A DNA stretch of 64,000 bases from an uncultured Saprospiraceae bacterium (GTDB taxonomy: Bacteria > Bacteroidota > Bacteroidia > Chitinophagales > Saprospiraceae), in the NCBI GenBank assembly GCA_937981555.1, contig CALJOK010000020.1:1-64000 (forward strand), read 5' to 3'. The notes beneath the pieces are model-generated. The model had not been told where the DNA came from. It was given only the letters and a program-made list of their open reading frames with translations, and searched no databases. This document shows, in pieces, positions 1 to 64,000 of the stretch (position 1 is the first letter of the stretch; each line of letters starts with the position of its first letter). The position numbers and the translations under genes are program-made.

Positions 1-132
1 GTCAAACTTGAAAAACTAAAGTTTTCTAGCAAGTTGAATCACTTTGCTATGAAATCTAAAATTTACCTTGCTGCTAATAAAGCAGCTTTCAATGAACTTA
101 AATTACTCAAGACTAATTTCTTGAGTGCGTAA
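1..132 (+). CDS. C-terminal end of an unidentified protein (truncated by window edge)
   Basis: Frame 1 is open from the first base to a TAA at 130-132, giving 43 codons rich in Lys, Leu, Ala and Asn and ending in LLKTNFLSA. In such AT-rich DNA an open run of this length can occur by chance, but the Ala/Lys-rich codon choice resembles the neighbouring genes. No domain can be recognised from so short a tail. It could be chance rather than a real gene end. Confidence 0.4.
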   Translation, partial: VKLEKLKFSSKLNHFAMKSKIYLAANKAAFNELKLLKTNFLSA

Positions 133-215
133 CATGAGTTAAGTAACAAGGTTATAAATAAATCGTTTGAAAAATCAGAAAGTTGTGAATTAAGAAAATT
201 AAAAGACAAAAATAT

Positions 216-223
216 TACTTTTG
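216..223 (+). promoter_or_regulatory. Bacteroidota-type -7 promoter box (TACTTTTG)
   Basis: An exact match to TAnnTTTG, the Bacteroidota sigma-ABfr -7 consensus, followed by CG, 28 bases before the thioesterase ATG. No TTG stands at the expected -33 spacing, so the call rests on the -7 box, its position and its orientation. Confidence 0.5.
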
Positions 224-251
224 CGAAAAATAAAAATTTTAATAGATATTG

Positions 252-770
252 ATGAAAGACAAAAAAGTTAGTGAATCGAAAACGGTGATGACAGAAATGA
301 TCATGCCCAATGACACGAATCCTTTGGGAAATTTGATGGGAGGAAATTTGATGCGATGGATGGATATAGTCGGTGGAATTTGCGCGGGAAAACATTGCGA
401 GGCTCATGTGGTTACTGCATCTGTGGATCATGTTTCATTTCAGAAACCAATTATGATGGGTGATGTAATTACCCTCGAAGCTTCTGTGACTCGTGCTTTT
501 AATACTTCGGTGGAAGTTTATGTCGAAGTTTTTGCAGCCAATATAAAAGGTCATGAATCTCGAATGTGTAATCATGCTTACTTCACCTTTGTTGCCTTGG
601 ATGATGAAAAGAAAAAACCGATTAAGGTTCCACAACTCAATCCGCTGACTCGGGAGGAGCAACAATTATATGATAGTGCTTTTCGTAGAAGAGAATTGCG
701 ATTAGTGCTAAGTGGTCGTATTAAACCTTCAGAGGCAAAGGAACTAAAATTACTTTTTAAAGAAAACTAA
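252..770 (+). CDS. Acyl-CoA thioesterase, hotdog fold
   Basis: A 172-residue single-hotdog acyl-CoA thioesterase of the YciA/ACOT type, which hydrolyses cytosolic acyl-CoA to free acid and CoA. The N-terminal half carries the family signature: a T-x-M-x-x-P stretch, then NPLGNLMGGNLMRWMD with the conserved Asn and Asp around the active site, then GD-x-I-x-LEA-x-V in the next strand pair. The C-terminal 40 residues are a charged helical tail, common in Bacteroidota members. The frame is open one codon further to a TTG, but the ATG at 252 is the natural start. A -7 promoter box lies just upstream and the gene seems to be transcribed alone. Substrate chain length cannot be told from sequence. 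Confidence 0.88.
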   Translation: MKDKKVSESKTVMTEMIMPNDTNPLGNLMGGNLMRWMDIVGGICAGKHCEAHVVTASVDHVSFQKPIMMGDVITLEASVTRAFNTSVEVYVEVFAANIKGHESRMCNHAYFTFVALDDEKKKPIKVPQLNPLTREEQQLYDSAFRRRELRLVLSGRIKPSEAKELKLLFKEN

Positions 771-788
771 TGAATTAAAAGTGAGGAG

Positions 789-845
789 TTTAGTGATGAA
801 TGATAAGTGAAGAATAACATTTTAAAGAAGATAGTCATCACTAAA
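789..845. repeat. Intergenic inverted repeat, 11-bp perfect arms
   Basis: TTTAGTGATGA at 789-799 is repeated as its reverse complement at 835-845, with a 35-base loop and a short T-run (846-850) after the right arm. It sits between the thioesterase stop and the M50 protease gene and may be a long-loop terminator for the former. Confidence 0.4.
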
Positions 846-924
846 TTTTTCCTTCGTCGAATTTTTTAGCATCAAAATTAATTTTTTCCTACCTTCTATT
901 TTTTTCAAGTTAAAAATATAATTT

Positions 925-1599
925 ATGCAAAATTCACTTTTGTTGAGGCTGCTTGCGGTGACAGGACTTTACATTGGACTCAAATATTTTGGAGGAGAAA
1001 TTGGAGCGAAAATACTATATCCAATAACTTTGTTGGTTACTTTTTTACATGAATTAGGTCATGGATTGGGAACAATTATTACGGGCGGGAAAGTACTTCA
1101 CATTAATATTGAATCGAATGGGGCAGGAGTGACCTTATCTCAAGGAGGATGGCGAGGAGTCATCTTGATGGGAGGATATATTGGTAGTGCAGTATTAGGA
1201 AATATCCTTTTTTATATTGGAGCAAGAAAAGAAAAATGGGCGGCTACTACGGTAACTATTTTATGCGCCATGATGGTTTTTACAGGAATCTATTGGTATA
1301 ATTCAATGTTTGCGACTGGCTTTCTAATTGCCTTTGCGATCGGTTTATCATTGGTTTCCAGATTTACAAAATTGGATAGAGAAATACTAATGTTTTTAGG
1401 GTTGGCGAGTATTTTATATATCATCCAAGATTTTGATGTTGGACCATCTTCAGATTTAAAAGCCTATGCAGAACATATGATTATTTTTCCAGAAGTAGTA
1501 TGGAGATATCTATGGTTAGGGATTGCGGTTTTGTTGTGTCTATTTAATTTGCGGTTGATTTTTAGAAGTACAACTACAACCGAAAATCCAACCTATTAA
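925..1599 (+). CDS. M50-family (M50B-like) integral membrane zinc metalloprotease
   Basis: A 224-residue, strongly hydrophobic protein with about five or six membrane spans. The zinc-site motif HELGH is at residues 42-46 inside the second hydrophobic segment, as in site-2-type peptidases of the M50B-like family. The second signature, an Asp-x-x-x-GP-x-SD stretch (around residues 169-177), supplies the usual further ligand region. Such proteins act inside the membrane, but most M50B-like members have no known substrate. No PDZ or CBS domain is attached. The gene faces the PorE-like gene tail to tail across a strong two-way terminator and has no operon partner. Confidence 0.8.
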   Translation: MQNSLLLRLLAVTGLYIGLKYFGGEIGAKILYPITLLVTFLHELGHGLGTIITGGKVLHINIESNGAGVTLSQGGWRGVILMGGYIGSAVLGNILFYIGARKEKWAATTVTILCAMMVFTGIYWYNSMFATGFLIAFAIGLSLVSRFTKLDREILMFLGLASILYIIQDFDVGPSSDLKAYAEHMIIFPEVVWRYLWLGIAVLLCLFNLRLIFRSTTTTENPTY

Positions 1600-1653
1600 A
1601 ATTGGAATAATTATTTAAGCAATAAGAGTTTTAAAAATAAATTCTTAATACGA

Positions 1654-1693
1654 AAAAAGTCTTTATCATTTTTTAAAATGATAAAGACTTTTT
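1654..1693. terminator. Bidirectional rho-independent terminator
   Basis: Perfect 19-bp arms (1654-1672 and 1675-1693) with a two-base loop, an A-run on the left and a T-run on the right. It lies between convergent genes and should stop transcription from both sides. Confidence 0.9.
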
Positions 1694-1721
1694 GATATTT
1701 AGTCAGTATTTGAAATGAAAA

Positions 1722-3668
1722 TTATTTTCTCAAAACAACATCTACTCGACGACTTTGACTACTTGTATCATTATTTGGTGAACTGGCAATAGAACCTAGT
1801 CCTTCTGTTTTTACTACTGTATCAATGGTTACTCCATATTCCGAAAGAAAGGAAACAATTGATTTTGCTCTTTTTTCAGATAGCTTTTTATTGTAACCTG
1901 CAGAACCACTATTGTCGGCATATCCAACTACTTCAACTTTCCAGTCTTTTTCGCGATTTAATAATTTGGATAATTCTTTGAGCTCTAATTCAGCTTTTTG
2001 AGTTAAATTAAAGGAGTCAAATTCGAAGAAAAATTGCACTCGTTTCTCTCGAACTGGCGAACCTTTTCTGACTGCAACCGTCTTTACATTATTCTTTGGA
2101 ACAAGTGGTAATTTGATCGTATTATTTGAAGTATTGTCTTGTGCATCTAAAAATTGAGCATCAATAAAATAATCGTAACCCTTTTCATTTATTTGAAAGG
2201 AGTAGCCTTTATTTCCAGGAACACAAAGAAAAAACCAACCAGTCTCATCAGATTGTGCGGTGAATTTTTCATTAGAATTACTAATACTTATAGTTGTTTC
2301 AATTGGTTCCTCCGTCTCTTCATCCGTAACATATCCTTCCAGGTGAACCATTGGGGTAGGTCTTAAATCTTCAGGTAATTCAAATGTATAAATGTCCAAA
2401 CCTCCCGTTCCATTTAATCTCTCAGAAGCGAAAAAAGCAGTTTTGCCATTTCCCTGAACGTACATTCCAATTTCTTTTCCAGTAGAATTGATTGGATAAC
2501 CTAAATTTGCAGGCTTAGACCAAACACCATTTTCAAATCTTGAAACAAATAAATCACCATCGCCTTGACCAGGATGACCAGTAGAAGTGAAATATAAAGT
2601 TTTGCCATCGTTGGCTATGAATGGAGCTTCTTCGTCTCCTTTTGTATTTATTGAAGCACCTAGATTAGTAGCAATTCCCCAATCTCCATTTGGCAAAAGT
2701 GAGCTTAAATAAATATCACCACCACCGATTCCATCTTTTCGAGTACTTGAAAAAAACATCTTAGTTCCATCACAACTCACAGATGGTTGAGAATCCCATT
2801 CATGCGAATTTAAGTTTCCTTCTAATCGAGAAACTTCAATAATTTCTTCGTCTTTCAAAGTTGCTTTGTAAATGTCGCATCCCCCTTCTGTATCTTCTCG
2901 CATGCAACCTGAAAAGTAAAAAGCCTTTCCATGCATTTCAAATCTTGCCATTCCTTCATTCTCATCTGTGTTCAAAGAACTTCCATAAGCTTTCCCTTTT
3001 TTCCAATCATCTCCATCTCGATAACTTAAATAAATATCTTCATTGACATCCTTTAATTTTCGAGTAAACACTAATTTTTTTCCATCACTTGTAATAGTAG
3101 GAAGATACTCATCATCTTTGGAATTGATATTTTTTCCTAAATTATATGGTTCGTCAATAATCATACTTTTATCTAAATTGAACACATAGTCACAATTCAT
3201 TTTTCGCTCCTGAAGCATCAAATCATAAGTGACTTCCAAACCAGATTCCTTCTTGACATTGGTATAATTATTATCCTTCATTTTTTCATATCGAGTGAAA
3301 AAATACATAGCCAATTCAGGATCACCTAATTTAAAATATGCTTCTCCGCACTCAAAAAGTGCAGCACGGGAGAGTTTATCATCAATTTCAAAACTCTGCT
3401 CGTAGGCTTTAATTGCTTTGTTGAATTGACCAGTTTCGAGGTAAGTCTTTCCTAATAATCGATGAGCCACCGCAAAATTCTTTTTGATTTTGACAGTATG
3501 TTCTAGCTGTTTAATCGCAGCATCGATTTTGCCCTTATTCATCAATCGTTCAGCTATCCGAAGTGATTCTTTAGCATTATTAGTATCTCTAAAATCGTTA
3601 GGATCTTGACCAAAAGACCAATGATGGGAAAGGATAAAAATGATAAGATATGTAAGAAACTTGTTCAT
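1722..3668 (-). CDS. PorE-like OmpA-family protein (TPR, PD40 propeller, CarboxypepD-like, OmpA)
   Basis: A 648-residue secreted or outer-membrane-associated protein. Order: signal peptide (residues 1-20), TPR repeats (about 25-115), PD40/WD40-like beta-propeller blades with repeated DGKxLxFxS motifs (about 185-430), a carboxypeptidase-regulatory-like beta domain (about 440-520), and an OmpA peptidoglycan-binding domain (about 540-648) with FEFDSFNLT, a GYADNSG loop and LSEKRAKSI. This is the architecture described for T9SS component PorE of Porphyromonas. A similar but distinct gene lies at 23451-25439, so which one (if either) is the true PorE is open. The first residue after the signal peptide is Gln, so this copy is not an obvious lipoprotein, unlike the other. 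It is transcribed alone from a -7 box at 3765-3772. Confidence 0.85.
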   Translation of the reverse strand: MNKFLTYLIIFILSHHWSFGQDPNDFRDTNNAKESLRIAERLMNKGKIDAAIKQLEHTVKIKKNFAVAHRLLGKTYLETGQFNKAIKAYEQSFEIDDKLSRAALFECGEAYFKLGDPELAMYFFTRYEKMKDNNYTNVKKESGLEVTYDLMLQERKMNCDYVFNLDKSMIIDEPYNLGKNINSKDDEYLPTITSDGKKLVFTRKLKDVNEDIYLSYRDGDDWKKGKAYGSSLNTDENEGMARFEMHGKAFYFSGCMREDTEGGCDIYKATLKDEEIIEVSRLEGNLNSHEWDSQPSVSCDGTKMFFSSTRKDGIGGGDIYLSSLLPNGDWGIATNLGASINTKGDEEAPFIANDGKTLYFTSTGHPGQGDGDLFVSRFENGVWSKPANLGYPINSTGKEIGMYVQGNGKTAFFASERLNGTGGLDIYTFELPEDLRPTPMVHLEGYVTDEETEEPIETTISISNSNEKFTAQSDETGWFFLCVPGNKGYSFQINEKGYDYFIDAQFLDAQDNTSNNTIKLPLVPKNNVKTVAVRKGSPVREKRVQFFFEFDSFNLTQKAELELKELSKLLNREKDWKVEVVGYADNSGSAGYNKKLSEKRAKSIVSFLSEYGVTIDTVVKTEGLGSIASSPNNDTSSQSRRVDVVLRK

Positions 3669-3764
3669 GGGAACTTTTTTTCAGTTTTGGTAAAATACAC
3701 ATTTTTGGAAAAATGAGATTTAAAATATACTCCAAACACTTCAAAAGTTGATCTTATTTTTTTG

Positions 3765-3772
3765 CAAAAATA
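3765..3772 (-). promoter_or_regulatory. Bacteroidota-type -7 promoter box (TATTTTTG)
   Basis: The minus strand reads TATTTTTGCAAAAAA, about 95 bases before the PorE-like start codon. The same TATTTTTGCAAAAA string occurs in the gaps before the DUF4230-like gene and dusB. No TTG is at good -33 spacing. Confidence 0.5.
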
Positions 3773-4018
3773 AGAAACATTTTACTTCCGTAGCATGGAT
3801 AAATAGAGATAAATTTAAAATCTACTTCTTGAAAAGATTAAGGGGAGAATATCTGGAAGGAAAGATATATTCATCTTCAGGGATAAATTTATTGTCTTCT
3901 TATCTCTTTTTACAATAATTGTGCTGATTTTTTATAGTTATTAACTAGTGAAATTGTCAGAAGCTGATATAATGAAATATAAGTTGAATGAAAATAATTT
4001 AATTAAATGAAGTATGTT

Positions 4019-4052
4019 TCAAAAAAAGCCACCCCATAAAATGAGATGGCTT
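4019..4052 (-). terminator. Rho-independent terminator of the giant surface-protein gene
   Basis: As minus-strand RNA, arms of 12 bases (4041-4052 and 4026-4037) pair fully with two G-U wobbles and are followed by a U-run. It lies 40 bases past the stop codon. On the plus strand the wobbles become mismatches, which shows its direction. Confidence 0.8.
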
Positions 4053-4091
4053 AAATTAAATATTTATTTTTATCAATTCACTTCTTGTCAA

Positions 4092-7000
4092 TTAGTCAAT
4101 GATGACAAGCAAAATAGAATCTTCGTTACCTATTTTTAAAGAATAAGATCCCCCTGGAATATCAGATATATCTAATTGCAAAGTATTAATTACATCAGTT
4201 TCAACAGATAAGGATAGTATTTTAACTGTTTTTCCCAACATATCAACTAATTTAAGAGAAGTATTTCTTTGATTAGAAAAGAACCTAACATTTAGAATTC
4301 CTTGTTGTGTTAAAACTGGGTTAGGGAAAACGGAAATATTGCTTCGATCATCACAGTCAGTATTGACAACAAGTATTTGACTATATTCAAATGTTCCATC
4401 TAAGTCTACCATTTTAAGTCTGTAATAACCTTCTAAAAATGCAGTATAATCAGTAAATTGATAAGATGAAAGAGAAGAAGATCCACCTTTCGCCTCAACA
4501 GTATTGATGGTATTAAACGAGTAACCATCCTTACTTCGCTCTACTTCATAGTGACTAAAGTTGTCCTCTGATGCAGACACCCAATTTAGATTTATATCAC
4601 ATTTATCAGCTTGTGCTTTAAAGTCAATTAATTCTACAGGTAATGCAAAACTTCTTTGATAATCTTCCACCTCTCCATTTTTGAAATCTCCACTTGAATC
4701 TGCTGAAGTTGGTGCGGTATCGAATGCTCTAAGCCTTATATTGACCGTTCCTCCAGAGTAAGTTACTGGGACAGGAATGGTAACATTTACATTAGTTGGA
4801 CTACTTGTAATTCCTGAATCTACATATAATGAGTCAAAAGTTCCATCTTCATTCCAGTCAATCCATAGTCCAAAGTGAACTGTCTTTCCAGTAGTATTAC
4901 TATTTACAGTTACTGTAAATACAGCATTTGTACCGGCCGATAAACTAGCAGGAATAATTAATCCATCTTCATCGTCTACGGCATCATTATCATCACCAGT
5001 TGCTGAACCACTAGAAACATCAACAGACTCATAATCCACTATAGTCCCTAACCAATATGCGTTAGCTCCATCAGGTATATTATCACTATTTCCGTCAGGC
5101 GCTGACTGGTGAGATGCCGGACTATATAATGTATTATCCAAGTCAGAAAAATCACGGTATAAAGGGACTACTAATAAATTAATAGTGGCTGAATCACAAA
5201 GTGGTTGAGGATCAATTGCTGTTACATCACAAATTTCGTAGGCATAACTATCTGGTCCTGAATAACTAGCAGGAGGTGCGTAAGTATAATTTCCATCAGA
5301 ATACATAGTTATAGATCCTCCTTGGTCTGTTGTATAGGTACCAATTGTTGAAGGAGTAACATCATTGGGATCAATGGTAGTTCCTCCAACACTAATTGAA
5401 TTACTATTCACATCATTATCATTATTGATAAAATTATCAGTAGCGGTCGTTCCAATTGGAGTTGATAAAAAATCATCTCCAGCAAATGGAGGATCATTAT
5501 TAGTAGGATCCTCGTCAGGAAGAACTTTGATTGTCAATACAGCTATTTCGCAAGCTTGTGGGGTACTGTCATCACAAATTTGATATTGTGCTTGAACTTT
5601 ACCTACAAAATCGATTGCTGGAACAAAAGTATATGTTCCATCTGCATTGATATTTAGGTCTCCTGCATCAGCTACAACATTTCCATCTGCATCAGTTCCT
5701 GGTAAGGATGAAAGAGTTCCATTATTAATATAATTGGTAGGTGCGCCACCATCATCAAATCCAACAAAAGTGATATTATCAGATTCTGGATCACTATCAT
5801 TACTTAATAATCCACCAGAAACTGTTTTGTTAACATAGGTTACGTTATCATCATTATTGGCGATTATATCGTTTGATGAAGTGGATGTTGGATCAGGTGT
5901 GGGTGCAACTTCAATTTCTAATGTAGCCGTTTCACAAGTCTGTGGTATACCATCATCACACACCTCATATTCAATACTAAATACTCCAGTAAAACTAGGA
6001 TCAGGATCAAAAGTATATCCACCATTGCCGTCAGGTGTAAGTGTACCTTCTCCACTAACCGTAATTGGATCTGTTGAACTTGTAGTAGGTAATCCAGTAC
6101 TAGGATCTAGAAAACTTGAGAAAGTTTGATCATCTGATTCTGGATCAAAATCATTTGTCATTACATTTCCAGTAACCTCTACATCTTGTAAAGTTACATT
6201 TTCATCATCTACTGCAAATGTATTATTTATCGGAGTAACCAATAAATGGATCGTTGCAGAATCGCATAATGGTTGAGGAGCAGTTGCGGTCACATCACAA
6301 ATTTCATATGAAACTTCATCTGGACCAGAATATCCAATTGGAGGAGTGTATAAGTAAGTACCATCATTGTAAACTTGAACAGTACCTCCTTGATCAGTAG
6401 ACAAGGTTACCAAAGTAACAGATCCATCTCCAGGAGAATCAGGATCAACATTACTTGCCGAACCATTTATTGTAATATTATCAGAATTAGGATCATTATC
6501 ATTACTCAACCAAGCACCCGTAACTGGAGTACTTTGAACAGTTACGCTATAATCATCTCCTGCAAAAGGAGGATCATTATCCGTTACATTGGCATCTCCA
6601 AGTACAGTAATAGAAAGAGTCGCAATAGTACAATTAGAAGGACTTGCATCATCACATACTTGGTAATCAATATCAACAGTTCCTGTAAAACCTGGCTCAG
6701 GATCAAAAGTGTATGTTCCATCTGCTCCTATTATTAAATCACCAGCATTAGTAACTGGTAATCCATTATCATCCAAACCATTTATATCTGCTAAAGTCGA
6801 ACTAATTTGATCATATGTACCACTATTATTTGGATCTTCAAATCCAGAGAACGCTAAATTATCGCCGTCTGGGTCACGGTCATTGCTGAGTACATCACCA
6901 TCAATATTTACATTGTCATAAGTAATATTATCGTCATTATTTGCAATTAAACTATTAGTAGTATCATCATTAGGATCAGGAATTGGTGATACGGTGATGG

Positions 7001-10000
7001 TTAATGTTGCATTTTCGCAGACTTGAGGTGTTCCATCATCACATAGCAAATAAGCTATTTCTACTTCCCCAACAAAATCAGTTGTAGGTGTAAATGAATA
7101 ACTTCCATCAGGATTAATAGTCAAATCACCTGCATCTACAATAGGGTTTCCATTCGTATCTATTCCAGGAATAGTTGTCAGATTACCATTGGTAACGTAA
7201 TTACCAAAGTCACTTGGATTGTCAAATCCTGAGAAAGTTAAATTATCACCTTGTGGATCCAAATCATTTGTCAATACATTTCCATTAACGGAAACATTTG
7301 CCAATGTAGAATTATCGTCATCGACAGGTAATGTTGTATTTGTAATTTGGTCAATTATTATTCTATAATCTTCGACTTCACCATTCGTTGCTTCACCTGA
7401 ATAGGCAAATTGAGGGAAAGCAGGCCTTTCTTCAAATATTCTAAAACGAGCATAAAGTGTATTTCCCGCAGTTAAATCAGTTCCAGAAGGAATGTCAAAA
7501 GCAAGTGCAATATGAGTTCCATTAAGCATCAATGAATCAAGAATCATTTCACCTACATCACTAAAATCACCATCTTCATTAAAATCAATCCAAGCTACTA
7601 AATATCCATTTGGATTGGTTCCGTCTATAGTCAAATCAATATTTCCACCATTATTTCCTATTGTCCAAGCGGCGGTATTATTAAAAATAATTCCATCTTC
7701 ATCATTTGTTCCATTAGCATTATCTCCAGAAGCTGTTAAACTTCGAGTAGGAGAGGTTTCTGCGTCTACAAATGAACCTAGGAAAAGATTTGTAGATGTT
7801 TCCAAAATATGGTAAGCTCCTACAGGGCCATCAGTCAATGCCGTAGGATATGGCCCAGGCAAATCACCAAAGTCAATATCAATATTTATTTGAAAAGCAA
7901 AATCTAATGCATTAATATCAGCACCACTCACAGTAACGGTTTGGTAAAAACTAGTACCAGTATTAGTAACGGAGCTTGCTGGTGTATCTGCAGCATCAGT
8001 TGTTGGTGCAGTCAAATCTAATGGAGTACTAGTAGTTCCTACAACAACATTATAAGTATCATCTGGTAATCCTGAAAAAGAGTAATTACCATTAACATCT
8101 ACTGTCGTTGATCCCATGAAAGTACCTTCGTCGTTGTATAAGTAAACAGTAGTGCCATCTAACATTGATTCACCGCCTGTACTACAAACTCCATCGTCAC
8201 TTCCATCATCCAAACAAATTGTTCCACTTATGGTATTAGAGCCAGATAATTCTACTGCGAAGTCTAAATCCGAATCACATCCCGCAACGTCATTACACCA
8301 TGAATTAGCCCCATCAGTTACACTTCCGCTACTTATTGTAAATGAAGTTGTGGAATCATCTCCTCCATCAGCATCATATCCTGCGGTGTACCCAGCAGCA
8401 ACGGTTGTCATATCTAATTCCAGAGAATAGGCACCATCTGAAAGATTAGCATAAGACCAGAATCCATCAGAATCAGTTGTTACAGTATCTGGGATACCTA
8501 TACCATTTCCTAAATCTACTCCAGCAGGAGGAGTAATTATTACATCAACAAATGACATTATTGGTTCTCCTGAGTCATATATGCCATCTCCATTTACATC
8601 AAACCAAACTTGATCTCCAATTACCGAGGATGGTTCATATCCAAAATCAATCCCTGTCATTTGACTTCCGAAATTAACAGAAATACTATCTGCCATATTA
8701 TCACATGCATCATATCCAAAAGCAACTAAATCAGGGTCACTACAAGCTAATCCATCTGAATTAGGATCTGCACTTGGACTCACACCACTTGGAAGAGTAG
8801 AGGCATCAACTACCACATTATATTCTCCTGGATCTAACCCATTGAATAGATATGCTCCATCGCTATCTGTAACTTCTGTAGCAATTGCTGTCGTCGCATT
8901 ACAAGTTGGAGTACTAGTATCACATAAGTATACAGTTACACCTGAGATTCCTTCTTCACTTAGATCTTGTGTACCATTTGCATTATTATCATAAAAAATA
9001 GTATTCCCTATTGCTGCTGGATAAGCATATCCAAAATCAACATTTAAATTACAAGAAGAACATGCAGTTCCATTAATTGCTGAAATACTTCCTCCTGATA
9101 TTACTACATCTGCGGTAGAAGGTGTTGTTGTTATTGCATCATTTCCATAAGCATCTTGAGGAACATTTGTTTCAGCTGGATCAATTAATACCTGATAATC
9201 TCCATCAGGCAAATTATCAAATAAATAATTTCCATTCGTATCAGTAATTACAGTATCGATTGGTGTATAATTTCCATCACCATCTAAGTCTGCATAAAGG
9301 ATAACATCAATATTAGCTATTCCTGATTCTGTATTATCATGAATGCCATCTCCATTACTATCCGTATAAACAATATCTCCAATACTACCTGTTCCAAATG
9401 GAGCATAACCAAAATCTTCATCATTGTAAGATGTAGTCCCATCTACTCCTGCTACACTTGATATAGCATCACAAGTGGTACAAATACCAGTTTCGTCAGG
9501 GTCAGATGTTTGGTTAGCAACGCCTTCAGGTAATGTACTTTCATCCACATCAACGATATAATCTCCTGCGGGCAATGAACCAAAACTGTAACTTCCGTTT
9601 GTTCCGGTAGTTGTACTTGCTATTAATGCATCTGTACTAGCGTCAATAATTCCATCTCCATTTGAATCTTCATATAAATTAATAGTAACCCCTGAAATGC
9701 CTTCATCTACTCCAGCATCTTGAGTACCATCTCCATCCCAATCTACGAATAAGACATCCCCAATAGTAGAACTTCCTGTTTCGTTATATCCAAAATCATT
9801 TCCACTATAAATATTACCACCACTTACTGCAATTGGATCGGATGAGTTATTAGGAGAAATAGTCCCTTCAGGATCTAAAGTATTTGTATAGCCTGTTCCT
9901 GGAGAATTAACATTGTCAACCACTACAGAATAAGTACCATCTGCTAAATCTCCAAAAGTATAATTCCCATTCAAATCTGTTGTTGTCGTTGGACAATCAA

Positions 10001-13000
10001 CACCTATTGTACAAGCTCCATTACTCAAATAAACTGTTACTCCTCCCATTCCATTTTCTCCAACTTCTTGAGTTCCTTCTCCACTATTGTCATTCCATAT
10101 ATTTCCAGAAATAGCATTAGGAACAGCATAAGCAAAATCCGCAGTTAAATGATCATTTGAACTTGAAACTGCTACAATAGTTGAATTATCGCAAGTTGAG
10201 CAGGTTCCACCTTCGTCTGGGTCTCCTGTTTGGACAACAGTCCCAGGAATAGAATTTGGATCAACTGTTACCGTATAGTTTCCATCTAATAAACCATCAA
10301 ATAGATAATTTCCAGAAGCATCAGTTGTCGTAGTAATAGTTGCTCCTGATAGATAAGTAACTCCATCGAGTATTAAATCTACATCTGCAACTAGGTTGAC
10401 GGTTACACCTGGAATTCCTAATCCAGAATTAGAGTTGGTGATTAAATCTCCTATCGAACCAGTATTTTCTAAGGTAGTACTAGCTATGGAAGAATCATCA
10501 TTTGCAGCAATTCCATTGACAAATGTTGCTCCTGTTACAGATGCAGTATTATTTAGGGCTTCTCCGCCAGCTGTTGGTTCTTTTGCCTCAAAAGTTACGT
10601 TTATGGTTTTTGTTTCTTTTCCATTTATAATTCCAATATCATCCCAAAATAATTCTCCTGTTGTATTATTTACACTATCAGGTGTTATGCTTGCTTCAAC
10701 AAAACACATTTGAGCTGCATTCCAGGTATCCTTCAAAGGAACTGGTGATAATGAAGTGGTGGAGTTAAATGTTCCACTAGTTGAACTTGAAAAAGAAAGA
10801 CACTCATTGGTAGCAGTCCAAGTTGTATAATTTCGGCCTGTGGCAGAATAGACACTTAAAACATCATCTTGAAGCCCCATTAAATGAGAAGCAACCCCAT
10901 CAGGTTGACTAGTAGTAATTATTTTTACTTCATTAGTTCCTTCATGTAATTGCAATTGTGTGGTAATAGGATTTCCTCCACCAAAATGTTGAATATTGGT
11001 GAAATTGACTAAAAATACCGATCCATCAGCATCATAGCCATATTCAATTGTCCCTCCAAGAGAAGGATCTAAATCTGTAAAACAAAAAGCAATAGTCTTT
11101 TCAAAATTAGCATCTGGGAATGTTGTCAAAGCAGGAGTCGTTACTCCATCTGTGCCAGGGGATGTAAAACTTAAAAATCCATTGGAAGAAATATATGCCT
11201 GCGTCACAGCAGTTCCAAAATAATCAAAATTAAAGCCAGCTAAAGATATAGCATTACTGACTTCATCATCTAACATTGTTAAACTAGTAGGTGAACTTAT
11301 AGCCATGGGTGAATCACCACAGGTAGATTGAGAATATCCTCCATCTCCTGGTGTTCCAGGAATGGTATGGGTAACTCTATAACTAACTGCGTCAAGGTGT
11401 AAAGTAACCCCGTCATTTGAACCAACTCTATCATAATTTATTCTTAACCCCCTATCTGCTGCTGTTAATAATGCCCAATCTACTAAACCTGTACTATTTG
11501 CAGTAATATCTACATATATAGTATGAGTGTTTCCATCATCATATGAGGCTAATGAAATAGAGCTAGTACTTCCTACACTTCCTCCTTTAATAGGTGCAAT
11601 CAAAAGTAAATCTTCATTACTGCCAGGTACAGTTCCTGTCATATAAAATGTTAAGCCAGCCTCCACTTTTGTAATTGTAGAGCTAGGATTAGGAATTCCT
11701 GTTAAGTTTGAAAAAGTAGAGAAATCAAGAGTAGTATTTGATCCTCCACTAGCATAAGTACCATTTGCACCTGTACCATCATCATAAGCATTTCCAGGAT
11801 TTGTAAAACCTGAATTTGTTCCTGCTGTTGCCCAAGCGGTAATAACCTCAGTAGTAGGTGGAGTTCCAGTTGACGCTGGTGGACCAATCAAATTCTCTAT
11901 TTCCAAATCATAATTAACATATTGATTTTCATATGCTGGAGCTGGAGAAGTTAATGTTTTTGTTACTTCTATAGCAGGTGAAAATCCAAAATCTACATCT
12001 AGATTATTACCACCTGATAAGTTGACTGCAATTATTGATGTTCCTGAACTGATACCCCAACCTGTATTTAAATCAGGATCTTGATTATCTACTACAACTA
12101 AAAAATCCCCATCAGGCAAATCCGTAAAAGTGTAATTTCCACTTGCATCAGTATTAGAAGTGCTTAGTAGAATATCATTAGCATCAAGTGAACCATCACC
12201 ATTGGAGTCAAGATATAAGGTCAACCCTATATCTGGAATTCCAGCCTCATCTCCATCTTGAACTCCATTTCCAGTTGTTCCAGTAGTTCCTCCATCATCA
12301 GCAAAAACAATATCACCAATAGAATTAACACCTAAAACAATTGTAGATACAATATCTGTTAACAATGGCGTGTCACCTCCAAATCCTACTCCACCTTCAT
12401 TTTCAATAACAGGGATTGTATAACTAGGAATCGATACATTAAAGTTAGCAGTCACAGTAGCTCCTGCTCCTAACACATCATCTAACCACCATTGAATATT
12501 AGTTACACTACTTGCGGGCACAGGTTCTGTGGTGACCCAAGTAACTCCATTGTCGGTAGAATAATTTATTGTTGCAGTTGGAGTGCCTGTCAAGGCTGCT
12601 GTTCCTGATATATATTCTGTCCCTGTAGGAATGGCATCAGATATTACAAGTGGTTTATAAAACTGAGGTAAACCAACTGGTTCAGCCTCATTATTGGTTA
12701 CACTTAGAGTATATGTTAAGTTAGTTGGTGGCGCAGTTGAAGAAGTTACAGGGCCACTTTTATCAAAAGTTAAATCAGGAGCTGTTGCTCCCGGTACCCC
12801 TGAGCCTGCTCCATAATCACCATTATATTTTTCATTGTCTTTTCCAGAAGCAACACATTGATAAGGAGTAAGTGCAGCAGCACAAGGTGCACTTACTGGT
12901 AAAAATTCATAGAATACTAATCCAACTGCACCATTGTTATTGTCAGGAATATTGGAAAAATATAATTGATCTTCAAATGGGATTAAATGCTCTGTTCCAT

Positions 13001-13850
13001 CAGTCAATTTTACAATTATTAATCCATATGCTTTTGTTAATTTATAACAACAAGCATCAAATTGGGAAGGGTTTCCTACTGGTTGCATAAACACATTATA
13101 ATCAGGAATAAAATCTCTATCGTTATCATACCCCTTATTAATACGTCCCAAGTCATACCAAATACCCTCTAGCACAAATTCTGATCCTGCTGAAGCATTT
13201 TCAGTATCTGGTCTCCAACCAAGTTCTTGTTCAAATGCATTTAGGTATTCAGCAGGCACTTTATTGGTTCCGTTGGGTTGAGATTTATTAGCCATTGCTG
13301 AAATCATAGATCGCAATGTTACCGTCCAAGAGTCATCAGCTGCCAATACTCCATCCACAGGATCGGTTGCAGTAGCCCAAAAATCAAAATCTAATGTCAA
13401 ATCATCATCAGTTGAATTTCCTCCAATGGTAGGATCGCCAGAACCATCAACCACAGGATATTCTAGTAACCAATATTGGGTTACACATTCTCCAGCTGGG
13501 ATTATTCCAATAGTTCGGGAAGCATCTGTTACATCGCATTCACCTGAATGTTCAAAAGAAAATGTGCCTGAATATCTCGAATAACTTACTGTATTTGTTG
13601 GATAAACTCCAGGAGTAGGTCCTGTGAAATCTCCAATATTAACAACAACATTCGAAAGATCATCTGCACCATCATTGCAAACCTCTACTCCTACATAAGC
13701 ACTCGTTGGGCCACTCGTAGGATCATTTGAATCAACAACAAAGTTGTAGGCTGAAATTACTTCTAATCGCAAATCTCCTGTAGGATTGGCTGCTCCAAGA
13801 AAAGTAATGGATAGCATTGAAAGAATAAAAGAAAAGTAGAATTTAATCAT
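4092..13850 (-). CDS. Giant T9SS-secreted multidomain surface protein (SdrD_B, GEVED, VCBS-like repeats)
   Basis: About 3,252 residues. The frame stays open to 14003, but the Met at 13850 begins a proper signal peptide (MIKFYFSFILSMLSITFLGA), so that start is preferred. Order by approximate residue: a unique N-terminal region with a DUF11-like segment (20-503); one SdrD_B-like repeat (507-622); a mixed region with a lectin- or nidogen-like part (622-1127); seven more SdrD_B repeats (1128-1992) with Asp-rich D-x-N/D-x-DG calcium-type loops, each ending in a GNY-x-F-x-x-L-x-DG-x-Y core; GEVED domain 1 (1997-2167); six VCBS/cadherin-like repeats (2167-2897); GEVED domain 2 (2897-3070); and an Fn3-like module plus a T9SS type A sorting domain with FPNPV (3070-3252). 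It is probably a calcium-stabilised adhesin or surface stalk anchored after T9SS export. Its ligand is unknown. Confidence 0.9.
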   Translation of the reverse strand: MIKFYFSFILSMLSITFLGAANPTGDLRLEVISAYNFVVDSNDPTSGPTSAYVGVEVCNDGADDLSNVVVNIGDFTGPTPGVYPTNTVSYSRYSGTFSFEHSGECDVTDASRTIGIIPAGECVTQYWLLEYPVVDGSGDPTIGGNSTDDDLTLDFDFWATATDPVDGVLAADDSWTVTLRSMISAMANKSQPNGTNKVPAEYLNAFEQELGWRPDTENASAGSEFVLEGIWYDLGRINKGYDNDRDFIPDYNVFMQPVGNPSQFDACCYKLTKAYGLIIVKLTDGTEHLIPFEDQLYFSNIPDNNNGAVGLVFYEFLPVSAPCAAALTPYQCVASGKDNEKYNGDYGAGSGVPGATAPDLTFDKSGPVTSSTAPPTNLTYTLSVTNNEAEPVGLPQFYKPLVISDAIPTGTEYISGTAALTGTPTATINYSTDNGVTWVTTEPVPASSVTNIQWWLDDVLGAGATVTANFNVSIPSYTIPVIENEGGVGFGGDTPLLTDIVSTIVLGVNSIGDIVFADDGGTTGTTGNGVQDGDEAGIPDIGLTLYLDSNGDGSLDANDILLSTSNTDASGNYTFTDLPDGDFLVVVDNQDPDLNTGWGISSGTSIIAVNLSGGNNLDVDFGFSPAIEVTKTLTSPAPAYENQYVNYDLEIENLIGPPASTGTPPTTEVITAWATAGTNSGFTNPGNAYDDGTGANGTYASGGSNTTLDFSTFSNLTGIPNPSSTITKVEAGLTFYMTGTVPGSNEDLLLIAPIKGGSVGSTSSISLASYDDGNTHTIYVDITANSTGLVDWALLTAADRGLRINYDRVGSNDGVTLHLDAVSYRVTHTIPGTPGDGGYSQSTCGDSPMAISSPTSLTMLDDEVSNAISLAGFNFDYFGTAVTQAYISSNGFLSFTSPGTDGVTTPALTTFPDANFEKTIAFCFTDLDPSLGGTIEYGYDADGSVFLVNFTNIQHFGGGNPITTQLQLHEGTNEVKIITTSQPDGVASHLMGLQDDVLSVYSATGRNYTTWTATNECLSFSSSTSGTFNSTTSLSPVPLKDTWNAAQMCFVEASITPDSVNNTTGELFWDDIGIINGKETKTINVTFEAKEPTAGGEALNNTASVTGATFVNGIAANDDSSIASTTLENTGSIGDLITNSNSGLGIPGVTVNLVADVDLILDGVTYLSGATITTTTDASGNYLFDGLLDGNYTVTVDPNSIPGTVVQTGDPDEGGTCSTCDNSTIVAVSSSNDHLTADFAYAVPNAISGNIWNDNSGEGTQEVGENGMGGVTVYLSNGACTIGVDCPTTTTDLNGNYTFGDLADGTYSVVVDNVNSPGTGYTNTLDPEGTISPNNSSDPIAVSGGNIYSGNDFGYNETGSSTIGDVLFVDWDGDGTQDAGVDEGISGVTINLYEDSNGDGIIDASTDALIASTTTGTNGSYSFGSLPAGDYIVDVDESTLPEGVANQTSDPDETGICTTCDAISSVAGVDGTTSYNDEDFGYAPFGTGSIGDIVYTDSNGDGIHDNTESGIANIDVILYADLDGDGNYTPIDTVITDTNGNYLFDNLPDGDYQVLIDPAETNVPQDAYGNDAITTTPSTADVVISGGSISAINGTACSSCNLNVDFGYAYPAAIGNTIFYDNNANGTQDLSEEGISGVTVYLCDTSTPTCNATTAIATEVTDSDGAYLFNGLDPGEYNVVVDASTLPSGVSPSADPNSDGLACSDPDLVAFGYDACDNMADSISVNFGSQMTGIDFGYEPSSVIGDQVWFDVNGDGIYDSGEPIMSFVDVIITPPAGVDLGNGIGIPDTVTTDSDGFWSYANLSDGAYSLELDMTTVAAGYTAGYDADGGDDSTTSFTISSGSVTDGANSWCNDVAGCDSDLDFAVELSGSNTISGTICLDDGSDDGVCSTGGESMLDGTTVYLYNDEGTFMGSTTVDVNGNYSFSGLPDDTYNVVVGTTSTPLDLTAPTTDAADTPASSVTNTGTSFYQTVTVSGADINALDFAFQINIDIDFGDLPGPYPTALTDGPVGAYHILETSTNLFLGSFVDAETSPTRSLTASGDNANGTNDEDGIIFNNTAAWTIGNNGGNIDLTIDGTNPNGYLVAWIDFNEDGDFSDVGEMILDSLMLNGTHIALAFDIPSGTDLTAGNTLYARFRIFEERPAFPQFAYSGEATNGEVEDYRIIIDQITNTTLPVDDDNSTLANVSVNGNVLTNDLDPQGDNLTFSGFDNPSDFGNYVTNGNLTTIPGIDTNGNPIVDAGDLTINPDGSYSFTPTTDFVGEVEIAYLLCDDGTPQVCENATLTITVSPIPDPNDDTTNSLIANNDDNITYDNVNIDGDVLSNDRDPDGDNLAFSGFEDPNNSGTYDQISSTLADINGLDDNGLPVTNAGDLIIGADGTYTFDPEPGFTGTVDIDYQVCDDASPSNCTIATLSITVLGDANVTDNDPPFAGDDYSVTVQSTPVTGAWLSNDNDPNSDNITINGSASNVDPDSPGDGSVTLVTLSTDQGGTVQVYNDGTYLYTPPIGYSGPDEVSYEICDVTATAPQPLCDSATIHLLVTPINNTFAVDDENVTLQDVEVTGNVMTNDFDPESDDQTFSSFLDPSTGLPTTSSTDPITVSGEGTLTPDGNGGYTFDPDPSFTGVFSIEYEVCDDGIPQTCETATLEIEVAPTPDPTSTSSNDIIANNDDNVTYVNKTVSGGLLSNDSDPESDNITFVGFDDGGAPTNYINNGTLSSLPGTDADGNVVADAGDLNINADGTYTFVPAIDFVGKVQAQYQICDDSTPQACEIAVLTIKVLPDEDPTNNDPPFAGDDFLSTPIGTTATDNFINNDNDVNSNSISVGGTTIDPNDVTPSTIGTYTTDQGGSITMYSDGNYTYAPPASYSGPDSYAYEICDVTAIDPQPLCDSATINLLVVPLYRDFSDLDNTLYSPASHQSAPDGNSDNIPDGANAYWLGTIVDYESVDVSSGSATGDDNDAVDDEDGLIIPASLSAGTNAVFTVTVNSNTTGKTVHFGLWIDWNEDGTFDSLYVDSGITSSPTNVNVTIPVPVTYSGGTVNIRLRAFDTAPTSADSSGDFKNGEVEDYQRSFALPVELIDFKAQADKCDINLNWVSASEDNFSHYEVERSKDGYSFNTINTVEAKGGSSSLSSYQFTDYTAFLEGYYRLKMVDLDGTFEYSQILVVNTDCDDRSNISVFPNPVLTQQGILNVRFFSNQRNTSLKLVDMLGKTVKILSLSVETDVINTLQLDISDIPGGSYSLKIGNEDSILLVIID
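5160..7350 (-). repeat. Six VCBS/cadherin-like repeats arranged as two triplets
   Basis: Six units of about 365 bases each begin with an Asp-rich opener and an N-D-x-D-P-x-x-D-N core. Their openers alternate as class A (VDDDN or VDDEN), class B (ANNDDN) and class C (NDPPFAGDD), then A, B, C again. Equal classes are about 1.09 kb apart, so the array looks like one three-unit block copied once within the giant gene. Confidence 0.8.
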
Positions 13851-13934
13851 TTTTGTTTTAATTGTGTTTATGAAGGATAAAAATAACGAGGAGTTATATT
13901 TCTGTACAAGAAATAAAACCAACCATATCAACTT

Positions 13935-13970
13935 GAGAAAGAGAGAAAGAGAGAAAGAGAGGTGTGTGTG
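13935..13970. repeat. Tandem octamer (GAGAAAGA) x3.4 followed by a GT run
   Basis: Three perfect copies of GAGAAAGA (13935-13958), a partial fourth, then alternating GT to 13970. It lies 85-120 bases before the preferred start of the giant surface-protein gene, in its probable leader or promoter. Such simple repeats can change copy number by slippage. Confidence 0.85.
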
Positions 13971-14110
13971 ACAGAGTATATTAATTACAAAATTTCCTCC
14001 CAAAAGTGTTCCAGAAGAAGTAAATAATATTATTTAATAGTCAATATCTGTGACTAGGAAAAAATGGTGGCAGATTCTTTTTTTTGATTCAAACATCTGA
14101 TATTTAATTG

Positions 14111-14205
14111 ATTGTAGAATATAAAAAAAAACTCCAGTATTTGCCAGGGTGACAAAGAGGCGATAAAAGGTGATAATTTTTAGGTTTTATTATATATTCT
14201 ACAAT
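14111..14205. repeat. Inverted repeat pair with 13-bp perfect arms around a 69-base core
   Basis: ATTGTAGAATATA (14111-14123) is repeated as its reverse complement at 14193-14205. Partial pairing continues into the A-rich and T-rich flanks of the core. It could be a small non-autonomous element, a structured RNA or a chance product of AT-rich DNA. Confidence 0.5.
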
Positions 14206-14226
14206 AAAGAATAGGAGGATGGGAAA

Positions 14227-14301
14227 ATGAATTGTTTTTTTTGCTCAAATAGATCAGCAAAAAATGACATTAAAAATTCTAATGAAGAAGTTCAAAAATG
14301 A
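14227..14301 (+). CDS. Possible micro-ORF of 24 codons with a strong Shine-Dalgarno
   Basis: AGGAGG at 14213-14218 stands eight bases before an ATG opening 24 codons, MNCFFCSNRSAK and on. The peptide has a C-x-x-C pair (residues 3-6). Strong Shine-Dalgarno sequences are rare in this window, which makes this worth recording. It is antisense to its neighbours, has no known homolog that I can name, and may be chance. Confidence 0.2.
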   Translation: MNCFFCSNRSAKNDIKNSNEEVQK

Positions 14302-14403
14302 AAATAAATTAGAAGTGCGTATACTAAAATAGGCAAGCCTTAGTGCTCATTTATGTCGAATTAAACTATTAAAAAATATTTACTTGATATTCAATACATA
14401 AAT

Positions 14404-15621
14404 TTAATTTTCGATGTTTTCGCCTTGATCTTGTTTAGGAAACTCTTGATCAGCCAACGATTTTGGATCTTCTTGGTATCTAATAACGATTTTATAATTA
14501 CCTCTTAATTGAGAAATAATAGGAGAGAGCATCAATTTCATCAATTCGTCTGCTTGATCTTTTGCTTTGTCATAAACTCTATCTTCAATAGCATCTCTTC
14601 GGAATTCCTTGCGTAAAACATTAAAATTTTTATTAAAATCTTCGTTACTTAATTCTCTCATCCAACCCACATCGAGCTTATCAATTTTAGGATAGACTTC
14701 ATGCGAGAGCACTTGAGGAGCAGGCAAATTGACATAGATTCTTTTCCGTCCTTCATCCAATTTTATTTCAAAAAACTTATCCAATTTGAATCCTACTTTT
14801 AAGACACTAATTGCGGATACTTCGATGTCGGTTGACGATACCGCATATCCCCAAATTTTAGTTTGCAATTGTTTATTTAACCCTTTTCGATCTCTCACCT
14901 CCATTGTCGCTAATTCTGCAATTGCTTTTTCTACTTTTTCCTCCAACATACCTTTCGATGAACTAAAATCTTTGATGGCTGCTTTTTGTTCAAGCCGACG
15001 AATCATGGGTTTTAAACTTTCCGACAAAGCAATCATACAAGGAGTTTCGACACTATTTCCAGTCCCCGCAATTTTTCCACCTTTAGATATTACCAAGTTC
15101 ATAATTACCTGATTAACCAAATAACAACTATAATTAGAAGCCACCTCGTTCAGCGCCTCTGTTGCAGAATTAAAATTATTTCCATACCAAGACTCATACA
15201 TATTGGCGGAAGTATCTCTTAATTTTAGAAAATCATTATAATACATTTGGCGTAAAAAAGGATGTTGCTTTTGATAGGTAGGTTCAATTTCCATTTTTAT
15301 TGAGTCAGATAAATTCATCCGATTAGCAACATGATTCAACATACTTAAATTGAAATTATAGATCAAATCATTAAACTCCCTCTGATACCTTTCTGGGTTG
15401 GTCAAAATAGCTAAAGTAGTTTCATCATCTACATTGAAATCGAATTCTGCAGGAATATATTTTATTTGCATTTCCTTAGGAATACTAGTATAATTTTCTC
15501 CATTAGAAAAGGACGAATTTTTAAAATAGTTATAAAAAAGCAAAATACAGCTTCCAAAAAATAAAGTGTAAAGCAAGATTTTGCTTAGTGAAGTTCCTTT
15601 GCCGTAAGTATTTTCTGACAT
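14404..15621 (-). CDS. Membrane-anchored DUF4230-like protein
   Basis: A 405-residue protein with one N-terminal membrane helix (about residues 13-31) and a large, probably periplasmic, soluble part. Residues about 265-400 resemble DUF4230: a predicted strand-rich stretch with EVSAISVLKVGFKLDKF, then an LPAPQVLSHE motif, followed by a long helix. The middle part (60-260) is helical and not recognised. Function of the family is unknown. It is preceded by a -7 box at 15745-15752 and appears to be a single-gene unit between the giant gene and the dinB-like gene. The family assignment is by motif resemblance only. Confidence 0.6.
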   Translation of the reverse strand: MSENTYGKGTSLSKILLYTLFFGSCILLFYNYFKNSSFSNGENYTSIPKEMQIKYIPAEFDFNVDDETTLAILTNPERYQREFNDLIYNFNLSMLNHVANRMNLSDSIKMEIEPTYQKQHPFLRQMYYNDFLKLRDTSANMYESWYGNNFNSATEALNEVASNYSCYLVNQVIMNLVISKGGKIAGTGNSVETPCMIALSESLKPMIRRLEQKAAIKDFSSSKGMLEEKVEKAIAELATMEVRDRKGLNKQLQTKIWGYAVSSTDIEVSAISVLKVGFKLDKFFEIKLDEGRKRIYVNLPAPQVLSHEVYPKIDKLDVGWMRELSNEDFNKNFNVLRKEFRRDAIEDRVYDKAKDQADELMKLMLSPIISQLRGNYKIVIRYQEDPKSLADQEFPKQDQGENIEN

Positions 15622-15744
15622 AATGTAAGGTTGTAAAAAATATAAATTCGTTTCGTTAAAAAGACGTTTAATTTAAGATTAGTCACTTGATATGACTTGT
15701 AAGTTGTTCAATTCAATATTATTGAAATTACTAATACTTTTTTG

Positions 15745-15752
15745 CAAAAATA
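15745..15752 (-). promoter_or_regulatory. Bacteroidota-type -7 promoter box (TATTTTTG)
   Basis: The minus strand reads TATTTTTGCAAAAAA about 120 bases before the DUF4230-like start codon. It is the same string as upstream of the PorE-like gene and dusB. Confidence 0.5.
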
Positions 15753-15866
15753 AAAAAAACAGACCAAAGGCATATTTTCAAAGGCAGCACTCTCAATTCT
15801 TGTAACGTTTCTATTAAAGTTCTTGTTTACATGGCTGTTTTAATAACAACATGTTTGTTTTTTGTT

Positions 15867-15923
15867 TTCTCATTGAAAAATGAGAAATAAGACCGCAACA
15901 AATTAGGAATTGTTGCGGTTTTT
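15867..15923 (+). ncRNA. Candidate small RNA 3' end: GAAA-tetraloop hairpin plus terminator
   Basis: A perfect 8-bp stem closed by GAAA (15867-15886) is followed within six bases by a 10-bp stem ACCGCAACAA/TTGTTGCGGT and a run of seven T on the plus strand. Both neighbouring genes are on the minus strand, so a plus-oriented terminator has no gene to serve except a small RNA starting within 15622-15860. It may instead be just the weaker minus-side terminator of the dinB-like gene. No convincing promoter was found. Confidence 0.35.
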
Positions 15924-15948
15924 TTATTGGTCGAAGGAATTAGTTTTC

Positions 15949-16440
15949 CTATTCTTCGATTCGAGTTAGATAGGAAATATAATCTGTTGGCTTAATCTCT
16001 CCAAAATCTGCTTGCCTTCCTAAAGTAGTTATTTGTCCACGATGATAAGTAGAATGATTCATAACATGATGAATAATTTGTTGAACGGGAAGAGAATAAT
16101 CGTTACCTTTAGTATCTTGAAAATCACATTTTAAATCAAAAAATGCTTCCTCTTGATTTTCAATAAATTCCAGAAATTCCGCTGAAACTTTTAATCCCTT
16201 TTGAAAAACATTATTTAGGGAGCCATTAAATTCTGGAAAAGCAGTAGCAGATTTTCCTTTCAATCTCATCAACCATATTTTTTCTGCTCCCCATAAATGT
16301 TTCATAGTTAATTCTATGGAGGGAAAACTATTGACAATCGGTCGAGTACTAATTTCTTCATCATATTGATTAAGCAAATCGACTGTTCTTTGATTAGCCC
16401 AAAGATTATATTTTAGAATATCGATCCAATGATTTTTCAT
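15949..16440 (-). CDS. DinB/YfiT-like putative metal-dependent four-helix-bundle protein
   Basis: A 163-residue DinB-superfamily protein. Its three usual metal-binding histidines can be placed: one in KHLWGAEKIW (residue 48) and two in the HHVMNHSTYHRGQI stretch near residues 124-133. The opening with Y-x-x-WAN-x-x-T is also typical. DinB-like proteins include thiol-transferases using bacillithiol or mycothiol, but many have no known substrate and this one cannot be assigned. It is divergent from folP across a 90-base gap and has a terminator-like hairpin 26 bases after its stop. Confidence 0.85.
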   Translation of the reverse strand: MKNHWIDILKYNLWANQRTVDLLNQYDEEISTRPIVNSFPSIELTMKHLWGAEKIWLMRLKGKSATAFPEFNGSLNNVFQKGLKVSAEFLEFIENQEEAFFDLKCDFQDTKGNDYSLPVQQIIHHVMNHSTYHRGQITTLGRQADFGEIKPTDYISYLTRIEE

Positions 16441-16480
16441 ACTTTTATTTTTTAAAAAATTTAAAAGGCTAAAATTATTA

Positions 16481-16488
16481 TATTTTTG
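16481..16488 (+). promoter_or_regulatory. Bacteroidota-type -7 promoter box (TATTTTTG)
   Basis: An exact TAnnTTTG match 42 bases before the folP start codon and in the same direction. Confidence 0.5.
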
Positions 16489-16530
16489 GGTAAATGGTTT
16501 TACTAAAGTCTAAACAAACAACTTAATTAA

Positions 16531-17385
16531 ATGCTTCATCAAAAATCCACTCTAAATTGTAAGGGTCAATTGGTTAATCTTTCGGAGCCAATTATCATGG
16601 GAGTATTAAATGTAACTCCTGATTCATTTTTTGATGGAGGGAAATATGACAATGTAAATGTATTGTTACAGCATGTTGGAAAAATGATTTCAGAAGGTGC
16701 AACTGTCATTGACGTAGGTGGAATGTCTTCCCGTCCAGGAGCGGAAATTATTTCCATAGAGAAAGAGTTGAATAGGGTAATTCCAATTATTGAACAAATA
16801 AAAGAGCATTTTCCTACGGCTGTTATTTCAATAGATACAGTTCAATCAGAGGTAGCTAGGCAAAGTATTGCTGCTGGAGCTTCCATAATAAATGATATTT
16901 CAGCTGGAAATATTGACGATCAGATGTTTAAAACGGTTGCTGAATTAGAGGTGCCTTATATTTTAATGCATATGCAAGGAAAACCAGGCAATATGCAAGA
17001 AAATCCTGATTATCAGGATGTTACGAGGAGTGTCTTAGAGTTTTTTATACGGAAGGTAGGAGAGTTAAGAGCACTAGGAGTAAAAGATATTATTCTAGAC
17101 CCAGGTTTTGGTTTTGGAAAAACTATTCAACATAATTATCAATTATTACAAAAATTTACCATATTTGGAGTTTTAGATTTACCTTTACTTGCAGGTATTT
17201 CTCGAAAAAGCATGATTTATAAAGTACTCAATTCAACACCCAAAGAAGCCCTAAATGGAACAACAGTATTAAACACGATAGCACTTGAAAGAGGTGCAAA
17301 AATATTGAGAGTTCATGATGTAAAAGAAGCGAAAGAAACGATTACTCTCTGGAAACAACTTAATCACGAACCCAAGACACTATGA
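16531..17385 (+). CDS. folP: Dihydropteroate synthase
   Basis: A 284-residue cytosolic TIM-barrel enzyme that joins p-aminobenzoate to 6-hydroxymethyl-7,8-dihydropterin diphosphate in folate synthesis. The family motifs are all present: GVLNVTPDSFFDGGKY (residues 24-39), IDVGGMSSRPGAE (60-72; Ser replaces the usual Thr of STRPGA), SIDT near 100, NDISAG, and LDPGFGFGKT near 190, then a GISRKS motif for the pterin/phosphate site. Length is normal. The start is the only sensible Met, 42 bases after a -7 box. Its stop overlaps the next start as ATGA, so the membrane protein that follows is translationally coupled. Confidence 0.97.
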   Translation: MLHQKSTLNCKGQLVNLSEPIIMGVLNVTPDSFFDGGKYDNVNVLLQHVGKMISEGATVIDVGGMSSRPGAEIISIEKELNRVIPIIEQIKEHFPTAVISIDTVQSEVARQSIAAGASIINDISAGNIDDQMFKTVAELEVPYILMHMQGKPGNMQENPDYQDVTRSVLEFFIRKVGELRALGVKDIILDPGFGFGKTIQHNYQLLQKFTIFGVLDLPLLAGISRKSMIYKVLNSTPKEALNGTTVLNTIALERGAKILRVHDVKEAKETITLWKQLNHEPKTL

Positions 17386-18809
17386 TTTCCCAATCCGAAA
17401 ATAACATTAAAAAATCCGCCTTACGATTTTTGAAGATGTATTATAAGTATCGTCCCCGCACCGGGAAGACGGATGTCAAAGTTGATCAATCTACTAGAGA
17501 AGGTATTATTGCTGATGGTTTGTTGACTTTTCCTCAAAAAGATGATAATCCATTTATTGCTTCAGTTGAAGCGACGTCATTTGATACCCGTGATGAAGTT
17601 AAGTTTAAGATGCAGCATCAATTATTGAGTTGGGATGCATTTATGTGGAGTTGTTTTATAGTTGGTATCGTTGTTTTATTTGGTCATTATTTTCACCTTT
17701 TCGCTTTTCAAAAAGGGCACCTTGAATTAACTGCAGGTTTAAGTATTTTATTCCTTTCCACTTTTATTGGGTATCGATATTTTTTTTCCAAAAGAGCAAA
17801 GTATAGATACATTTATGCTTTAGAGCAATTTCGACAATACCATGTTGATGAACAATGGGTTGCGATTGGTGATAATGTATTTTATGGAGCAGAAGATCCT
17901 GCCTATGATGAACTAAAGGTTCAATGTGTCAGAAATGGATTTGGACTTTTATCAATTGATAAAGAGTTGAATACACATTTGGTTATCTCACCATCAAGAG
18001 ATGAATTATTTGGAAGCGGTCGGAAAGTTTTAGATTTTATGGGAGGAGATAATCTTATCAAAAATCCTACTTTAACCCGAGCAAGAGGATTTTGGGGAAT
18101 GGTAAAAAGTAAAATAGGTTGGACAACCCCTGAACAATCTGTTTTGCGGTATCGACGTAGCTTTTATAAACCAATTTTCGCTTCTGTTTTAATGCTAGGG
18201 CTTATTGGTTTTGTCGCTTATGAGGATTTGAGACAAAAAGATTTTGATTATGTGAAAAATGAAACGAAATACAACGAGAAACTTACGGAAGCTGCCAAGC
18301 ATGGAAAGAATCATGAATTTGATCAATTAATTGATTCTTCAGCAGTCGAACCTTATCAAAAGAAAAGACCAGATTCCTACCTTGCCATAGTAGAAAAAGA
18401 CAAACGTGATGACTTTATCATGAAACGAGCTCCATTAAAAAAGAAAGACCAATTGACGACCAAAGGAGGAACCGAGATTTTTGTTGAGTCTTCTAATAAA
18501 GATATGACAGGGTATGATTGCTCACGTTTTTTTAATTTTTATGGGAAAAAGCATTTAGTTCAAGATGGAATCTTTAAGGGAATCGGAGCTGCTGAACGTC
18601 GGATGAATTTACTTCGACGGAGTGGGTTTAAAGCTAATGTTCTTTGGCTCGGTTGTTTTTATTCCGATAGTGAAGACTATATAGTTTATATTGAATGGCT
18701 TTATGAGGATAAAGAGGAGACCATTCGAGAGGGGATTTCTTATCGAAAGAAATTAAAAGAAGAAGGAATTAAAGAATCAAATTTGAATGTGAGGACGATT
18801 GAAAAATAA
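17382..18809 (+). CDS. Unrecognised three-helix membrane protein coupled to folP
   Basis: A 475-residue protein I do not recognise. Hydrophobic segments lie near residues 88-108, 114-134 and 262-283, leaving a roughly 125-residue soluble block between them and a C-terminal soluble block of about 190 residues. The last 90 residues (AAERRMNLLRRSGF, then W-x-G-C-F-Y and a YIVYIEWLY strand) vaguely resemble a SPOR-like alternating helix/strand fold, but this is weak. It overlaps folP by four bases and ends at a strong terminator, so the two form one transcript. Coupling to folate synthesis need not mean shared function. Confidence 0.7.
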   Translation: MISQSENNIKKSALRFLKMYYKYRPRTGKTDVKVDQSTREGIIADGLLTFPQKDDNPFIASVEATSFDTRDEVKFKMQHQLLSWDAFMWSCFIVGIVVLFGHYFHLFAFQKGHLELTAGLSILFLSTFIGYRYFFSKRAKYRYIYALEQFRQYHVDEQWVAIGDNVFYGAEDPAYDELKVQCVRNGFGLLSIDKELNTHLVISPSRDELFGSGRKVLDFMGGDNLIKNPTLTRARGFWGMVKSKIGWTTPEQSVLRYRRSFYKPIFASVLMLGLIGFVAYEDLRQKDFDYVKNETKYNEKLTEAAKHGKNHEFDQLIDSSAVEPYQKKRPDSYLAIVEKDKRDDFIMKRAPLKKKDQLTTKGGTEIFVESSNKDMTGYDCSRFFNFYGKKHLVQDGIFKGIGAAERRMNLLRRSGFKANVLWLGCFYSDSEDYIVYIEWLYEDKEETIREGISYRKKLKEEGIKESNLNVRTIEK

Positions 18810-18822
18810 AATTTAGTCAAGT

Positions 18823-18861
18823 AAAAAAAAAGGTCAAAACACAGTTTTGACCTTTTTTTTT
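18823..18861. terminator. Bidirectional rho-independent terminator
   Basis: Arms AAAAAAAAGGTCAAAAC and GTTTTGACCTTTTTTTT around an ACA loop, with A- and T-runs on both sides, between the convergent folP operon and dusB. Confidence 0.9.
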
Positions 18862-18876
18862 ATTTTTTGAAATAAA

Positions 18877-19866
18877 TTAAATTTGAACCCCTGAGTAATC
18901 TTCTTCAATCTGATCTAGTATTCCAAAAACATCATCAGGATTAAAATTGGTCACTAACTTCATTCTATAAGGTTTTATATTTCTAAAACCTCTAAAATAA
19001 TTAGTGTAATGTCTACGCATTTCAAGGATTCCTAACTTTTCACCTTTCCATTCTATTGAGTGTTTTAAATGCTGTCGAGCAGCAGCAACTCGTTCTTTTA
19101 TCGTTGGAGGAGGAAGTAATTCACCAGTCTCAAAGTAATGTTTTACTTCTCTGAAAATCCAAGGATTCCCGATGCTTGCTCGGCCAATCATGATGCCGTC
19201 TACGCCATACTTTTCTCGATATAATTTAGCTTTTTCAGGACTATTGATATCTCCATTTCCAAAAATAGGAATGTGTACTCTTGGATTTTCTTTGATTTTT
19301 CCAATCAAGGTCCAATCAGCTTCGCCTTTGTACATTTGTTTTCGAGTTCGTCCATGAATGGACAAAGCTTTGATTCCCACATCTTGCAATCGTTCGGCAA
19401 CTTCTTCAATACGAATGGTATTATCATCCCAACCTAATCGAGTTTTTACAGTTACGGGGAGGTTAGTAGACTTTACAATAATATCAGTCAATTTCACCAT
19501 TCTATCAATGTCTTGAAGGATACCTGCACCTGCCATTTTACAAGTAACTTTTTTCACAGGGCAACCAAAGTTGATATCTAAAACTTCCGGTTTAGCTTCT
19601 TCCACAATCTCAGCAGCACGTCTCATTGAATCTTCCTCAGCGCCAAAAATCTGAATCCCAACTGGTCTTTCATAATCATAAATATCTAACTTCTGGACAC
19701 TTTTGGTTGCATCTCTAATTAGTCCTTCTACAGAAATAAATTCCGTATACATCATATCACATCCTTGCTCCTTACAAAGTGCTCGAAAAGGTGGATCGCT
19801 CACATCTTCCATTGGTGCTAACAATAGCGGAAATTCTCCTAAATTTATATCTCCAATTTTTACCAT
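18877..19866 (-). CDS. dusB: tRNA-dihydrouridine synthase B-type
   Basis: A 329-residue FMN enzyme that reduces uridines in the tRNA D-loop using NAD(P)H. Visible motifs are PLLLAPMEDVSDPPFR (residues 13-28), the catalytic-cysteine motif NFGCP (Cys102), KMAGAG, VKTRLGWDD, SIHGRTRKQMY and the FMN-phosphate motif GxGDI followed by GVDGIMIGRASIGNPW. The C-terminal helical domain is complete. Assignment to the DusB branch, rather than DusA or DusC, rests on overall similarity. It has its own promoter box at 19887-19894, giving a leader of roughly 15 bases, and shares a terminator with the folP operon. Confidence 0.94.
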   Translation of the reverse strand: MVKIGDINLGEFPLLLAPMEDVSDPPFRALCKEQGCDMMYTEFISVEGLIRDATKSVQKLDIYDYERPVGIQIFGAEEDSMRRAAEIVEEAKPEVLDINFGCPVKKVTCKMAGAGILQDIDRMVKLTDIIVKSTNLPVTVKTRLGWDDNTIRIEEVAERLQDVGIKALSIHGRTRKQMYKGEADWTLIGKIKENPRVHIPIFGNGDINSPEKAKLYREKYGVDGIMIGRASIGNPWIFREVKHYFETGELLPPPTIKERVAAARQHLKHSIEWKGEKLGILEMRRHYTNYFRGFRNIKPYRMKLVTNFNPDDVFGILDQIEEDYSGVQI

Positions 19867-19886
19867 ATCTATTTCTCTATTTTTTG

Positions 19887-19919
19887 CAAAAATACGACTT
19901 TTAATGAAATGTAATTCAA
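19887..19919 (-). promoter_or_regulatory. dusB promoter: -33 TTG and -7 TATTTTTG
   Basis: The minus strand shows TTG (19919-19917), 22 bases, then TATTTTTGC (19894-19886), a full match to the two-part Bacteroidota promoter. It lies 20 bases before the dusB ATG. It is the best-formed promoter seen here by spacing. Confidence 0.6.
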
Positions 19920-20049
19920 ACCTATGTATTTAAATTTCGTTCATAGAAAACAAAGGATTTAATCAAATAATTCATCCTTTCTAATTAAATTGCGCAGTTT
20001 TAGAAATTAACCTTATCAATAATATATCAACTCAAAAAAGAACAGCAAT

Positions 20050-21579
20050 ATGTTTGATAGTTTTTTAGGAAATAGCCCACGTTGGTTTAAGTTAACCATG
20101 ATTGGATTTCTAGTATTTAATGTAATTTCTTTCTTCCTTTTAGGTGCTAAAATTACTGCTTGGATTTTTATTGGTGAATTTATTTTTACGCTTGCCATGG
20201 CCTTGAAATGTTACCCACTTCAATCAGGAGGTATCTTAGCAATTCAAGCGCTCTTGCTGGGTTTGACGCATCCAATGTATAAAACGGATCATGGAACCGT
20301 GGTATTAGATGAAATGGGCAAAGCTGTAAAAGGAGGAGTCATTTTAGAGGTGGAACATAACCTTGAAGTGATTTTATTGTTAGTCTTTATGGTGGCTGGA
20401 ATTTATTTTATGAAGCCTTTATTGATGTATGTTTTTAGTAAAATATTTACTAAGGTGAAATCAAAATTGGTTTTGTCCCTTTTATTCGTATTTCTTTCAG
20501 CGGTACTTTCTGCCTTTTTGGATGCCTTGACGGTGACGGCAGTATTGATAAGTGTAATGGTTGGATTTTATGGCGTTTATCATAAAATTCATTCGAGTTC
20601 TTCGGATTATGATCAAAGTGGCGTATTAGATAGAAAGGAATTATCAGGAGAAACTTTAGAACAATTCCGTTCATTTTTGAGAAGTTTGGTGATGCATGGT
20701 TTGGTAGGAACGGCTTTGGGGGGAGTTTGTACCTTGGTTGGAGAGCCACAAAATTTATTGATTGGAGAAAGAATGGGTTGGGATTTTATTGAATTCTATA
20801 AACAAATGGCACCGATTACGATGCCTGTTCTCCTTTGTGGATTGCTTACAACCATCTTTTTAGAAAAAACTAAACTATTCGGTTATGGCGCTAAATTACC
20901 TGAAGTAGCCAGAGGAATTATCGAAAGTTATACCAATGAAACCGATGCCAAAAGAACTGATAAAGAAAAATATGCTTTGATGGTTCAAGCCATTTCTGCG
21001 ATTTTATTAATCATTGGATTAGCAACCCACATCGCTCCAGTTGGATTAATTGGATTAGGATTAATCATTGTGCAAACTGCTTTTATTGGGATTATTGATG
21101 AGCATTCTATTGGAAAAGCTTTTGAAGAAGCCTTGCCATTTACGGGACTTTTAGTGGTGTTTTTTGTGATTGTTGCGATGATTCATGACCAACATTTATT
21201 TAGTCCGATCATTGCGTGGGCTTTGAAGTTTGAACCTTCAACGCAACCTGCCATGTTCTATATGGCGAATGGAATCTTGTCGATGATTAGTGATAATGTA
21301 TTTGTTGCCACCGTTTATATTGGAGAGGTAAAAAGCGTTTTTGATGCAGGAGAGATTACCCGAGAGCAATTTGAGAAATTGGCTATTGCCATTAATACAG
21401 GAACAAATCTTCCAAGTGTAGCTACGCCAAATGGTCAAGCAGCATTTTTATTTTTATTGACTTCAGCATTGGCTCCATTAATTAATTTATCCTATGGGAA
21501 AATGGTAAAAATGGCATTTCCTTATACCATCGTTTTGGGTGGAGTAGGGTTGTTGATGGTGATGTATATTTTAGGATAA
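20050..21579 (+). CDS. nhaB: Na+/H+ antiporter NhaB
   Basis: A 509-residue polytopic inner-membrane protein (about 12 spans) of the NhaB/IT superfamily, close to the usual 510-residue length. Family marks are [15 protein letters not shown] near residues 157-172, the [19 protein letters not shown] stretch near 221-239, [15 protein letters not shown], and the [28 protein letters not shown] stretch near the C-terminus. It exports Na+ in exchange for protons and supports pH and salt tolerance. It starts 183 bases from the divergent dusB and ends at a 15-bp terminator hairpin, so it is a single-gene unit. A second, unrelated cation antiporter is encoded at 30070. Confidence 0.92.
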
Positions 21580-21621
21580 ATTAGATTGTTTCGATAGAAA
21601 CAATTCGTCCAAAAAATAATT

Positions 21622-21662
21622 AATCTCGAATTTTGAGAAAATCAAAATTCGAGATTTTTTTA
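21622..21662 (+). terminator. Rho-independent terminator after nhaB
   Basis: Perfect 15-bp arms (21622-21636 and 21642-21656), a GAAAA loop and a T-run to 21662. Confidence 0.92.
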
Positions 21663-21783
21663 TCAAAAATTACTTCTTGCTTACGGTTCAGAAAAAGAAT
21701 GCGATGCCTCTACATGAACAACATTTTTAATTGTTTCCAAAAGTTACTTTTTCTTAAAAATTAGTTATGAAATAAAAAAAAAC

Positions 21784-22158
21784 ATGAAATTCAAAATCCT
21801 ACTTATCCTTTCCATTCCTTTCCTAGTTTTTACTTGTAAGAAGATTGATGAAACTTTACTCCATGGCAAATGGAAAGTTGCGTCAATGATCGAAAAAGGT
21901 AAATCTACCGATAAAGGTGCTGAAAAAGCCATCTTCAATTTTCTTCCAAATGGCACTTATACTTATAACATTTCCTATTACAAAGAAGCAGGTAAATACA
22001 ATACCAAAGACGGTAAATTATACACCACAGATACACTTAATTCAGATCGTATAGAAAAGGTTGTAAGAGTATTAAATATTACTTCAGATAGCTTAGTCTT
22101 GGAAATGAATAACGCTGGTATTCCTCAAATTTGGAATTGTTATAAATCGGCTAAATAA
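21784..22158 (+). CDS. Small lipocalin-like putative lipoprotein
   Basis: A 124-residue protein with a lipoprotein-type signal ending LVFTCKK, so Cys18 is a probable lipidation site (Thr at -1 is unusual but is seen in this phylum). The mature part reads as a lipocalin-like beta barrel: an early LLHGKWKVASM strand with the G-x-W motif, F-N-F-L-P-N-G-T-Y-T-Y, and a final WNCYK strand. Small lipocalin-like lipoproteins are abundant in Bacteroidota and mostly uncharacterised. It appears to be a single gene, followed by a strong AT-rich hairpin at 22184-22222. Confidence 0.65.
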   Translation: MKFKILLILSIPFLVFTCKKIDETLLHGKWKVASMIEKGKSTDKGAEKAIFNFLPNGTYTYNISYYKEAGKYNTKDGKLYTTDTLNSDRIEKVVRVLNITSDSLVLEMNNAGIPQIWNCYKSAK

Positions 22159-22183
22159 AATTATTAAATATTTCTATTTCTAT

Positions 22184-22222
22184 TAATTATCAGTTTTTAT
22201 ATTTATAAAATACTGATAATTA
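22184..22222. repeat. Near-perfect intergenic palindrome
   Basis: TAATTATCAGT (22184-22194) and its reverse complement (22212-22222) enclose a second inverted stretch TTTTATA/TATAAAA, so almost the whole 39 bases can fold. No T-run follows, so it is a weak terminator candidate for the lipocalin-like gene. Confidence 0.6.
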
Positions 22223-22303
22223 GTCATTTATAAATGTTGGTTGGTGTGATGTTTTATTAAATTAATTTTTATTAATTTAATAAAAACGGATGAATTAGAA
22301 TTT

Positions 22304-22780
22304 TTGGCAAAAGAATTGCAAAGTGAACAATGTAATTTTATCCCAATTATTTTAATAAAACCCGTGAACATGATAAGTTATAAAAAGGTAACTCGTGTAC
22401 TTCAAAATCCGCCCTCTGAAGACTTAGTAGATCTTTACAATGAAATAGATTTACGAATTAGTTCTCATGAGTTGTGTGTTAATGAAGATGAGCCTTTAAA
22501 ATACCTACATGAAACGGATATTCATGGAAATATTAAAGGGAAATTCTGCGTAAGTGCAACAAGTATTCAAAGTAAATATGTTGCATTTGTTTTAGGAAAA
22601 CATGTTGATGCTACTTTTCCTGAAGATATTATCCAAATGTTTTTTAATGTTGAAAATGACTATAAAATGCAATTTGGAAAAATTAAAGGAAAGAAAATTG
22701 ATGGGTGCATATGTTTAGTGCATCAAGAAAACAACAACTTTGATTTGCAGAGGATTTATGATTCCATTTACGATTTATAG
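22304..22780 (+). CDS. Unrecognised 158-residue protein, start uncertain
   Basis: No family recognised. The predicted protein is soluble with mixed strand/helix, containing HGNIKGKFCVSATSIQSKYV and KGKKIDGCICLVHQE. The listed start is a TTG. The first ATG in frame (22370) would cut 22 residues, giving 136. The frame is also open without any ATG back to 22250, and that stretch (ending KTDELEFLAKELQ) looks like protein, so the gene may use a rare start or may have lost its 5' end. A terminator follows at 22837-22866. There is no evident operon partner. Confidence 0.5.
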   Translation: MAKELQSEQCNFIPIILIKPVNMISYKKVTRVLQNPPSEDLVDLYNEIDLRISSHELCVNEDEPLKYLHETDIHGNIKGKFCVSATSIQSKYVAFVLGKHVDATFPEDIIQMFFNVENDYKMQFGKIKGKKIDGCICLVHQENNNFDLQRIYDSIYDL

Positions 22781-22836
22781 AAAAATTCTTAAACCAACTA
22801 TAGCTAAATAAAATTAGCAATAAAATTTGCGTCATG

Positions 22837-22866
22837 GCGCCGGAATGAAAATTTCGGCGCTTTTTG
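22837..22866 (+). terminator. Rho-independent terminator
   Basis: GC-rich nine-base arms GCGCCGGAA and TTTCGGCGC with one mismatch, a TGAAAA loop and a following run of five T. It ends the 22304 gene. Confidence 0.85.
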
Positions 22867-22902
22867 ATTTTATAATATGGAATAAATCTATTTTATGAAT
22901 TT

Positions 22903-22918
22903 TGTGATAAAAATCACA
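22903..22918 (+). promoter_or_regulatory. Crp/Fnr-type operator, perfect TGTGA-N6-TCACA
   Basis: TGTGATAAAAATCACA matches the classical Crp half-sites exactly. A candidate promoter follows, TTG at 22920-22922 and GATATTTG at 22940-22947 (one off TAnnTTTG) with 17 bases between. That places the operator centre about 43 bases before the expected start of transcription, the usual place for a class II activator site. The regulator itself is not in this window. Confidence 0.55.
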
Positions 22919-22972
22919 ATTGAAATCCCAAAAAATATTGATATTTGTTCTACATTTAAAAGCAATATAAAA

Positions 22973-23386
22973 ATGGAAAAACAAGAAAAAAAACGAGGAG
23001 TTTTGTCAAGTGTATTTTCGATGAAATGTCCACGATGCCGAGAAGGAGATTTGTTTTATACCCATACTTTTTCTTATTCTAGACCAACCGAAATGCCTGA
23101 AAAGTGTGAGGTTTGTAATCAAAGTTTTTCACCTGAACCAGGATTTTGGTTTGGTGCAATGTTCGTTTCATATATTTGGATGGCTTGGTTTTGTCTGTTT
23201 TTTGTTGGTGGGGGAATTTTGCTTGCAGGGATGAGTGTCAATGGAGCTTTTGCTTTATTGATAGTAATATGTGCGATCTTTTACTTTTGGATTTTTAGAA
23301 TTTCAAGATCGATGTGGATTCATATTTATGTGAGTTATGATCCTTTGGCAAAATCAAAGAATAAAGCGAGATTAGCTTCAAAATAA
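22973..23386 (+). CDS. DUF983 membrane protein with zinc-ribbon motif
   Basis: A 137-residue protein. The frame is open to 22895, but the Met at 22973 fits because the family starts shortly before the cysteines and because the promoter lies between the two. Residues about 19-50 hold paired cysteines (MKCPRCREGDLF and EKCEVCNQSF), a zinc-ribbon arrangement, then W/F-rich GFWFGAMFVSYIW and two membrane helices. DUF983 genes in other bacteria are often found near cytochrome oxidase or respiratory genes, but function is not established. A perfect Crp-like site lies 55 bases upstream. It converges with the PorE-like gene over a two-way terminator. Confidence 0.82.
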   Translation: MEKQEKKRGVLSSVFSMKCPRCREGDLFYTHTFSYSRPTEMPEKCEVCNQSFSPEPGFWFGAMFVSYIWMAWFCLFFVGGGILLAGMSVNGAFALLIVICAIFYFWIFRISRSMWIHIYVSYDPLAKSKNKARLASK

Positions 23387-23427
23387 AAAAAAGGTATTTA
23401 GCAATATAAGCTAAATACCTTTTTTTA
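23385..23427. terminator. Bidirectional rho-independent terminator
   Basis: Arms AAAAAAGGTATTTAGC and GCTAAATACCTTTTTT around a seven-base loop, with an A-run and T-run, between the convergent DUF983 and PorE-like genes. Confidence 0.9.
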
Positions 23428-23450
23428 TTCTATTTCAAAATAGCATTCTA

Positions 23451-25439
23451 TCAATCAATCACACTAAAAGTAGTTCGACGATTAGCCTGATGTTCTTCCT
23501 CTGAACATCTTGAACATAAACAATCAATTGCTGGAGAACTTTTTCCAAAACCTTTTGCTTGCAATCTTTCTGATTGAATTCCTTTTGTAATTAAATAATC
23601 AACAGCAGACTGAGCACGTCTCTGTGAAAGAGTTTGATTATAATTAGCCTTTCCTCGACAATCGGTATGTGATGCCATTTGGATTCGAATATTTGGATTT
23701 TCCAAAAGTGTATTGGCTAATTCATTCAAGGTCGGTTCTGCATCTCGACGAATATTCCATTGATTATAATCGTAATAAATATTATCTAAAGTAATCTCTT
23801 TGTTTTTGAAAATTTTATCCAAAACAATCTCTACTTCAAATTTCTGCACAGGATTATTTTCATCTTGAGCGATACCTTTTGAACTAAATCTAGCCGAATT
23901 ATTAAAGTAGCCTTCGTGGCTTCCAAAGAAATTATAATCAGTATTTTCTTCTAATTCCAAAGAGAATTTTCCTTCACCGTCAATATTCACCGTTCGCTTT
24001 TTTCCGTTAACATTGACTTCCACCTTAGAGTCTAGTAATGGTTTTCTACCTAAAATTTTACTATTGGGATTATCCGCAAACTGATATATTTTTTCCAAAA
24101 CATATCCGTCGAGAATTAATTTATACACTATAGGTTCTGGGTTTGGTTCCACAGGTTTTGGAGGAGGAGGAGGAGGAACTCTTTTTACAAATCGATAAAT
24201 ATCATCACTTCCTTTTCCGTCAACTCTAGAAGAAGTAAAATATCCTTCATGTAAAATATCGCCAGTAGGTTTGAAATTTGGATCAACGACATAACCAAAA
24301 TCATCCCACCCAGAATTAATTGGAGCTTTCAAATTAAAAATCGGAGACCATGCATTATCATTTGTTTTTACGGAGCGAAAAACATCTAAGCCTCCCATTC
24401 CAGTATGTCCATCTGAAGCAAAATACAAAGTGTCATTATGCATAAATGGAAACTTTTCATCTTTATTAGAATTAATAGTTCTACTCAATGGGCGAGGTGT
24501 ATCCCAACCATCCGGTGTTCGTTCGGACACAAAAATATCATAACCTCCCCAGCCATCAGGATGATCAGCAGAGAAATATAAACTTGATCCATCTTTTGAA
24601 AGGGTAGGATGACCATAATTTACATTCGGCTCCACAAAACCCAGAACCACAGGTTCTGTCCAACTTTCTCCTTCTTTATCACTATGCATTAATTTGCAAA
24701 AATAATCTACATCTTCTGAATCATAACATCTAGAAAAATAAATCTCTGTGAAGTCATTATTAAAGGCAATTGTTCCTTCATTATTTGGTGTGTTGATGAT
24801 ACTCGAAAAGGGTTCCACCGTGTTAGCAGTAGTATTGGCAATAAACAAATCTGAAAATTTTCCACCAGTCCAATTGTAAATATCATCGCCTTTCGCACCA
24901 CTTCGATCAGAGGTAAAAACGATTTGGTTATCTAAATATGGAGTCGGAGCATACTCAGCAGAAGTGCTATTAAATGATGCTTGCGCGATTTCATAACCGG
25001 TCATGCCTCCTTGTTTCTGCCAGTCTAATGCAATTTTACAAGCAGTAATTTCTTTTCGATATTCGTAGGGGCTACCAATCTCTAGACCTAATTCTTTGAA
25101 GGAGGTCATTGCATCTTCGTACTGCTCATTTTTTTTCAAAGCATAAGAATATTCTCTTAATGCATCTACTCCATATTGATTATCGTAGGCAGTTTTGTAC
25201 CACGTAATAGCAGAAGAATTTTTGTTGATTTTTTTATAAGATTCAGCAAGAAGAAAAGCGATTTTCCCTTTTTCGACACGACTGTCTGCCTTTTTATATT
25301 CTTTGTTGAGCATGTCAACAGCTACGGAATATTGTTTTCTTTCAAAAGCCATTTTTCCATCTGTAATCTTTTGAGTGAATTTGCATCCCAAAATCATGGA
25401 AAAAGAAAGTGCTAAAATTGTCCAAGTTTTTAAATTCAT
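23451..25439 (-). CDS. PorE-like lipoprotein (TPR, PD40 propeller, OmpA domain)
   Basis: A 662-residue protein with a clear lipobox MILGC (Cys19), so it is anchored as a lipoprotein. Order: TPR-like helices (about residues 25-140), PD40/WD40-like blades (160-415) with repeated TSDRSGAKGDDIY and SADHPDGWGGYDIF motifs, a proline-rich linker of consecutive prolines near 420-428, a carboxypeptidase-regulatory-like domain (440-526), and an OmpA domain (about 550-662) with YYDYNQWNIR, a SHTDCRGKANYN loop and LSQRRAQSAVDYL. A C-terminal C-x-C-x-x-C cluster precedes NRRTTF. This matches the PorE arrangement better than the 1722 gene because of the lipobox. Its likely role is linking the T9SS to peptidoglycan. 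A small palindrome (25514-25528) lies upstream. Confidence 0.87.
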   Translation of the reverse strand: MNLKTWTILALSFSMILGCKFTQKITDGKMAFERKQYSVAVDMLNKEYKKADSRVEKGKIAFLLAESYKKINKNSSAITWYKTAYDNQYGVDALREYSYALKKNEQYEDAMTSFKELGLEIGSPYEYRKEITACKIALDWQKQGGMTGYEIAQASFNSTSAEYAPTPYLDNQIVFTSDRSGAKGDDIYNWTGGKFSDLFIANTTANTVEPFSSIINTPNNEGTIAFNNDFTEIYFSRCYDSEDVDYFCKLMHSDKEGESWTEPVVLGFVEPNVNYGHPTLSKDGSSLYFSADHPDGWGGYDIFVSERTPDGWDTPRPLSRTINSNKDEKFPFMHNDTLYFASDGHTGMGGLDVFRSVKTNDNAWSPIFNLKAPINSGWDDFGYVVDPNFKPTGDILHEGYFTSSRVDGKGSDDIYRFVKRVPPPPPPKPVEPNPEPIVYKLILDGYVLEKIYQFADNPNSKILGRKPLLDSKVEVNVNGKKRTVNIDGEGKFSLELEENTDYNFFGSHEGYFNNSARFSSKGIAQDENNPVQKFEVEIVLDKIFKNKEITLDNIYYDYNQWNIRRDAEPTLNELANTLLENPNIRIQMASHTDCRGKANYNQTLSQRRAQSAVDYLITKGIQSERLQAKGFGKSSPAIDCLCSRCSEEEHQANRRTTFSVID

Positions 25440-25513
25440 AAGGTGGTATTTAGAATGTAATACTACAAAATAAAACGCTTTTTGTAGGAGGTTTGTTGCA
25501 GGTTAATTGCTTA

Positions 25514-25528
25514 GTCAAATGATTTGAC
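25514..25528. promoter_or_regulatory. Possible operator palindrome GTCAAAT-G-ATTTGAC
   Basis: Seven-base inverted half-sites with one central base, 75 bases upstream of the PorE-like lipoprotein start. The size and symmetry suit a dimeric repressor site. No regulator is linked, so this is a guess from form alone. Confidence 0.3.
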
Positions 25529-25587
25529 ACTTTTAATAAATAGACGAAATTTATAGTATGGATGGTTGGAATAATTACAGGTAGGTA

Positions 25588-25700
25588 CAAAAAAATAAAG
25601 CTCGGCTTTTTGAGCCGAGCTTAGGAAACGAATCTTACAATTTTTTAACCAAAACTTACATTTACTTCTTATGCAACTTGCGTGCCAAAAAAATATAAAA
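25588..25700 (-). ncRNA. Candidate small RNA ending in a strong terminator
   Basis: On the minus strand a GC-rich 9-bp hairpin AAGCTCGGC/GCCGAGCTT (25598-25622) is followed by TTTATTTTTTT, a textbook terminator. Yet no minus-strand protein gene lies upstream: the next gene, kptA, starts at 25830 on the other strand. A near -7 box (AAGTTTTG, one off) with a TTG 16 bases before it lies near 25650-25680, so a transcript of roughly 60-110 bases is plausible. The 5' end given is approximate. Confidence 0.4.
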
Positions 25701-25739
25701 CATATAATAATTAAATAATTATGTGAATCAATAAGAAAC

Positions 25740-25754
25740 CCTTTAAATTAAAGG
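25740..25754. repeat. Palindrome CCTTTAAATTAAAGG upstream of kptA
   Basis: A perfect inverted repeat with one central base, 76 bases before the kptA start codon. It might be an operator; nothing else supports this. Confidence 0.3.
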
Positions 25755-25829
25755 CATATCCTAAAAATTGAACTCTTTTTTCTTAAAATGCTTTTAAGTG
25801 TTAATTTTAAATTGTGAAAGAAACAAACA

Positions 25830-26387
25830 ATGAATAAGAACAACGCAACTAAGCATAGTAAATTTTTAAGTCTGGTCTTGAGGCACAAACCCGAAACTAT
25901 TGGAATTGAGTTAGATGAACATGGCTGGGTAGATATTGACATTCTAATCCTAAAGATTAATGATTTCGGGAAAAAACTAACAAAAGAAGAACTCTATTTT
26001 ATTGTAGAAAATAACCCCAAAAAAAGATTTGCTATAAATGAAACGAATCATAAGATCCGAGCGAATCAAGGACATTCAATAAATATCAATTTAGGTTTTG
26101 ACCCGATCCAACCTCCTGAAATATTATATCATGGTACTGCTCAACGATTTTTAGAGCGTATTTTTGAAAATGGTTTAGAAAAAAGAAATCGACATCATGT
26201 ACATTTGAGTGCTGATAAAGCTACTGCGATGAGTGTTGGTCAACGACATGGGAAGCCAATAATATTAAAAATAAAGGCCTTAGAAATGTTCCAAGATGGA
26301 TTTCAATTTTTCTTATCTGAAAATGGAGTTTGGCTGACAGATAAAGTTCCTTGCAAATATTTTAATAAAAACGAAAACAATGATTAA
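25830..26387 (+). CDS. kptA: RNA 2'-phosphotransferase (Tpt1/KptA family)
   Basis: A 185-residue enzyme that removes a 2'-phosphate from RNA by transferring it to NAD+, yielding ADP-ribose 1'',2''-cyclic phosphate. The family marks are the N-terminal KFLSLVLRHKPE (Arg18 and His19), GWVDID, KRFAI, the NAD-site motif IRANQGHS (Arg77), ILYHGT and HLSADKATAMSVGQRHG. These supply the Arg-His-Arg-Arg set of the active site. Length is typical. In fungi it finishes tRNA splicing, but bacteria lack that pathway, so the cellular role here is unknown. It stands alone; the next gene starts 161 bases later. Confidence 0.95.
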   Translation: MNKNNATKHSKFLSLVLRHKPETIGIELDEHGWVDIDILILKINDFGKKLTKEELYFIVENNPKKRFAINETNHKIRANQGHSININLGFDPIQPPEILYHGTAQRFLERIFENGLEKRNRHHVHLSADKATAMSVGQRHGKPIILKIKALEMFQDGFQFFLSENGVWLTDKVPCKYFNKNENND

Positions 26388-26548
26388 ATTGAGCCTTGTT
26401 AATGTTGGATTTAGTCCAATATTTTAATTTCGAGATGATCAAATCGAAAACATACTATGTGACCCTTTCTAAAGATGCTGTCTTAATAATTTTAAGGGGC
26501 AGAAAATACTTTTATATTACCTATTGTCAAAAGAACTTTTCAAAATAA

Positions 26549-28972
26549 ATGATAGAAACTATCAAAAAACAAAGTCTTAAGTCTCTTCTTAATTTTTTTG
26601 ATACCACTTTAGATTCGACGGTGAATCAAACTTGGAATGAAACTTCTGATCACTTGGAATCATTAGTTAATGGTGAAGCAAAAATAACTCATCATATTTT
26701 AGAATTAGGAGAATTTGTCAAATTGAGTTTGGATGAAAATACTTTGGAATCAAATGAAATTTTGCCAAGTTATATTATTCAATATTCTTGGATGGAAGAG
26801 GCGAAATCGTTTTTGGTTTTATGGAGAGATATTATTTTTCAATATCAGAAAGCCTTAGTTTTAGAATCCAATCAAAAGATTTCTTCTGAAAATTTGGAAC
26901 AACTTCGATTGTCTTCGAAAGATGTTATTCAAAAAGGTGTTACTCATTTAAAAGGGTTTTTAGAAAAAGAGACAAATGAGCTGGCTAAGAATTCTAGTGT
27001 TTTAAAATCCAAAATCGGCGATTGGAAAAAGATTAGGAGTCCCTGGGGAACTTACCGAAAACAGATTGAAACGATTAATGAGCAATGCAAAAAATTGATT
27101 GAACAAAATCAATCTTTAATTAAATCTTCTAATGTTTTTCAAAGTGTAGAACAGCTTATTCAACAGAATATTACTGCAAGTAAAGTTGAAATCGATCAAC
27201 TAAAAATCTTGGCAAATGAAGCTATTGAACTAGTGGAAGAACATGTCAAAGATAAACCTGGAAAATTATCGACACTTCTCGAAAACATGGAATCCAAACT
27301 GGAGACTAGCCATCATTTGGAATTATTAAATATTTCGATCGACCAAAAACTGTCTTCTTTAGAAGATAACATTCAGGTTCCAATCGAAACAGAAGGTGGA
27401 TTATTACTTTTTCGAGAAGTAAACTTACGCAATAATTCAAAATTATGGCTGGAGTCAGAGACAACTCCTTTGATATATGAATTCTGGGAGATCAACGACC
27501 AGATTCTTAATAGTTTTAAAATGGCCTTGATGAATATTCGGAATCGTGCCATGCTTTTTTCTAATGAATTAAAGAAGGAAAATGCAGCGAGAGAAGAATT
27601 AGATCCAAGATTTGAGCAAGAGAAATTTTGTTATCCTTTGAATTCTTTTTTGCAAAAAACGAATTCATGGGAGAATGAATTAAATACCTTGACTGATACA
27701 ATCCAAGAGCGGTTGTCTAATGAATTTCAGATTAGCGAGATTTACAATACTGAAAATAGTTTCCTTCCTGTTCCTCTGCAAACTACCATCAATCAATATC
27801 GACTAACTCAAAATCCTTGGGTGTTAAAGACTCGGAATTGGTTTAATAAGCAAGTTAATCTTTTCCAAAAGTTTAAAAACACGGTCGAAAAAGAAGATGC
27901 TTTAAGTATCTCTGAGAAGATCGTTCGCTATGTTCAAAATAAAAAAGCGCCAACAGATAACCATCAATATTCCAATATATTTTTGACCAAAGGATATATG
28001 GGGAAATCATTTTGGGTTGGTCGGAAAATTGAAACAGAGCGCTTTAAAAATATTGTAGATCAATGGAAATTAGGGTTCCGAGGTGCTGTGATGTTAAATG
28101 GTCAACGATTTTCTGGAAAATCTTTATTTGGTGAATATGTTTCTACTCTTCATTTTCCTCAAAAATCAATTCGTCTTTTCCCAAATGTAACCTTAAAAGT
28201 AGGAGGTCGGGTTTTAGAAACAACCTATGATCTTGGTGCAGCAATAGATTTTATTCAAAAGTATTCTGTCAATGATCAATCTTTAATTTGGATTGATGAT
28301 TTGGAAAATTGGAGTGATCCGAATATTCCACTTGGACAAAATGTGAGAGCGTTGACTAAAGCGATTGATAACCACGGAGGTCGAATGTTTTTTATGGTTT
28401 CTATGGGAAATTGGATGACCTCACATTTGGACAAAACGCATGATATTCAAAAGGTTTTTCAAGCAGAAATAAATTTAGATAAAATGAGTGCGGAAGAAGT
28501 CAAAGAAGCTATTTTGATTCGACATGGCGCTACCCACAAAATTTTAGTTAATAAAAATAATGAAGAACCTTCACCTCAGGAATTTCAAAAAATGACTACT
28601 GGGATTTATCGAAATACTCAAGGAAATATTGGAGAATCCTTATCGAAATGGTCTTACTCGATTCATAAAATGACAGAAGAAAAAGTAGTTTATGAAGCTC
28701 CGATTAATTATGCTTTGCCTGATTTTTTAAATCCTGATGTAGCTATAATTTTGACAACATTGATGATGGAGAAAAGAACCAATGAATATCGATTGAGAAA
28801 ATTATTTGGATCTCCATTTCAAGAAAAATTTAATTTTATTATTCAAAGGTTGATTAGTATTGGCATTTTAACTCGACATATTGATGGTTGGTTGGAAGTA
28901 AATGAATTGGTGGTCAATGAAGTGGGGAAAATGTTGGAAGAAAAAAATTATTTGAAGTTTCACCAAATCTAA
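26549..28972 (+). CDS. Large P-loop ATPase with helical N-terminus and C-terminal winged helix
   Basis: An 807-residue protein I cannot place in a named family. Residues 1-500 are almost wholly helical with long coiled-coil stretches. A nucleotide-binding domain follows, with Walker A GQRFSGKS (518-525), Walker B SLIWIDDLEN (578-587) and a sensor-like MFFMVSMGNW near 615. Then comes an EVKEAILIRHGAT helical lid and a C-terminal winged-helix-like part (about 735-795). This order resembles STAND/ORC-type AAA+ switch ATPases. It is followed after 69 bases by an MscS-like gene and then a cation antiporter on the same strand, so a link with membrane ion flow is possible. No effector domain can be named. 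Confidence 0.7.
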   Translation: MIETIKKQSLKSLLNFFDTTLDSTVNQTWNETSDHLESLVNGEAKITHHILELGEFVKLSLDENTLESNEILPSYIIQYSWMEEAKSFLVLWRDIIFQYQKALVLESNQKISSENLEQLRLSSKDVIQKGVTHLKGFLEKETNELAKNSSVLKSKIGDWKKIRSPWGTYRKQIETINEQCKKLIEQNQSLIKSSNVFQSVEQLIQQNITASKVEIDQLKILANEAIELVEEHVKDKPGKLSTLLENMESKLETSHHLELLNISIDQKLSSLEDNIQVPIETEGGLLLFREVNLRNNSKLWLESETTPLIYEFWEINDQILNSFKMALMNIRNRAMLFSNELKKENAAREELDPRFEQEKFCYPLNSFLQKTNSWENELNTLTDTIQERLSNEFQISEIYNTENSFLPVPLQTTINQYRLTQNPWVLKTRNWFNKQVNLFQKFKNTVEKEDALSISEKIVRYVQNKKAPTDNHQYSNIFLTKGYMGKSFWVGRKIETERFKNIVDQWKLGFRGAVMLNGQRFSGKSLFGEYVSTLHFPQKSIRLFPNVTLKVGGRVLETTYDLGAAIDFIQKYSVNDQSLIWIDDLENWSDPNIPLGQNVRALTKAIDNHGGRMFFMVSMGNWMTSHLDKTHDIQKVFQAEINLDKMSAEEVKEAILIRHGATHKILVNKNNEEPSPQEFQKMTTGIYRNTQGNIGESLSKWSYSIHKMTEEKVVYEAPINYALPDFLNPDVAIILTTLMMEKRTNEYRLRKLFGSPFQEKFNFIIQRLISIGILTRHIDGWLEVNELVVNEVGKMLEEKNYLKFHQI

Positions 28973-29041
28973 GATGAACTTTATAGTTCAGGTATCGGAT
29001 ATCTTTAAGGTATCTAATACCTAATATTGGAATTTAATTAT

Positions 29042-30031
29042 ATGAAAAAAATATTAGGAACAATTTTTTTGATTTTAAGTGTAGTCATTTTGGGTTTTAC
29101 CCAACATGAAGAGGAACATCATGTTCCACTCGATTCTACAATAACAAATACGGTGGTAGATACATTGGCAATGCCAGATTCAACCAAGAAGGAATTGAAT
29201 GAAATCATTTATCAATTCTTTTCAGAAAGTGATAGCGGAAAAGTGAATCTAGCGATTATTAATGTTCCACCTCCAGTACCTGTTATTAAAGAAGAACCAA
29301 AAGAAGATTTTTTGGCCAAAAGTTATTTCACTTGGTGGAGGTTATTTTTAGGTTCATTATTCTTTTTAGGTCTTTACTTTTTACTTGAATTTCTAAGTCG
29401 AATTTTGACTAAGTATAATTTTTTAGGAAAATATCAAAGTGATGTAAAAAGCATTATCAAACACTCTCTTTTAATTTTTGAAGCAGTTGCTTTGTTGATT
29501 TTAGGAAGCGCTTTTGTTTTGATCAATCCTATCTATCATGGTATTCTTGCTGCTATTATTTTAGCCGTCGGATTCAATCATATCAAAAATTATTTTAGTG
29601 GAAGAATTGTCCAATTCGATCAATCGATTATTGAAGGGAAGAGATTGAAAACCCTTGATTCACAGGGAGTTATCTTTAAAAAAGGAAGGTTAGGATTGAA
29701 ATTAAGAACTCAAAAAGGAGTTCAATTTGTCAACTATTCAAACCTGATTTCAGACGGATATACTTTGTTAACAGGAGTAGAAGTTGGTGGTTTTTATGAA
29801 TTGAAAATTCAGCCAAAAGATCTTGAAACTAAAAAAGATCACCTAACAACTTTAAGAGATTTATTGACCACGACACCTTATTTAGATTTGAGTCATAAAC
29901 CACAATTGGAAAAAGTGGATGATGAATCTAAAACGATTTTGGCTAGGGTAGAGGTGAAAGAAGAAAGTCATTTGCAAGATTTAGTCACTTTGATTAAAGA
30001 ACGGAATTTTTCTTGCCAGGTGATTTCATAA
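29042..30031 (+). CDS. MscS-like membrane protein (divergent mechanosensitive channel family)
   Basis: A 329-residue protein. The frame opens at a TTG (29027), but the ATG at 29042 begins a clean signal sequence (MKKILGTIFLILSVVILG). A soluble Asp/Glu-rich stretch with a Pro-rich turn (about residues 20-95) is followed by membrane helices near 100-120 and 138-180. The last helix, GILAAIILAVGFNHIKNYFSG, resembles the pore-lining helix of MscS. A beta domain follows (GVIFKKGRLGLKLRTQKG, then VNYSNLISDG), and the LLTTTPYL stretch recalls the MscS carboxy-terminal domain. It lies between the P-loop ATPase and the antiporter gene, which starts 38 bases on. The family match is distant. Confidence 0.62.
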   Translation: MKKILGTIFLILSVVILGFTQHEEEHHVPLDSTITNTVVDTLAMPDSTKKELNEIIYQFFSESDSGKVNLAIINVPPPVPVIKEEPKEDFLAKSYFTWWRLFLGSLFFLGLYFLLEFLSRILTKYNFLGKYQSDVKSIIKHSLLIFEAVALLILGSAFVLINPIYHGILAAIILAVGFNHIKNYFSGRIVQFDQSIIEGKRLKTLDSQGVIFKKGRLGLKLRTQKGVQFVNYSNLISDGYTLLTGVEVGGFYELKIQPKDLETKKDHLTTLRDLLTTTPYLDLSHKPQLEKVDDESKTILARVEVKEESHLQDLVTLIKERNFSCQVIS

Positions 30032-30069
30032 CAAAACATTTACAAAAGAAATTTTATAAAATAAAAAAT

Positions 30070-31365
30070 ATGGATCTTTCTAATTTAAGTACTGAAATGA
30101 TTTTAATAGCAGTTTCTGCGATTATTATTATTTCATTTTTCTTTGGTGAATTGTCTAGGAAAACTAATATTCCTTCGGTTTTGATGCTTATTATTTTTGG
30201 AGTGATTTGCCAGAGTTTTGTGAAAATTGAACAAGAAACACTTCGACCTATTTTAGGATTATTGGGGACAGTCGGACTGATCATGATTGTTTTGGAAGCG
30301 GCCTTGGAATTGGAATTAAAGCGAGAAAAATATATTCCTATTGCAAAAGCTATGGCGATTGCACTCATTGGACTTTTGGCGTCAACCTATGTTGCCGCTG
30401 AAATTTTGTATTATTTTTATGCTGATGACGGAATGACTATGGATAAGGCTTGGATATATGCTACGCCGTTATCTATCTTGTCAAGTGCGATCATCATTCC
30501 GAGTGTTTCAGCATTGAGTCCTGCCAAAAAAGAATTTCATATTTATGAAAGTACTTTTTCAGATATTTTAGGGATTATAGTTTTTTACTATTTGACAGGT
30601 CAATTAGCACATGCAGATGATCATGGTGGAGGCTTAGTTGGTTATGGCGGAAATGTATTGTTAACCATCGTAGTTTCATTTATAGCGAGTTATTTAATTA
30701 TCCTTATTTTCCAGAATATTAAGAGTCATACTAAGTTATTTTTATTGATAGCTGTATTACTTTTGTTGTATGGAGTTGGAAAAGAAATGCACCTTTCTGC
30801 CTTAATTGTAATTTTGATTTTTGGATTGATTATCGCCAACATGAAATTGTTTTTCAAAGGTCCATTAGGTCGGTGGCTGCATCTGGAAAAGGCGAACCAT
30901 ATCTATGAAGGATTGCATGTAATAACCATGGAGACGGCTTTTGTCGTCCGAACCTTTTTCTTTGTAATCTTTGGATTATCAATTAATTTGTTATCATTAA
31001 ATAGTTTGAATGTTGCGATTATTAGTGGATTAATTATCGCATCTATTTATATTATTCGTTATCTCACATTACGACCTTCTATTGGTGAAGATATCGTTCC
31101 TCAATTGTATATAGCTCCTCGTGGATTGATTACTATTTTGTTATTTTATAAAATCCCAGAAGCTGCAAAAGTGGATGCATTTAATAATGGTATTTTACTT
31201 TTTATCATTATTGGAACAAGTTTAATTATGACAGTTGCTATGATTATGGATAAACGTAAAACTGGTAAAGCAGTCCGTAAAGCAGAAGGTCAACCAATCG
31301 GATATGAAAAATGGAAAGCACCATCTATCTCAGAAGTTGTAGGTAATCAAGAAGATAAACATTGA
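30070..31365 (+). CDS. CPA-family cation/proton antiporter
   Basis: A 431-residue inner-membrane protein with about 12-13 helices of the Na+/H+ exchanger family. The frame extends to a TTG at 30013 inside the previous gene, but the Met at 30070 fits the first helix. Visible marks are FGELSRKTNIPSVLMLIIFG near the start, LEAALELELK (helix 3), PLSILSSAIIIPSV, and FSDILGIIVFY, which holds an Asp where CPA exchangers have the transport carboxylate. It has no RCK/TrkA regulatory domain; the C-terminus is a short charged tail. It is the third gene of a likely transcript with the ATPase and the MscS-like protein, a set that hints at osmotic or ion stress control. Confidence 0.88.
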   Translation: MDLSNLSTEMILIAVSAIIIISFFFGELSRKTNIPSVLMLIIFGVICQSFVKIEQETLRPILGLLGTVGLIMIVLEAALELELKREKYIPIAKAMAIALIGLLASTYVAAEILYYFYADDGMTMDKAWIYATPLSILSSAIIIPSVSALSPAKKEFHIYESTFSDILGIIVFYYLTGQLAHADDHGGGLVGYGGNVLLTIVVSFIASYLIILIFQNIKSHTKLFLLIAVLLLLYGVGKEMHLSALIVILIFGLIIANMKLFFKGPLGRWLHLEKANHIYEGLHVITMETAFVVRTFFFVIFGLSINLLSLNSLNVAIISGLIIASIYIIRYLTLRPSIGEDIVPQLYIAPRGLITILLFYKIPEAAKVDAFNNGILLFIIIGTSLIMTVAMIMDKRKTGKAVRKAEGQPIGYEKWKAPSISEVVGNQEDKH

Positions 31366-31391
31366 TAAATTAATATATTAATAAAGAATAA

Positions 31392-32153
31392 ATGAATTTA
31401 AAGAATCTAGCAAAAATTGTTGATGATGCGGCATTGAATGCCAAACCGATTGCTCAACTAAGTTTAGACAATCAATTTTCTGAAAAAGAAGCCTATGAAA
31501 TTCAAGCGAATTCCATTGCTAGAAGGTATAACAGAGGAGAAAAATTAGTAGGAGTCAAACTTGGTTTTACTAGCAAAGCTAAGATGGAACAAATGGGTGT
31601 TCATGATATGATATGGGGGAGATTGACTGATAAAATGTTAGTTGGACGAAATACAAATATTTTGTTAGAAAAATTTATTCATCCACGTGCGGAACCTGAA
31701 ATTTGTTTTTTGGTAAAAAAAGAAATCAATAAGGAAGTGTCAATGGATGAAGTAAAAGAATATATTTATGGAGTGGCTGGAGCGATAGAAATTATCGACT
31801 CGAGGTATCAAAATTTTAAATTTTCTTTGGAAGATGTGATCGCTGATAATTGTTCTTCTGCAGGCTTTGTAATTGGCAAATGGCATAATGTAGATACTCC
31901 AATCGAAGATTTAAAAATGGATTTAATTGTCAATGATGAAGTAGTTCAATCTGGTTCTTCTAAAGCAATTTTAGGTAATCCATGGGAATCTGTGGTGGCT
32001 GCTTCTAGACTTTGTGCACAATATGGTCAAGTTATTAAAGCAGGAAATTACATCATGGCTGGAGCTGCAACTTCTGCGGTTTATTTAGAAAAAAATCAGA
32101 CTGTAAAAGTGGAGGTGGACACTTTAGGATCAATTCAATTTACTGTTCAATAG
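31392..32153 (+). CDS. 2-oxo-3-hexenedioate decarboxylase / 2-keto-4-pentenoate hydratase family enzyme
   Basis: A 253-residue enzyme of the fumarylacetoacetase-related hydratase/decarboxylase family. Signs are GVKLGFTSKAKMEQMGV (residues about 54-70), IHPRAEPEICFLV with the metal-binding glutamates (96-108), AGAIEIIDSRYQNFKF (about 129-144) and DNCSSAGFVIG. The nearest known role is decarboxylation of 4-oxalocrotonate in the meta-cleavage pathway for catechol, 2-aminophenol or kynurenine breakdown; the related hydratases act on 2-oxopent-4-enoate. Sequence alone does not separate the two. No other gene of such a pathway is in the window, and it follows the antiporter by 26 bases, with an AraC regulator downstream. 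Confidence 0.8.
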   Translation: MNLKNLAKIVDDAALNAKPIAQLSLDNQFSEKEAYEIQANSIARRYNRGEKLVGVKLGFTSKAKMEQMGVHDMIWGRLTDKMLVGRNTNILLEKFIHPRAEPEICFLVKKEINKEVSMDEVKEYIYGVAGAIEIIDSRYQNFKFSLEDVIADNCSSAGFVIGKWHNVDTPIEDLKMDLIVNDEVVQSGSSKAILGNPWESVVAASRLCAQYGQVIKAGNYIMAGAATSAVYLEKNQTVKVEVDTLGSIQFTVQ

Positions 32154-32176
32154 AATCTTTTTCTGAGATAGCATGG

Positions 32177-32195
32177 TTAGCGATTGAATCGCTAA
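32177..32195. repeat. Perfect 8-bp hairpin before the AraC gene
   Basis: TTAGCGAT and ATCGCTAA around a TGA loop, without a following T-run, in the 66-base gap between the hydratase-family gene and the AraC gene. It could be an RNA stem shaping expression of the second gene or an operator for it. Confidence 0.4.
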
Positions 32196-32219
32196 GAACA
32201 TTATCCGAAAGTTGATTTA

Positions 32220-33131
32220 TTGACAAGACCCAAAAAAGTAATATTCTTGAAAGTCAAAAAACATATTCCAGGTGTAGATTTACCTAATCTTCACAATAAG
32301 GCTTTTGAGTTTGCGATTGTTTCCAATCGGGAAATTTTAGATCATAATATTCCGACCAACCACGATCCATTTCGACCACATCGAATTCATTTTTACGCCA
32401 TTCTTTTTATTCTTGAGGGAAATGGAAAACATTTCATAGATTTCAAAAGTTACGACTATCAAAAAGGGAGCATAGTATTTATTGCAAAAGATCAAGTTCA
32501 AGCTTTTCAAAGTAATGATGATCGGGAAGCTTTCTTTTTATTATTTACCGAAAATTTTATTGAACGAGGCAGCCTTAGTTCCAATTTATTGCAAGAATTA
32601 AGCTTATACAATTATCATCTATATTCACCTGTGATTAATTTAGAAGTGACGGAAATGAATATTTTTAAAAGCCTGGTGAATCGAATTAAAAAAGAATATG
32701 ATGCTCCCGATGATAACTTGACAGAAGAAATTATTCAATCTTCTTTGAAAATATTTTTGGGGTTATCAGAACGAATTAGAAAAAAGAACCAATCCACTTT
32801 AACTATTTCAAAGTATCAGATAGAATTTAATCAGTTCCAAAATCTCCTCAATAAACATCTTTTTAATTCTCGCCAAGTTCAATTTTATGCCAATGAAATG
32901 AATATGTCTTCCAAGAAATTAAATCGGATCACCCAAGAATTGATGAACAAGCCAGTCAAAACTTATATTAATGATTCCTTAATTTTGGAAATAAAAAGAT
33001 TCCTTTTAAACACTTCCTTAAGTATCAAAGAAATCAGTTATAAAACTGGTTTTGAAGACCCTACCAATTTTGTAAAATATTTTAAAAAATATACGGAATT
33101 GACTCCTATCGATTTTAGAAAAAGGTATTAA
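32220..33131 (+). CDS. AraC/XylS-family transcriptional regulator
   Basis: A 303-residue regulator. An N-terminal cupin-like sensor domain (about residues 20-150; HFYAILFILEGNGKHFIDF and GSIVFIAKDQVQAF) is followed by the two helix-turn-helix units of the AraC DNA-binding domain (about 205-303). The last of these reads SLSIKEISYKTGFEDPTNFVKYFKKYT, ending with TPIDFRKRY, as in the family. There is no ATG before residue 141, so translation must begin at the TTG (32220) or another non-ATG codon. It lies in the same direction as, and right after, the 2-oxo-acid enzyme gene, which is a natural guess for its target. Confidence 0.9.
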   Translation: MTRPKKVIFLKVKKHIPGVDLPNLHNKAFEFAIVSNREILDHNIPTNHDPFRPHRIHFYAILFILEGNGKHFIDFKSYDYQKGSIVFIAKDQVQAFQSNDDREAFFLLFTENFIERGSLSSNLLQELSLYNYHLYSPVINLEVTEMNIFKSLVNRIKKEYDAPDDNLTEEIIQSSLKIFLGLSERIRKKNQSTLTISKYQIEFNQFQNLLNKHLFNSRQVQFYANEMNMSSKKLNRITQELMNKPVKTYINDSLILEIKRFLLNTSLSIKEISYKTGFEDPTNFVKYFKKYTELTPIDFRKRY

Positions 33132-33522
33132 CTCAGGGTTAATTTAGTATAAAAGTGAGTTAATTTTTTATCAAGTTTTTTTCCCATAATTACCATTTTG
33201 TATTCTGGTTAATGATTTCATATCTTCATATTTTTATTTTGTAAAAATAGAAATATGACGAAACAATTAGTCTTTTATTTTGTTGTTGTTACTTATTTGT
33301 TTATTTTATTCTTTTTACTTGTGTTAAAGTATAAAATAATCTGTTTTTTAGCATTCCTTCCAAATACTCTTCTTATTTAATTATTTCATGGTTTGTCCCA
33401 TTTTAACCATTTATCTACTTTGTTTAACCTTTTGTAATTTTTGTTTAATGTTCAATTTTGCATCAGTATTATTCCACATATCTTAAAGAACATATTACAT
33501 AGAAAAATTAAAGAGGAGAAAC
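33132..33522. other. Intergenic region, 391 bases, mostly empty
   Basis: Apart from the possible 41-residue membrane ORF at 33255-33380 it is T-rich with no clear terminator or exact promoter box. The last bases carry a good ribosome-binding site, GAGGAG, for the 33523 gene. Confidence 0.5.
33255..33380 (+). CDS. Possible 41-residue hydrophobic small membrane protein
   Basis: An ATG opens 41 codons starting MTKQLVFYFVVVTYLFILFF, then a short basic turn and a second hydrophobic part. That would make a two-span or hairpin membrane peptide. There is no ribosome-binding site and T-rich DNA easily encodes hydrophobic runs, so it may be chance. Confidence 0.25.
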   Translation: MTKQLVFYFVVVTYLFILFFLLVLKYKIICFLAFLPNTLLI

Positions 33523-34566
33523 ATGAAAGTATTAAACCAATATATCCAAATCTTTGCCCTTGTTTTAGTGGCAAATTTCTCTTTTGCAAATCCGAATCCA
33601 GTTAATTCAAATAGTATTTTTGATTTAATTAATTATCAAGAAATGCTAGAAGTAGACTTGAAGTTAAACATGGATGAAGTTTTTGGAAATCGAAGAAGTG
33701 AAGATAAGCACAAAGCTGTTTTATCATTCAATGATAACAATGGAGTTGCTCAAACTTGGAACATCAAAGTTGCTCTTCGAGGAAAATTCAGAAGAACTAG
33801 ATGTAATAATTTGGCTCCATTAAAATTACATTTTAAGAAAAATGATTTATATGAAGCGGGATTGGCTAAGTACAATGATTTAAAATTAGTTAATCAATGT
33901 ATGGACGATTCAAAAGATTTTAAACAACTTTTGGTGAGAGAATATTTGGCTTACAAATTATATAATCAGATTACAGAGGAAAGTTTCCGAGTTCAATTTT
34001 TGAAGATTAATTATATTGATGATCAGACGGGGAAATCAAAAACACAGTATGGTTTTGTGATTGAGGATACGGCTCAATTAAGAGCTCGAATTAATGCCTT
34101 GAAAATTGAAAAACAATACAATATAAATCAAGAGAAATATAACCAAGATCAAGTGAAATTGATGTCTGTTTTTCAATATATGATTGCAAACCCAGATTGG
34201 TCTTTAGGCCGAAGTCATAATGTAAAGGTAATGTTACAAGAAGATAAATTAATTGCAATTCCTTATGATTTTGACTTTTCTGGCATTGTAGAAGCTCCTT
34301 ACGTTTTGTTGAATGAAGAACTAGGAATAGCTACTCAAAAGGAAAGAGTATTTCTTGGTTTCGAAAGCCACACAGAAGAATTGACTAAAGAACTTGATAT
34401 TTTTTCAGATAAAAAATCTTTATTAATTCAAACGATTAAAGAGTGCAAAACTTTAAAAGGAAGAAATCGAAGAGAAATGATTAAATTTATTAATTCATTT
34501 TATGATGAAACGGATAGCTTCAAGTTACCGTTACAAAAGAATAAAGTTCCAACACTTGGAGAATAG
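33523..34566 (+). CDS. Secreted CotH-like protein of unknown role
   Basis: A 347-residue protein with a signal peptide (about residues 1-22, ending FSFA) and a good Shine-Dalgarno (GAGGAG, eight bases before the ATG), which is rare here. The mature part has the order of motifs of CotH-like kinases: VALRGKFRRTRC then PLKLHF, LKLVNQCMDDSKDFKQLLVR, a strand pair ending YGFVIED, NPDWSLGRSHNVKV and IPYDFDFSG. In CotH the matching elements bind ATP and metal, but several positions differ, so activity is unproven. Fifty bases after its stop begins the DUF5706 gene, with which it probably shares a transcript. Confidence 0.55.
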   Translation: MKVLNQYIQIFALVLVANFSFANPNPVNSNSIFDLINYQEMLEVDLKLNMDEVFGNRRSEDKHKAVLSFNDNNGVAQTWNIKVALRGKFRRTRCNNLAPLKLHFKKNDLYEAGLAKYNDLKLVNQCMDDSKDFKQLLVREYLAYKLYNQITEESFRVQFLKINYIDDQTGKSKTQYGFVIEDTAQLRARINALKIEKQYNINQEKYNQDQVKLMSVFQYMIANPDWSLGRSHNVKVMLQEDKLIAIPYDFDFSGIVEAPYVLLNEELGIATQKERVFLGFESHTEELTKELDIFSDKKSLLIQTIKECKTLKGRNRREMIKFINSFYDETDSFKLPLQKNKVPTLGE

Positions 34567-34616
34567 TAAATTAGAAAAACAGAAACACTTATTTAAATAC
34601 TAGAAAACACATATTT

Positions 34617-35210
34617 ATGATGGAAGTTTTACATGAAAGAGTAATTGTCAAAAAAGAGAAGAAGGAGAAAAAAAAGAAAAGCGGGATCTCAAAACAGACG
34701 ATTAATATTATTCGTACTACTCAAAGAAACAATATTGATTTAACTGCTATAGCGGATAATAAAGCTAACGTATTGCTTAGTTTGAATGCTATAATAATCG
34801 CAGCGCTTATTCCGATAGTAATTGCTAATGTTGATATCGTCTTTGAAAAGATGATGATTATTCCATTAATGATTTTAGCGGTGACAAGTTTTATTACGAT
34901 ATACTTATCGGCAGCGGTTTTGAAGCCTTCTAATTTTGATAGAATGAGAACAAGTGAAAACCCTAATGCAGAATCAAGCCCTTTCTTCTTTGGAAACTTT
35001 TATAAAATGGAAGCAGAAGAATATTTTGATTTTATCAAACCTTCTTTATCAGATCCTAAAGATTTGAAAGCACATTTGGCGCAAGATCTTTATTATATAG
35101 GAAAACGATTAGGGGAAAAGATGGCCTTTGTTCGTCAAGCGTATAATATTTTTACGATTGGAATTTTGGTAACATTAGTTTCTTTTGGTGCAGTCGTATT
35201 TTTCTTTTAA
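34617..35210 (+). CDS. DUF5706 / Pycsar effector-like membrane protein
   Basis: A 197-residue protein. After a very basic N-terminus (a KKEKKEKKKKSG stretch) comes the DUF5706 core: TTQRNNIDLTAIADNKANVLL (split here for length as residues about 35-55), two adjoining membrane helices (about 56-72 and 80-100), a SSPFFFGNFYKMEAEEYFDF stretch, and a third helix at the C-terminus (about 175-197). This domain is the transmembrane effector PycTM of the Pycsar antiphage system, activated by cyclic CMP or UMP to damage the membrane. No uridylate or cytidylate cyclase gene is near, so either the signal comes from elsewhere or this branch has another role. It ends at a strong terminator. Confidence 0.75.
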   Translation: MMEVLHERVIVKKEKKEKKKKSGISKQTINIIRTTQRNNIDLTAIADNKANVLLSLNAIIIAALIPIVIANVDIVFEKMMIIPLMILAVTSFITIYLSAAVLKPSNFDRMRTSENPNAESSPFFFGNFYKMEAEEYFDFIKPSLSDPKDLKAHLAQDLYYIGKRLGEKMAFVRQAYNIFTIGILVTLVSFGAVVFFF

Positions 35211-35234
35211 ATAAAAAATAAAGTAGTCTATAAT

Positions 35235-35276
35235 AAAAAAGAGCTTCCAAACTTTATTGATTGGAAGCTCTTTTCT
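35235..35276. terminator. Bidirectional rho-independent terminator
   Basis: Arms AAAAGAGCTTCCAA and TTGGAAGCTCTTTT around a ten-base loop, with A- and T-tracts, between the convergent DUF5706 gene and menB. Confidence 0.92.
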
Positions 35277-35291
35277 TTAGAAATAAATCAA

Positions 35292-36134
35292 CTAAGGGAA
35301 TTTAGGAAATTTATCAAAATTTGGTTTCCGTTTTTCTAAAAATGCATTTCTTCCTTCTTCCGCTTCTTCAGTCATGTAACCTAATCGAGTGGCTTCTCCA
35401 GCAAAAAGTTGTTGTCCAACCAATCCATCATCAATCATATTGAACGCGAATTTCAACATTTTTATCGCCATTGGACTTTTCGCTAAAATTTCTTGCGCCC
35501 ATTGATAAGCAGTCTCTTCCAATTCGTCATGAGGAATGGAAGCATTGGCCATTCCCATGGCAACCGCTTCATCTGCGGAATAATTTCTGCCTAAAAAGAA
35601 AATCTCTCGTGCTCTTTTTTGACCCACTTGTCGCGCTAAATAAGCCGAACCATAGCCAGCATCATAACTTGCTACATCAGCATCTGTTTGCTTAAAAATT
35701 GCATGCTCCTTACTCGCCAAAGTTAAATCACAAACCACATGTAAACTATGACCGCCTCCAACTGCCCATCCTGGAACGACTGCAATTACAGCTTTATTCA
35801 TAAACCGAATTTGTCTTTGAACCTCTAAAATATTGAGCCGGTGAATTCCGTCTTCCCCTCGGTAGCCAGTTTTATCTCGAACTCTTTGATCACCTCCTGA
35901 ACAAAAAGAATAAACTCCATCCTTTGGAGAGGGGCCTTCTGCGGAAAGTAAAACTACTCCAATTGATTGATCTTCTCGTGCATCAATAAATGCTTCGAAA
36001 AGTTCAGAAACAGTTTTTGGGCGAAAAGCATTTCTTACCTCTGGGCGATTAAATGCGATTCGTGCTACACCATTTTTCTTTCGATAAGTGATGTCTACAT
36101 ATTCCTTTGCGGTGATCCAACCATTATTTTCCAT
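35292..36134 (-). CDS. menB: 1,4-Dihydroxy-2-naphthoyl-CoA synthase
   Basis: A 280-residue crotonase-fold enzyme that closes the second ring of menaquinone from o-succinylbenzoyl-CoA. MenB-specific marks are NRPEVRNAFRPKTV, the oxyanion-hole SGGDQ followed by the RVRDKTGY loop, AVVPGWAVGGGHSLHVVCDL, and the KQTDADVASYDAGYGSAYLAR stretch with the active-site Asp and Tyr (quoted in part). The C-terminal helix with RKPNF is also typical. Menaquinone as the quinone fits Bacteroidota. No other men gene is in the window; the gene stands alone, with a striking long inverted repeat 40-120 bases upstream. Confidence 0.96.
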   Translation of the reverse strand: MENNGWITAKEYVDITYRKKNGVARIAFNRPEVRNAFRPKTVSELFEAFIDAREDQSIGVVLLSAEGPSPKDGVYSFCSGGDQRVRDKTGYRGEDGIHRLNILEVQRQIRFMNKAVIAVVPGWAVGGGHSLHVVCDLTLASKEHAIFKQTDADVASYDAGYGSAYLARQVGQKRAREIFFLGRNYSADEAVAMGMANASIPHDELEETAYQWAQEILAKSPMAIKMLKFAFNMIDDGLVGQQLFAGEATRLGYMTEEAEEGRNAFLEKRKPNFDKFPKFP

Positions 36135-36147
36135 GATGTACTGTTTT

Positions 36148-36256
36148 GAGTTCTAATACAAACCCTTTTTCTAAGTCAATCAAAAATGAAAATCAACTCT
36201 TCTTTCAGTCGTTTTTAATTTTCATTTTTGATTGACAAAGGATTTTTATTAGAACG
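36148..36256. repeat. Long inverted repeat with 19-bp perfect inner arms
   Basis: GTCAATCAAAAATGAAAAT at 36175-36193 recurs as its perfect reverse complement at 36218-36236 with a 24-base loop. Outside these, the flanks also match in inverted order with small gaps (GTTCTAATA near 36149 and TATTAGAAC near 36248), extending the whole to about 45 bases per arm. It lies upstream of menB. Confidence 0.85.
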
Positions 36257-36280
36257 AGTTTATTTTTTTTGAAAATTAAT

Positions 36281-36403
36281 ATGAGTTATTTGATAAATCG
36301 GAAACAGAAAATTACTGTTTTAGTTCATCAAAATCATCGCAAGAATACGAAATATCTTCCTGATTTTAATTTTCCTCAAGTGCTTTCTGCAATTCAGTTT
36401 TGA
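36281..36403 (+). CDS. Possible 40-residue small protein
   Basis: An ATG opens 40 codons beginning MSYLINRKQKITVLVHQNH, basic and not hydrophobic, with more varied codon use than chance AT-rich DNA. It follows the long inverted repeat and precedes the tonB-like gene. There is no ribosome-binding site and no homolog that I recognise. Confidence 0.22.
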   Translation: MSYLINRKQKITVLVHQNHRKNTKYLPDFNFPQVLSAIQF

Positions 36404-36503
36404 AAATCAACAGTTCATCCGTTTTTGGTTTCCTCCTGAAGATTCTGCCCATACCTTGCTGAAGTAAACAATACAAATATTTAACCTTTAAAATAAACTC
36501 ATT

Positions 36504-36932
36504 ATGAAAAAGTCATTCTTGTTTTTAACATTTAGCATTCTAACTTTATTTTCTATCCATGCTCAAAACACATTTGCGCTAGTAAATAACGATGCTTCAA
36601 ACACAGTTTTAAAGACCTCAGAAAGTGAAATTCTTTCTTCTGAAATAGAGGAAAATAAATTTAAAAAAGTAGAAAAGGAAGTAATCGCAAGATTGCAAAA
36701 TGAAGTTGAATTCCCAGAACTAGCTTACGAGTATGGAGTGGAAGGAACAGTACTTTTACAGTTTACTTTTGATGGAGAAATTAAGGATGTTAAAGTGACA
36801 AAATCTGTAGGTGCAGGTTGTGATAAAGCAGCAATAAAAGCCTTGGAGAATTTCCCGAAATTATATAAAGAAATGGGAGGAGCAAATGTAAAAGCGATTC
36901 GGATTACAGTTCCTTTTAGATTTGAAATTTAA
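36504..36932 (+). CDS. Secreted TonB C-terminal-domain protein
   Basis: A 142-residue protein with a cleavable signal (residues 1-20, ending IHAQ) and a TonB-C domain over residues about 55-142: EFPELAYEYGVEGTVLLQFTF, DGEIKDVKVTKSVGAGCDKAA, then IRITVPFRFEI. Classical TonB keeps an uncleaved anchor and a Pro-rich spacer, both missing here, so it is probably not an energy transducer. Soluble TonB-C proteins are common in Bacteroidota with unclear function. It is a single gene, convergent with the methyltransferase gene over a 13-bp hairpin. Confidence 0.82.
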   Translation: MKKSFLFLTFSILTLFSIHAQNTFALVNNDASNTVLKTSESEILSSEIEENKFKKVEKEVIARLQNEVEFPELAYEYGVEGTVLLQFTFDGEIKDVKVTKSVGAGCDKAAIKALENFPKLYKEMGGANVKAIRITVPFRFEI

Positions 36933-36944
36933 TGGATAAACGAA

Positions 36945-36977
36945 ACTCACAAGGTGATTCTAAGTCACCTTGTGAGT
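36945..36977. terminator. Hairpin terminator between convergent genes
   Basis: Perfect 13-bp arms ACTCACAAGGTGA and TCACCTTGTGAGT with a seven-base loop. The T-run is not immediate (AAATCTATTTTTT), so efficiency on the plus side may be modest. Confidence 0.75.
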
Positions 36978-36988
36978 AAATCTATTTT

Positions 36989-37783
36989 TTAAATTTTCTT
37001 CATCTTAATAGCGTAAACATGAGGGATTTTTAACTCTCTTTTTCCAAAATAATACATTCCATTATCTAAGGAACTCATATTGGGAAAACAGTTGTAAGGA
37101 CTTTCTGCAAACTCTTGAAAATCAATGAGTTGCATACCGTTTTTCATAAGTGGACGTATGATGTCAGAAAGGGAATGTAACCAGAAATATTCCTTCAATT
37201 GGATAGGTGCGTCTCGATTAGCATAGGTGCCTTCTTCGACTTCAGTAAAGGGTTCTCCAATATTAAAATATGGAAAAGTTAATTCGTCTTTTTCCCAATC
37301 GAACATAAGTAAAACGGGATGGAAATCTGCAATGAAAAATGTGCCTCCTGGTTTTAAAAAATGACTGATTACTTTCGCCCATTTTTCTAAGTCAGGCAGC
37401 CAACCAACGGTACCATAAGATGTATAAACGATGTCAAATTTTCCTTCTAAATTTTGATCTAATTCTAACACATTGCTTTCTACAAACTTAGCATCAAGAC
37501 CTAGTTCCGTATTTAGTTTTTGAGCCAACGTAACTGCTTTTGGAGAGAAGTCAACTCCAGTAACTTTTGCACCCATTCTGGCCCATTGTAAACTGTCTTG
37601 TCCAAAATGACATTGCAAATGTAACAATGACTTTCCGGAGATATCACCGAGTGCTTCGAGTTCGATTTTATTTAATGGATTTTTTCCATTTTTGAAATTT
37701 TCCATATCATAAAATTCAGAATCTTTATGAATGTCGGTTTTGGCTTCCCATAATTTTTTGTTGGTGTCGAAATATTCTTGCAT
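36989..37783 (-). CDS. Class I SAM-dependent methyltransferase
   Basis: A 264-residue Rossmann-fold methyltransferase. Motif I is GKSLLHLQCHFGQDSLQWA (about residues 50-68), with GxDFSPKAV as the acidic ribose-binding turn (near 76-83), VLELDQNLEGKFDIVYTSYG covering motifs II-III, and FLKPGGTFFIADFHP (near 142-156) as the post-core strand. It belongs to the UbiE/Trm112-like small-molecule group, but the substrate cannot be told. The His/Gln in motif I in place of the usual glycines (D-x-G-x-G) is common in this Bacteroidota subgroup. It lies next to tsaD on the same strand, with an 85-base gap. Confidence 0.82.
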   Translation of the reverse strand: MQEYFDTNKKLWEAKTDIHKDSEFYDMENFKNGKNPLNKIELEALGDISGKSLLHLQCHFGQDSLQWARMGAKVTGVDFSPKAVTLAQKLNTELGLDAKFVESNVLELDQNLEGKFDIVYTSYGTVGWLPDLEKWAKVISHFLKPGGTFFIADFHPVLLMFDWEKDELTFPYFNIGEPFTEVEEGTYANRDAPIQLKEYFWLHSLSDIIRPLMKNGMQLIDFQEFAESPYNCFPNMSSLDNGMYYFGKRELKIPHVYAIKMKKI

Positions 37784-37868
37784 TAGATTTCTATTTTATT
37801 TTGTAAAAATATGACTACAAAAGTTAGAAGGAAATAATTTCAAAATTCTTAATTTTTTTTAAAAAAAA

Positions 37869-38870
37869 TTAAATACTCCATCTTGCGACAGGTATAACAT
37901 CTTGTCCCACAAATTCTTTTTTCAAATATTTAAAATACCCAGTTACTGCAATCATCGCTGCATTATCTGTACAATATTCAAATCGGGGTATGTAAGTTTC
38001 CCAGCCCATTTCTTTTCCCATTTCTTCCAATCCACTTCTCAACGCTGAATTAGCAGAAACCCCACCAGCTATTGCCAAATGTTGAATACCCGTTTTTTGA
38101 GCAGCGACTTTAAATTTTTTCAATAAAATACTTACAATTCGAGCTTGAACGGATGCACAAATATCATTTAGGTTTTCCTCAATAAAATTCGGATTCTCTT
38201 TTATATTTCTTCTTAAAAAATAAAGGATAGCAGTTTTTAATCCACTAAAACTAAAATCTAATTCTCCGACTTTAGGTTCTGTAAATTCAAAAACTGGTTT
38301 TCCTAGTTTAGCATATTTGTCAATCAAAGGACCAGCAGGGTAGTCAAGACCAAGCAATTTTCCCGTTTTGTCAAATGCTTCTCCAGCTGCATCATCGATG
38401 GTTGATCCGAGTAATTCCATTTCTAAATGATCAGTAACTTTCACAATTTGGGTGTGCCCACCAGACACAGTCAGACAGAGAAATGGTAAAGGTGGTTTTG
38501 GATCTTCTGCATAATGAGCTAGAATATGTGCTTGCATATGATTTACTTCAATCATTGGAATATCCAAACTCATGGCAAAGGATTTAGCAAAAGAGACCCC
38601 GACCAAAAGTGAGCCAATCAATCCTGGACCACGGGTAAATGCAACAGCTGAAAGTTCTTCCTTTTTGATTCCAGCTTTTTGAATTGCCGCATCAACTACT
38701 GGTACAATATTGATTTGATGAGCTCGGGAAGCCGCTTCAGGAACAACACCTCCATATAGTTTATGTATCTCTTGATTGGCGATACAATTACTAAGGATCA
38801 CCCCATCTTGTATCACAGCCGCTGAAGTATCATCACAAGAAGATTCGATGGCTAAAATTATTACACTCAT
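37869..38870 (-). CDS. tsaD: tRNA N6-adenosine threonylcarbamoyltransferase
   Basis: A 333-residue ASKHA-fold enzyme that transfers threonylcarbamoyl to A37 of tRNAs reading ANN codons, working with TsaB and TsaE. Family marks are ILAIESSCDDTSAAVI at the start, PEAASRAHQ, FTRGPGLIGSLLVG, the metal site HMQAHILAH (His111 and His115), LTVSGGHTQ, DDAAGEAFDK, LDYPAGPLID and the C-terminal GGVSANSALR plus YCTDNAAMIA. All are intact and length is typical. It is followed by the methyltransferase gene on the same strand. Confidence 0.98.
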   Translation of the reverse strand: MSVIILAIESSCDDTSAAVIQDGVILSNCIANQEIHKLYGGVVPEAASRAHQINIVPVVDAAIQKAGIKKEELSAVAFTRGPGLIGSLLVGVSFAKSFAMSLDIPMIEVNHMQAHILAHYAEDPKPPLPFLCLTVSGGHTQIVKVTDHLEMELLGSTIDDAAGEAFDKTGKLLGLDYPAGPLIDKYAKLGKPVFEFTEPKVGELDFSFSGLKTAILYFLRRNIKENPNFIEENLNDICASVQARIVSILLKKFKVAAQKTGIQHLAIAGGVSANSALRSGLEEMGKEMGWETYIPRFEYCTDNAAMIAVTGYFKYLKKEFVGQDVIPVARWSI

Positions 38871-39004
38871 TTTTTTTTATTTATATCTGTTATAATTGTA
38901 TATTTATGAAAATATTAGATATTCCATAACCTCTTGCACTTAAAAAAAGAAATTTAGCCATAAATTCCTTTTACCTAAGTCAAGGGATTTTTTTTTGTAT
39001 TTAA

Positions 39005-39012
39005 TACTTTTG
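39005..39012 (+). promoter_or_regulatory. Bacteroidota-type -7 promoter box (TACTTTTG)
   Basis: An exact TAnnTTTG match in the gap between tsaD and the bactofilin gene, directed to the latter, with about 100 bases of leader. Confidence 0.4.
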
Positions 39013-39119
39013 AATTATACATACTTACATGAGAAAACAAAGAAATGAAAAAAAGGGATAATTTTTTTTCATCTCACACGTCAAAAACTATTTTTTTTAC
39101 ATCTTAAATTTATAATCTC

Positions 39120-39518
39120 ATGTTTGGCAACAAATCTAAACAAAATCAAAAAACTAATAAGACCGAGACAACTTCATCTTCTAATGGAAACGGCTTAACT
39201 TGTATCATTGCACCTGGAACTCGAATTGAAGGAAAATTTACTACAGCAGAAGATATCAGATTGGATGGAACAATCGTTGGTGAAGTAATATGTAAGAAGC
39301 GAGTGGTCATGGGACAAACAGGAAAAGTAGAAGGTAATGTTGTGACAGTTGATTCAGCAGTTCGGGGAAATATAAAAGGAGAAATCAAAGTATCTGGGAC
39401 ACTTCATCTGCACGAAACTGCAAAAATTGATGGAACTATTATCGCTCGAAAAATGATAGTAGATTCGGGAGCTTCTTATTCAGGTGATTGCCGAGTGGGT
39501 GATCAACATTTTAAATAA
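39120..39518 (+). CDS. Bactofilin-family cytoskeletal protein
   Basis: A 132-residue protein with a polar, Thr/Lys-rich N-terminal tail (about 28 residues) and the bactofilin beta-helix core: LTCIIAPGTRIEGKFTTAED, RLDGTIVGEVICKK, GKVEGNVVTVDSAVRGNIKG and KIDGTIIARKM with regular six-residue turns. Bactofilins self-assemble without nucleotide into filaments that place cell-wall enzymes or other machinery. No M23 peptidase gene, the frequent partner, lies beside it; the following genes are a pilin-like protein, DUF3822 and rsmD. Confidence 0.92.
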   Translation: MFGNKSKQNQKTNKTETTSSSNGNGLTCIIAPGTRIEGKFTTAEDIRLDGTIVGEVICKKRVVMGQTGKVEGNVVTVDSAVRGNIKGEIKVSGTLHLHETAKIDGTIIARKMIVDSGASYSGDCRVGDQHFK

Positions 39519-39652
39519 TGCTCGAAAAATGAAAAAAATAAAGTTTTGGTGAATGTATTACTGATTTTTAGAATAAATAATTACCAATAAACCTTATTTT
39601 TTTAATAAAAAATATTAATATTGCGACTTAACAAAATGAAAAAATTAATATT

Positions 39653-40252
39653 ATGAGATTGATTATTAACTTAATCTTGATTGCTGTGGTAGCCCTTTTA
39701 GGTTATCTCTTATTTTTTGGAATTAAAGAGCCGATTGCTTTTGGTGACGCTAAAAAAGAACGTTTGGAAGCAGTTACTGATCGACTTAAGCAAGTTCGAT
39801 ATGCTCAAGAATTTCACCGAGACATTACTGGGAAATTTGCGAATAGCTTCGACAGTTTAAAGTATGTATTAAATACAGACTCTTTTACTATCGTAAAAAT
39901 TATTGGAAACCCGGATGATCCAAATGGAGAATTTACAAGAATTGAGTCTAAGAAATCTGCTAAAGATTCACTTTCATTCCTTTATAATAATCCTAAGAGT
40001 AAAGTGAAAATTGTATTGGATTCTTTGCCTTTTGTTCCGTATGGAGGAGGTGCAAGATTTACGATTCAAGCTGATACCTTGACTTATCAAAAAACGCTGG
40101 TAACAGTTACAGAAGTTGGTACTCAATGGAGAACATTTATGGGGAAATACGCGGATACAAAATATCAACGTTATGATAACCTCTACTTCCCAAATAATTC
40201 AGTAAAATTCGGAGATATGTCAGGGCCGAATCTTGGTGGAAATTGGGAATAA
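39653..40252 (+). CDS. Membrane-anchored pseudopilin-like hypothetical protein
   Basis: A 199-residue protein with a single N-terminal membrane helix (about residues 4-24) followed by a helix and compact domain. The RLKQVRYAQEFHRDITGKFA stretch (about residues 44-63) resembles the region after the first helix in type IV pseudopilins, where the protein describes small repeated strands. No prepilin peptidase motif precedes the helix, so true pilin processing is unlikely. It overlaps the DUF3822 gene by ten bases, which in turn overlaps rsmD by ten, so the three are coupled. Function unknown. Confidence 0.7.
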   Translation: MRLIINLILIAVVALLGYLLFFGIKEPIAFGDAKKERLEAVTDRLKQVRYAQEFHRDITGKFANSFDSLKYVLNTDSFTIVKIIGNPDDPNGEFTRIESKKSAKDSLSFLYNNPKSKVKIVLDSLPFVPYGGGARFTIQADTLTYQKTLVTVTEVGTQWRTFMGKYADTKYQRYDNLYFPNNSVKFGDMSGPNLGGNWE

Positions 40253-41100
40253 TTAATACAAATATCATTGAAGATTCTTTTGCTAAAAAAGATGCTTCCA
40301 AATATAACCTGTCCATGCTCATCGGTATGGACAGGTTTTCTTATGCTATCTTGGATGATGAGAATCATTTATTAGCATTGAAAAGTTATTTGATTAATGC
40401 TGACTTAAAAGCCTCTAAAAAATTACATCCTGCACTTCAAGAAATTTTTATTGAGGATGAAATTTTAAAATTACCTTTTCAAAAAAAGACAGTTGGTTTT
40501 ATCAATAACAAAATCACCTTCGTCCCCAACAAATTTTATCAAGTAGAAGAAGTAGATACTTATTTGGCTAAGCAAGTTGGTTCATTGGAAACCGATCAAA
40601 TATTTGTAGATGAGGTAGAGTTGATGGGAGCTAAAAACGTTTATGCATTTGATCAAGAAATTTATTTTTTAGTCAAAGGTTATATGCCAAATGCTCGATT
40701 TGTTCATAATGCCACTTCTGTTTTGCAAGGTTTTTCTTTTAATCAGAATAATAATTCTGGGAAAAAAGTATATGTAAATGTTAAAGGTGATCATTTACAA
40801 ATTGCCCTTTTTGATAATCAAGAAATGGTTTTTTATAATTCTTTTGATTTTCAAAATGAGCAAGATTTTATTTATCAGGTCATGTTGGTTTTTAATCAGT
40901 TTGGATTATCAACGGAATTGAATCCAGTAATTTTATCAGGACAAATTACCAAAGACTCCAAAATTTATAGAATGCTATTTCGGTATATTAATAAAATTCA
41001 ATTCTCTAAAGCTCCTTCAGCGATACAGTTAGGTGGAAATTACCATGGCATTCCAACTCATTTTTTCTTTGATTTATTTAGTTTAGGATTATGCGAATAG
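40243..41100 (+). CDS. DUF3822-family protein
   Basis: A 285-residue protein of DUF3822, found almost only in Bacteroidota next to rsmD. Signs are SKYNLSMLIGMDRFSYAILD at the start, FVPNKFYQ, and an actin-like (ASKHA) feel in VYVNVKGDHLQIALFDN, QMVFYNSFDFQNEQDFIYQV and a final L-S-G-Q-I strand. The best start is the TTG at 40243, overlapping the previous stop; the first ATG would be 24 codons further and would cut the conserved start. It overlaps rsmD by ten bases. The fold suggests an inactive ASKHA relative, but the role is unknown. Confidence 0.8.
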   Translation: MGIINTNIIEDSFAKKDASKYNLSMLIGMDRFSYAILDDENHLLALKSYLINADLKASKKLHPALQEIFIEDEILKLPFQKKTVGFINNKITFVPNKFYQVEEVDTYLAKQVGSLETDQIFVDEVELMGAKNVYAFDQEIYFLVKGYMPNARFVHNATSVLQGFSFNQNNNSGKKVYVNVKGDHLQIALFDNQEMVFYNSFDFQNEQDFIYQVMLVFNQFGLSTELNPVILSGQITKDSKIYRMLFRYINKIQFSKAPSAIQLGGNYHGIPTHFFFDLFSLGLCE

Positions 41101-41627
41101 TAGGCGGAAATTTTAAAGGTCGTAAATTCAATCCTCCTGCGAAAAATTGGCCGACTCGTCCAACTACAGATTTTTCCAAGGAAGCATTGTTTAATATTCT
41201 CAATAATACTTGGGATTTTGAAGGGATGAAAGTCCTTGACCTTTTTGGTGGGACAGGTAATCATAGCTATGAATTTATCTCAAGAGGGTGCAATGATGTC
41301 ACCTATGTCGATAAGTTTGGCGGTTGCGTATCCTTTGTCAAACAAACGGCAAAAGCACTTGATATCGAAGACAAAATCAATATCATCCGAGGCGATGTAT
41401 TTAAATTTATCGAAACAACTCCCTTGAAGTTTGACTATATTTTTTGCGGCCCACCTTATCCGTTGCCACAATTGGCAGATCTTCCTGATCTTATTTTTAA
41501 ACATGGATTATTAGCAGAAGAAGGTTGGGCAGTTGTAGAACACAATGCTATTCATGACTTTACAAGCCATGAACACTTTTTTGATGAGCGAAAATATGGA
41601 GGAACTATTTTTAGTTTTTTTCGGTAA
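41091..41627 (+). CDS. rsmD: RsmD-like 16S rRNA (guanine-966 N2) methyltransferase
   Basis: A 178-residue SAM methyltransferase of the RsmD family. Visible marks are the start MRIVGGNFKGRKFNPPAKNWPTRPTTD region (quoted in part: RIVGGNFKGRKF), then KEALFNIL, motif I VLDLFGGTGNHSYEFISRGC, a VTYVDK ribose turn and motif IV FCGPPYPLPQ. Family members have DPPY or NPPY at motif IV; here the first residue is Gly, although the following PPY is intact. The start overlaps DUF3822 by ten bases. A perfect 28-bp palindromic terminator follows. Neighbours and N-terminus argue for RsmD despite the motif change. Confidence 0.88.
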   Translation: MRIVGGNFKGRKFNPPAKNWPTRPTTDFSKEALFNILNNTWDFEGMKVLDLFGGTGNHSYEFISRGCNDVTYVDKFGGCVSFVKQTAKALDIEDKINIIRGDVFKFIETTPLKFDYIFCGPPYPLPQLADLPDLIFKHGLLAEEGWAVVEHNAIHDFTSHEHFFDERKYGGTIFSFFR

Positions 41628-41656
41628 ATAGAAAATCAAATAATAAGAAAAAAATG

Positions 41657-41691
41657 ACCTTACAAATTTTAAAATTTGTAAGGTTTTTTTT
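41657..41691 (+). terminator. Rho-independent terminator after rsmD
   Basis: A 28-bp perfect palindrome (41657-41684), arms ACCTTACAAATTTT and its reverse complement, then a T-run. Confidence 0.88.
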
Positions 41692-41839
41692 GAACTATAT
41701 AAGTTTTTAACTCCATAGGCTTTTATGACTCTCAGATGCTTGAGGTGGTAAAAAAAAGAGCAATATTTATAGATATAATTTTTCCCGGAAAAGCCCGTTC
41801 ACATATTGAGCCACACTAAAGTTCCTCTTAAAAATTTAC

Positions 41840-41847
41840 TATTTTTG
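41840..41847 (+). promoter_or_regulatory. Bacteroidota-type -7 promoter box (TATTTTTG)
   Basis: An exact TAnnTTTG match 26 bases before the start of the 41874 gene and in its direction. Confidence 0.5.
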
Positions 41848-41873
41848 TATTCTATTTTAATAATTCCATTTTT

Positions 41874-42308
41874 ATGAAAAAATTAATTTGGATCATCTTT
41901 CTTTTAGCTAGCTATTCTTCCATTGGACAGGATAACTTAACTGGTTTGTGGTTGGGGAAAATCACACAGGAAGAAGGTGGATTTGCTCCAGATTATACCT
42001 TTGAAATTTACATTACTCAAAAAGGTAATAAAATAAAAGGACGCTCATATGTCTACGTCGATGAAATTTACGCCTCATTCGATATTTCAGGAGAAGTTAA
42101 TAATGAAATTTATTTAGAATTAAAAGATAGCGAGATATTGGATAACAAAGTTAACGATGGGATGGAATGGTGTTTGAAAAAATATCAATTAGTGTTTAAA
42201 GTGAAAAAAGGGATTCTAAGTCTAGAAGGATTTTGGCAAGGAAAAACTTCTTTTAGTACTTGCATTCCAGGTAAGGTTTTATTGAAAAAACAGGTTCCAA
42301 GAGCTTAA
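41874..42308 (+). CDS. Small secreted hypothetical protein, beta-rich
   Basis: A 144-residue protein with a signal peptide (residues about 1-18, ending SSIG). The mature part starts with LTGLWLGKITQEEGG, then alternating strands such as FEIYITQKGNKIKGRSYVYV and SLEGFWQGKTSF. The repeated G-x-W pattern suggests a small lipocalin- or avidin-like barrel, but I cannot name the family. It lies 26 bases after a -7 box. The next gene, another secreted unknown, has its own -7 box, so the two are probably separate transcripts. Confidence 0.65.
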   Translation: MKKLIWIIFLLASYSSIGQDNLTGLWLGKITQEEGGFAPDYTFEIYITQKGNKIKGRSYVYVDEIYASFDISGEVNNEIYLELKDSEILDNKVNDGMEWCLKKYQLVFKVKKGILSLEGFWQGKTSFSTCIPGKVLLKKQVPRA

Positions 42309-42328
42309 GTTTTTAAATGAAAAAAAAT

Positions 42329-42336
42329 TACTTTTG
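42329..42336 (+). promoter_or_regulatory. Bacteroidota-type -7 promoter box (TACTTTTG)
   Basis: An exact TAnnTTTG match followed by CG, as at 216-223, only 15 bases before the next start codon, implying a leader of under ten bases. Confidence 0.45.
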
Positions 42337-42351
42337 CGAAATATTTAAAGC

Positions 42352-43170
42352 ATGAAAAATAAGTTATTCATTCTGATTCTTTTCCAATTTTTTGCTGGTT
42401 CTATTTTTTGCCAATATCATTTTTTGGAAACTTTAAATGATATATTAATTGGACCACAGAATGTAGATCAGTTTTATCCTGAACAAGTAGAGTTTTATAC
42501 AAAAAAGTATAACACTATGACCAATTATATTGATGGGTTAATTGGTGGTCATCAAGCTGAAATCCAAGAAATGGAAAAGGCTGAAAAAAAGAAACTTTGG
42601 AATCGAAATGGAATTAGACAAAAGAAAGAAATCATTGAGGTATTAGAAATTGATAAAGAGATTATTGAAGATTATAAGATGTTATGGTCATCATTAATTT
42701 TAGGTTCGCGTGAAAAAGATTTTGCTAAGACATATGATGAATCCCATTGTTATAGTTTTTTTTCAAACTATAACAATATTTCCTCTCAAGATTGTAGAAT
42801 AGAATTAGATGAAAGAGATTTTTTGGAGTGGGAAGAATTTTTGTGGCAAAAGGATATTGAGGAAAAACAACATCAACAAATTATTCAACCTAGAGGAATA
42901 AAGTGGTTCAAAAGAAGAGCAGATAAGAATTGCCTTTCCAATGATCCAAAAGATTGTATGGTTTGGTGTTTGGTGGAAATCCCAGAAGAGTATCAGGTTG
43001 TTAATTATAACAAGGATGCTCCAGAGAATTTCCAGTTGTCTAAAGATAGGGGAGTGTTCTATAGAAAATTTTCCATAGAAAATGCAGTAGAAAAAAAATA
43101 TAGAATCTTCACCTTGAGAGAAAATTTAGAATTAAATATTTTAGATTTTATAAAAATCAAGTGTGATTAA
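42352..43170 (+). CDS. Secreted hypothetical protein
   Basis: A 272-residue protein with a signal peptide (about residues 1-20, ending SIFCQ) that I do not recognise. The mature part is helical and highly charged, with a Lys/Glu-rich coiled stretch (EIQEMEKAEKKKLWNR) and a cluster of Cys in the second half (KNCLSNDPKDCMVWCLVEIP, near residues 200-220). The Cys/Trp pattern may form disulfides outside the cytoplasm. It has its own promoter box. An AT-only hairpin (43197-43227) may end it. Confidence 0.55.
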   Translation: MKNKLFILILFQFFAGSIFCQYHFLETLNDILIGPQNVDQFYPEQVEFYTKKYNTMTNYIDGLIGGHQAEIQEMEKAEKKKLWNRNGIRQKKEIIEVLEIDKEIIEDYKMLWSSLILGSREKDFAKTYDESHCYSFFSNYNNISSQDCRIELDERDFLEWEEFLWQKDIEEKQHQQIIQPRGIKWFKRRADKNCLSNDPKDCMVWCLVEIPEEYQVVNYNKDAPENFQLSKDRGVFYRKFSIENAVEKKYRIFTLRENLELNILDFIKIKCD

Positions 43171-43196
43171 ACATATAAGTTGAGAAATAATTTATG

Positions 43197-43229
43197 AAAC
43201 TAAATTTTATAAAAATCAGTTTAGTTTTT
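43197..43229 (+). terminator. Weak AT-only hairpin terminator candidate
   Basis: Arms AAACTAAA and TTTAGTTT around a 15-base loop, then a short T-run, in the gap before argS. The low stability makes this uncertain. Confidence 0.3.
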
Positions 43230-43267
43230 ATTCAAAGTTTATCATTTAAAATTCATCATTAATAATA

Positions 43268-45109
43268 ATGAGTATCACAGAAATTATCAAAGAAGGGACT
43301 GCACTTGCAGTTAAGGAATTGTACGATCATGAGATCAATGCTAACGACGTTAATATTAACACGACTCGCAAGGAATTTGATGGTGATTATTCAGTAGTCG
43401 TTTTTCCATATACCAAAGTTGCTCGCAAGAAGCCAGAACAAATCGGAGAAGATCTTGGAAAATATTTAGTGGATAAATATGAAGACTTGACGAATTTTAA
43501 TGTCATTAAAGGTTTTCTAAATTTAGAAGTGAGCGACAAATATTGGAATCAATATCTCGCAGATGTTGCTGAGAAAGAAACATTAAAAAAACCTTTCCAC
43601 GGTGAAAAAATCATGATTGAATTTTCTTCGCCAAATACCAACAAGCCACTTCACTTAGGGCATGTTAGAAATATTTTGTTAGGTTGGTCTTCTTCTAAAA
43701 TTTACGAAGCACTTGGTTACGATGTACAAAAAGTACAAGTCATCAACGACAGAGGAATTGCAATTTGTAAAAGTATGTTGGCTTGGCAAATGATGGGCAA
43801 TGGAGAAACACCGCAAGAAGCAGGAATCAAAAGCGATCACTACGTTGGAAAATGGTATGTCGAATTTGAAAAACTATTCCAAGCAGAATATAAAACTTGG
43901 CAAGAGTCTGCTGAAGGCCAAGCTGTTTTCTCAACTCAGAAAAAGGACGAACAAGAAGAAGTTACTTTTTTTAAGGGATTTAAAAACACCTATTTTAATG
44001 AGCACTCAAAAATAGGATCTGCCGCAAAAGCAATGTTATTAAAATGGGAAGGTAATGATGATGAGGTGAGGAATCTTTGGAAAAAAATGAATGGTTGGGT
44101 ATACGAAGGTTTTGATACGACGTACAAAAACTTAGGAATTGAATTCGATAACTTATACTACGAATCAAATACTTATCTTTTAGGAAAAGATATTATTGAT
44201 GATGGATTGTCAAAGGAAATTTTTTACAAAAAAGAAGATGGTTCAGTTTGGATAGATTTGGAAGATGCAAAGATGGACCACAAGTTGGTTTTGAGAAGTG
44301 ATGGAACGTCTGTTTATATGACGCAAGATATTGGTACAGTAGAAAAAAGGTTTCAAGATTTTGGCGCTAAAAAAATGGTCTACGTAGTTGCTGATGAACA
44401 AAACCATCACTTCAAAGTTTTGTTTGAAATAATGAAAAGAATGGGTGCGTCCTATGCGGATGGGTTATTTCATTTGAGTTATGGAATGATTAATTTGACT
44501 ACTGGGAAAATGAAATCAAGAGAAGGTACGATTGTCGATGCGGATGATTTGATGAAAGAAGTGATCGAAGCAGCTAGAGCTAATGCAATAGAAAAAGGTG
44601 AGTTGGAAGGATTGGAGGAAGCAAAGAAAGAAGATATTTATAGGAAAATTGGATTGGCTGCCTTGAAGTTTTTTATTATTAAAGTCAATGCAAGAAAGAC
44701 GATGATCTTTAATCCTGAAGAGTCAGTTGACTTGCAAGGGAATACAGGTCCATATATTCAGTATGCGTATGTGAGGATTCAATCTATTTTGAAAAAGGCT
44801 GGAGAGGTCGATACTTCAATCGCTTCAAAATATACTAACCTTGGACCAACAGAAAAAGAATTGATAGGACAAATATACAGACTAGATGAAGTTGTTAAAA
44901 TGTCTGCGGACCAATTTGATCCTTCTTTCATAGCATCATATTGTTATGATATGGCCAAGTCTTATTCTAGATTTAATCGAGATCATAAAATCATTAAAGC
45001 AGAGTCAGAAGAGGCCAAAGCATTTAGAATTAGATTGTGTCAGGTGACGGGGGAAGTGCTGGAATTCGGAATGAACTTGTTAGGAATTGAGATGCCAGAG
45101 AGAATGTAA
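43268..45109 (+). CDS. argS: Arginine-tRNA ligase
   Basis: A 613-residue class I synthetase that charges tRNA-Arg with arginine. Visible parts are the N-terminal Add1 domain, the HIGH motif as PLHLGHVRNILLG (around residue 127), the NDRG motif (VINDRGIAICKSMLAWQ), the VADEQNHHFKVLFEI stretch, the KMSKS region as KMKSREGTIVDADDL (around residue 414), and the DALR anticodon-binding domain at the C-terminus. The length is usual for Bacteroidota. glnS follows after 112 bases on the same strand. Confidence 0.97.
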   Translation: MSITEIIKEGTALAVKELYDHEINANDVNINTTRKEFDGDYSVVVFPYTKVARKKPEQIGEDLGKYLVDKYEDLTNFNVIKGFLNLEVSDKYWNQYLADVAEKETLKKPFHGEKIMIEFSSPNTNKPLHLGHVRNILLGWSSSKIYEALGYDVQKVQVINDRGIAICKSMLAWQMMGNGETPQEAGIKSDHYVGKWYVEFEKLFQAEYKTWQESAEGQAVFSTQKKDEQEEVTFFKGFKNTYFNEHSKIGSAAKAMLLKWEGNDDEVRNLWKKMNGWVYEGFDTTYKNLGIEFDNLYYESNTYLLGKDIIDDGLSKEIFYKKEDGSVWIDLEDAKMDHKLVLRSDGTSVYMTQDIGTVEKRFQDFGAKKMVYVVADEQNHHFKVLFEIMKRMGASYADGLFHLSYGMINLTTGKMKSREGTIVDADDLMKEVIEAARANAIEKGELEGLEEAKKEDIYRKIGLAALKFFIIKVNARKTMIFNPEESVDLQGNTGPYIQYAYVRIQSILKKAGEVDTSIASKYTNLGPTEKELIGQIYRLDEVVKMSADQFDPSFIASYCYDMAKSYSRFNRDHKIIKAESEEAKAFRIRLCQVTGEVLEFGMNLLGIEMPERM

Positions 45110-45117
45110 TTTTTAAT

Positions 45118-45203
45118 AAAAGATGAAAATATAAATTTTTCACTACAGATAAACACCGATTTTTACAAATTCGAATTTTCAATAATCTGCGAAAATCTGA
45201 AGT
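45118..45203 (+). repeat. Degenerate intergenic repeat remnant (CAGATAAACACCGATTTT type)
   Basis: The gap between argS and glnS contains CAGATAAACACCGATTTTTA and, further on, AATCTGCGAAAATCTGA. These resemble the tandem CACAGAT/CTGCGAAAATCTG repeats scattered between genes in many Bacteroidota genomes. This is recognition from general pattern, and one partial copy proves little. Confidence 0.3.
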
Positions 45204-45221
45204 AAAATAAATAAAAATAGA

Positions 45222-46925
45222 ATGAGCGAAACAGCTAAAGAATCCTTGAACTTTATCGAACAAATCATTACCGATGATTTAGAGACGAAAAAAAATGTAA
45301 CTGTTCATACTCGTTTCCCACCTGAACCAAATGGCTTTTTGCACATAGGTCACGTTAAGGCGATTGCGATTAATTTTGAAACGGCTAAAAAATTTGGAGG
45401 GAAAACCAATCTCCGTTTTGATGATACTAATCCTACAACTGAAAAAACTTTATATGTCAACAATATCAAAAATGACATTAAATGGTTAGGTTACGATTGG
45501 GAAGATCGAGAATATTTTGCGTCTGATTATTTTGATCAGCTGTATGCTTTTGCAGTTGATTTAATTAACAAAGGATTAGCCTACGTAGATGATTCTACCC
45601 CTGAACAAATTGCAGAAATGAAAGGCGATCCAACTACGCCTGGAAAAAATAGTCCAAATCGAGATAAGAGCATCGAGGAAAACTTTCGCCTGTTTGAAGA
45701 AATGAAAAATGGGGTACATCCTGATGGAAGTATGGTTTTACGGGCAAAAGTAGATATGGCTCACCCCAATTTATTGATGAGAGATCCAAATATTTATCGA
45801 ATCAAAAAAGCAGATCATCATCGAACTGGAGATAAGTGGTGTATTTATCCTTTGTACGATTTTGCACATGGACAATCTGATGCAATCGAGAATATTACCT
45901 ACTCGTTGTGTTCCTTGGAATTTAGACATCACCGAGATTTCTATAATTGGTTGATTGAAAAATTGGAAATATTCCCTTCTCGTCAAATTGAATTTGCTCG
46001 AATGAATGTAGCGCACATGATTACGAGTAAGCGAAAGTTATTGAAATTAGTTGAAGAGAATTTTGTGACTGGTTGGGATGATCCACGAATGCCTACTGTG
46101 GCAGGAATGCGTCGAAGAGGATTTCCTGCAGCAGCTTTGAGAACTTTTGTCAATAAAGTTGGAGTAGCCAAAAGAGAAAATACGATCGAGCTAGATTTGT
46201 TGGAAAGTTGTGTTCGAGATGAATTGAATAAAACTGCTACGCGAGTGATGGGTGTTTTGAATCCTTTAAAAATGGTGATCACAAATTACCCAGAAGGACA
46301 AGTAGAGCAAATGCCAGCTGACAATAATCCTGAAGATGAAAATAGTGGTACTCGAACAATGCCATTTTCAAGAGAGTTATATATCGAGCGAGAAGATTTT
46401 ATGGAAGATGCGCCTAAGAAATTTTTCAGACTCGGACCAGGCAAAACAGTTCGCTTGAAAAATGGATTTATCGTTTCTTATGAAAATCATATAAAAGATG
46501 AAGATGGGAATGTTACGGAAGTACATGTTCAATATTATCCAGAATCTAGATCAGGTTCTGATAACTCAGGGATCAAGGCAAAAGGAGTTTTGCATTGGGT
46601 ATCGATAGCGCAAGCCGTAAAAGTGGAAGTGCGAGATTACGATAAATTATTTACAGTAGAATCTCCGTTGGCAGATGAGGAAAAAGATTTTATGGAATTT
46701 TTCAATCAAGATTCATTGAAGGTGATGGAACATGTATTTGTTGAGCCAAGTTTACAATCTGCGAAAGCAGGTGATCGTTTTCAATTTATGCGAAAAGGAT
46801 ATTTTTGCATGGATCATGAATCAACGGAAGACAAATTAGTTTTTAATAAAACGGTAGGATTGAAAAGTTCATGGAAACCGAAGAATAATCAAAATAAAAA
46901 CCAAGGGTCCAATCAAAAAAAATAA
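45222..46925 (+). CDS. glnS: Glutamine-tRNA ligase
   Basis: A 567-residue class I synthetase that charges tRNA-Gln directly. Visible marks are FPPEPNGFLHIGHVKAI (around residue 30-46), LRFDDTNPTTE, the SKRKL version of KMSKS in ITSKRKLLKLVE (around residue 266), WDDPRMPTVAGMRRRG, and the two C-terminal beta-barrel anticodon-binding domains ending with FNKTVGLKSSW. A Gln-specific rather than Glu-specific enzyme is indicated by the PPEPNG motif and RRGFP. A Lys/Asn/Gln-rich tail ends the protein. Downstream lies a 107-base imperfect inverted repeat that probably also stops transcription. Confidence 0.96.
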   Translation: MSETAKESLNFIEQIITDDLETKKNVTVHTRFPPEPNGFLHIGHVKAIAINFETAKKFGGKTNLRFDDTNPTTEKTLYVNNIKNDIKWLGYDWEDREYFASDYFDQLYAFAVDLINKGLAYVDDSTPEQIAEMKGDPTTPGKNSPNRDKSIEENFRLFEEMKNGVHPDGSMVLRAKVDMAHPNLLMRDPNIYRIKKADHHRTGDKWCIYPLYDFAHGQSDAIENITYSLCSLEFRHHRDFYNWLIEKLEIFPSRQIEFARMNVAHMITSKRKLLKLVEENFVTGWDDPRMPTVAGMRRRGFPAAALRTFVNKVGVAKRENTIELDLLESCVRDELNKTATRVMGVLNPLKMVITNYPEGQVEQMPADNNPEDENSGTRTMPFSRELYIEREDFMEDAPKKFFRLGPGKTVRLKNGFIVSYENHIKDEDGNVTEVHVQYYPESRSGSDNSGIKAKGVLHWVSIAQAVKVEVRDYDKLFTVESPLADEEKDFMEFFNQDSLKVMEHVFVEPSLQSAKAGDRFQFMRKGYFCMDHESTEDKLVFNKTVGLKSSWKPKNNQNKNQGSNQKK

Positions 46926-46927
46926 AT

Positions 46928-47034
46928 GTATCACGTGGTGGTCTGCATTAGATGACTTGAAAAAAGAGCGAAGCGATTTTTTCTTGCCTCTTTAATTTTT
47001 TTCAGGTCAGTTAAAGCAGACTGCTACGTATGAC
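46928..47034. repeat. Large imperfect inverted-repeat element after glnS
   Basis: The left arm (46928-46965) and the right arm (46996-47034) match over about 37 bases as reverse complements with a few changes; shared cores are GTCTGC/GCAGAC, TGACTTGAAAAAA/TTTTTTCAGGTCA. Between them lies GAGCGAAGCGATTTTTTC, which can itself form an A-run/T-run hairpin. It starts one base after the glnS stop and ends 38 bases before the M28 start. It looks like a small mobile or REP-like element now used as a terminator. Confidence 0.75.
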
Positions 47035-47071
47035 ATATTGTGTTGTAATTTTTTATAAAAAACAATTAACT

Positions 47072-48325
47072 ATGAAAAATATTTTAACATTAGCATTTAT
47101 CTTATTTAGTTTTTTCTCTTTTGCTCAAGATGGCAAAATGGCGCAGACTTCACCTGCTGAAATTTTACAACAAATAAAAATTGACGTGGTCTATCTTGCT
47201 TCTGATTACCTTCAAGGTCGAGGTACCGGAACCATTGGTGAAGAACGAGCAGCAGATTATATTGTTCATCGTTTTCAACAAATAGGCTTAAAACCAAAAG
47301 GGGAGGATCGAACTTGGTTTCAAGAATTTCCATTTTTTGAAATTACTAATCCTCATGCAACGGATAAAGGAAGAATTGAAGGTAAAGGAAAGAACGTTAT
47401 CGGATTTCTTGATAATGGAGCAAAAAATACAATAGTTGTTGGTGGTCATTATGATCATTTAGGAATGGGCGGAAGTGGATCATTACATGCTGGCGAACCA
47501 GAAATTCACAATGGAGCAGATGATAATGCCAGCGGAATTGCAGCGATGTTTCGAATTGCAGAGTATTTAAAGAATTCCAATTTGAAATCAAACAATTATA
47601 TGTTCATTGCTTTTTCTGGAGAGGAAAAAGGATTGTTTGGTTCAAAGTATTTTGCAGCAAATCCTACCATTGATATTAAAAGTATTAATTACATGTTTAA
47701 TATGGATATGGTTGGAATGCTAAATGAAGAAAAAGTTTTAGCGGTACAAGGAACGGGAACTTCACCTACTTGGAAACCAATTTTGGAAAAAAAGAATGCA
47801 CAAGGTCTTGATATCAAAGGAAGAGAATCAGGTGTTGGGCCAAGTGATCACACTTCATTTTATTTGAAAGATATTCCAGTCTTACATTTCTTTACCGGAC
47901 AGCATTCTCATTATCATAAACCATCTGATGATTCAGAAAACTTGAATTATACAGGTATTGTTACCGTTTCAGATTTTATGATTAGTTTGATCGAACAAGC
48001 AGGTGACGATAAATTGAGGTTTACCAAGACTAAAGATTCTTCTGAGAAGAAAGCAGCAGCTTTTAAAGTGACATTAGGAGTTATGCCTGACTATGTTTAT
48101 ACTGGAAAAGGAATGCGTGTAGATAGTGTTATAAAAGGTAGAGTAGGAGATAAGGGCGGATTAAAAGATGGTGATGTCATCATGAAAATCGGCGATGTTG
48201 ATGTGGAGGACATTTATAAATACATGGAAGGTTTGGCGAAGTTTAAAAAAGGAGACTCTGCGGAAGTGGTTGTTTTAAGAGGTAAGAAGATGAAAGAGAA
48301 AAAATTGAAAGTTACCTTTGAATAA
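47072..48325 (+). CDS. Secreted M28-family aminopeptidase with C-terminal PDZ domain
   Basis: A 417-residue exported zinc peptidase. The frame is open to 47030, but the Met at 47072 begins the signal peptide (MKNILTLAFILFSFFSFA). The M28 domain has GGHYDHLG (His126, Asp128), HNGADDNASG (Asp150-Asp151), FSGEEKGLFGS (Glu184-Glu185), a NMDMVG metal ligand and a distal HSHYHKPSDD histidine. A PDZ domain (about residues 330-417; GVMPDYVYTGKGMRVDSVI, GGLKDGDVIMKIGD) follows. It probably trims peptides in the periplasm or outside. A 59-residue membrane protein gene starts 11 bases after it, so the two are likely one transcript. Confidence 0.93.
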   Translation: MKNILTLAFILFSFFSFAQDGKMAQTSPAEILQQIKIDVVYLASDYLQGRGTGTIGEERAADYIVHRFQQIGLKPKGEDRTWFQEFPFFEITNPHATDKGRIEGKGKNVIGFLDNGAKNTIVVGGHYDHLGMGGSGSLHAGEPEIHNGADDNASGIAAMFRIAEYLKNSNLKSNNYMFIAFSGEEKGLFGSKYFAANPTIDIKSINYMFNMDMVGMLNEEKVLAVQGTGTSPTWKPILEKKNAQGLDIKGRESGVGPSDHTSFYLKDIPVLHFFTGQHSHYHKPSDDSENLNYTGIVTVSDFMISLIEQAGDDKLRFTKTKDSSEKKAAAFKVTLGVMPDYVYTGKGMRVDSVIKGRVGDKGGLKDGDVIMKIGDVDVEDIYKYMEGLAKFKKGDSAEVVVLRGKKMKEKKLKVTFE

Positions 48326-48335
48326 ATTTTAGTTA

Positions 48336-48515
48336 ATGAATTACGAAGGACTTATTGTAATATTTTTTAGTACGTATTTATATTGGAGAATAAATTATTC
48401 TCTAATTTCAAATCCTGCCATAATGGAATGGGTTTCCAAATATAAAAAGAGGATCAACATTGTTGCAATGCTTATTTTTATTTTTGGAGTACTTCAATTA
48501 TTTAGATTCATTTAA
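48336..48515 (+). CDS. 59-residue small membrane protein after the M28 peptidase
   Basis: The ATG at 48336, ten bases past the peptidase stop, opens 59 codons to TAA at 48513. The product begins MNYEGLIVIFFSTYLYWRIN, then a polar turn (SNPAIMEWVSKYKKR), then a second hydrophobic run (INIVAMLIFIFGVLQLF), so it looks like a two-span membrane protein with a basic cytoplasmic loop. A strong terminator lies just four bases after its stop. Spacing, terminator position and codon use support a real gene. No family is recognised. Confidence 0.65.
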   Translation: MNYEGLIVIFFSTYLYWRINYSLISNPAIMEWVSKYKKRINIVAMLIFIFGVLQLFRFI

Positions 48516-48518
48516 AAG

Positions 48519-48555
48519 AAAAAGGACTGAAGATGAAAATTTTCAGTCCTTTTTT
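48519..48555 (+). terminator. Rho-independent terminator
   Basis: Arms AAAAAGGACTGAA and TTCAGTCCTTTTT around a ten-base loop, with a T-run. It closes the M28 peptidase/small membrane protein transcript. Confidence 0.9.
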
Positions 48556-48571
48556 CAATTAAATTCTTAAA

Positions 48572-49426
48572 ATGAAATACATATTATTTGTAACCTGCTT
48601 GATAGGTTTTGCATTTTATGGAAATGCTCAAAGTTCCTTTTTCGAAAAACAAAAAGGTGTCAAAAGAATCAAACACACTAAGCGAGCTGGAGATATAAAA
48701 CGTCCTCAGTTTTTCTATGAAAGCGAAGAGTTTTTTGATAAAGAAGGAAGTTTAAAAAGAGTACATCGAGGTCCCAAATCTGAAGTAAATTACATTTACC
48801 GAAATGATACGATTATTCAAGCTTCAACTGTAGCAGATTGCAGAAGTGCTTGGTTTTATCAGAATCAAGTAGCAGGAGATACAACTTATTCCAAAAATGG
48901 AAAATATCTAGGAAGCGGTTATTGGGGAAGTGCCTGTGGTGAACAATATGATGCTATAGATTATCCAATAGAAGGAACTTTAAATTTCAATGATTCATTT
49001 TCCTATGTGGTTAGAACGGTTGGTTTGGCGGATGATTCTTATAACTCCATTTCTATTGCTGAATATAAAAATGATAGTGCAATTATTTTAGGTTACCTCT
49101 ATGATTTGGCCAAAGATTCAAGTCAATATGAGTTGTCATCGATCAGCTCGCAGAAAAAGATTCATGGAGAATACACTCTTGTGCAGATTTTTCGAATTGA
49201 AAAAAGTGGTGAACGAAATATCATTTTAACTTATCAAGCTATAAGAGATCAACAGAATAGCTACATTAATTTTTTAGATAAAAATAAATTTTACCAGCCC
49301 CCCAATAAAATTGATTCAAAGAATAAATATGAAGTTGATGAAAAAGGAAATTGGATAAAAAGGACTTTGATTAATCCTGAATCAAATCGAATGGAGGAAA
49401 GTTATCGGGAGTATGAATATTATTAG
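48572..49426 (+). CDS. Secreted hypothetical protein with MORN-like start
   Basis: A 284-residue protein with a signal peptide (about residues 1-19, ending YGNAQ). The mature part is strand-rich with Tyr/Ser-rich stretches such as GKYLGSGYWGSACGEQYDAI. It ends with the Bacteroidota-type motif YEVDEKGNWIKRTLINPESN, seen at the ends of many secreted YD/RHS-like or DUF4595-like proteins as a strand pair. I cannot assign a family. It sits after a terminator and 51 bases before the LRR-BRCT gene on the same strand, so it may share its transcript. Confidence 0.6.
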   Translation: MKYILFVTCLIGFAFYGNAQSSFFEKQKGVKRIKHTKRAGDIKRPQFFYESEEFFDKEGSLKRVHRGPKSEVNYIYRNDTIIQASTVADCRSAWFYQNQVAGDTTYSKNGKYLGSGYWGSACGEQYDAIDYPIEGTLNFNDSFSYVVRTVGLADDSYNSISIAEYKNDSAIILGYLYDLAKDSSQYELSSISSQKKIHGEYTLVQIFRIEKSGERNIILTYQAIRDQQNSYINFLDKNKFYQPPNKIDSKNKYEVDEKGNWIKRTLINPESNRMEESYREYEYY

Positions 49427-49477
49427 GAAACATTCCCATTTACTTTTCCATTAAATCTTACATATCAAATCAAAAAG

Positions 49478-52042
49478 ATGAATTTATACATTACTGACTT
49501 TAAAGAACAATTTTCTAGTAAAAAAGAAGATCTTAAAAATGCGAAGTATATCACATTGACGGATTCTGAGATGACCCCGGATCAGTATGATATGGTTTTT
49601 AAGGAAGCAACTCAGGTTGCTAGATTACAAATTACTAATCATAAAATTAAGTCACTTCCAAATCTAAAGCATTTAAATCAACTTCATCATTTTGATTTAT
49701 CTTGCCCAAATATAGAGTCTCTTCCTGAGCAAAATTTTCCTTCTACTATTTGGCAATTTAATTACAACGCTGGGAAATTACATCAACTGCCTGATTATAT
49801 TTGGAAATTAGAAAACTTAACCCAGATATGGATTAAGAATGAGGAGATCGTAGAAATGAAGATACCTAGCGGTTCTCTGATAAGGTCAGTTTACATCATC
49901 ACGCCAAAATTAGGAATATTAGAAATTGGGAAAACACAAACAAAGCTTGGACAATTAGAAATATCTTCCCGGTCATTAAAAAAAATAGATAACAGTTTTT
50001 CAAATTTAACCGAACTCTATACCCTCAAGGTAAAAGCACCAATAGAAGAAGTGGATTGTGATTTTTCGCAAGTAACAGGCCTTAGTGAAGTGAGACTAGA
50101 TGGTTGGAATTTAGAGGACTATGGTTTTATGAATACCATTCAAAAAATGTATTTTTTAGAAATCTCCAGATCAAAAAAGAAATGGAAAAACTTACCTGAT
50201 ATTAAACAATGGAAAAATATAAATCGACTTTGGATTTCAGATTGTTTAGATACCACACTCACCGATTCGGAAATTGAAGGTCAGTCTTTAATCCAATTAT
50301 ACATTCGAAATTCCAACATTAATTTCGAACCAAAGTTTTTTAAAAATTGTCAAAGATTATCGGATGTTCAGTTGGAAAATATTCCACCTGTTAATTTTGC
50401 AGAGTGCATTCGTTATTTACAAAGTTCAACGGGACATATATTTTTAGGTGAAATAGAGTTAAAAGATATTGATAATATTCCAGAAGGGATAGAAGCAGAT
50501 TGGTCTTACTTAACTTTATCAAAAAATAATATCGAGCATAATGATTTAAACTTCTTAGATCATTTACCCAAATTAAAATCATTTAGAACTTGGAATAATC
50601 CAATTTATTCTACTCATGTATTTTTGAAAAATAGAACAGTACCTATTGAAAAAATGCCTGAAACCCTTGAAGGTTTTAAATATAAAAATGTAAAGCAATT
50701 TTGTAGCCTTTGCTCTTCGATTGAAAAGTCAGGTTTGCCTCAAGAGGACAAAGAGTTTTTTGTCAATTATTTGATGGGACGAACTAAGTTGGACGTGAAC
50801 AAAACTTGGAATTGGGAGACGATATTAAAAGCGACCAATATTACCTTGTTGGCCTTTAGGAAAAAACTGATGGCATTAATTGATGAAAAAGTAGAAGCCG
50901 TAAAATTAGAAAATCCTTTGAGCGAAAACTCAGTTCTGTATATTTCAGGTAAGCCCAATATGAAAATTACCGAACTCAAAAAACAAGTCAAAGAATTAGG
51001 ACTTCAATTAGAAACTAAATATTCTGATCAAGTGACTCATGTAATCATTGGAACGAAATCTCCAGATTACCATTTTTTTGCTGACAAAAAATTCACTCCA
51101 ATTACTGATGTTGATTTGCAAAAACAGTTTGCAGATTCTCAACCACAATTTTTAAAAGAGACTTTAGAAAAGCAAGAAGGTGCTGCACCCGAAATGTTGG
51201 AAAATTTAGAACGCTTGTTGCAAAGCAGCGATATCATCAATGTAAAGGTAGGATTGGAAATGATAAAAAATGGAGGAATGCCTCCACAGATTTTTGATAG
51301 TTTACTTCTTGTACAGAAAACTACGTCAGATCCAAAAATAAGAAAGGCTGCTAAAGATATGTTAGAAATACATGCTGATGCAGAATGGAAACCTTTAGTT
51401 CGAGATCGACTCTCTTTTAAAATGGTTAATGATCCTAATAAATCTGAAATTGATATTCGGCGACAATTTAAAGCGATCGCTAAAAAATTGACACCGACTT
51501 TGGCAGGTAAATTTTCTATGCTCATGTTTCAAAAAATAGGGAAGGGGCTTCGCTATTCACTTACCGCGGGCTTGAAAAAAGAGATTAAAATGGAAGCTTA
51601 TCAATTGCTTCTGACCGATCACCATTTTGATTTTTCCAAAGGATTAGGATTTAGTGAACGGCCAAAAGATCCAAATAGTTATGATGAATATAATTTGCCC
51701 GAGATGAGTGTGGCGTTGCCAGTTTTAGTATTAGAGTTGGGTGAAATTCATTCGTTGGATTTAACCAATTGTCGATATAATAACTTGAGTCAAAAGATTA
51801 CCAAATTTAAAGATCTTAAACATTTAAATTTGTCGATCAATGAAATGTCAAGTTTGCCTGATCACCTTGGTACTTTGCAGGATCTTGTAACAATAGATTT
51901 ACGGGAGAATAAATTTAGGTTTTTTCCAGAAGTTTTAGGTAAATTTCCAAAATTGAAAAAAATAGATTTTAGAGGAAATAAAGATATAGTTGTTCCTGAT
52001 TGGTTTTTAAAAACAAATCATGATTGTGAAGTTTTAATATAA
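49478..52042 (+). CDS. LRR-BRCT-helical-LRR protein, paralog 1
   Basis: An 854-residue, probably cytoplasmic protein (no signal or membrane helix). An N-terminal leucine-rich repeat array (about residues 40-385), with irregular units such as LPNLKHLNQLHHFDLS, is followed by a helical linker and a BRCT-like domain (about 483-560; VLYISGKPNMKITELKKQ, then YSDQVTHVIIG). A helical, HEAT-like part (about 570-745; INVKVGLEMIKNGGMPPQIF) and a second, regular LRR block (about 755-840; LKHLNLSINEMSSLP) complete it. The same order is found in the protein encoded at 53180-55501. BRCT domains in bacteria are mostly in DNA ligase LigA; this mix is unusual. The VWA/MoxR pair next door suggests a shared machine. 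Confidence 0.82.
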   Translation: MNLYITDFKEQFSSKKEDLKNAKYITLTDSEMTPDQYDMVFKEATQVARLQITNHKIKSLPNLKHLNQLHHFDLSCPNIESLPEQNFPSTIWQFNYNAGKLHQLPDYIWKLENLTQIWIKNEEIVEMKIPSGSLIRSVYIITPKLGILEIGKTQTKLGQLEISSRSLKKIDNSFSNLTELYTLKVKAPIEEVDCDFSQVTGLSEVRLDGWNLEDYGFMNTIQKMYFLEISRSKKKWKNLPDIKQWKNINRLWISDCLDTTLTDSEIEGQSLIQLYIRNSNINFEPKFFKNCQRLSDVQLENIPPVNFAECIRYLQSSTGHIFLGEIELKDIDNIPEGIEADWSYLTLSKNNIEHNDLNFLDHLPKLKSFRTWNNPIYSTHVFLKNRTVPIEKMPETLEGFKYKNVKQFCSLCSSIEKSGLPQEDKEFFVNYLMGRTKLDVNKTWNWETILKATNITLLAFRKKLMALIDEKVEAVKLENPLSENSVLYISGKPNMKITELKKQVKELGLQLETKYSDQVTHVIIGTKSPDYHFFADKKFTPITDVDLQKQFADSQPQFLKETLEKQEGAAPEMLENLERLLQSSDIINVKVGLEMIKNGGMPPQIFDSLLLVQKTTSDPKIRKAAKDMLEIHADAEWKPLVRDRLSFKMVNDPNKSEIDIRRQFKAIAKKLTPTLAGKFSMLMFQKIGKGLRYSLTAGLKKEIKMEAYQLLLTDHHFDFSKGLGFSERPKDPNSYDEYNLPEMSVALPVLVLELGEIHSLDLTNCRYNNLSQKITKFKDLKHLNLSINEMSSLPDHLGTLQDLVTIDLRENKFRFFPEVLGKFPKLKKIDFRGNKDIVVPDWFLKTNHDCEVLI

Positions 52043-52088
52043 GATAAGAAAACGACTTTAATTGAAAAATAAATAACAATATAATTAC

Positions 52089-53102
52089 ATGGAGAAAAGT
52101 AACAGAGGAGTAAGATATTCTATTTTAGATTTAGCGCTAATTTCACAGGGAAATACGACAGCTGAAACCCTACAAAAAAGCCTTGCTTTGGCTCAGCAGG
52201 CGGAAGAATTTGGATATCATAGATATTGGTTGGCGGAGCATCATAATTCTATTAGCATCGCCAGTTCTGCCACTTCAGTTTTGATTGGATATATTGCAGG
52301 TGGAACAAAAAAAATTAGAGTTGGTTCTGGTGGAATTATGTTGCCAAATCATTCCCCACTCATCGTGGCAGAACAATTTGGTACGTTAGGTTCGTTGTAT
52401 CCTAATCGGATTGATTTGGGATTAGGAAGAGCTCCAGGGACAGACCAAGAAACTGCTTTTGCCATTCGTTCGGACAGGATGAATTCGGTGTATAAATTTC
52501 CGGAAGAGATTCAGAAAATCCAACAGTATTTTTCCAATAACAATAGCGATGCAAAAGTTCGCGCTAATGTTGCTGAAGGAGTAGATGTTCCAATTTACAT
52601 TTTAGGTTCGAGTACAGATAGTGCTCATTTGGCTGCCAAGAAAGGATTGCCTTATGCTTTTGCGAGTCACTTCGCAACTACTCAATTAATTGAAGCGCTT
52701 AATATTTATCATAATGAATTCCAACCGTCTGAATTTTTGCAAGAACCATATGCGATGGCTGGAGCTAATGTGATTGTGGCTGATACTGACGAAGAGGCGG
52801 AAAGGTATTTCACTTCTCTAATTCGAGGTATCATCGGAATCCTAACTGGTAAAAGAAATTTTTTACAAGCACCTACCGAGATGACTCCCGATTTAGTTGA
52901 AGTAAGAAAGCATCCTGCTGTGGAGCAAATGTTGAAGTATTCTTTTGTAGGAAGTAAAGATACCGTAAAGAAGAAAACAGAGGAATTTTTAGCTCAAACT
53001 AAAATCAATGAATTGATCGCAGTTACTAATATTTATGATGCAGATAATCGAGTGAATTCGTATCAGATGTTTTCTGAAATTATGAAGGAAATTAATAATT
53101 GA
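52089..53102 (+). CDS. Luciferase-like monooxygenase (LLM class flavin oxidoreductase)
   Basis: A 337-residue TIM-barrel oxidoreductase of the bacterial luciferase-like group, subgroup MsnO8/YhbW. Marks are YSILDLALISQG near the start, EEFGYHRYWLAEHHN (about residues 42-56), GGIMLPNHSPLIVAEQF, RIDLGLGRAPGTD and FVGSKDTVKKKTEEFL near the end. Such enzymes use reduced flavin and oxygen, but the substrate is rarely known. It starts 46 bases after the LRR-BRCT gene on the same strand and ends 77 bases before the convergent paralog, so it is physically inside the LRR/BRCT/MoxR/VWA cluster. This may be a chance neighbour. Confidence 0.9.
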   Translation: MEKSNRGVRYSILDLALISQGNTTAETLQKSLALAQQAEEFGYHRYWLAEHHNSISIASSATSVLIGYIAGGTKKIRVGSGGIMLPNHSPLIVAEQFGTLGSLYPNRIDLGLGRAPGTDQETAFAIRSDRMNSVYKFPEEIQKIQQYFSNNNSDAKVRANVAEGVDVPIYILGSSTDSAHLAAKKGLPYAFASHFATTQLIEALNIYHNEFQPSEFLQEPYAMAGANVIVADTDEEAERYFTSLIRGIIGILTGKRNFLQAPTEMTPDLVEVRKHPAVEQMLKYSFVGSKDTVKKKTEEFLAQTKINELIAVTNIYDADNRVNSYQMFSEIMKEINN

Positions 53103-53110
53103 GGTGATAT

Positions 53111-53146
53111 GGAGATAAATTTTTCAAAGAAATTTTATCTTTATTT
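53111..53146 (+). terminator. Imperfect hairpin terminator between convergent genes
   Basis: AGATAAATTTTTC and GAAATTTTATCT pair with one bulge, followed by TTATTTTTAC. It lies just after the luciferase-like gene. Confidence 0.5.
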
Positions 53147-53179
53147 TTACAGAATTGTAAGATCAATCACTTTTAAATA

Positions 53180-55501
53180 TTAGACTAATATCTCACAATC
53201 CTTCATCGCATTTCGAATTTCAGCATCAATTATTATTGGATGAATTGTTCCGTTAATTTGATTTTTTCTAAAATCGACCAACTTAAGATTGGGGAAATTA
53301 AACAACTCTTTGGGGAATTCTTCGAAGTTATTCATTTGTAAATCTAGGTGTTCCAATTGAGTAAGTTTTATAAATGATTTTGGAAATTTTTTAATAAAAT
53401 TAAAAGACAAATCTAATCGCTTTAAATCTTTCATCTCACCTATTTTTGCAGGTAGTGAATTGAATTTACAATTATGAAAATTGGCAGATTCAATTAACGG
53501 GACATGATCCACAATATCTATTGGGAATTTTGCAATAGCTTTTATTGACCAAAGTTGAATGGCCTCTTGACCTCTCTCTTTCCAGTTGGTAAAACCTAAA
53601 CCTGGAGCAAAGTTAAAATGTGTTCCTTCCATCATCGCAAGTAATGCATCTGTTCTTTCTTGACAAGGTTTATGGAAATGATAAAGAATGTAACGCAATC
53701 CTTTCTTATATCTTTTATGAAACAATAATGACATTTTAGCGGCAAGATTCCTTGAGCTGTTTTTTGCGATTTTCTCCAATTTTTTATTGATGTCTTGAGC
53801 TTTTGAATTAGCATTGATTCCTGTAAATCTTTGAGTGTCATTAATCAAAGGCAACAACTCGGCAGGAGCATGTTGAAGCAATATTTTTTTTGCCAAACCT
53901 CTAGCTTTACTATCAGGGCAAGTTTTGAAAACAACCAAAAGTGGTTCAATCAAGTCTTTTGGGACTCCACCATTTTTAAGCATTTCTAAACCAACTAAAA
54001 CATTTGGAATGTCATCACTATTGATGAATTGCAAAATATTATTACTGATAGAATCATCTCCTTTTGAAACTGCTGCTTCGATAAAACCTGGTGCATCCGC
54101 TTTAAATATTTGATAAAGTGCTTGCTCGGAAACTAGCTGTAAATTTCTGTTAACCAGTTTCTTATAAAGTTTTGGATTTTTACATATGATTAGATGAGTG
54201 ATGTCGTCATCTGGCTTGTCGGTGAATGGAATATTTAATTCTTTGAGTTTTTTCTTGATTTCAGTTTTACTTCGGCTAGGATTTCCTGCGATATGTAACA
54301 ATGACTTTACATTTAAAGTAGAGATGCCATTTTCTTTTTCACAATGGTCATCTAATTGAGTTTGAATAGCATTTCTTAACGCAGCAAAATTGACATTCAT
54401 CAAGGTAATTAATTCATGGAAAGGTAGTTCTTCCAGTTTCTTAAATTGCCTAACACCAGTAAGTTTTTTAAAATAATATTCTTGTTCCTCGATAGAAAGA
54501 ATAGATTTACCTAGGGCGCCTGCAAGTCCTAAGGCTTTATTCTGATCTAACAAAAATGCTTTTTGATAACCTGTTCCTTCTGTATATCCTTCCCTTGAAA
54601 TAAATTGGATCGTACCTGATATAGGAACAGTTTTTTTTCTTAGGAATATTTTAGGATTAGATAAATAGTGAGACCCTAAGGAAATATTTTTAAGTTTAGG
54701 GAGAGTGTCAATAAAATTAAAATCCTTAAAAATATAATCGTGTCCTCTAAAATTAATTTCTACTAATTCTGAGAGGGAGCTCCAATCTTCAGGGAATTCC
54801 ATCTCTTTTGAAAGTTTGAAATTTAGATTTTTTAGAATAGATAATTTAAAAATATAGCTAGGGAAGATTGTTGGATTATAGTTTCCGTCTATCAGTACTT
54901 CCTTATATTTTTTTGTAAAAATAATAGTTGGAAGTTTATCTGATTTTAAATATTCTAAATGCAAAGATTGGTATATCGGACTATTGTTTTTAGTAAAGAA
55001 ATGTTGAACATAAATTTCTATTTCATGTGGAAGTAATCCTGGGATTCTTATTCTACTAGAGTTGAACTTCGATTCCTCCAAAAATAATTTAAACATATTC
55101 CTTCGTTCAGAATGCGAACCATCATCTGCACATAAAAAATCACGTAAAGCTTTTCCTGTTCTTTTAAAATAAGTATAAAGAATATTAGCACAAAATTGAT
55201 GAGGGAAATTATTTTTCAATGAATAGAAATATAGGTTGTCATAATTTGTATAACCATTAATGTTTCTAAGAATAAGAGCCTTTTGATCTAAAGATAATTT
55301 TGACTCAATGAATAAAAGTATATCGTTAGCGAAGAATTTGTCATCACTTGTCAGAGCAATTGCAACTAAGGAAGGAAAAAACACGTCATCAGAATCCAAA
55401 TTTTTAATGATCTCAAAAGCTATTTTATCATTGGGCAATGAGTTAGAATAGATAAGATTAAATATCTTTTCTTGATTTGAATTTGAAACAAATGAGTCCA
55501 T
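53180..55501 (-). CDS. LRR-BRCT-helical-LRR protein, paralog 2
   Basis: A 773-residue protein with no signal or membrane helix. The N-terminal 380 residues are helical at first (about 1-170) and then LRR-like near 225-290 (LKNLNFKLSKEMEFP and LPKLKNISLGSHYLS). A BRCT-like domain follows (about 393-465; SLLHIAGNPSRSKTEIKK, then DDDITHLIICKNP). A helical part with IPNVLVGLEMLKNGGVPKDL closely matches the same place in the 49478 protein, and a regular C-terminal LRR block (about 667-760; LKRLDLSFNFIKKFP) ends the protein. It is the last gene of an apparent operon with the VWA and MoxR genes, 42 bases after MoxR. This points to the LRR/BRCT protein as adaptor or substrate of that pair. Confidence 0.82.
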   Translation of the reverse strand: MDSFVSNSNQEKIFNLIYSNSLPNDKIAFEIIKNLDSDDVFFPSLVAIALTSDDKFFANDILLFIESKLSLDQKALILRNINGYTNYDNLYFYSLKNNFPHQFCANILYTYFKRTGKALRDFLCADDGSHSERRNMFKLFLEESKFNSSRIRIPGLLPHEIEIYVQHFFTKNNSPIYQSLHLEYLKSDKLPTIIFTKKYKEVLIDGNYNPTIFPSYIFKLSILKNLNFKLSKEMEFPEDWSSLSELVEINFRGHDYIFKDFNFIDTLPKLKNISLGSHYLSNPKIFLRKKTVPISGTIQFISREGYTEGTGYQKAFLLDQNKALGLAGALGKSILSIEEQEYYFKKLTGVRQFKKLEELPFHELITLMNVNFAALRNAIQTQLDDHCEKENGISTLNVKSLLHIAGNPSRSKTEIKKKLKELNIPFTDKPDDDITHLIICKNPKLYKKLVNRNLQLVSEQALYQIFKADAPGFIEAAVSKGDDSISNNILQFINSDDIPNVLVGLEMLKNGGVPKDLIEPLLVVFKTCPDSKARGLAKKILLQHAPAELLPLINDTQRFTGINANSKAQDINKKLEKIAKNSSRNLAAKMSLLFHKRYKKGLRYILYHFHKPCQERTDALLAMMEGTHFNFAPGLGFTNWKERGQEAIQLWSIKAIAKFPIDIVDHVPLIESANFHNCKFNSLPAKIGEMKDLKRLDLSFNFIKKFPKSFIKLTQLEHLDLQMNNFEEFPKELFNFPNLKLVDFRKNQINGTIHPIIIDAEIRNAMKDCEILV

Positions 55502-55543
55502 GTAAATGTATTGTTATTTTTTTAAAGAATTTCTATTTTGATT

Positions 55544-56656
55544 TTACATCTTCTGCAACAGCATCATCGCCACTTCAGGATCTTGCATCACCGCTTTTAA
55601 TGCAGCATTAGTAGAACTCACCAAATCTTGCAACATGGACAATCTTAAATCATTTGGAATAATATCCATTTTGATAAATGATTGCACATTTTTTATTTCA
55701 TCTTTATTGGGTTTTATTTCATTTAAAGTGAGATAATTGACTAGACGTGTACACATTGTTGCAATAATATCTACTCTTAAAACTTCCTTCTGCACGATTC
55801 CTTTTAGATGTTTGTACACGTCATTTTCAAAGTTTTTGGTTTTTAAAATTTGCTCAGGTTTAACTAACTCTGAAAGATTTTGTTGGACAAAAGAAATAAA
55901 CGAAACGATAGTCGCTTCATCCAAACAAGACGAACCTAGCATTTGAATCAATGGAAGTTCTTCAGAGAAATTTTTAATACTTTCTATACTTTGAAAAAAT
56001 TGAACGAGCGAACGAGGAGTTGTTTGTTGGCCATGTGCAATTTCTGGATAAGTTAAAACAAAGTTGATGCACCTCGAATCTACTCCAGATTTTTCTGCCC
56101 ACACCGCCCAAGCTTTTGGATCAAAGTTCATGGTGATATGCATCATCCGAGTGAGCATAGCATTGTCCATCGGAGTGACAGAATAATCTCCACCATCAGG
56201 ATTTGCAGTCAAAACGATTTGCCAAAACTTAGGTAATTTCCAACTTACTAATTCATAGTTTTGTAGGAGTTGCATGATGCCTCGAAGGATTCGATCATCT
56301 GCTCGGTTGACATCATCAATCAATAAAATCCCTGGACCTTCCTCTGTCGGAACCCAATCAGGACTACTGAATATTGTTCGTCCATTTTCGACAGAAGGCA
56401 TTCCAACCAAGTCGCCCATTTCTTCAAATTGAGCAGGAGCGATGTATGCCCATTGGTAGCCAAGCGTATTGGCAATCTGATTTACCATTTCCGTTTTCCC
56501 AATTCCATGTGTTCCCCAAATGCAGATGGGAGATTTTTTATTTCCTGATTCTTCAGCCGCAATATTGGTTTTGATAATATGTTCTACGAAACCTCTTACT
56601 TCATTAGCGTTGGATTCCATTCCGTAAAAAACATAATTGTGTTTTTGATCACTCAT
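55544..56656 (-). CDS. MoxR-family AAA+ ATPase
   Basis: A 370-residue AAA+ protein. Walker A is GTHGIGKT (residues 48-55), Walker B LLIDDVNRAD (111-120), sensor 1 TANP (Asn152) and the arginine-finger region MLTRMM (Arg170). The WVPTEEGPG and DLVGMP segments match the MoxR-type pore and binding loops. The C-terminal 150 residues form the helical lid and an extra helical domain. MoxR proteins work with VWA partners as chaperones that remodel or activate target proteins. It lies 48 bases after the VWA gene and 42 before the LRR-BRCT gene, all on the minus strand. Confidence 0.92.
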   Translation of the reverse strand: MSDQKHNYVFYGMESNANEVRGFVEHIIKTNIAAEESGNKKSPICIWGTHGIGKTEMVNQIANTLGYQWAYIAPAQFEEMGDLVGMPSVENGRTIFSSPDWVPTEEGPGILLIDDVNRADDRILRGIMQLLQNYELVSWKLPKFWQIVLTANPDGGDYSVTPMDNAMLTRMMHITMNFDPKAWAVWAEKSGVDSRCINFVLTYPEIAHGQQTTPRSLVQFFQSIESIKNFSEELPLIQMLGSSCLDEATIVSFISFVQQNLSELVKPEQILKTKNFENDVYKHLKGIVQKEVLRVDIIATMCTRLVNYLTLNEIKPNKDEIKNVQSFIKMDIIPNDLRLSMLQDLVSSTNAALKAVMQDPEVAMMLLQKM

Positions 56657-56704
56657 TTATTTTTATTTTTTTAACTGTTTTGCCTTGTATTTCAAAGCCA
56701 TTTT

Positions 56705-57970
56705 TTAGTTAGTCATTTTTAATTTTTTGCCTGGTAATTTATTCCAGATATCGTCATTTTCTTCAATTCCATTCGAAGTGACAATCCACAAAACAGGGTA
56801 GCGAGTAGGCATACTCGGTGGCGCAGCATAACCATCTGTAAAATAAATTAACGCATCGGGATGAAATTTTTCATTACCATATTTGATGGGCGCATCGAAA
56901 GAAGTTCCACCTCTGCCATGTACTTTTACAGGGGTGATTCCTTTGTAATTATAAGTATGATGAATATGGGTATCACATTCTACGATTTGAATTTCTGCTC
57001 CTTGTTTCCAGATGAAATATATTTCCGCAAAAAATTCTACCAAGTCATTATTCGGAACACTTCCTGAGGTATCAATGGCGAGTAACAATCTATTTCGTCT
57101 TTTTACTTTTACGCCAGGCACCGTTCCATATCGCTTGGAGGGACGACGAATCGTATTTTTTATAAAAGTACTATTGCTCGAAGTGGCGAACAATCGGAGA
57201 AGTCTACGCCAATTAAATTTCGGTTTCATCTCCGCCAAAATTTGTTCTAATTGCTCAGCAAGACTTCCAGGGAGGTTGCCGTAATTTTTATATTTATGTT
57301 TGACTCGGTCTGCCGTTTGTTTAATCATTCGGTTGGCTTGGTACTCTGCAATTTTGCGTTCACCTTCCGACATTTTTTCAATTTCTGACCAAAATTTATG
57401 TCTCTCTAATTCGATATTTCCGCCAGACATCAAACCTGAAATATCTACTTGAGACTCTCCTTTACTTTTATCAGCGCTTGTGTTATTGACTGCCTGTCCA
57501 AAACTCATCAAAGACGGTGTCTTAAATATTTTACCCAAATGATGATAATAATATCCAACATCTTTGTCTTTTTCCAAATCAATATTATACATCGGTAAGA
57601 GGTAGGCAAAATTTTCTAACAATATTCCTCCGTCTGGCAATTGCTTACTTTCGATATATTGATTAACGACAATGTCAGCAGCAATGTTAAATAATTTTTT
57701 ATTGGGAAAACCTTTCATCAAAAACAAATGCTTCAAAACAATATGTAACATTTCATGCTTGATGAGACCATACCTATGTTGATCATTTAGCGAATCCCAA
57801 AAATTTTCATTGACTATTAATTTGATGCTTTGTCGATTCATTAATGCAACTGCTGCTGTATCTGTCTGTTCTGAAATTTCTTTAGGTAAGCCCATCATGA
57901 AATGACCATAGAATGGTTCGGTGAGAAGAAGTTTGACGCTGGTCTTGCTGATGGAATCTATAGATTTCAA
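56705..57970 (-). CDS. VWA-like protein with putative HExxH metallopeptidase domain (DUF2201-type)
   Basis: A 421-residue protein that fuses two domains. Residues about 8-260 resemble the DUF2201 N-terminal metallopeptidase-like part, with HEMLH at 72-76 and, 20 residues on, an NIAADIVVNQYIE helix holding possible third-ligand residues. Residues 290-421 are a VWA domain with an intact metal-ion-dependent adhesion site: DTSGS (300-304), GGTSF (Thr356) and FTDGY (Asp379). It is the first gene of the apparent VWA-MoxR-LRR/BRCT operon. In this class the VWA part is thought to bind the MoxR ATPase; whether the peptidase part is active is unknown. Confidence 0.88.
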   Translation of the reverse strand: MKSIDSISKTSVKLLLTEPFYGHFMMGLPKEISEQTDTAAVALMNRQSIKLIVNENFWDSLNDQHRYGLIKHEMLHIVLKHLFLMKGFPNKKLFNIAADIVVNQYIESKQLPDGGILLENFAYLLPMYNIDLEKDKDVGYYYHHLGKIFKTPSLMSFGQAVNNTSADKSKGESQVDISGLMSGGNIELERHKFWSEIEKMSEGERKIAEYQANRMIKQTADRVKHKYKNYGNLPGSLAEQLEQILAEMKPKFNWRRLLRLFATSSNSTFIKNTIRRPSKRYGTVPGVKVKRRNRLLLAIDTSGSVPNNDLVEFFAEIYFIWKQGAEIQIVECDTHIHHTYNYKGITPVKVHGRGGTSFDAPIKYGNEKFHPDALIYFTDGYAAPPSMPTRYPVLWIVTSNGIEENDDIWNKLPGKKLKMTN

Positions 57971-58024
57971 ATAGGTATATTTTAATTTTAGGATTAAAAA
58001 TGAAGATTAAATTATCTATCGTGT

Positions 58025-61000
58025 TTAAGGTAGGACAACTAGTTTTTGAAAAACGAATTGTTCTTTTATTATTATTCCCACCCAATAGATTCCAGCTTTA
58101 GCTCCTAATTCTTGAAGTTGTATTTCTTCTAAAGAATTTGAGGAATTAATTTTTTTTAAAAATACAACTTTCCCAGTTAAGTCAATAATTTGTAAATCAA
58201 ATTCATTTGTAATTTCATGGTTAAATTGAATGGTGATTTTATCATTTGTTGGATTTGGAAAAACTGAAAATTGAAAATCATTCTCAATGTTTGAAACACT
58301 TGTCGTAAAAGTAACCTCTATACTATCTGTAAAAGTACAATCATTTGAGTCAACGATTACTACTGTATACATTCCTGCCTCCAAATTATTGGCTGTATTT
58401 CCATTTTGAATAGGAGAGGAGTTCCAGGTAATAGAATATGGTGGAGTTCCACCTGACGGTTCAATATTAGCAGAACCCAAGGTCATGTCGACTTGGGGCA
58501 TCATAGTCAAAATCCCAGAAATTAACGGTGGTTCAGTTAAAATAAAAGTGTGTATATCCGTTTGATTAAGTCCATCATTTATGGTGACAGAATAAGTTCC
58601 TGCGACCAAGTTTGAAAGAGATGAACCAGTAAGCAAAGGGTTATTCCATGTGTACGAAATCGGCGGAATGGCTGAAACAGTTATGTCGATATTTCCATCT
58701 GTATGACCAAAACAAAGAGGATCATTAATCACATCATTTGTAGTGATGTCAAAGGAATTAACTAAAGTATTTAAAGTTGTATTTGTCAAAATTGGAGAGT
58801 TGAAATCGAAAAAAATATTCGCTTCGTTTTCAATCATAGTTCCTTCTGGTAAATTAACCTGAGGTGTTATTTTATATTTTATAAAACCATGACTAAGCGC
58901 TTCGTTAACAATACTATCAGGTAATAATATATTTGGAAAATGAAAATTGAGGGTTCGGTTTTGTTCATTTATACTCGGTTCCATTAAGTGACTTGATGCA
59001 ATAAGCTGGAATGAGGAAAGGTCTAAATCCGAATCTAACACATCCGTAATTGTAACATTAAAAGCGGTATCTGTTCCAGTATTTTGAAAACGGATGGTGT
59101 ATTCTAATTTTTTTCCCATCAATGTATAATGTTCATCAAGCAGACCTGCTGGAATTACTTGTTTGTCATTTGGATCGTACGCGCATGCTATTTCAGAAGC
59201 AAAATTGAAAGTTTGAGATAATGTAAATGTATTGTTAGATTCTGCGATATAAGCATTGGCAGAAATCCTAACGCTATCACCTAAGAAGCTTGCGTCAAAG
59301 ATTTGATAATCTAATTTAATGGTCGATTGATGTGTCGGAGGGAGAGAATTAATATGCCAAAACAAAGTGTCATTGGAGATAGAATCAGGCGCTGGGGTGG
59401 CAGAAATAAAAGTTGCGTGATCATCTACATATAACTCAATTAATCCATCCTCTATGGTCGTGCCATCATTTTCATAAGTCAACCAAAAAGGAACGGTGAA
59501 TCCACATCGCGTAGGGGCAGAAGATAAATTAGGAGAAATAGAAGGTGTCAGCACAGCAGGGTAGTATCCAAACATTTTATTAATTACGGTGTCTTGAATA
59601 AAGTCAATAACGCAATTAGCATCACCTGTTGTTAAATTCCATCCTGACATCGGATGAGAATTTAGCGTATAGGTGCCTTCATTTACAAAGAAAAATTTCT
59701 CTTCATTATTGGTAGCAAAGTAAATCGTTTCATCAGGAGTTAAGTTAAATTGAAAATGATTTAGAGTTGGCTCATCAGCATCAAAATCACCATTGTTATT
59801 TTTATCATAAAATGCATTAGCAATGATTTGCCCATTAGCAGAGATATTTATTTTAGTATACAAAGAATAGTAGTCTTTATAAATCATATCCAAGTCCGTG
59901 TCATTATCTAAGTCATGAAAATATAAATGAACATATCTGTCTAGCCCGCCATCAATAATTTGAGAACTTCCGAATATATTAACATCGTTGGTGTTTTTTT
60001 GCCAATATAAATTTTCATCCTCTTCTCTATAAACTAAATCTTTGTAACCATCTAGATCATAGTCGATTAAATAAATGGAACTATAATTAATCGAATTAGA
60101 AATTTCTACAGGAGGATTAAAGCTCAGGTTACCTATATTTTTATAAAAACTACATGTACTAAATTGGAATAACAAAATGTCTTTTAACCCATCATTATCT
60201 AGGTCGTCAAATATAAGGTCATTGTGCCATATATCATTATCAACTATCATCGTCCAAGGTTCAAATGAAGTACCATTGTTTTTTATCCAACCTAAGTCTG
60301 TGGTATTATTTAACACAGGAAAAATATCTATCCATCCATCTTCATCGACATCTGCAAAAACTATAAAATTAGTAGCAGTAGTTTCTAAAGTTTCAACAGG
60401 ATCAAAACCACCATTCGTAGTTCCTTGATTTTTAAATAGAAAAATTCCATCACCTGAAAAACTACCACTAGCCAGAATAAGATCTTCCCATCCATCTCCA
60501 TTAATATCCTCTGTAAAAAGTTTAGTCTTATGATTAACACTTGGGTAGGTTAATGTATTTGCAGGTAAAAAATTTCCTGATCCATCATTGAGGTGCCAAT
60601 ATATAGTATTGTTATTACTTCCTGATTGTGTGTAAATTATATCTTGAACACCATCATTATTGATATCAATAAGATCCATTTTTGTGGCGTATGTTTCTGT
60701 TTCGAAAAACCTTGCTTGCTCATAAATATTAAAATCAGGATTGAATCTTAACCAAGTTAAAAAATCTCCAGAGATGACAATGTCTTGGTAGCCATCGCCA
60801 TCAATATCTCCAAAATGTTCATTCTCTCCTCCGAAGGAGCTAGGAGGACTCATGGCAAAAGATTGATCTAAAATGAAATTACCTTGTCCATCTGTATTTT
60901 TAAAAGTGGAGTATTCTAATAAATCTTTTCCTGAAAAAGCAATATCCAAATCATTATCATTATCTAAATCCACCACAGATAGAATTCCATCTGGAGCAAA

Positions 61001-62044
61001 AATAAAACTCGTCCAAACTATAACTGGGTCTTCATAATTACCTAGTCCATCAATGTTTTTAATATAGCCCATATCATTAAAAGCGTGCGAAGAAAAGACT
61101 ATATCCAAATCTCCATCATTGTCAATATCTGCAGGAATAATATGTGTGACACTATATTGTAAACCAAAAAGAGATTGTGGAGAATCATCAAATACACCAC
61201 TACTAGTTTGCGAATACCATTTGACACCAACGCCTCCATCTGATCCGACGCAAATATCTTTAGTTCCATTTCCATCAATATCGATCAGGGCAAAGCCTAA
61301 AAATTCACTAGTAAGAAATGGCGTAAAAAGAAATTCAGGTGTATTAAAACCATTCCCATTATTATTTTCAATTAATACAAATTCAGAATAACTATTCAAC
61401 TGAACTATATCTATAAACCCATCGAGATTGATATCCTCTAATTGGATTCCACGAGGATTATTAGCCGTTGCGTCAGTAAGACCAATTCCATCGTTAAGAT
61501 TTCCTTGTCCATCATTAGTATATAGAAGCAGTCGATTTGTTAACTCGTAGTTTGAACTAGCAACGGCCAAAATATCTTGATGTCCATCATTATTGAAATC
61601 AGAAATTTCAATGGCAGTTCCTAGGGTAGAGTTGATACTAGATGGAAAAGAGTCAATGGATATAGGAGAACTGAAATTAAAATTTCCCTCATTTCTAAAC
61701 CAGTTAATATACATCATTGAAGTAGTCTCATCATTTCTTCCTATTTCTATAATATCCATCCATCCATCTTCATCAAGATCAACCACTTCAATATCTCTAA
61801 ATTCTAATACGAAATTTTCAATTAAAACATTGGTACTCCATTTGTCATTACCCAAATTTTTTGACCAAGATAGATGACTATCAAAACCAAATACCATGTC
61901 TAATAAACCATCATTATCGAAATCCGCATGTTCCAAACTTCTGATTGGAAATGGTGTGTCCGTGTGAATAAATTGAGGTTCTGTAAATTGTGCAGATAAG
62001 GATAAAGAAAGCAGGAAAAGGAAAGATAGGAGTTGTAGTTTCAT
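58025..62044 (-). CDS. Large T9SS-secreted protein with FG-GAP and SprB-like repeats
   Basis: A 1,339-residue secreted protein. A signal peptide (residues 1-18) is followed by at least twelve FG-GAP/VCBS-type propeller repeats with D-x-D/N-x-DG calcium loops such as ADFDNDGLLDMVFG and DIDGDGYQDIVISG (about 30-735). Then an SdrD-like segment (731-828), an immunoglobulin-like region with a DPNDKQVIPAG motif (828-1100), two SprB-type repeats (about 1101-1238) and a T9SS type A sorting domain with SVFPNPTNDKITI (1248-1339). Proteins of this make are exported by T9SS and held at the cell surface or released. It is transcribed in the same direction as the hybrid regulator gene upstream and has its own -7 box. 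Confidence 0.9.
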   Translation of the reverse strand: MKLQLLSFLFLLSLSLSAQFTEPQFIHTDTPFPIRSLEHADFDNDGLLDMVFGFDSHLSWSKNLGNDKWSTNVLIENFVLEFRDIEVVDLDEDGWMDIIEIGRNDETTSMMYINWFRNEGNFNFSSPISIDSFPSSINSTLGTAIEISDFNNDGHQDILAVASSNYELTNRLLLYTNDGQGNLNDGIGLTDATANNPRGIQLEDINLDGFIDIVQLNSYSEFVLIENNNGNGFNTPEFLFTPFLTSEFLGFALIDIDGNGTKDICVGSDGGVGVKWYSQTSSGVFDDSPQSLFGLQYSVTHIIPADIDNDGDLDIVFSSHAFNDMGYIKNIDGLGNYEDPVIVWTSFIFAPDGILSVVDLDNDNDLDIAFSGKDLLEYSTFKNTDGQGNFILDQSFAMSPPSSFGGENEHFGDIDGDGYQDIVISGDFLTWLRFNPDFNIYEQARFFETETYATKMDLIDINNDGVQDIIYTQSGSNNNTIYWHLNDGSGNFLPANTLTYPSVNHKTKLFTEDINGDGWEDLILASGSFSGDGIFLFKNQGTTNGGFDPVETLETTATNFIVFADVDEDGWIDIFPVLNNTTDLGWIKNNGTSFEPWTMIVDNDIWHNDLIFDDLDNDGLKDILLFQFSTCSFYKNIGNLSFNPPVEISNSINYSSIYLIDYDLDGYKDLVYREEDENLYWQKNTNDVNIFGSSQIIDGGLDRYVHLYFHDLDNDTDLDMIYKDYYSLYTKINISANGQIIANAFYDKNNNGDFDADEPTLNHFQFNLTPDETIYFATNNEEKFFFVNEGTYTLNSHPMSGWNLTTGDANCVIDFIQDTVINKMFGYYPAVLTPSISPNLSSAPTRCGFTVPFWLTYENDGTTIEDGLIELYVDDHATFISATPAPDSISNDTLFWHINSLPPTHQSTIKLDYQIFDASFLGDSVRISANAYIAESNNTFTLSQTFNFASEIACAYDPNDKQVIPAGLLDEHYTLMGKKLEYTIRFQNTGTDTAFNVTITDVLDSDLDLSSFQLIASSHLMEPSINEQNRTLNFHFPNILLPDSIVNEALSHGFIKYKITPQVNLPEGTMIENEANIFFDFNSPILTNTTLNTLVNSFDITTNDVINDPLCFGHTDGNIDITVSAIPPISYTWNNPLLTGSSLSNLVAGTYSVTINDGLNQTDIHTFILTEPPLISGILTMMPQVDMTLGSANIEPSGGTPPYSITWNSSPIQNGNTANNLEAGMYTVVIVDSNDCTFTDSIEVTFTTSVSNIENDFQFSVFPNPTNDKITIQFNHEITNEFDLQIIDLTGKVVFLKKINSSNSLEEIQLQELGAKAGIYWVGIIIKEQFVFQKLVVLP

Positions 62045-62096
62045 ATTATTTTATAGCTTTTTCAATTAATGAAATGGAGAGATAAATTTCTATTTA

Positions 62097-62104
62097 CAAA
62101 AATA
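62097..62104 (-). promoter_or_regulatory. Bacteroidota-type -7 promoter box (TATTTTTG)
   Basis: The minus strand reads TATTTTTG 53 bases before the start codon of the FG-GAP/SprB protein gene. No TTG at the proper -33 distance was seen. Confidence 0.45.
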
Positions 62105-62180
62105 GAAAAAACCAAAGTTATAATGATAAATGACTAATAAGAATTTGTAACTAGAATTGATTATCCTAGAAGGAATAAGT

Positions 62181-64000
62181 CTAATTTTTAATAAACTCTG
62201 AAGGGGTGATACCATATTGTTTTTTAAAACAACTTCTAAAATATTGTAAATCATTAAAACCTACTTTGTAAGTAATTTCGGAAATGGACATTTCTTGTTG
62301 TGATAGTAATAATTCTGCAGCTTTCTTTAGTCGAATTGTTCTGATAAACTCATTGGCTGATTGTCCAATAATAGCTTTCATTTTTCGATATAATTGACTC
62401 TTACTAAATCCAACTTGTCGGCATAAGTCTTCAATTTGAAAATCTGAATTTTCTATATTTTGAATGACTATTTTTTCAATATTTCCAATAAATAATTCAT
62501 CCTTTAAAGTAATTTTAGATTCACTATTTTCATTTTCAGGTTGTGGCGGAGATACAGGGAAATTAGTTTTTAGATTAGTTAAGATTTGAGTTCTATAGTT
62601 ATTCTTAATATTTAAAATATTGTTAATTCTTAGTTCTAAAGATTTTGGATTAAAAGGTTTAGTCAAATAATAATCAGCCCCATACTCAAGACCCATTTCT
62701 TTACTTTCATCTGATGATTTTACGGTTAACATTATAATTGAAATGTGATTTGTTTTTTCATCATTCCTAATTTTTTTACACATTTCAAAACCATTCATTT
62801 CTGGCATCTGCAAATCAGTAATAATAATGTCAGGAATGTTTTGCATTGCCATTTTGTAACCTTGCTTTCCATTTTCTGCTTCGATGATTTGGTATTTAGT
62901 TTTAAGAATTGATTTGGTAAATTCTCGGAGTTCTGGATTGTCTTCTACAATTAAAATTAATGGTTGATCACTACCTTCAGTAGTTATTTTTTCAACAAAC
63001 CCAGGTACAGAAATATTAAAGTCATTTAGCTCGATTTGGGAATCTTCACTCATCCTGTGAGGGATTCGCCCAGACTCTATTTGTTGAGGCGAAAGGTGTG
63101 ATTTCCCCAGAGGAAAGGTAACATTAAATTGCGTCCCCTCACTTTGTATACTATTTACTTCGATAATTCCTCCGTGTAATTCCACTAACTGTTTGGTTAG
63201 TGACAACCCTATGCCTGTACCGCTTGTCTCGTTATTATTTTTTGCTTGATAATAACGATTGAAAATACGGTCAATTTGATCTGATGAAATACCAATACCT
63301 GTATCTTTGAGGGAGATAATTACCTGTTTTTCTTGAGGTGTAATGGTCAGTTTTATTTTACCATATGTAGGTGTATATTTAAATGCATTGGAAATAAGAT
63401 TGATCAGTATTTTTTCCATTTTATCTTTTTCAAAATAAAGAAGAATAGGTTCTTTGGGTAAATCTAATTCGAATGCAATAGATTGTTCTTCTGAATATGG
63501 ATGGAAATTATTCGCCATGCTTTTAGTAAATTCTACAATGTCGAATGGAGTTGTTTTTAATTCAGTAATGCCGGATTCTAATTTTGATAAATCTAAAATT
63601 TGGTTTATCAAGCGTAGCAATCGTTCAGCATTTCGAAGCATGACATCTACTTGGTTTTTGTTTTCAATCTTTTCAAGTTTTTTTTGCATAGCCTTTAACG
63701 GACTAATAATTAGTGTTAAAGGAGTTTTAAACTCGTGGGAAATATTAGCAAAAAATTGAGAACGGATTTTATTTAATCCTTGCATTCTTTCCATTTGAAG
63801 ATGCTCTACTTTTAATTCGTTTTTCAGTCGATCTCTTTGAATTAGGCTTTTATTTATTAAAAATAAACCACCAAAAAAAAGCATGCTATAAATAAGGTAA
63901 GCCCACCAACTTTTAAACCATGGATTTTTGATTTGGATATTTATAATGGTTACCGATTCGTTCCATATTTGATCGTTGTTAGATGCTTTTACTTTGAACG
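62181..64000 (-). CDS. Hybrid two-component regulator (Y_Y_Y, histidine kinase, receiver, AraC), 5' part outside window
   Basis: The frame is open beyond the Met at 63884 to the right edge, encoding FKVKASNNDQIWNES, a proline/Trp stretch and a membrane helix, so the true start lies outside. Visible order: end of a periplasmic Y_Y_Y-like domain, one membrane helix (near 63850-63900), histidine kinase with FFANISHEFKTPL (phospho-His) and HATPase motifs N-x-x-x-N, DTGIGI and GTGIGLSL, receiver domain with IITDLQMPEMNG (phospho-Asp), and an AraC DNA-binding domain ending in SEFIKN. Such regulators bind a signal in the periplasm and switch on adjacent genes for polysaccharide use or surface proteins. 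The downstream T9SS gene is a possible target. Confidence 0.9.
   Translation of the reverse strand, partial: FKVKASNNDQIWNESVTIINIQIKNPWFKSWWAYLIYSMLFFGGLFLINKSLIQRDRLKNELKVEHLQMERMQGLNKIRSQFFANISHEFKTPLTLIISPLKAMQKKLEKIENKNQVDVMLRNAERLLRLINQILDLSKLESGITELKTTPFDIVEFTKSMANNFHPYSEEQSIAFELDLPKEPILLYFEKDKMEKILINLISNAFKYTPTYGKIKLTITPQEKQVIISLKDTGIGISSDQIDRIFNRYYQAKNNNETSGTGIGLSLTKQLVELHGGIIEVNSIQSEGTQFNVTFPLGKSHLSPQQIESGRIPHRMSEDSQIELNDFNISVPGFVEKITTEGSDQPLILIVEDNPELREFTKSILKTKYQIIEAENGKQGYKMAMQNIPDIIITDLQMPEMNGFEMCKKIRNDEKTNHISIIMLTVKSSDESKEMGLEYGADYYLTKPFNPKSLELRINNILNIKNNYRTQILTNLKTNFPVSPPQPENENSESKITLKDELFIGNIEKIVIQNIENSDFQIEDLCRQVGFSKSQLYRKMKAIIGQSANEFIRTIRLKKAAELLLSQQEMSISEITYKVGFNDLQYFRSCFKKQYGITPSEFIKN

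Follow-up and report, generated by a model that had tools for sequence, protein, structure and literature searches.

MoxR-VWA machines are common, and to our knowledge most have no known client. In NorQ-NorD a MoxR ring is combined with a VWA adaptor carrying a MIDAS, a VWA 'finger' is reported inside the MoxR pore, and ATP hydrolysis remodels the target; the available portion of PMC9976466 also names CbbQ-CbbO and RavA-ViaA. The MIDAS of midasin (Mdn1/Rea1) similarly pulls dedicated partners (PMC8837202, available portion). Ternary systems, in which a MoxR AAA+ protein and a vWA protein are encoded beside a distinctive third protein, fall into VMAP, iSTAND, FtsH and beta-propeller classes, and the MoxR-vWA pair is proposed to restructure the third component (PMC7159879, available portion). 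A MoxR and metallopeptidase-vWA pair is found in jumbo phage group 2.2, with a proposed role in virion assembly (PMC7824862, available portion).

The locus described here lies in a 64,000-nt stretch of a Saprospiraceae contig (the window). Three consecutive genes on the minus strand encode a VWA protein (56705..57970; 421 aa, TTG start), a MoxR AAA+ ATPase (55544..56656; 370 aa) and an LRR-BRCT protein, B (53180..55501; 773 aa). The intergenic gaps are 48 and 42 bases, as an earlier note on this DNA had claimed. The second LRR-BRCT gene reported there, encoding the 854 aa paralog A (49478..52042, plus strand), is indeed convergent to the minus-strand trio, and BRCT is found by Pfam in both paralogs. 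A gene for a luciferase-like (MsnO8) monooxygenase (52089-53102, plus strand), unmentioned in that note, sits between the genes of A and B. A promoter scan gave 42 sites against 36.7 in shuffles, i.e. no better than shuffles, while 10 terminator-like sites were observed against 4.6 in shuffles.

The VWA protein consists of a DUF2201_N zinc-peptidase-like domain and a C-terminal VWA domain, with both DUF2201_N (65.7 bits) and DUF2201 (63.7 bits) above the Pfam cut-offs. Family members are about 380-500 aa long with the VWA domain last, and the VWA domain likewise ends the window protein. The structure was modelled with a mean pLDDT of 84.5; VWA structures rank top in a fold search with this model at E 0.002-0.01, none reaching 0.001. 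The sequence HEMLHIVLKH (residues 72-81; 57728..57757, minus strand) contains an HExxH motif and an additional histidine, and the histidines at 72, 76 and 81 are invariant in 54/54 aligned rows. The glutamate is retained in 47 of the 54 and replaced by glutamine in 7 (HQxxH variants), counts in which one gene is entered twice (rows L041 and L173). Proteolysis is therefore not universal in the family. This rules out an obligatory proteolytic step, or an active zincin throughout, although the window protein itself has HEMLH; the proteolysis suggested in the earlier note is weakened accordingly. The MIDAS is formed by DTSGS (residues 300-304; 57059..57073, minus strand) together with T356 and D379 (TDG), and the DxSxS pattern is intact in 54/54 rows. 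The most highly conserved 15-residue stretch of the protein is the basic loop NTIRRPSKRYGTVPG (residues 272-286; 57113..57157, minus strand), a putative MoxR-binding element. Despite this conservation the loop is disordered in the model, with pLDDT <50 at residues 263-275 and 285-289, and a similar RPNRRY stretch is present in phage N4 gp25.

The MoxR protein matches AAA_5 (Pfam, 39.2 bits) and has both Walker A and Walker B; the former is GTHGIGKT (residues 48-55; 56492..56515, minus strand), at invariant positions in MoxR alignment A3. Midasin (Mdn1/Rea1) gives the top solved sequences for the MoxR profile, with a score summed over several AAA modules and no single stretch passing. MoxR and VWA genes are adjacent in 7/14 genomes and on the same contig in one more; this adjacency, together with co-occurrence, suggests that the two proteins form a physical complex.

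B has the order helical, LRR-like, helical, BRCT, helical, LRR, and was modelled with a mean pLDDT of 87.8. Its N-terminal half (residues 1-310; 54572..55501, minus strand) is modelled as a helical domain (about 1-145) followed by an LRR-like arc (about 146-310), and is the fastest-changing part, with 28-35% identity to sister loci. The BRCT (residues about 398-470; 54092..54310, minus strand; Pfam and model) is followed by a helical repeat region (about 471-640; 53582..54091, minus strand) that is the slowest-changing part, with 58-65% identity, and then by the C-terminal LRR (about 660-773; 53183..53524, minus strand; Pfam and model). In A the BRCT is matched by Pfam at residues 483-533 (50924..51076, plus strand). 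C-terminal LRRs are matched by Pfam in A and B alike, N-terminal LRR-type stretches in A and not in B. The two proteins share 29% identity end to end, rising to 36% within the BRCT+helical core, and beyond LRR-only proteins each is the other's only relative in its own genome.

The BRCT scores are 27.8 bits in A and 23.3 bits in B (cut-off 21.3), and the family profile matches the DNA-ligase BRCT 1l7b at 7e-9, DNA-ligase BRCTs being the nearest solved sequences. The probable BRCT assignment thus rests on sequence, i.e. on Pfam and the family profile. A Foldseek search with the B model returned LRR matches and no BRCT among the 50 matches listed. In relatives the BRCT falls below the Pfam cut-off in L174, L114 and L081 and is missing from the L099 matches. 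BRCT domains that bind phosphate have an S/T-G pocket residue. The residue before the invariant Gly is Ser in 4/32 core rows and Thr in 0/32 (Ser in A, Ala in B). We therefore set aside a phosphopeptide-binding BRCT, and the phosphoprotein recognition raised in the earlier note loses ground. WGR is a domain known from PARPs. Of seven core-type proteins that were scanned, one has it, the Flavobacterium limi paralog (55.3 bits); the relative at L174 lacks WGR.

The neighbourhood recurs. Among 80 MoxR relatives with flanking DNA, VWA is present in 43, the BRCT+helical core in 35 and both in 30. Where at least 4 kb is available on both sides (49 loci), VWA is found in 31 and the core in 25, and all 25 core loci have VWA. 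This arrangement around MoxR is conserved in both Bacteroidota and Gammaproteobacteria; in the latter (Vibrio, Photobacterium, Ferrimonas and Microbulbifer) it is present at 9/9 loci, with a different gene order. No other gene family among the 25 largest groups listed recurs near MoxR beyond local synteny, and ordinary neighbours of the VWA gene were rejected as partners, since besides VWA/MoxR none occurs in more than 4/16 loci of relatives. LRR-BRCT loci with two and up to four copies exist. The 55 core-type proteins include four that match in the helical part only (L126, L134, L138, L166) and two that are cut or short (L097, L101), and some loci are from the same genomes (e.g. L165 = L087/G079, L173 = L041/G007, L172 = L043/G018), so that the rows are partly non-independent. 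Compared with sister loci, identity is 84-85% for MoxR, 71-72% for VWA and 43-45% for B, with synonymous sites near saturation.

The association extends to unlinked genes. VWA is present in 17 of 60 related genomes, and all of the core genomes (15/15) and MoxR genomes (14/14) fall within those 17. The core and VWA are on separate contigs in 14/14 further genomes, sharing one solely in the genome of the window. The Fisher probability of the co-occurrence is 9e-12 (own genome excluded), 4e-9 within the family and 2e-6 for family genomes of at least 4.4 Mb. Genome size was rejected as its cause: among family genomes of that size, own genome excluded, the counts are 13/13 against 0/9. With a previous profile that drew on the window sequences only, the count was 8/8. 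The core profile A6 is made mostly of MoxR-adjacent proteins, and may therefore pick up such proteins more readily. There are exceptions. G032 and G047 have VWA and no core (G032 has the MoxR-VWA pair), G005 and G031 have VWA and core with no MoxR at 1e-8, and G335 encodes a core-type protein but lacks both MoxR and DUF2201_N. Five BRCT-only genomes (G040, G041, G044, G050, G058) were excluded from the core count because none of their matches extends past profile position 97, and so were 56 of 59 in another search; most BRCT-only matches fall in open reading frames 665-850 aa long, presumed to be DNA ligase from size and position. Searching the 60 relatives with the whole B protein at 1e-15 returned the own genome only. 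Using the BRCT+helical core as query overturned the idea that B is a private gene. A single-protein pattern scan of genome contigs for B gave 8 stretches and no relative, and a scan of viral contigs with the two-row alignment A1 (two patterns, weak) gave 242 stretches and no relative. A plasmid search with B returned 4 records, LRR only, and one with the Vibrio MoxR a single record.

The recurrent neighbourhood and the unlinked co-occurrence both support a MoxR-VWA machine with an LRR-BRCT partner, as the earlier note had supposed. We give about an even chance to a remodelling machine of the NorQD/midasin kind, with the LRR-BRCT proteins as dedicated clients or adaptors. The intact MIDAS, the conserved yet disordered loop, to be compared with the NorQD finger, and the gradient of rates from MoxR to B also speak for it. 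The trio and the convergent paralog would then encode one machine, in which MoxR would form an AAA+ ring and the VWA protein would dock onto it through the basic loop 272-286, its MIDAS gripping the LRR-BRCT protein. The more constant BRCT-helical-LRR part would probably face the motor, and the faster-changing N-terminal helical/LRR half may read a species-variable ligand. ATP hydrolysis would remodel or strip the LRR-BRCT protein or its cargo, by analogy with NO reductase in the case of NorQD and ribosome assembly factors in that of midasin. Both the complex and this direction of work are proposals of ours.

Other functions must be weighed. A role in conflict or immunity, where the LRR-BRCT protein would sense an invader and MoxR/VWA would release the zinc peptidase as effector, is consistent with the fast-changing N-terminal half of B, the patchy spread (MoxR in 3/395 phylum genomes), the multicopy loci and caspase-type neighbours at two loci, and such a role has been proposed for MoxR-vWA ternary systems (PMC7159879, available portion). 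We consider it unlikely. The VWA end lacks a variable effector, the peptidase glutamate is not universal, and the neighbours among the Pfam matches listed are mostly metabolic or regulatory. PADLOC found each family in at most 2/121 neighbouring proteins among the 25 of 82 families listed, with Dnd-like genes at one locus; of the 35 loci, 8 near-copies were dropped for the neighbour scans, which covered 121/146 proteins, mainly omitting the longest ones and locus L164. PADLOC models gave no match for A, B or VWA, and weak AAA matches only for MoxR (0.003 or worse). Defence genes are thus not recurrent among the neighbours scanned, and the conflict role mentioned in the earlier note is weakened.

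SPRTN/Wss1 acts with p97 in the removal of proteins stuck on DNA. A comparable DNA-damage device, targeted to DNA ends by BRCT (and WGR in one lineage), with peptidase and motor clearing DNA-stuck proteins, could draw on the BRCT in both window paralogs and its closeness to DNA ligase, on the HExxH retained in most rows, and on WGR both in the F. limi paralog and in YehF, which lies beside the E. coli MoxR-VWA cluster. This seems improbable to us given the rarity of WGR, the unconserved phosphate signature, the sub-cut-off or unseen BRCT in several members and the HQxxH variants; nor are there recurrent DNA-repair genes nearby among the 25 largest groups listed. Equally improbable is that MoxR-VWA is a stand-alone chaperone pair of the phage type, with which LRR-BRCT genes merely co-travel. 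Phages carry the pair without LRR-BRCT (VWA matches in 91 records, MoxR in 153), as does G032 without the core, but co-travel alone does not explain co-occurrence on separate contigs in 14 further genomes.

For the remodelling machine, the genomes themselves name a candidate client: the LRR-BRCT family occurs together with the motor even where the genes lie apart, and its parts evolve at unequal rates. The target of the motor therefore becomes a directly testable question. If the link of BRCT/WGR to DNA is true, this would be a new bacterial way to handle protein-DNA complexes.

We found no description in the literature searched of an LRR-BRCT-helical third component of a MoxR-VWA unit, and the earlier note likewise knew of no system with exactly these parts. 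The phage N4 proteins gp24 and gp25 are homologous to the MoxR/VWA pair (profile matches 3.3e-13 and 4.4e-24; the pair matches PHROG 1297 and 1314), and gp25 carries HELWH and QRPNRRY. By contrast, an LRR-BRCT partner is not seen in the annotated stretch around gp24/gp25. In the E. coli yehF/yehI/yehL/yehM/yehP/yehQ cluster, too, an AAA_5 protein of MoxR type and a VWA protein stand beside large proteins and one with WGR (YehF), but YehP is VWA_CoxE without HExxH, YehI is DUF4132 and YehM is DUF5682. YehF, I, K, L, M, P and Q gave no match below E 0.05 to the MoxR, VWA and core profiles, and we rejected membership of the locus with yehI/yehL/yehP, the cluster cited for comparison in the earlier note. 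The target is a metalloenzyme for NorQD and rubisco for CbbQO, neither with an LRR-BRCT protein, and the N-terminal part of NorD is not called a zinc peptidase in the available portion of PMC9976466. Midasin differs in being a single giant polypeptide whose partners have UBL domains, not LRR-BRCT (PMC8837202, available portion). In the available text of PMC7159879, BRCT and leucine-rich have 0 matches and LRR occurs once, in a reference. In a Pfam scan lacking a VMAP-C model, the third component here matched LRR and BRCT only, with no STAND, FtsH or propeller match. Unlike the VMAP/iSTAND systems as described in that portion, the window VWA domain is C-terminal, after a zinc-peptidase-like domain, and has no variable effector beyond it; membership in the VMAP, iSTAND, FtsH or beta-propeller systems was rejected on these grounds. 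Compared with those classes the third component is LRR-BRCT-helical. It is conceivable, if rather improbable, that the locus represents a fifth MoxR-vWA ternary class, in which a zinc-peptidase-VWA motor would use exchangeable LRR-BRCT proteins (WGR-LRR-BRCT in one lineage) as readers of damaged or foreign DNA-protein complexes and pull apart or cut the protein bound there, much like SPRTN/p97 but in a prokaryote.

The four genes described in the earlier note have the ends, strands and gaps given there. The VWA (57970-56705), MoxR (56656-55544) and LRR-BRCT_B (B, 55501-53180) genes follow one another on the minus strand with gaps of 48 and 42 bases, and the paralog LRR-BRCT_A (A, 49478-52042, plus strand) is convergent with them. 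By Pfam the VWA protein contains DUF2201_N and DUF2201, MoxR is AAA_5, and A and B both carry C-terminal LRRs and a BRCT domain that is over the cut-off in each. Identity between A and B is 29% across the whole protein, rising to 36% in the BRCT plus helical part (the core). The model for B, with a mean pLDDT of 87.8, runs from a helical domain through an LRR-like arc, helices, the BRCT and a region of helical repeats to an LRR. A fold search with this model returned nothing but LRR proteins among the matches listed, so that the BRCT assignment is based on sequence; the 32-row core profile matches the DNA-ligase BRCT 1l7b at 7e-9. An MsnO8-family luciferase-like monooxygenase gene (52089-53102, plus strand) lies between A and B, starting 46 bases past A on the same strand, and is possibly co-transcribed with it. 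There is also a 3303-aa open frame at 4092-14003 (minus strand).

A conserved neighbourhood of MoxR, VWA and LRR-BRCT genes, for which the earlier note proposed a search, was found at other loci. A scan with 12 MoxR proteins gave 159 relatives, the best 80 of which were taken with flanks of up to 10 kb each side, and read by scripted open-frame calling (which missed the MoxR frame in five loci) and by VWA and core profiles. VWA was present in 43 of these 80, the core in 35 and both in 30; five had a core without VWA, some of them at contig ends. Where at least 4 kb was available either side of MoxR (49 loci), VWA was found in 31 and the core in 25, with VWA present in all 25 core loci. Exactly two core copies were found in 12 of the 49, three in one and four in one. 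Other neighbour families each occurred in at most six loci among the 25 groups listed. The hosts include Saprospiraceae, Flammeovirga, Runella, Cellulophaga, Flavobacterium and Paraflavitalea, together with nine gammaproteobacterial loci (Vibrio, Photobacterium, Ferrimonas, Microbulbifer) having one to three core genes oriented away from VWA-MoxR. In the MoxR tree the window protein belongs to a clade made up of linked loci, with support of 100/97 for seven rows, and the gammaproteobacterial loci form a single clade (100/100). In Flavobacterium limi (G079) a single run of genes holds two core genes, a 317-aa gene, MoxR and VWA; the longer of the two core paralogs (L165:3531-7001) combines WGR, TPR, LRR, BRCT and LRR. 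WGR occurs as well in YehF, whose gene adjoins the unrelated MoxR-VWA cluster of E. coli. Caspase-domain proteins adjoin two loci (L099:4950-6602 and L114:13969-15372), one with MORN and one with Sel1 repeats.

Of 60 related genomes, 17 have VWA, 14 have MoxR and 20 match the core profile. The 15 in which the match extends past BRCT were used as core genomes; in three of these (G019, G031, G033) the match is chiefly to the helical part. All 14 MoxR and all 15 core genomes fall inside the 17 with VWA, MoxR being absent from G005, G031 and G047, and the core from G032 and G047. Leaving out the window's own genome, 14 have core and VWA, two VWA only, none core only and 43 neither (Fisher 9e-12); the corresponding numbers are 14, 1, 0 and 21 within the family (4e-9), and 13, 0, 0 and 9 for family genomes of at least 4.4 Mb (2e-6). 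The core profile was built mostly from MoxR-linked proteins, which could bias these counts toward MoxR-bearing genomes; an earlier profile from the two window proteins alone matched eight genomes, all among the 17. MoxR and VWA are adjacent in seven of the 14 genomes, 16 kb apart on the same contig in one, and on separate contigs in the other six. In a wider survey of 395 genomes from the phylum, a core past BRCT was found in three (G000, G079, G335), MoxR at 1e-50 in three (G000, G032, G079) and DUF2201_N in ten, eight above cut-off. G335 is a clear counterexample to strict dependence of the core on MoxR and VWA: its core-type LRR-BRCT protein (L088:8831-11044) is flanked by AcrB-type and histidine-kinase genes, and the genome has no MoxR at 1e-8 and no DUF2201_N. 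Two BRCT matches in tandem were seen at each of G005:C121:13886-14338 (321-aa frame) and G024:C253:5780-6274 (315-aa frame), the loci L231, L234, L230 and L233 covering both places, and both genomes have a VWA gene.

All 54 aligned VWA rows retain the DxSxS pattern of the MIDAS and the three histidines of HExxHxxxxH; the glutamate is present in 47 and replaced by glutamine in seven, including Flavobacterium limi and Paraflavitalea. These HQxxH proteins (L165, L174, L105, L110, L035, L041/L173), with His ligands intact, are natural variants of use as inactive controls. Among 15-residue stretches, conservation is highest at 272-286, NTIRRPSKRYGTVPG, and parts of 263-289 are under pLDDT 50 in the model. 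Phage N4 gp25 has QRPNRRY at the aligned position. In NorQD the VWA finger is reported in the MoxR pore, and the MIDAS is reported to bind acidic residues of the target (PMC9976466); the 272-286 loop may do a similar job to that finger.

Compared with sister loci, identity is 84-85% for MoxR, 71-72% for VWA and 43-45% for B (37.5% against L101), with synonymous sites close to saturation. Within B it is 25-37% for residues 1-395, 38-49% for BRCT, 58-65% for the helical repeats and 41-58% for the C-terminal LRR. In the core tree the Bacteroidota sequences form two main groups, often with one member of each per locus, and A groups weakly with that of B. The gammaproteobacterial copies go back to a duplication of their own, and L124 has a tandem pair; the two-copy state thus arose more than once.

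The simplest account of the set is a NorQD/midasin-like machine. MoxR would be the ring motor and the VWA protein its adaptor, and the LRR-BRCT proteins would serve as dedicated clients or adaptors, each with a variable half that does the reading. Genes, motifs, recurrence and co-occurrence are observed; that the proteins form a complex, how they dock and which way the work runs we infer. Rival explanations are that the genes form a conflict system, as the earlier note considered, that they act in DNA damage, to which the BRCT region might point, or that the LRR-BRCT genes are hitch-hiking with MoxR-VWA. Dnd-like genes were found at one locus in a PADLOC scan of 121 neighbour proteins, which gave at most two matches per family among the 25 of 82 families listed, and the Pfam families listed for the neighbours are mostly metabolic or regulatory. 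As regards hitch-hiking, core and VWA lie on separate contigs in all 14 core genomes besides the window's own.

Judged by the MoxR, VWA and core profiles, the yeh cluster of E. coli is analogous to the window system and not related to it. Phage MoxR and metallopeptidase-vWA pairs have been described (PMC7824862). MoxR-vWA ternary systems are also known, in four classes (PMC7159879, whose main text mentions neither BRCT nor leucine-rich), as is a DGR-linked variant (PMC10907252). No paper on the MoxR, VWA and LRR-BRCT combination was found by full-text literature search, most subscription papers being outside its scope. The window system is real and recurring, and appears to be an undescribed variant of the MoxR-VWA machines.
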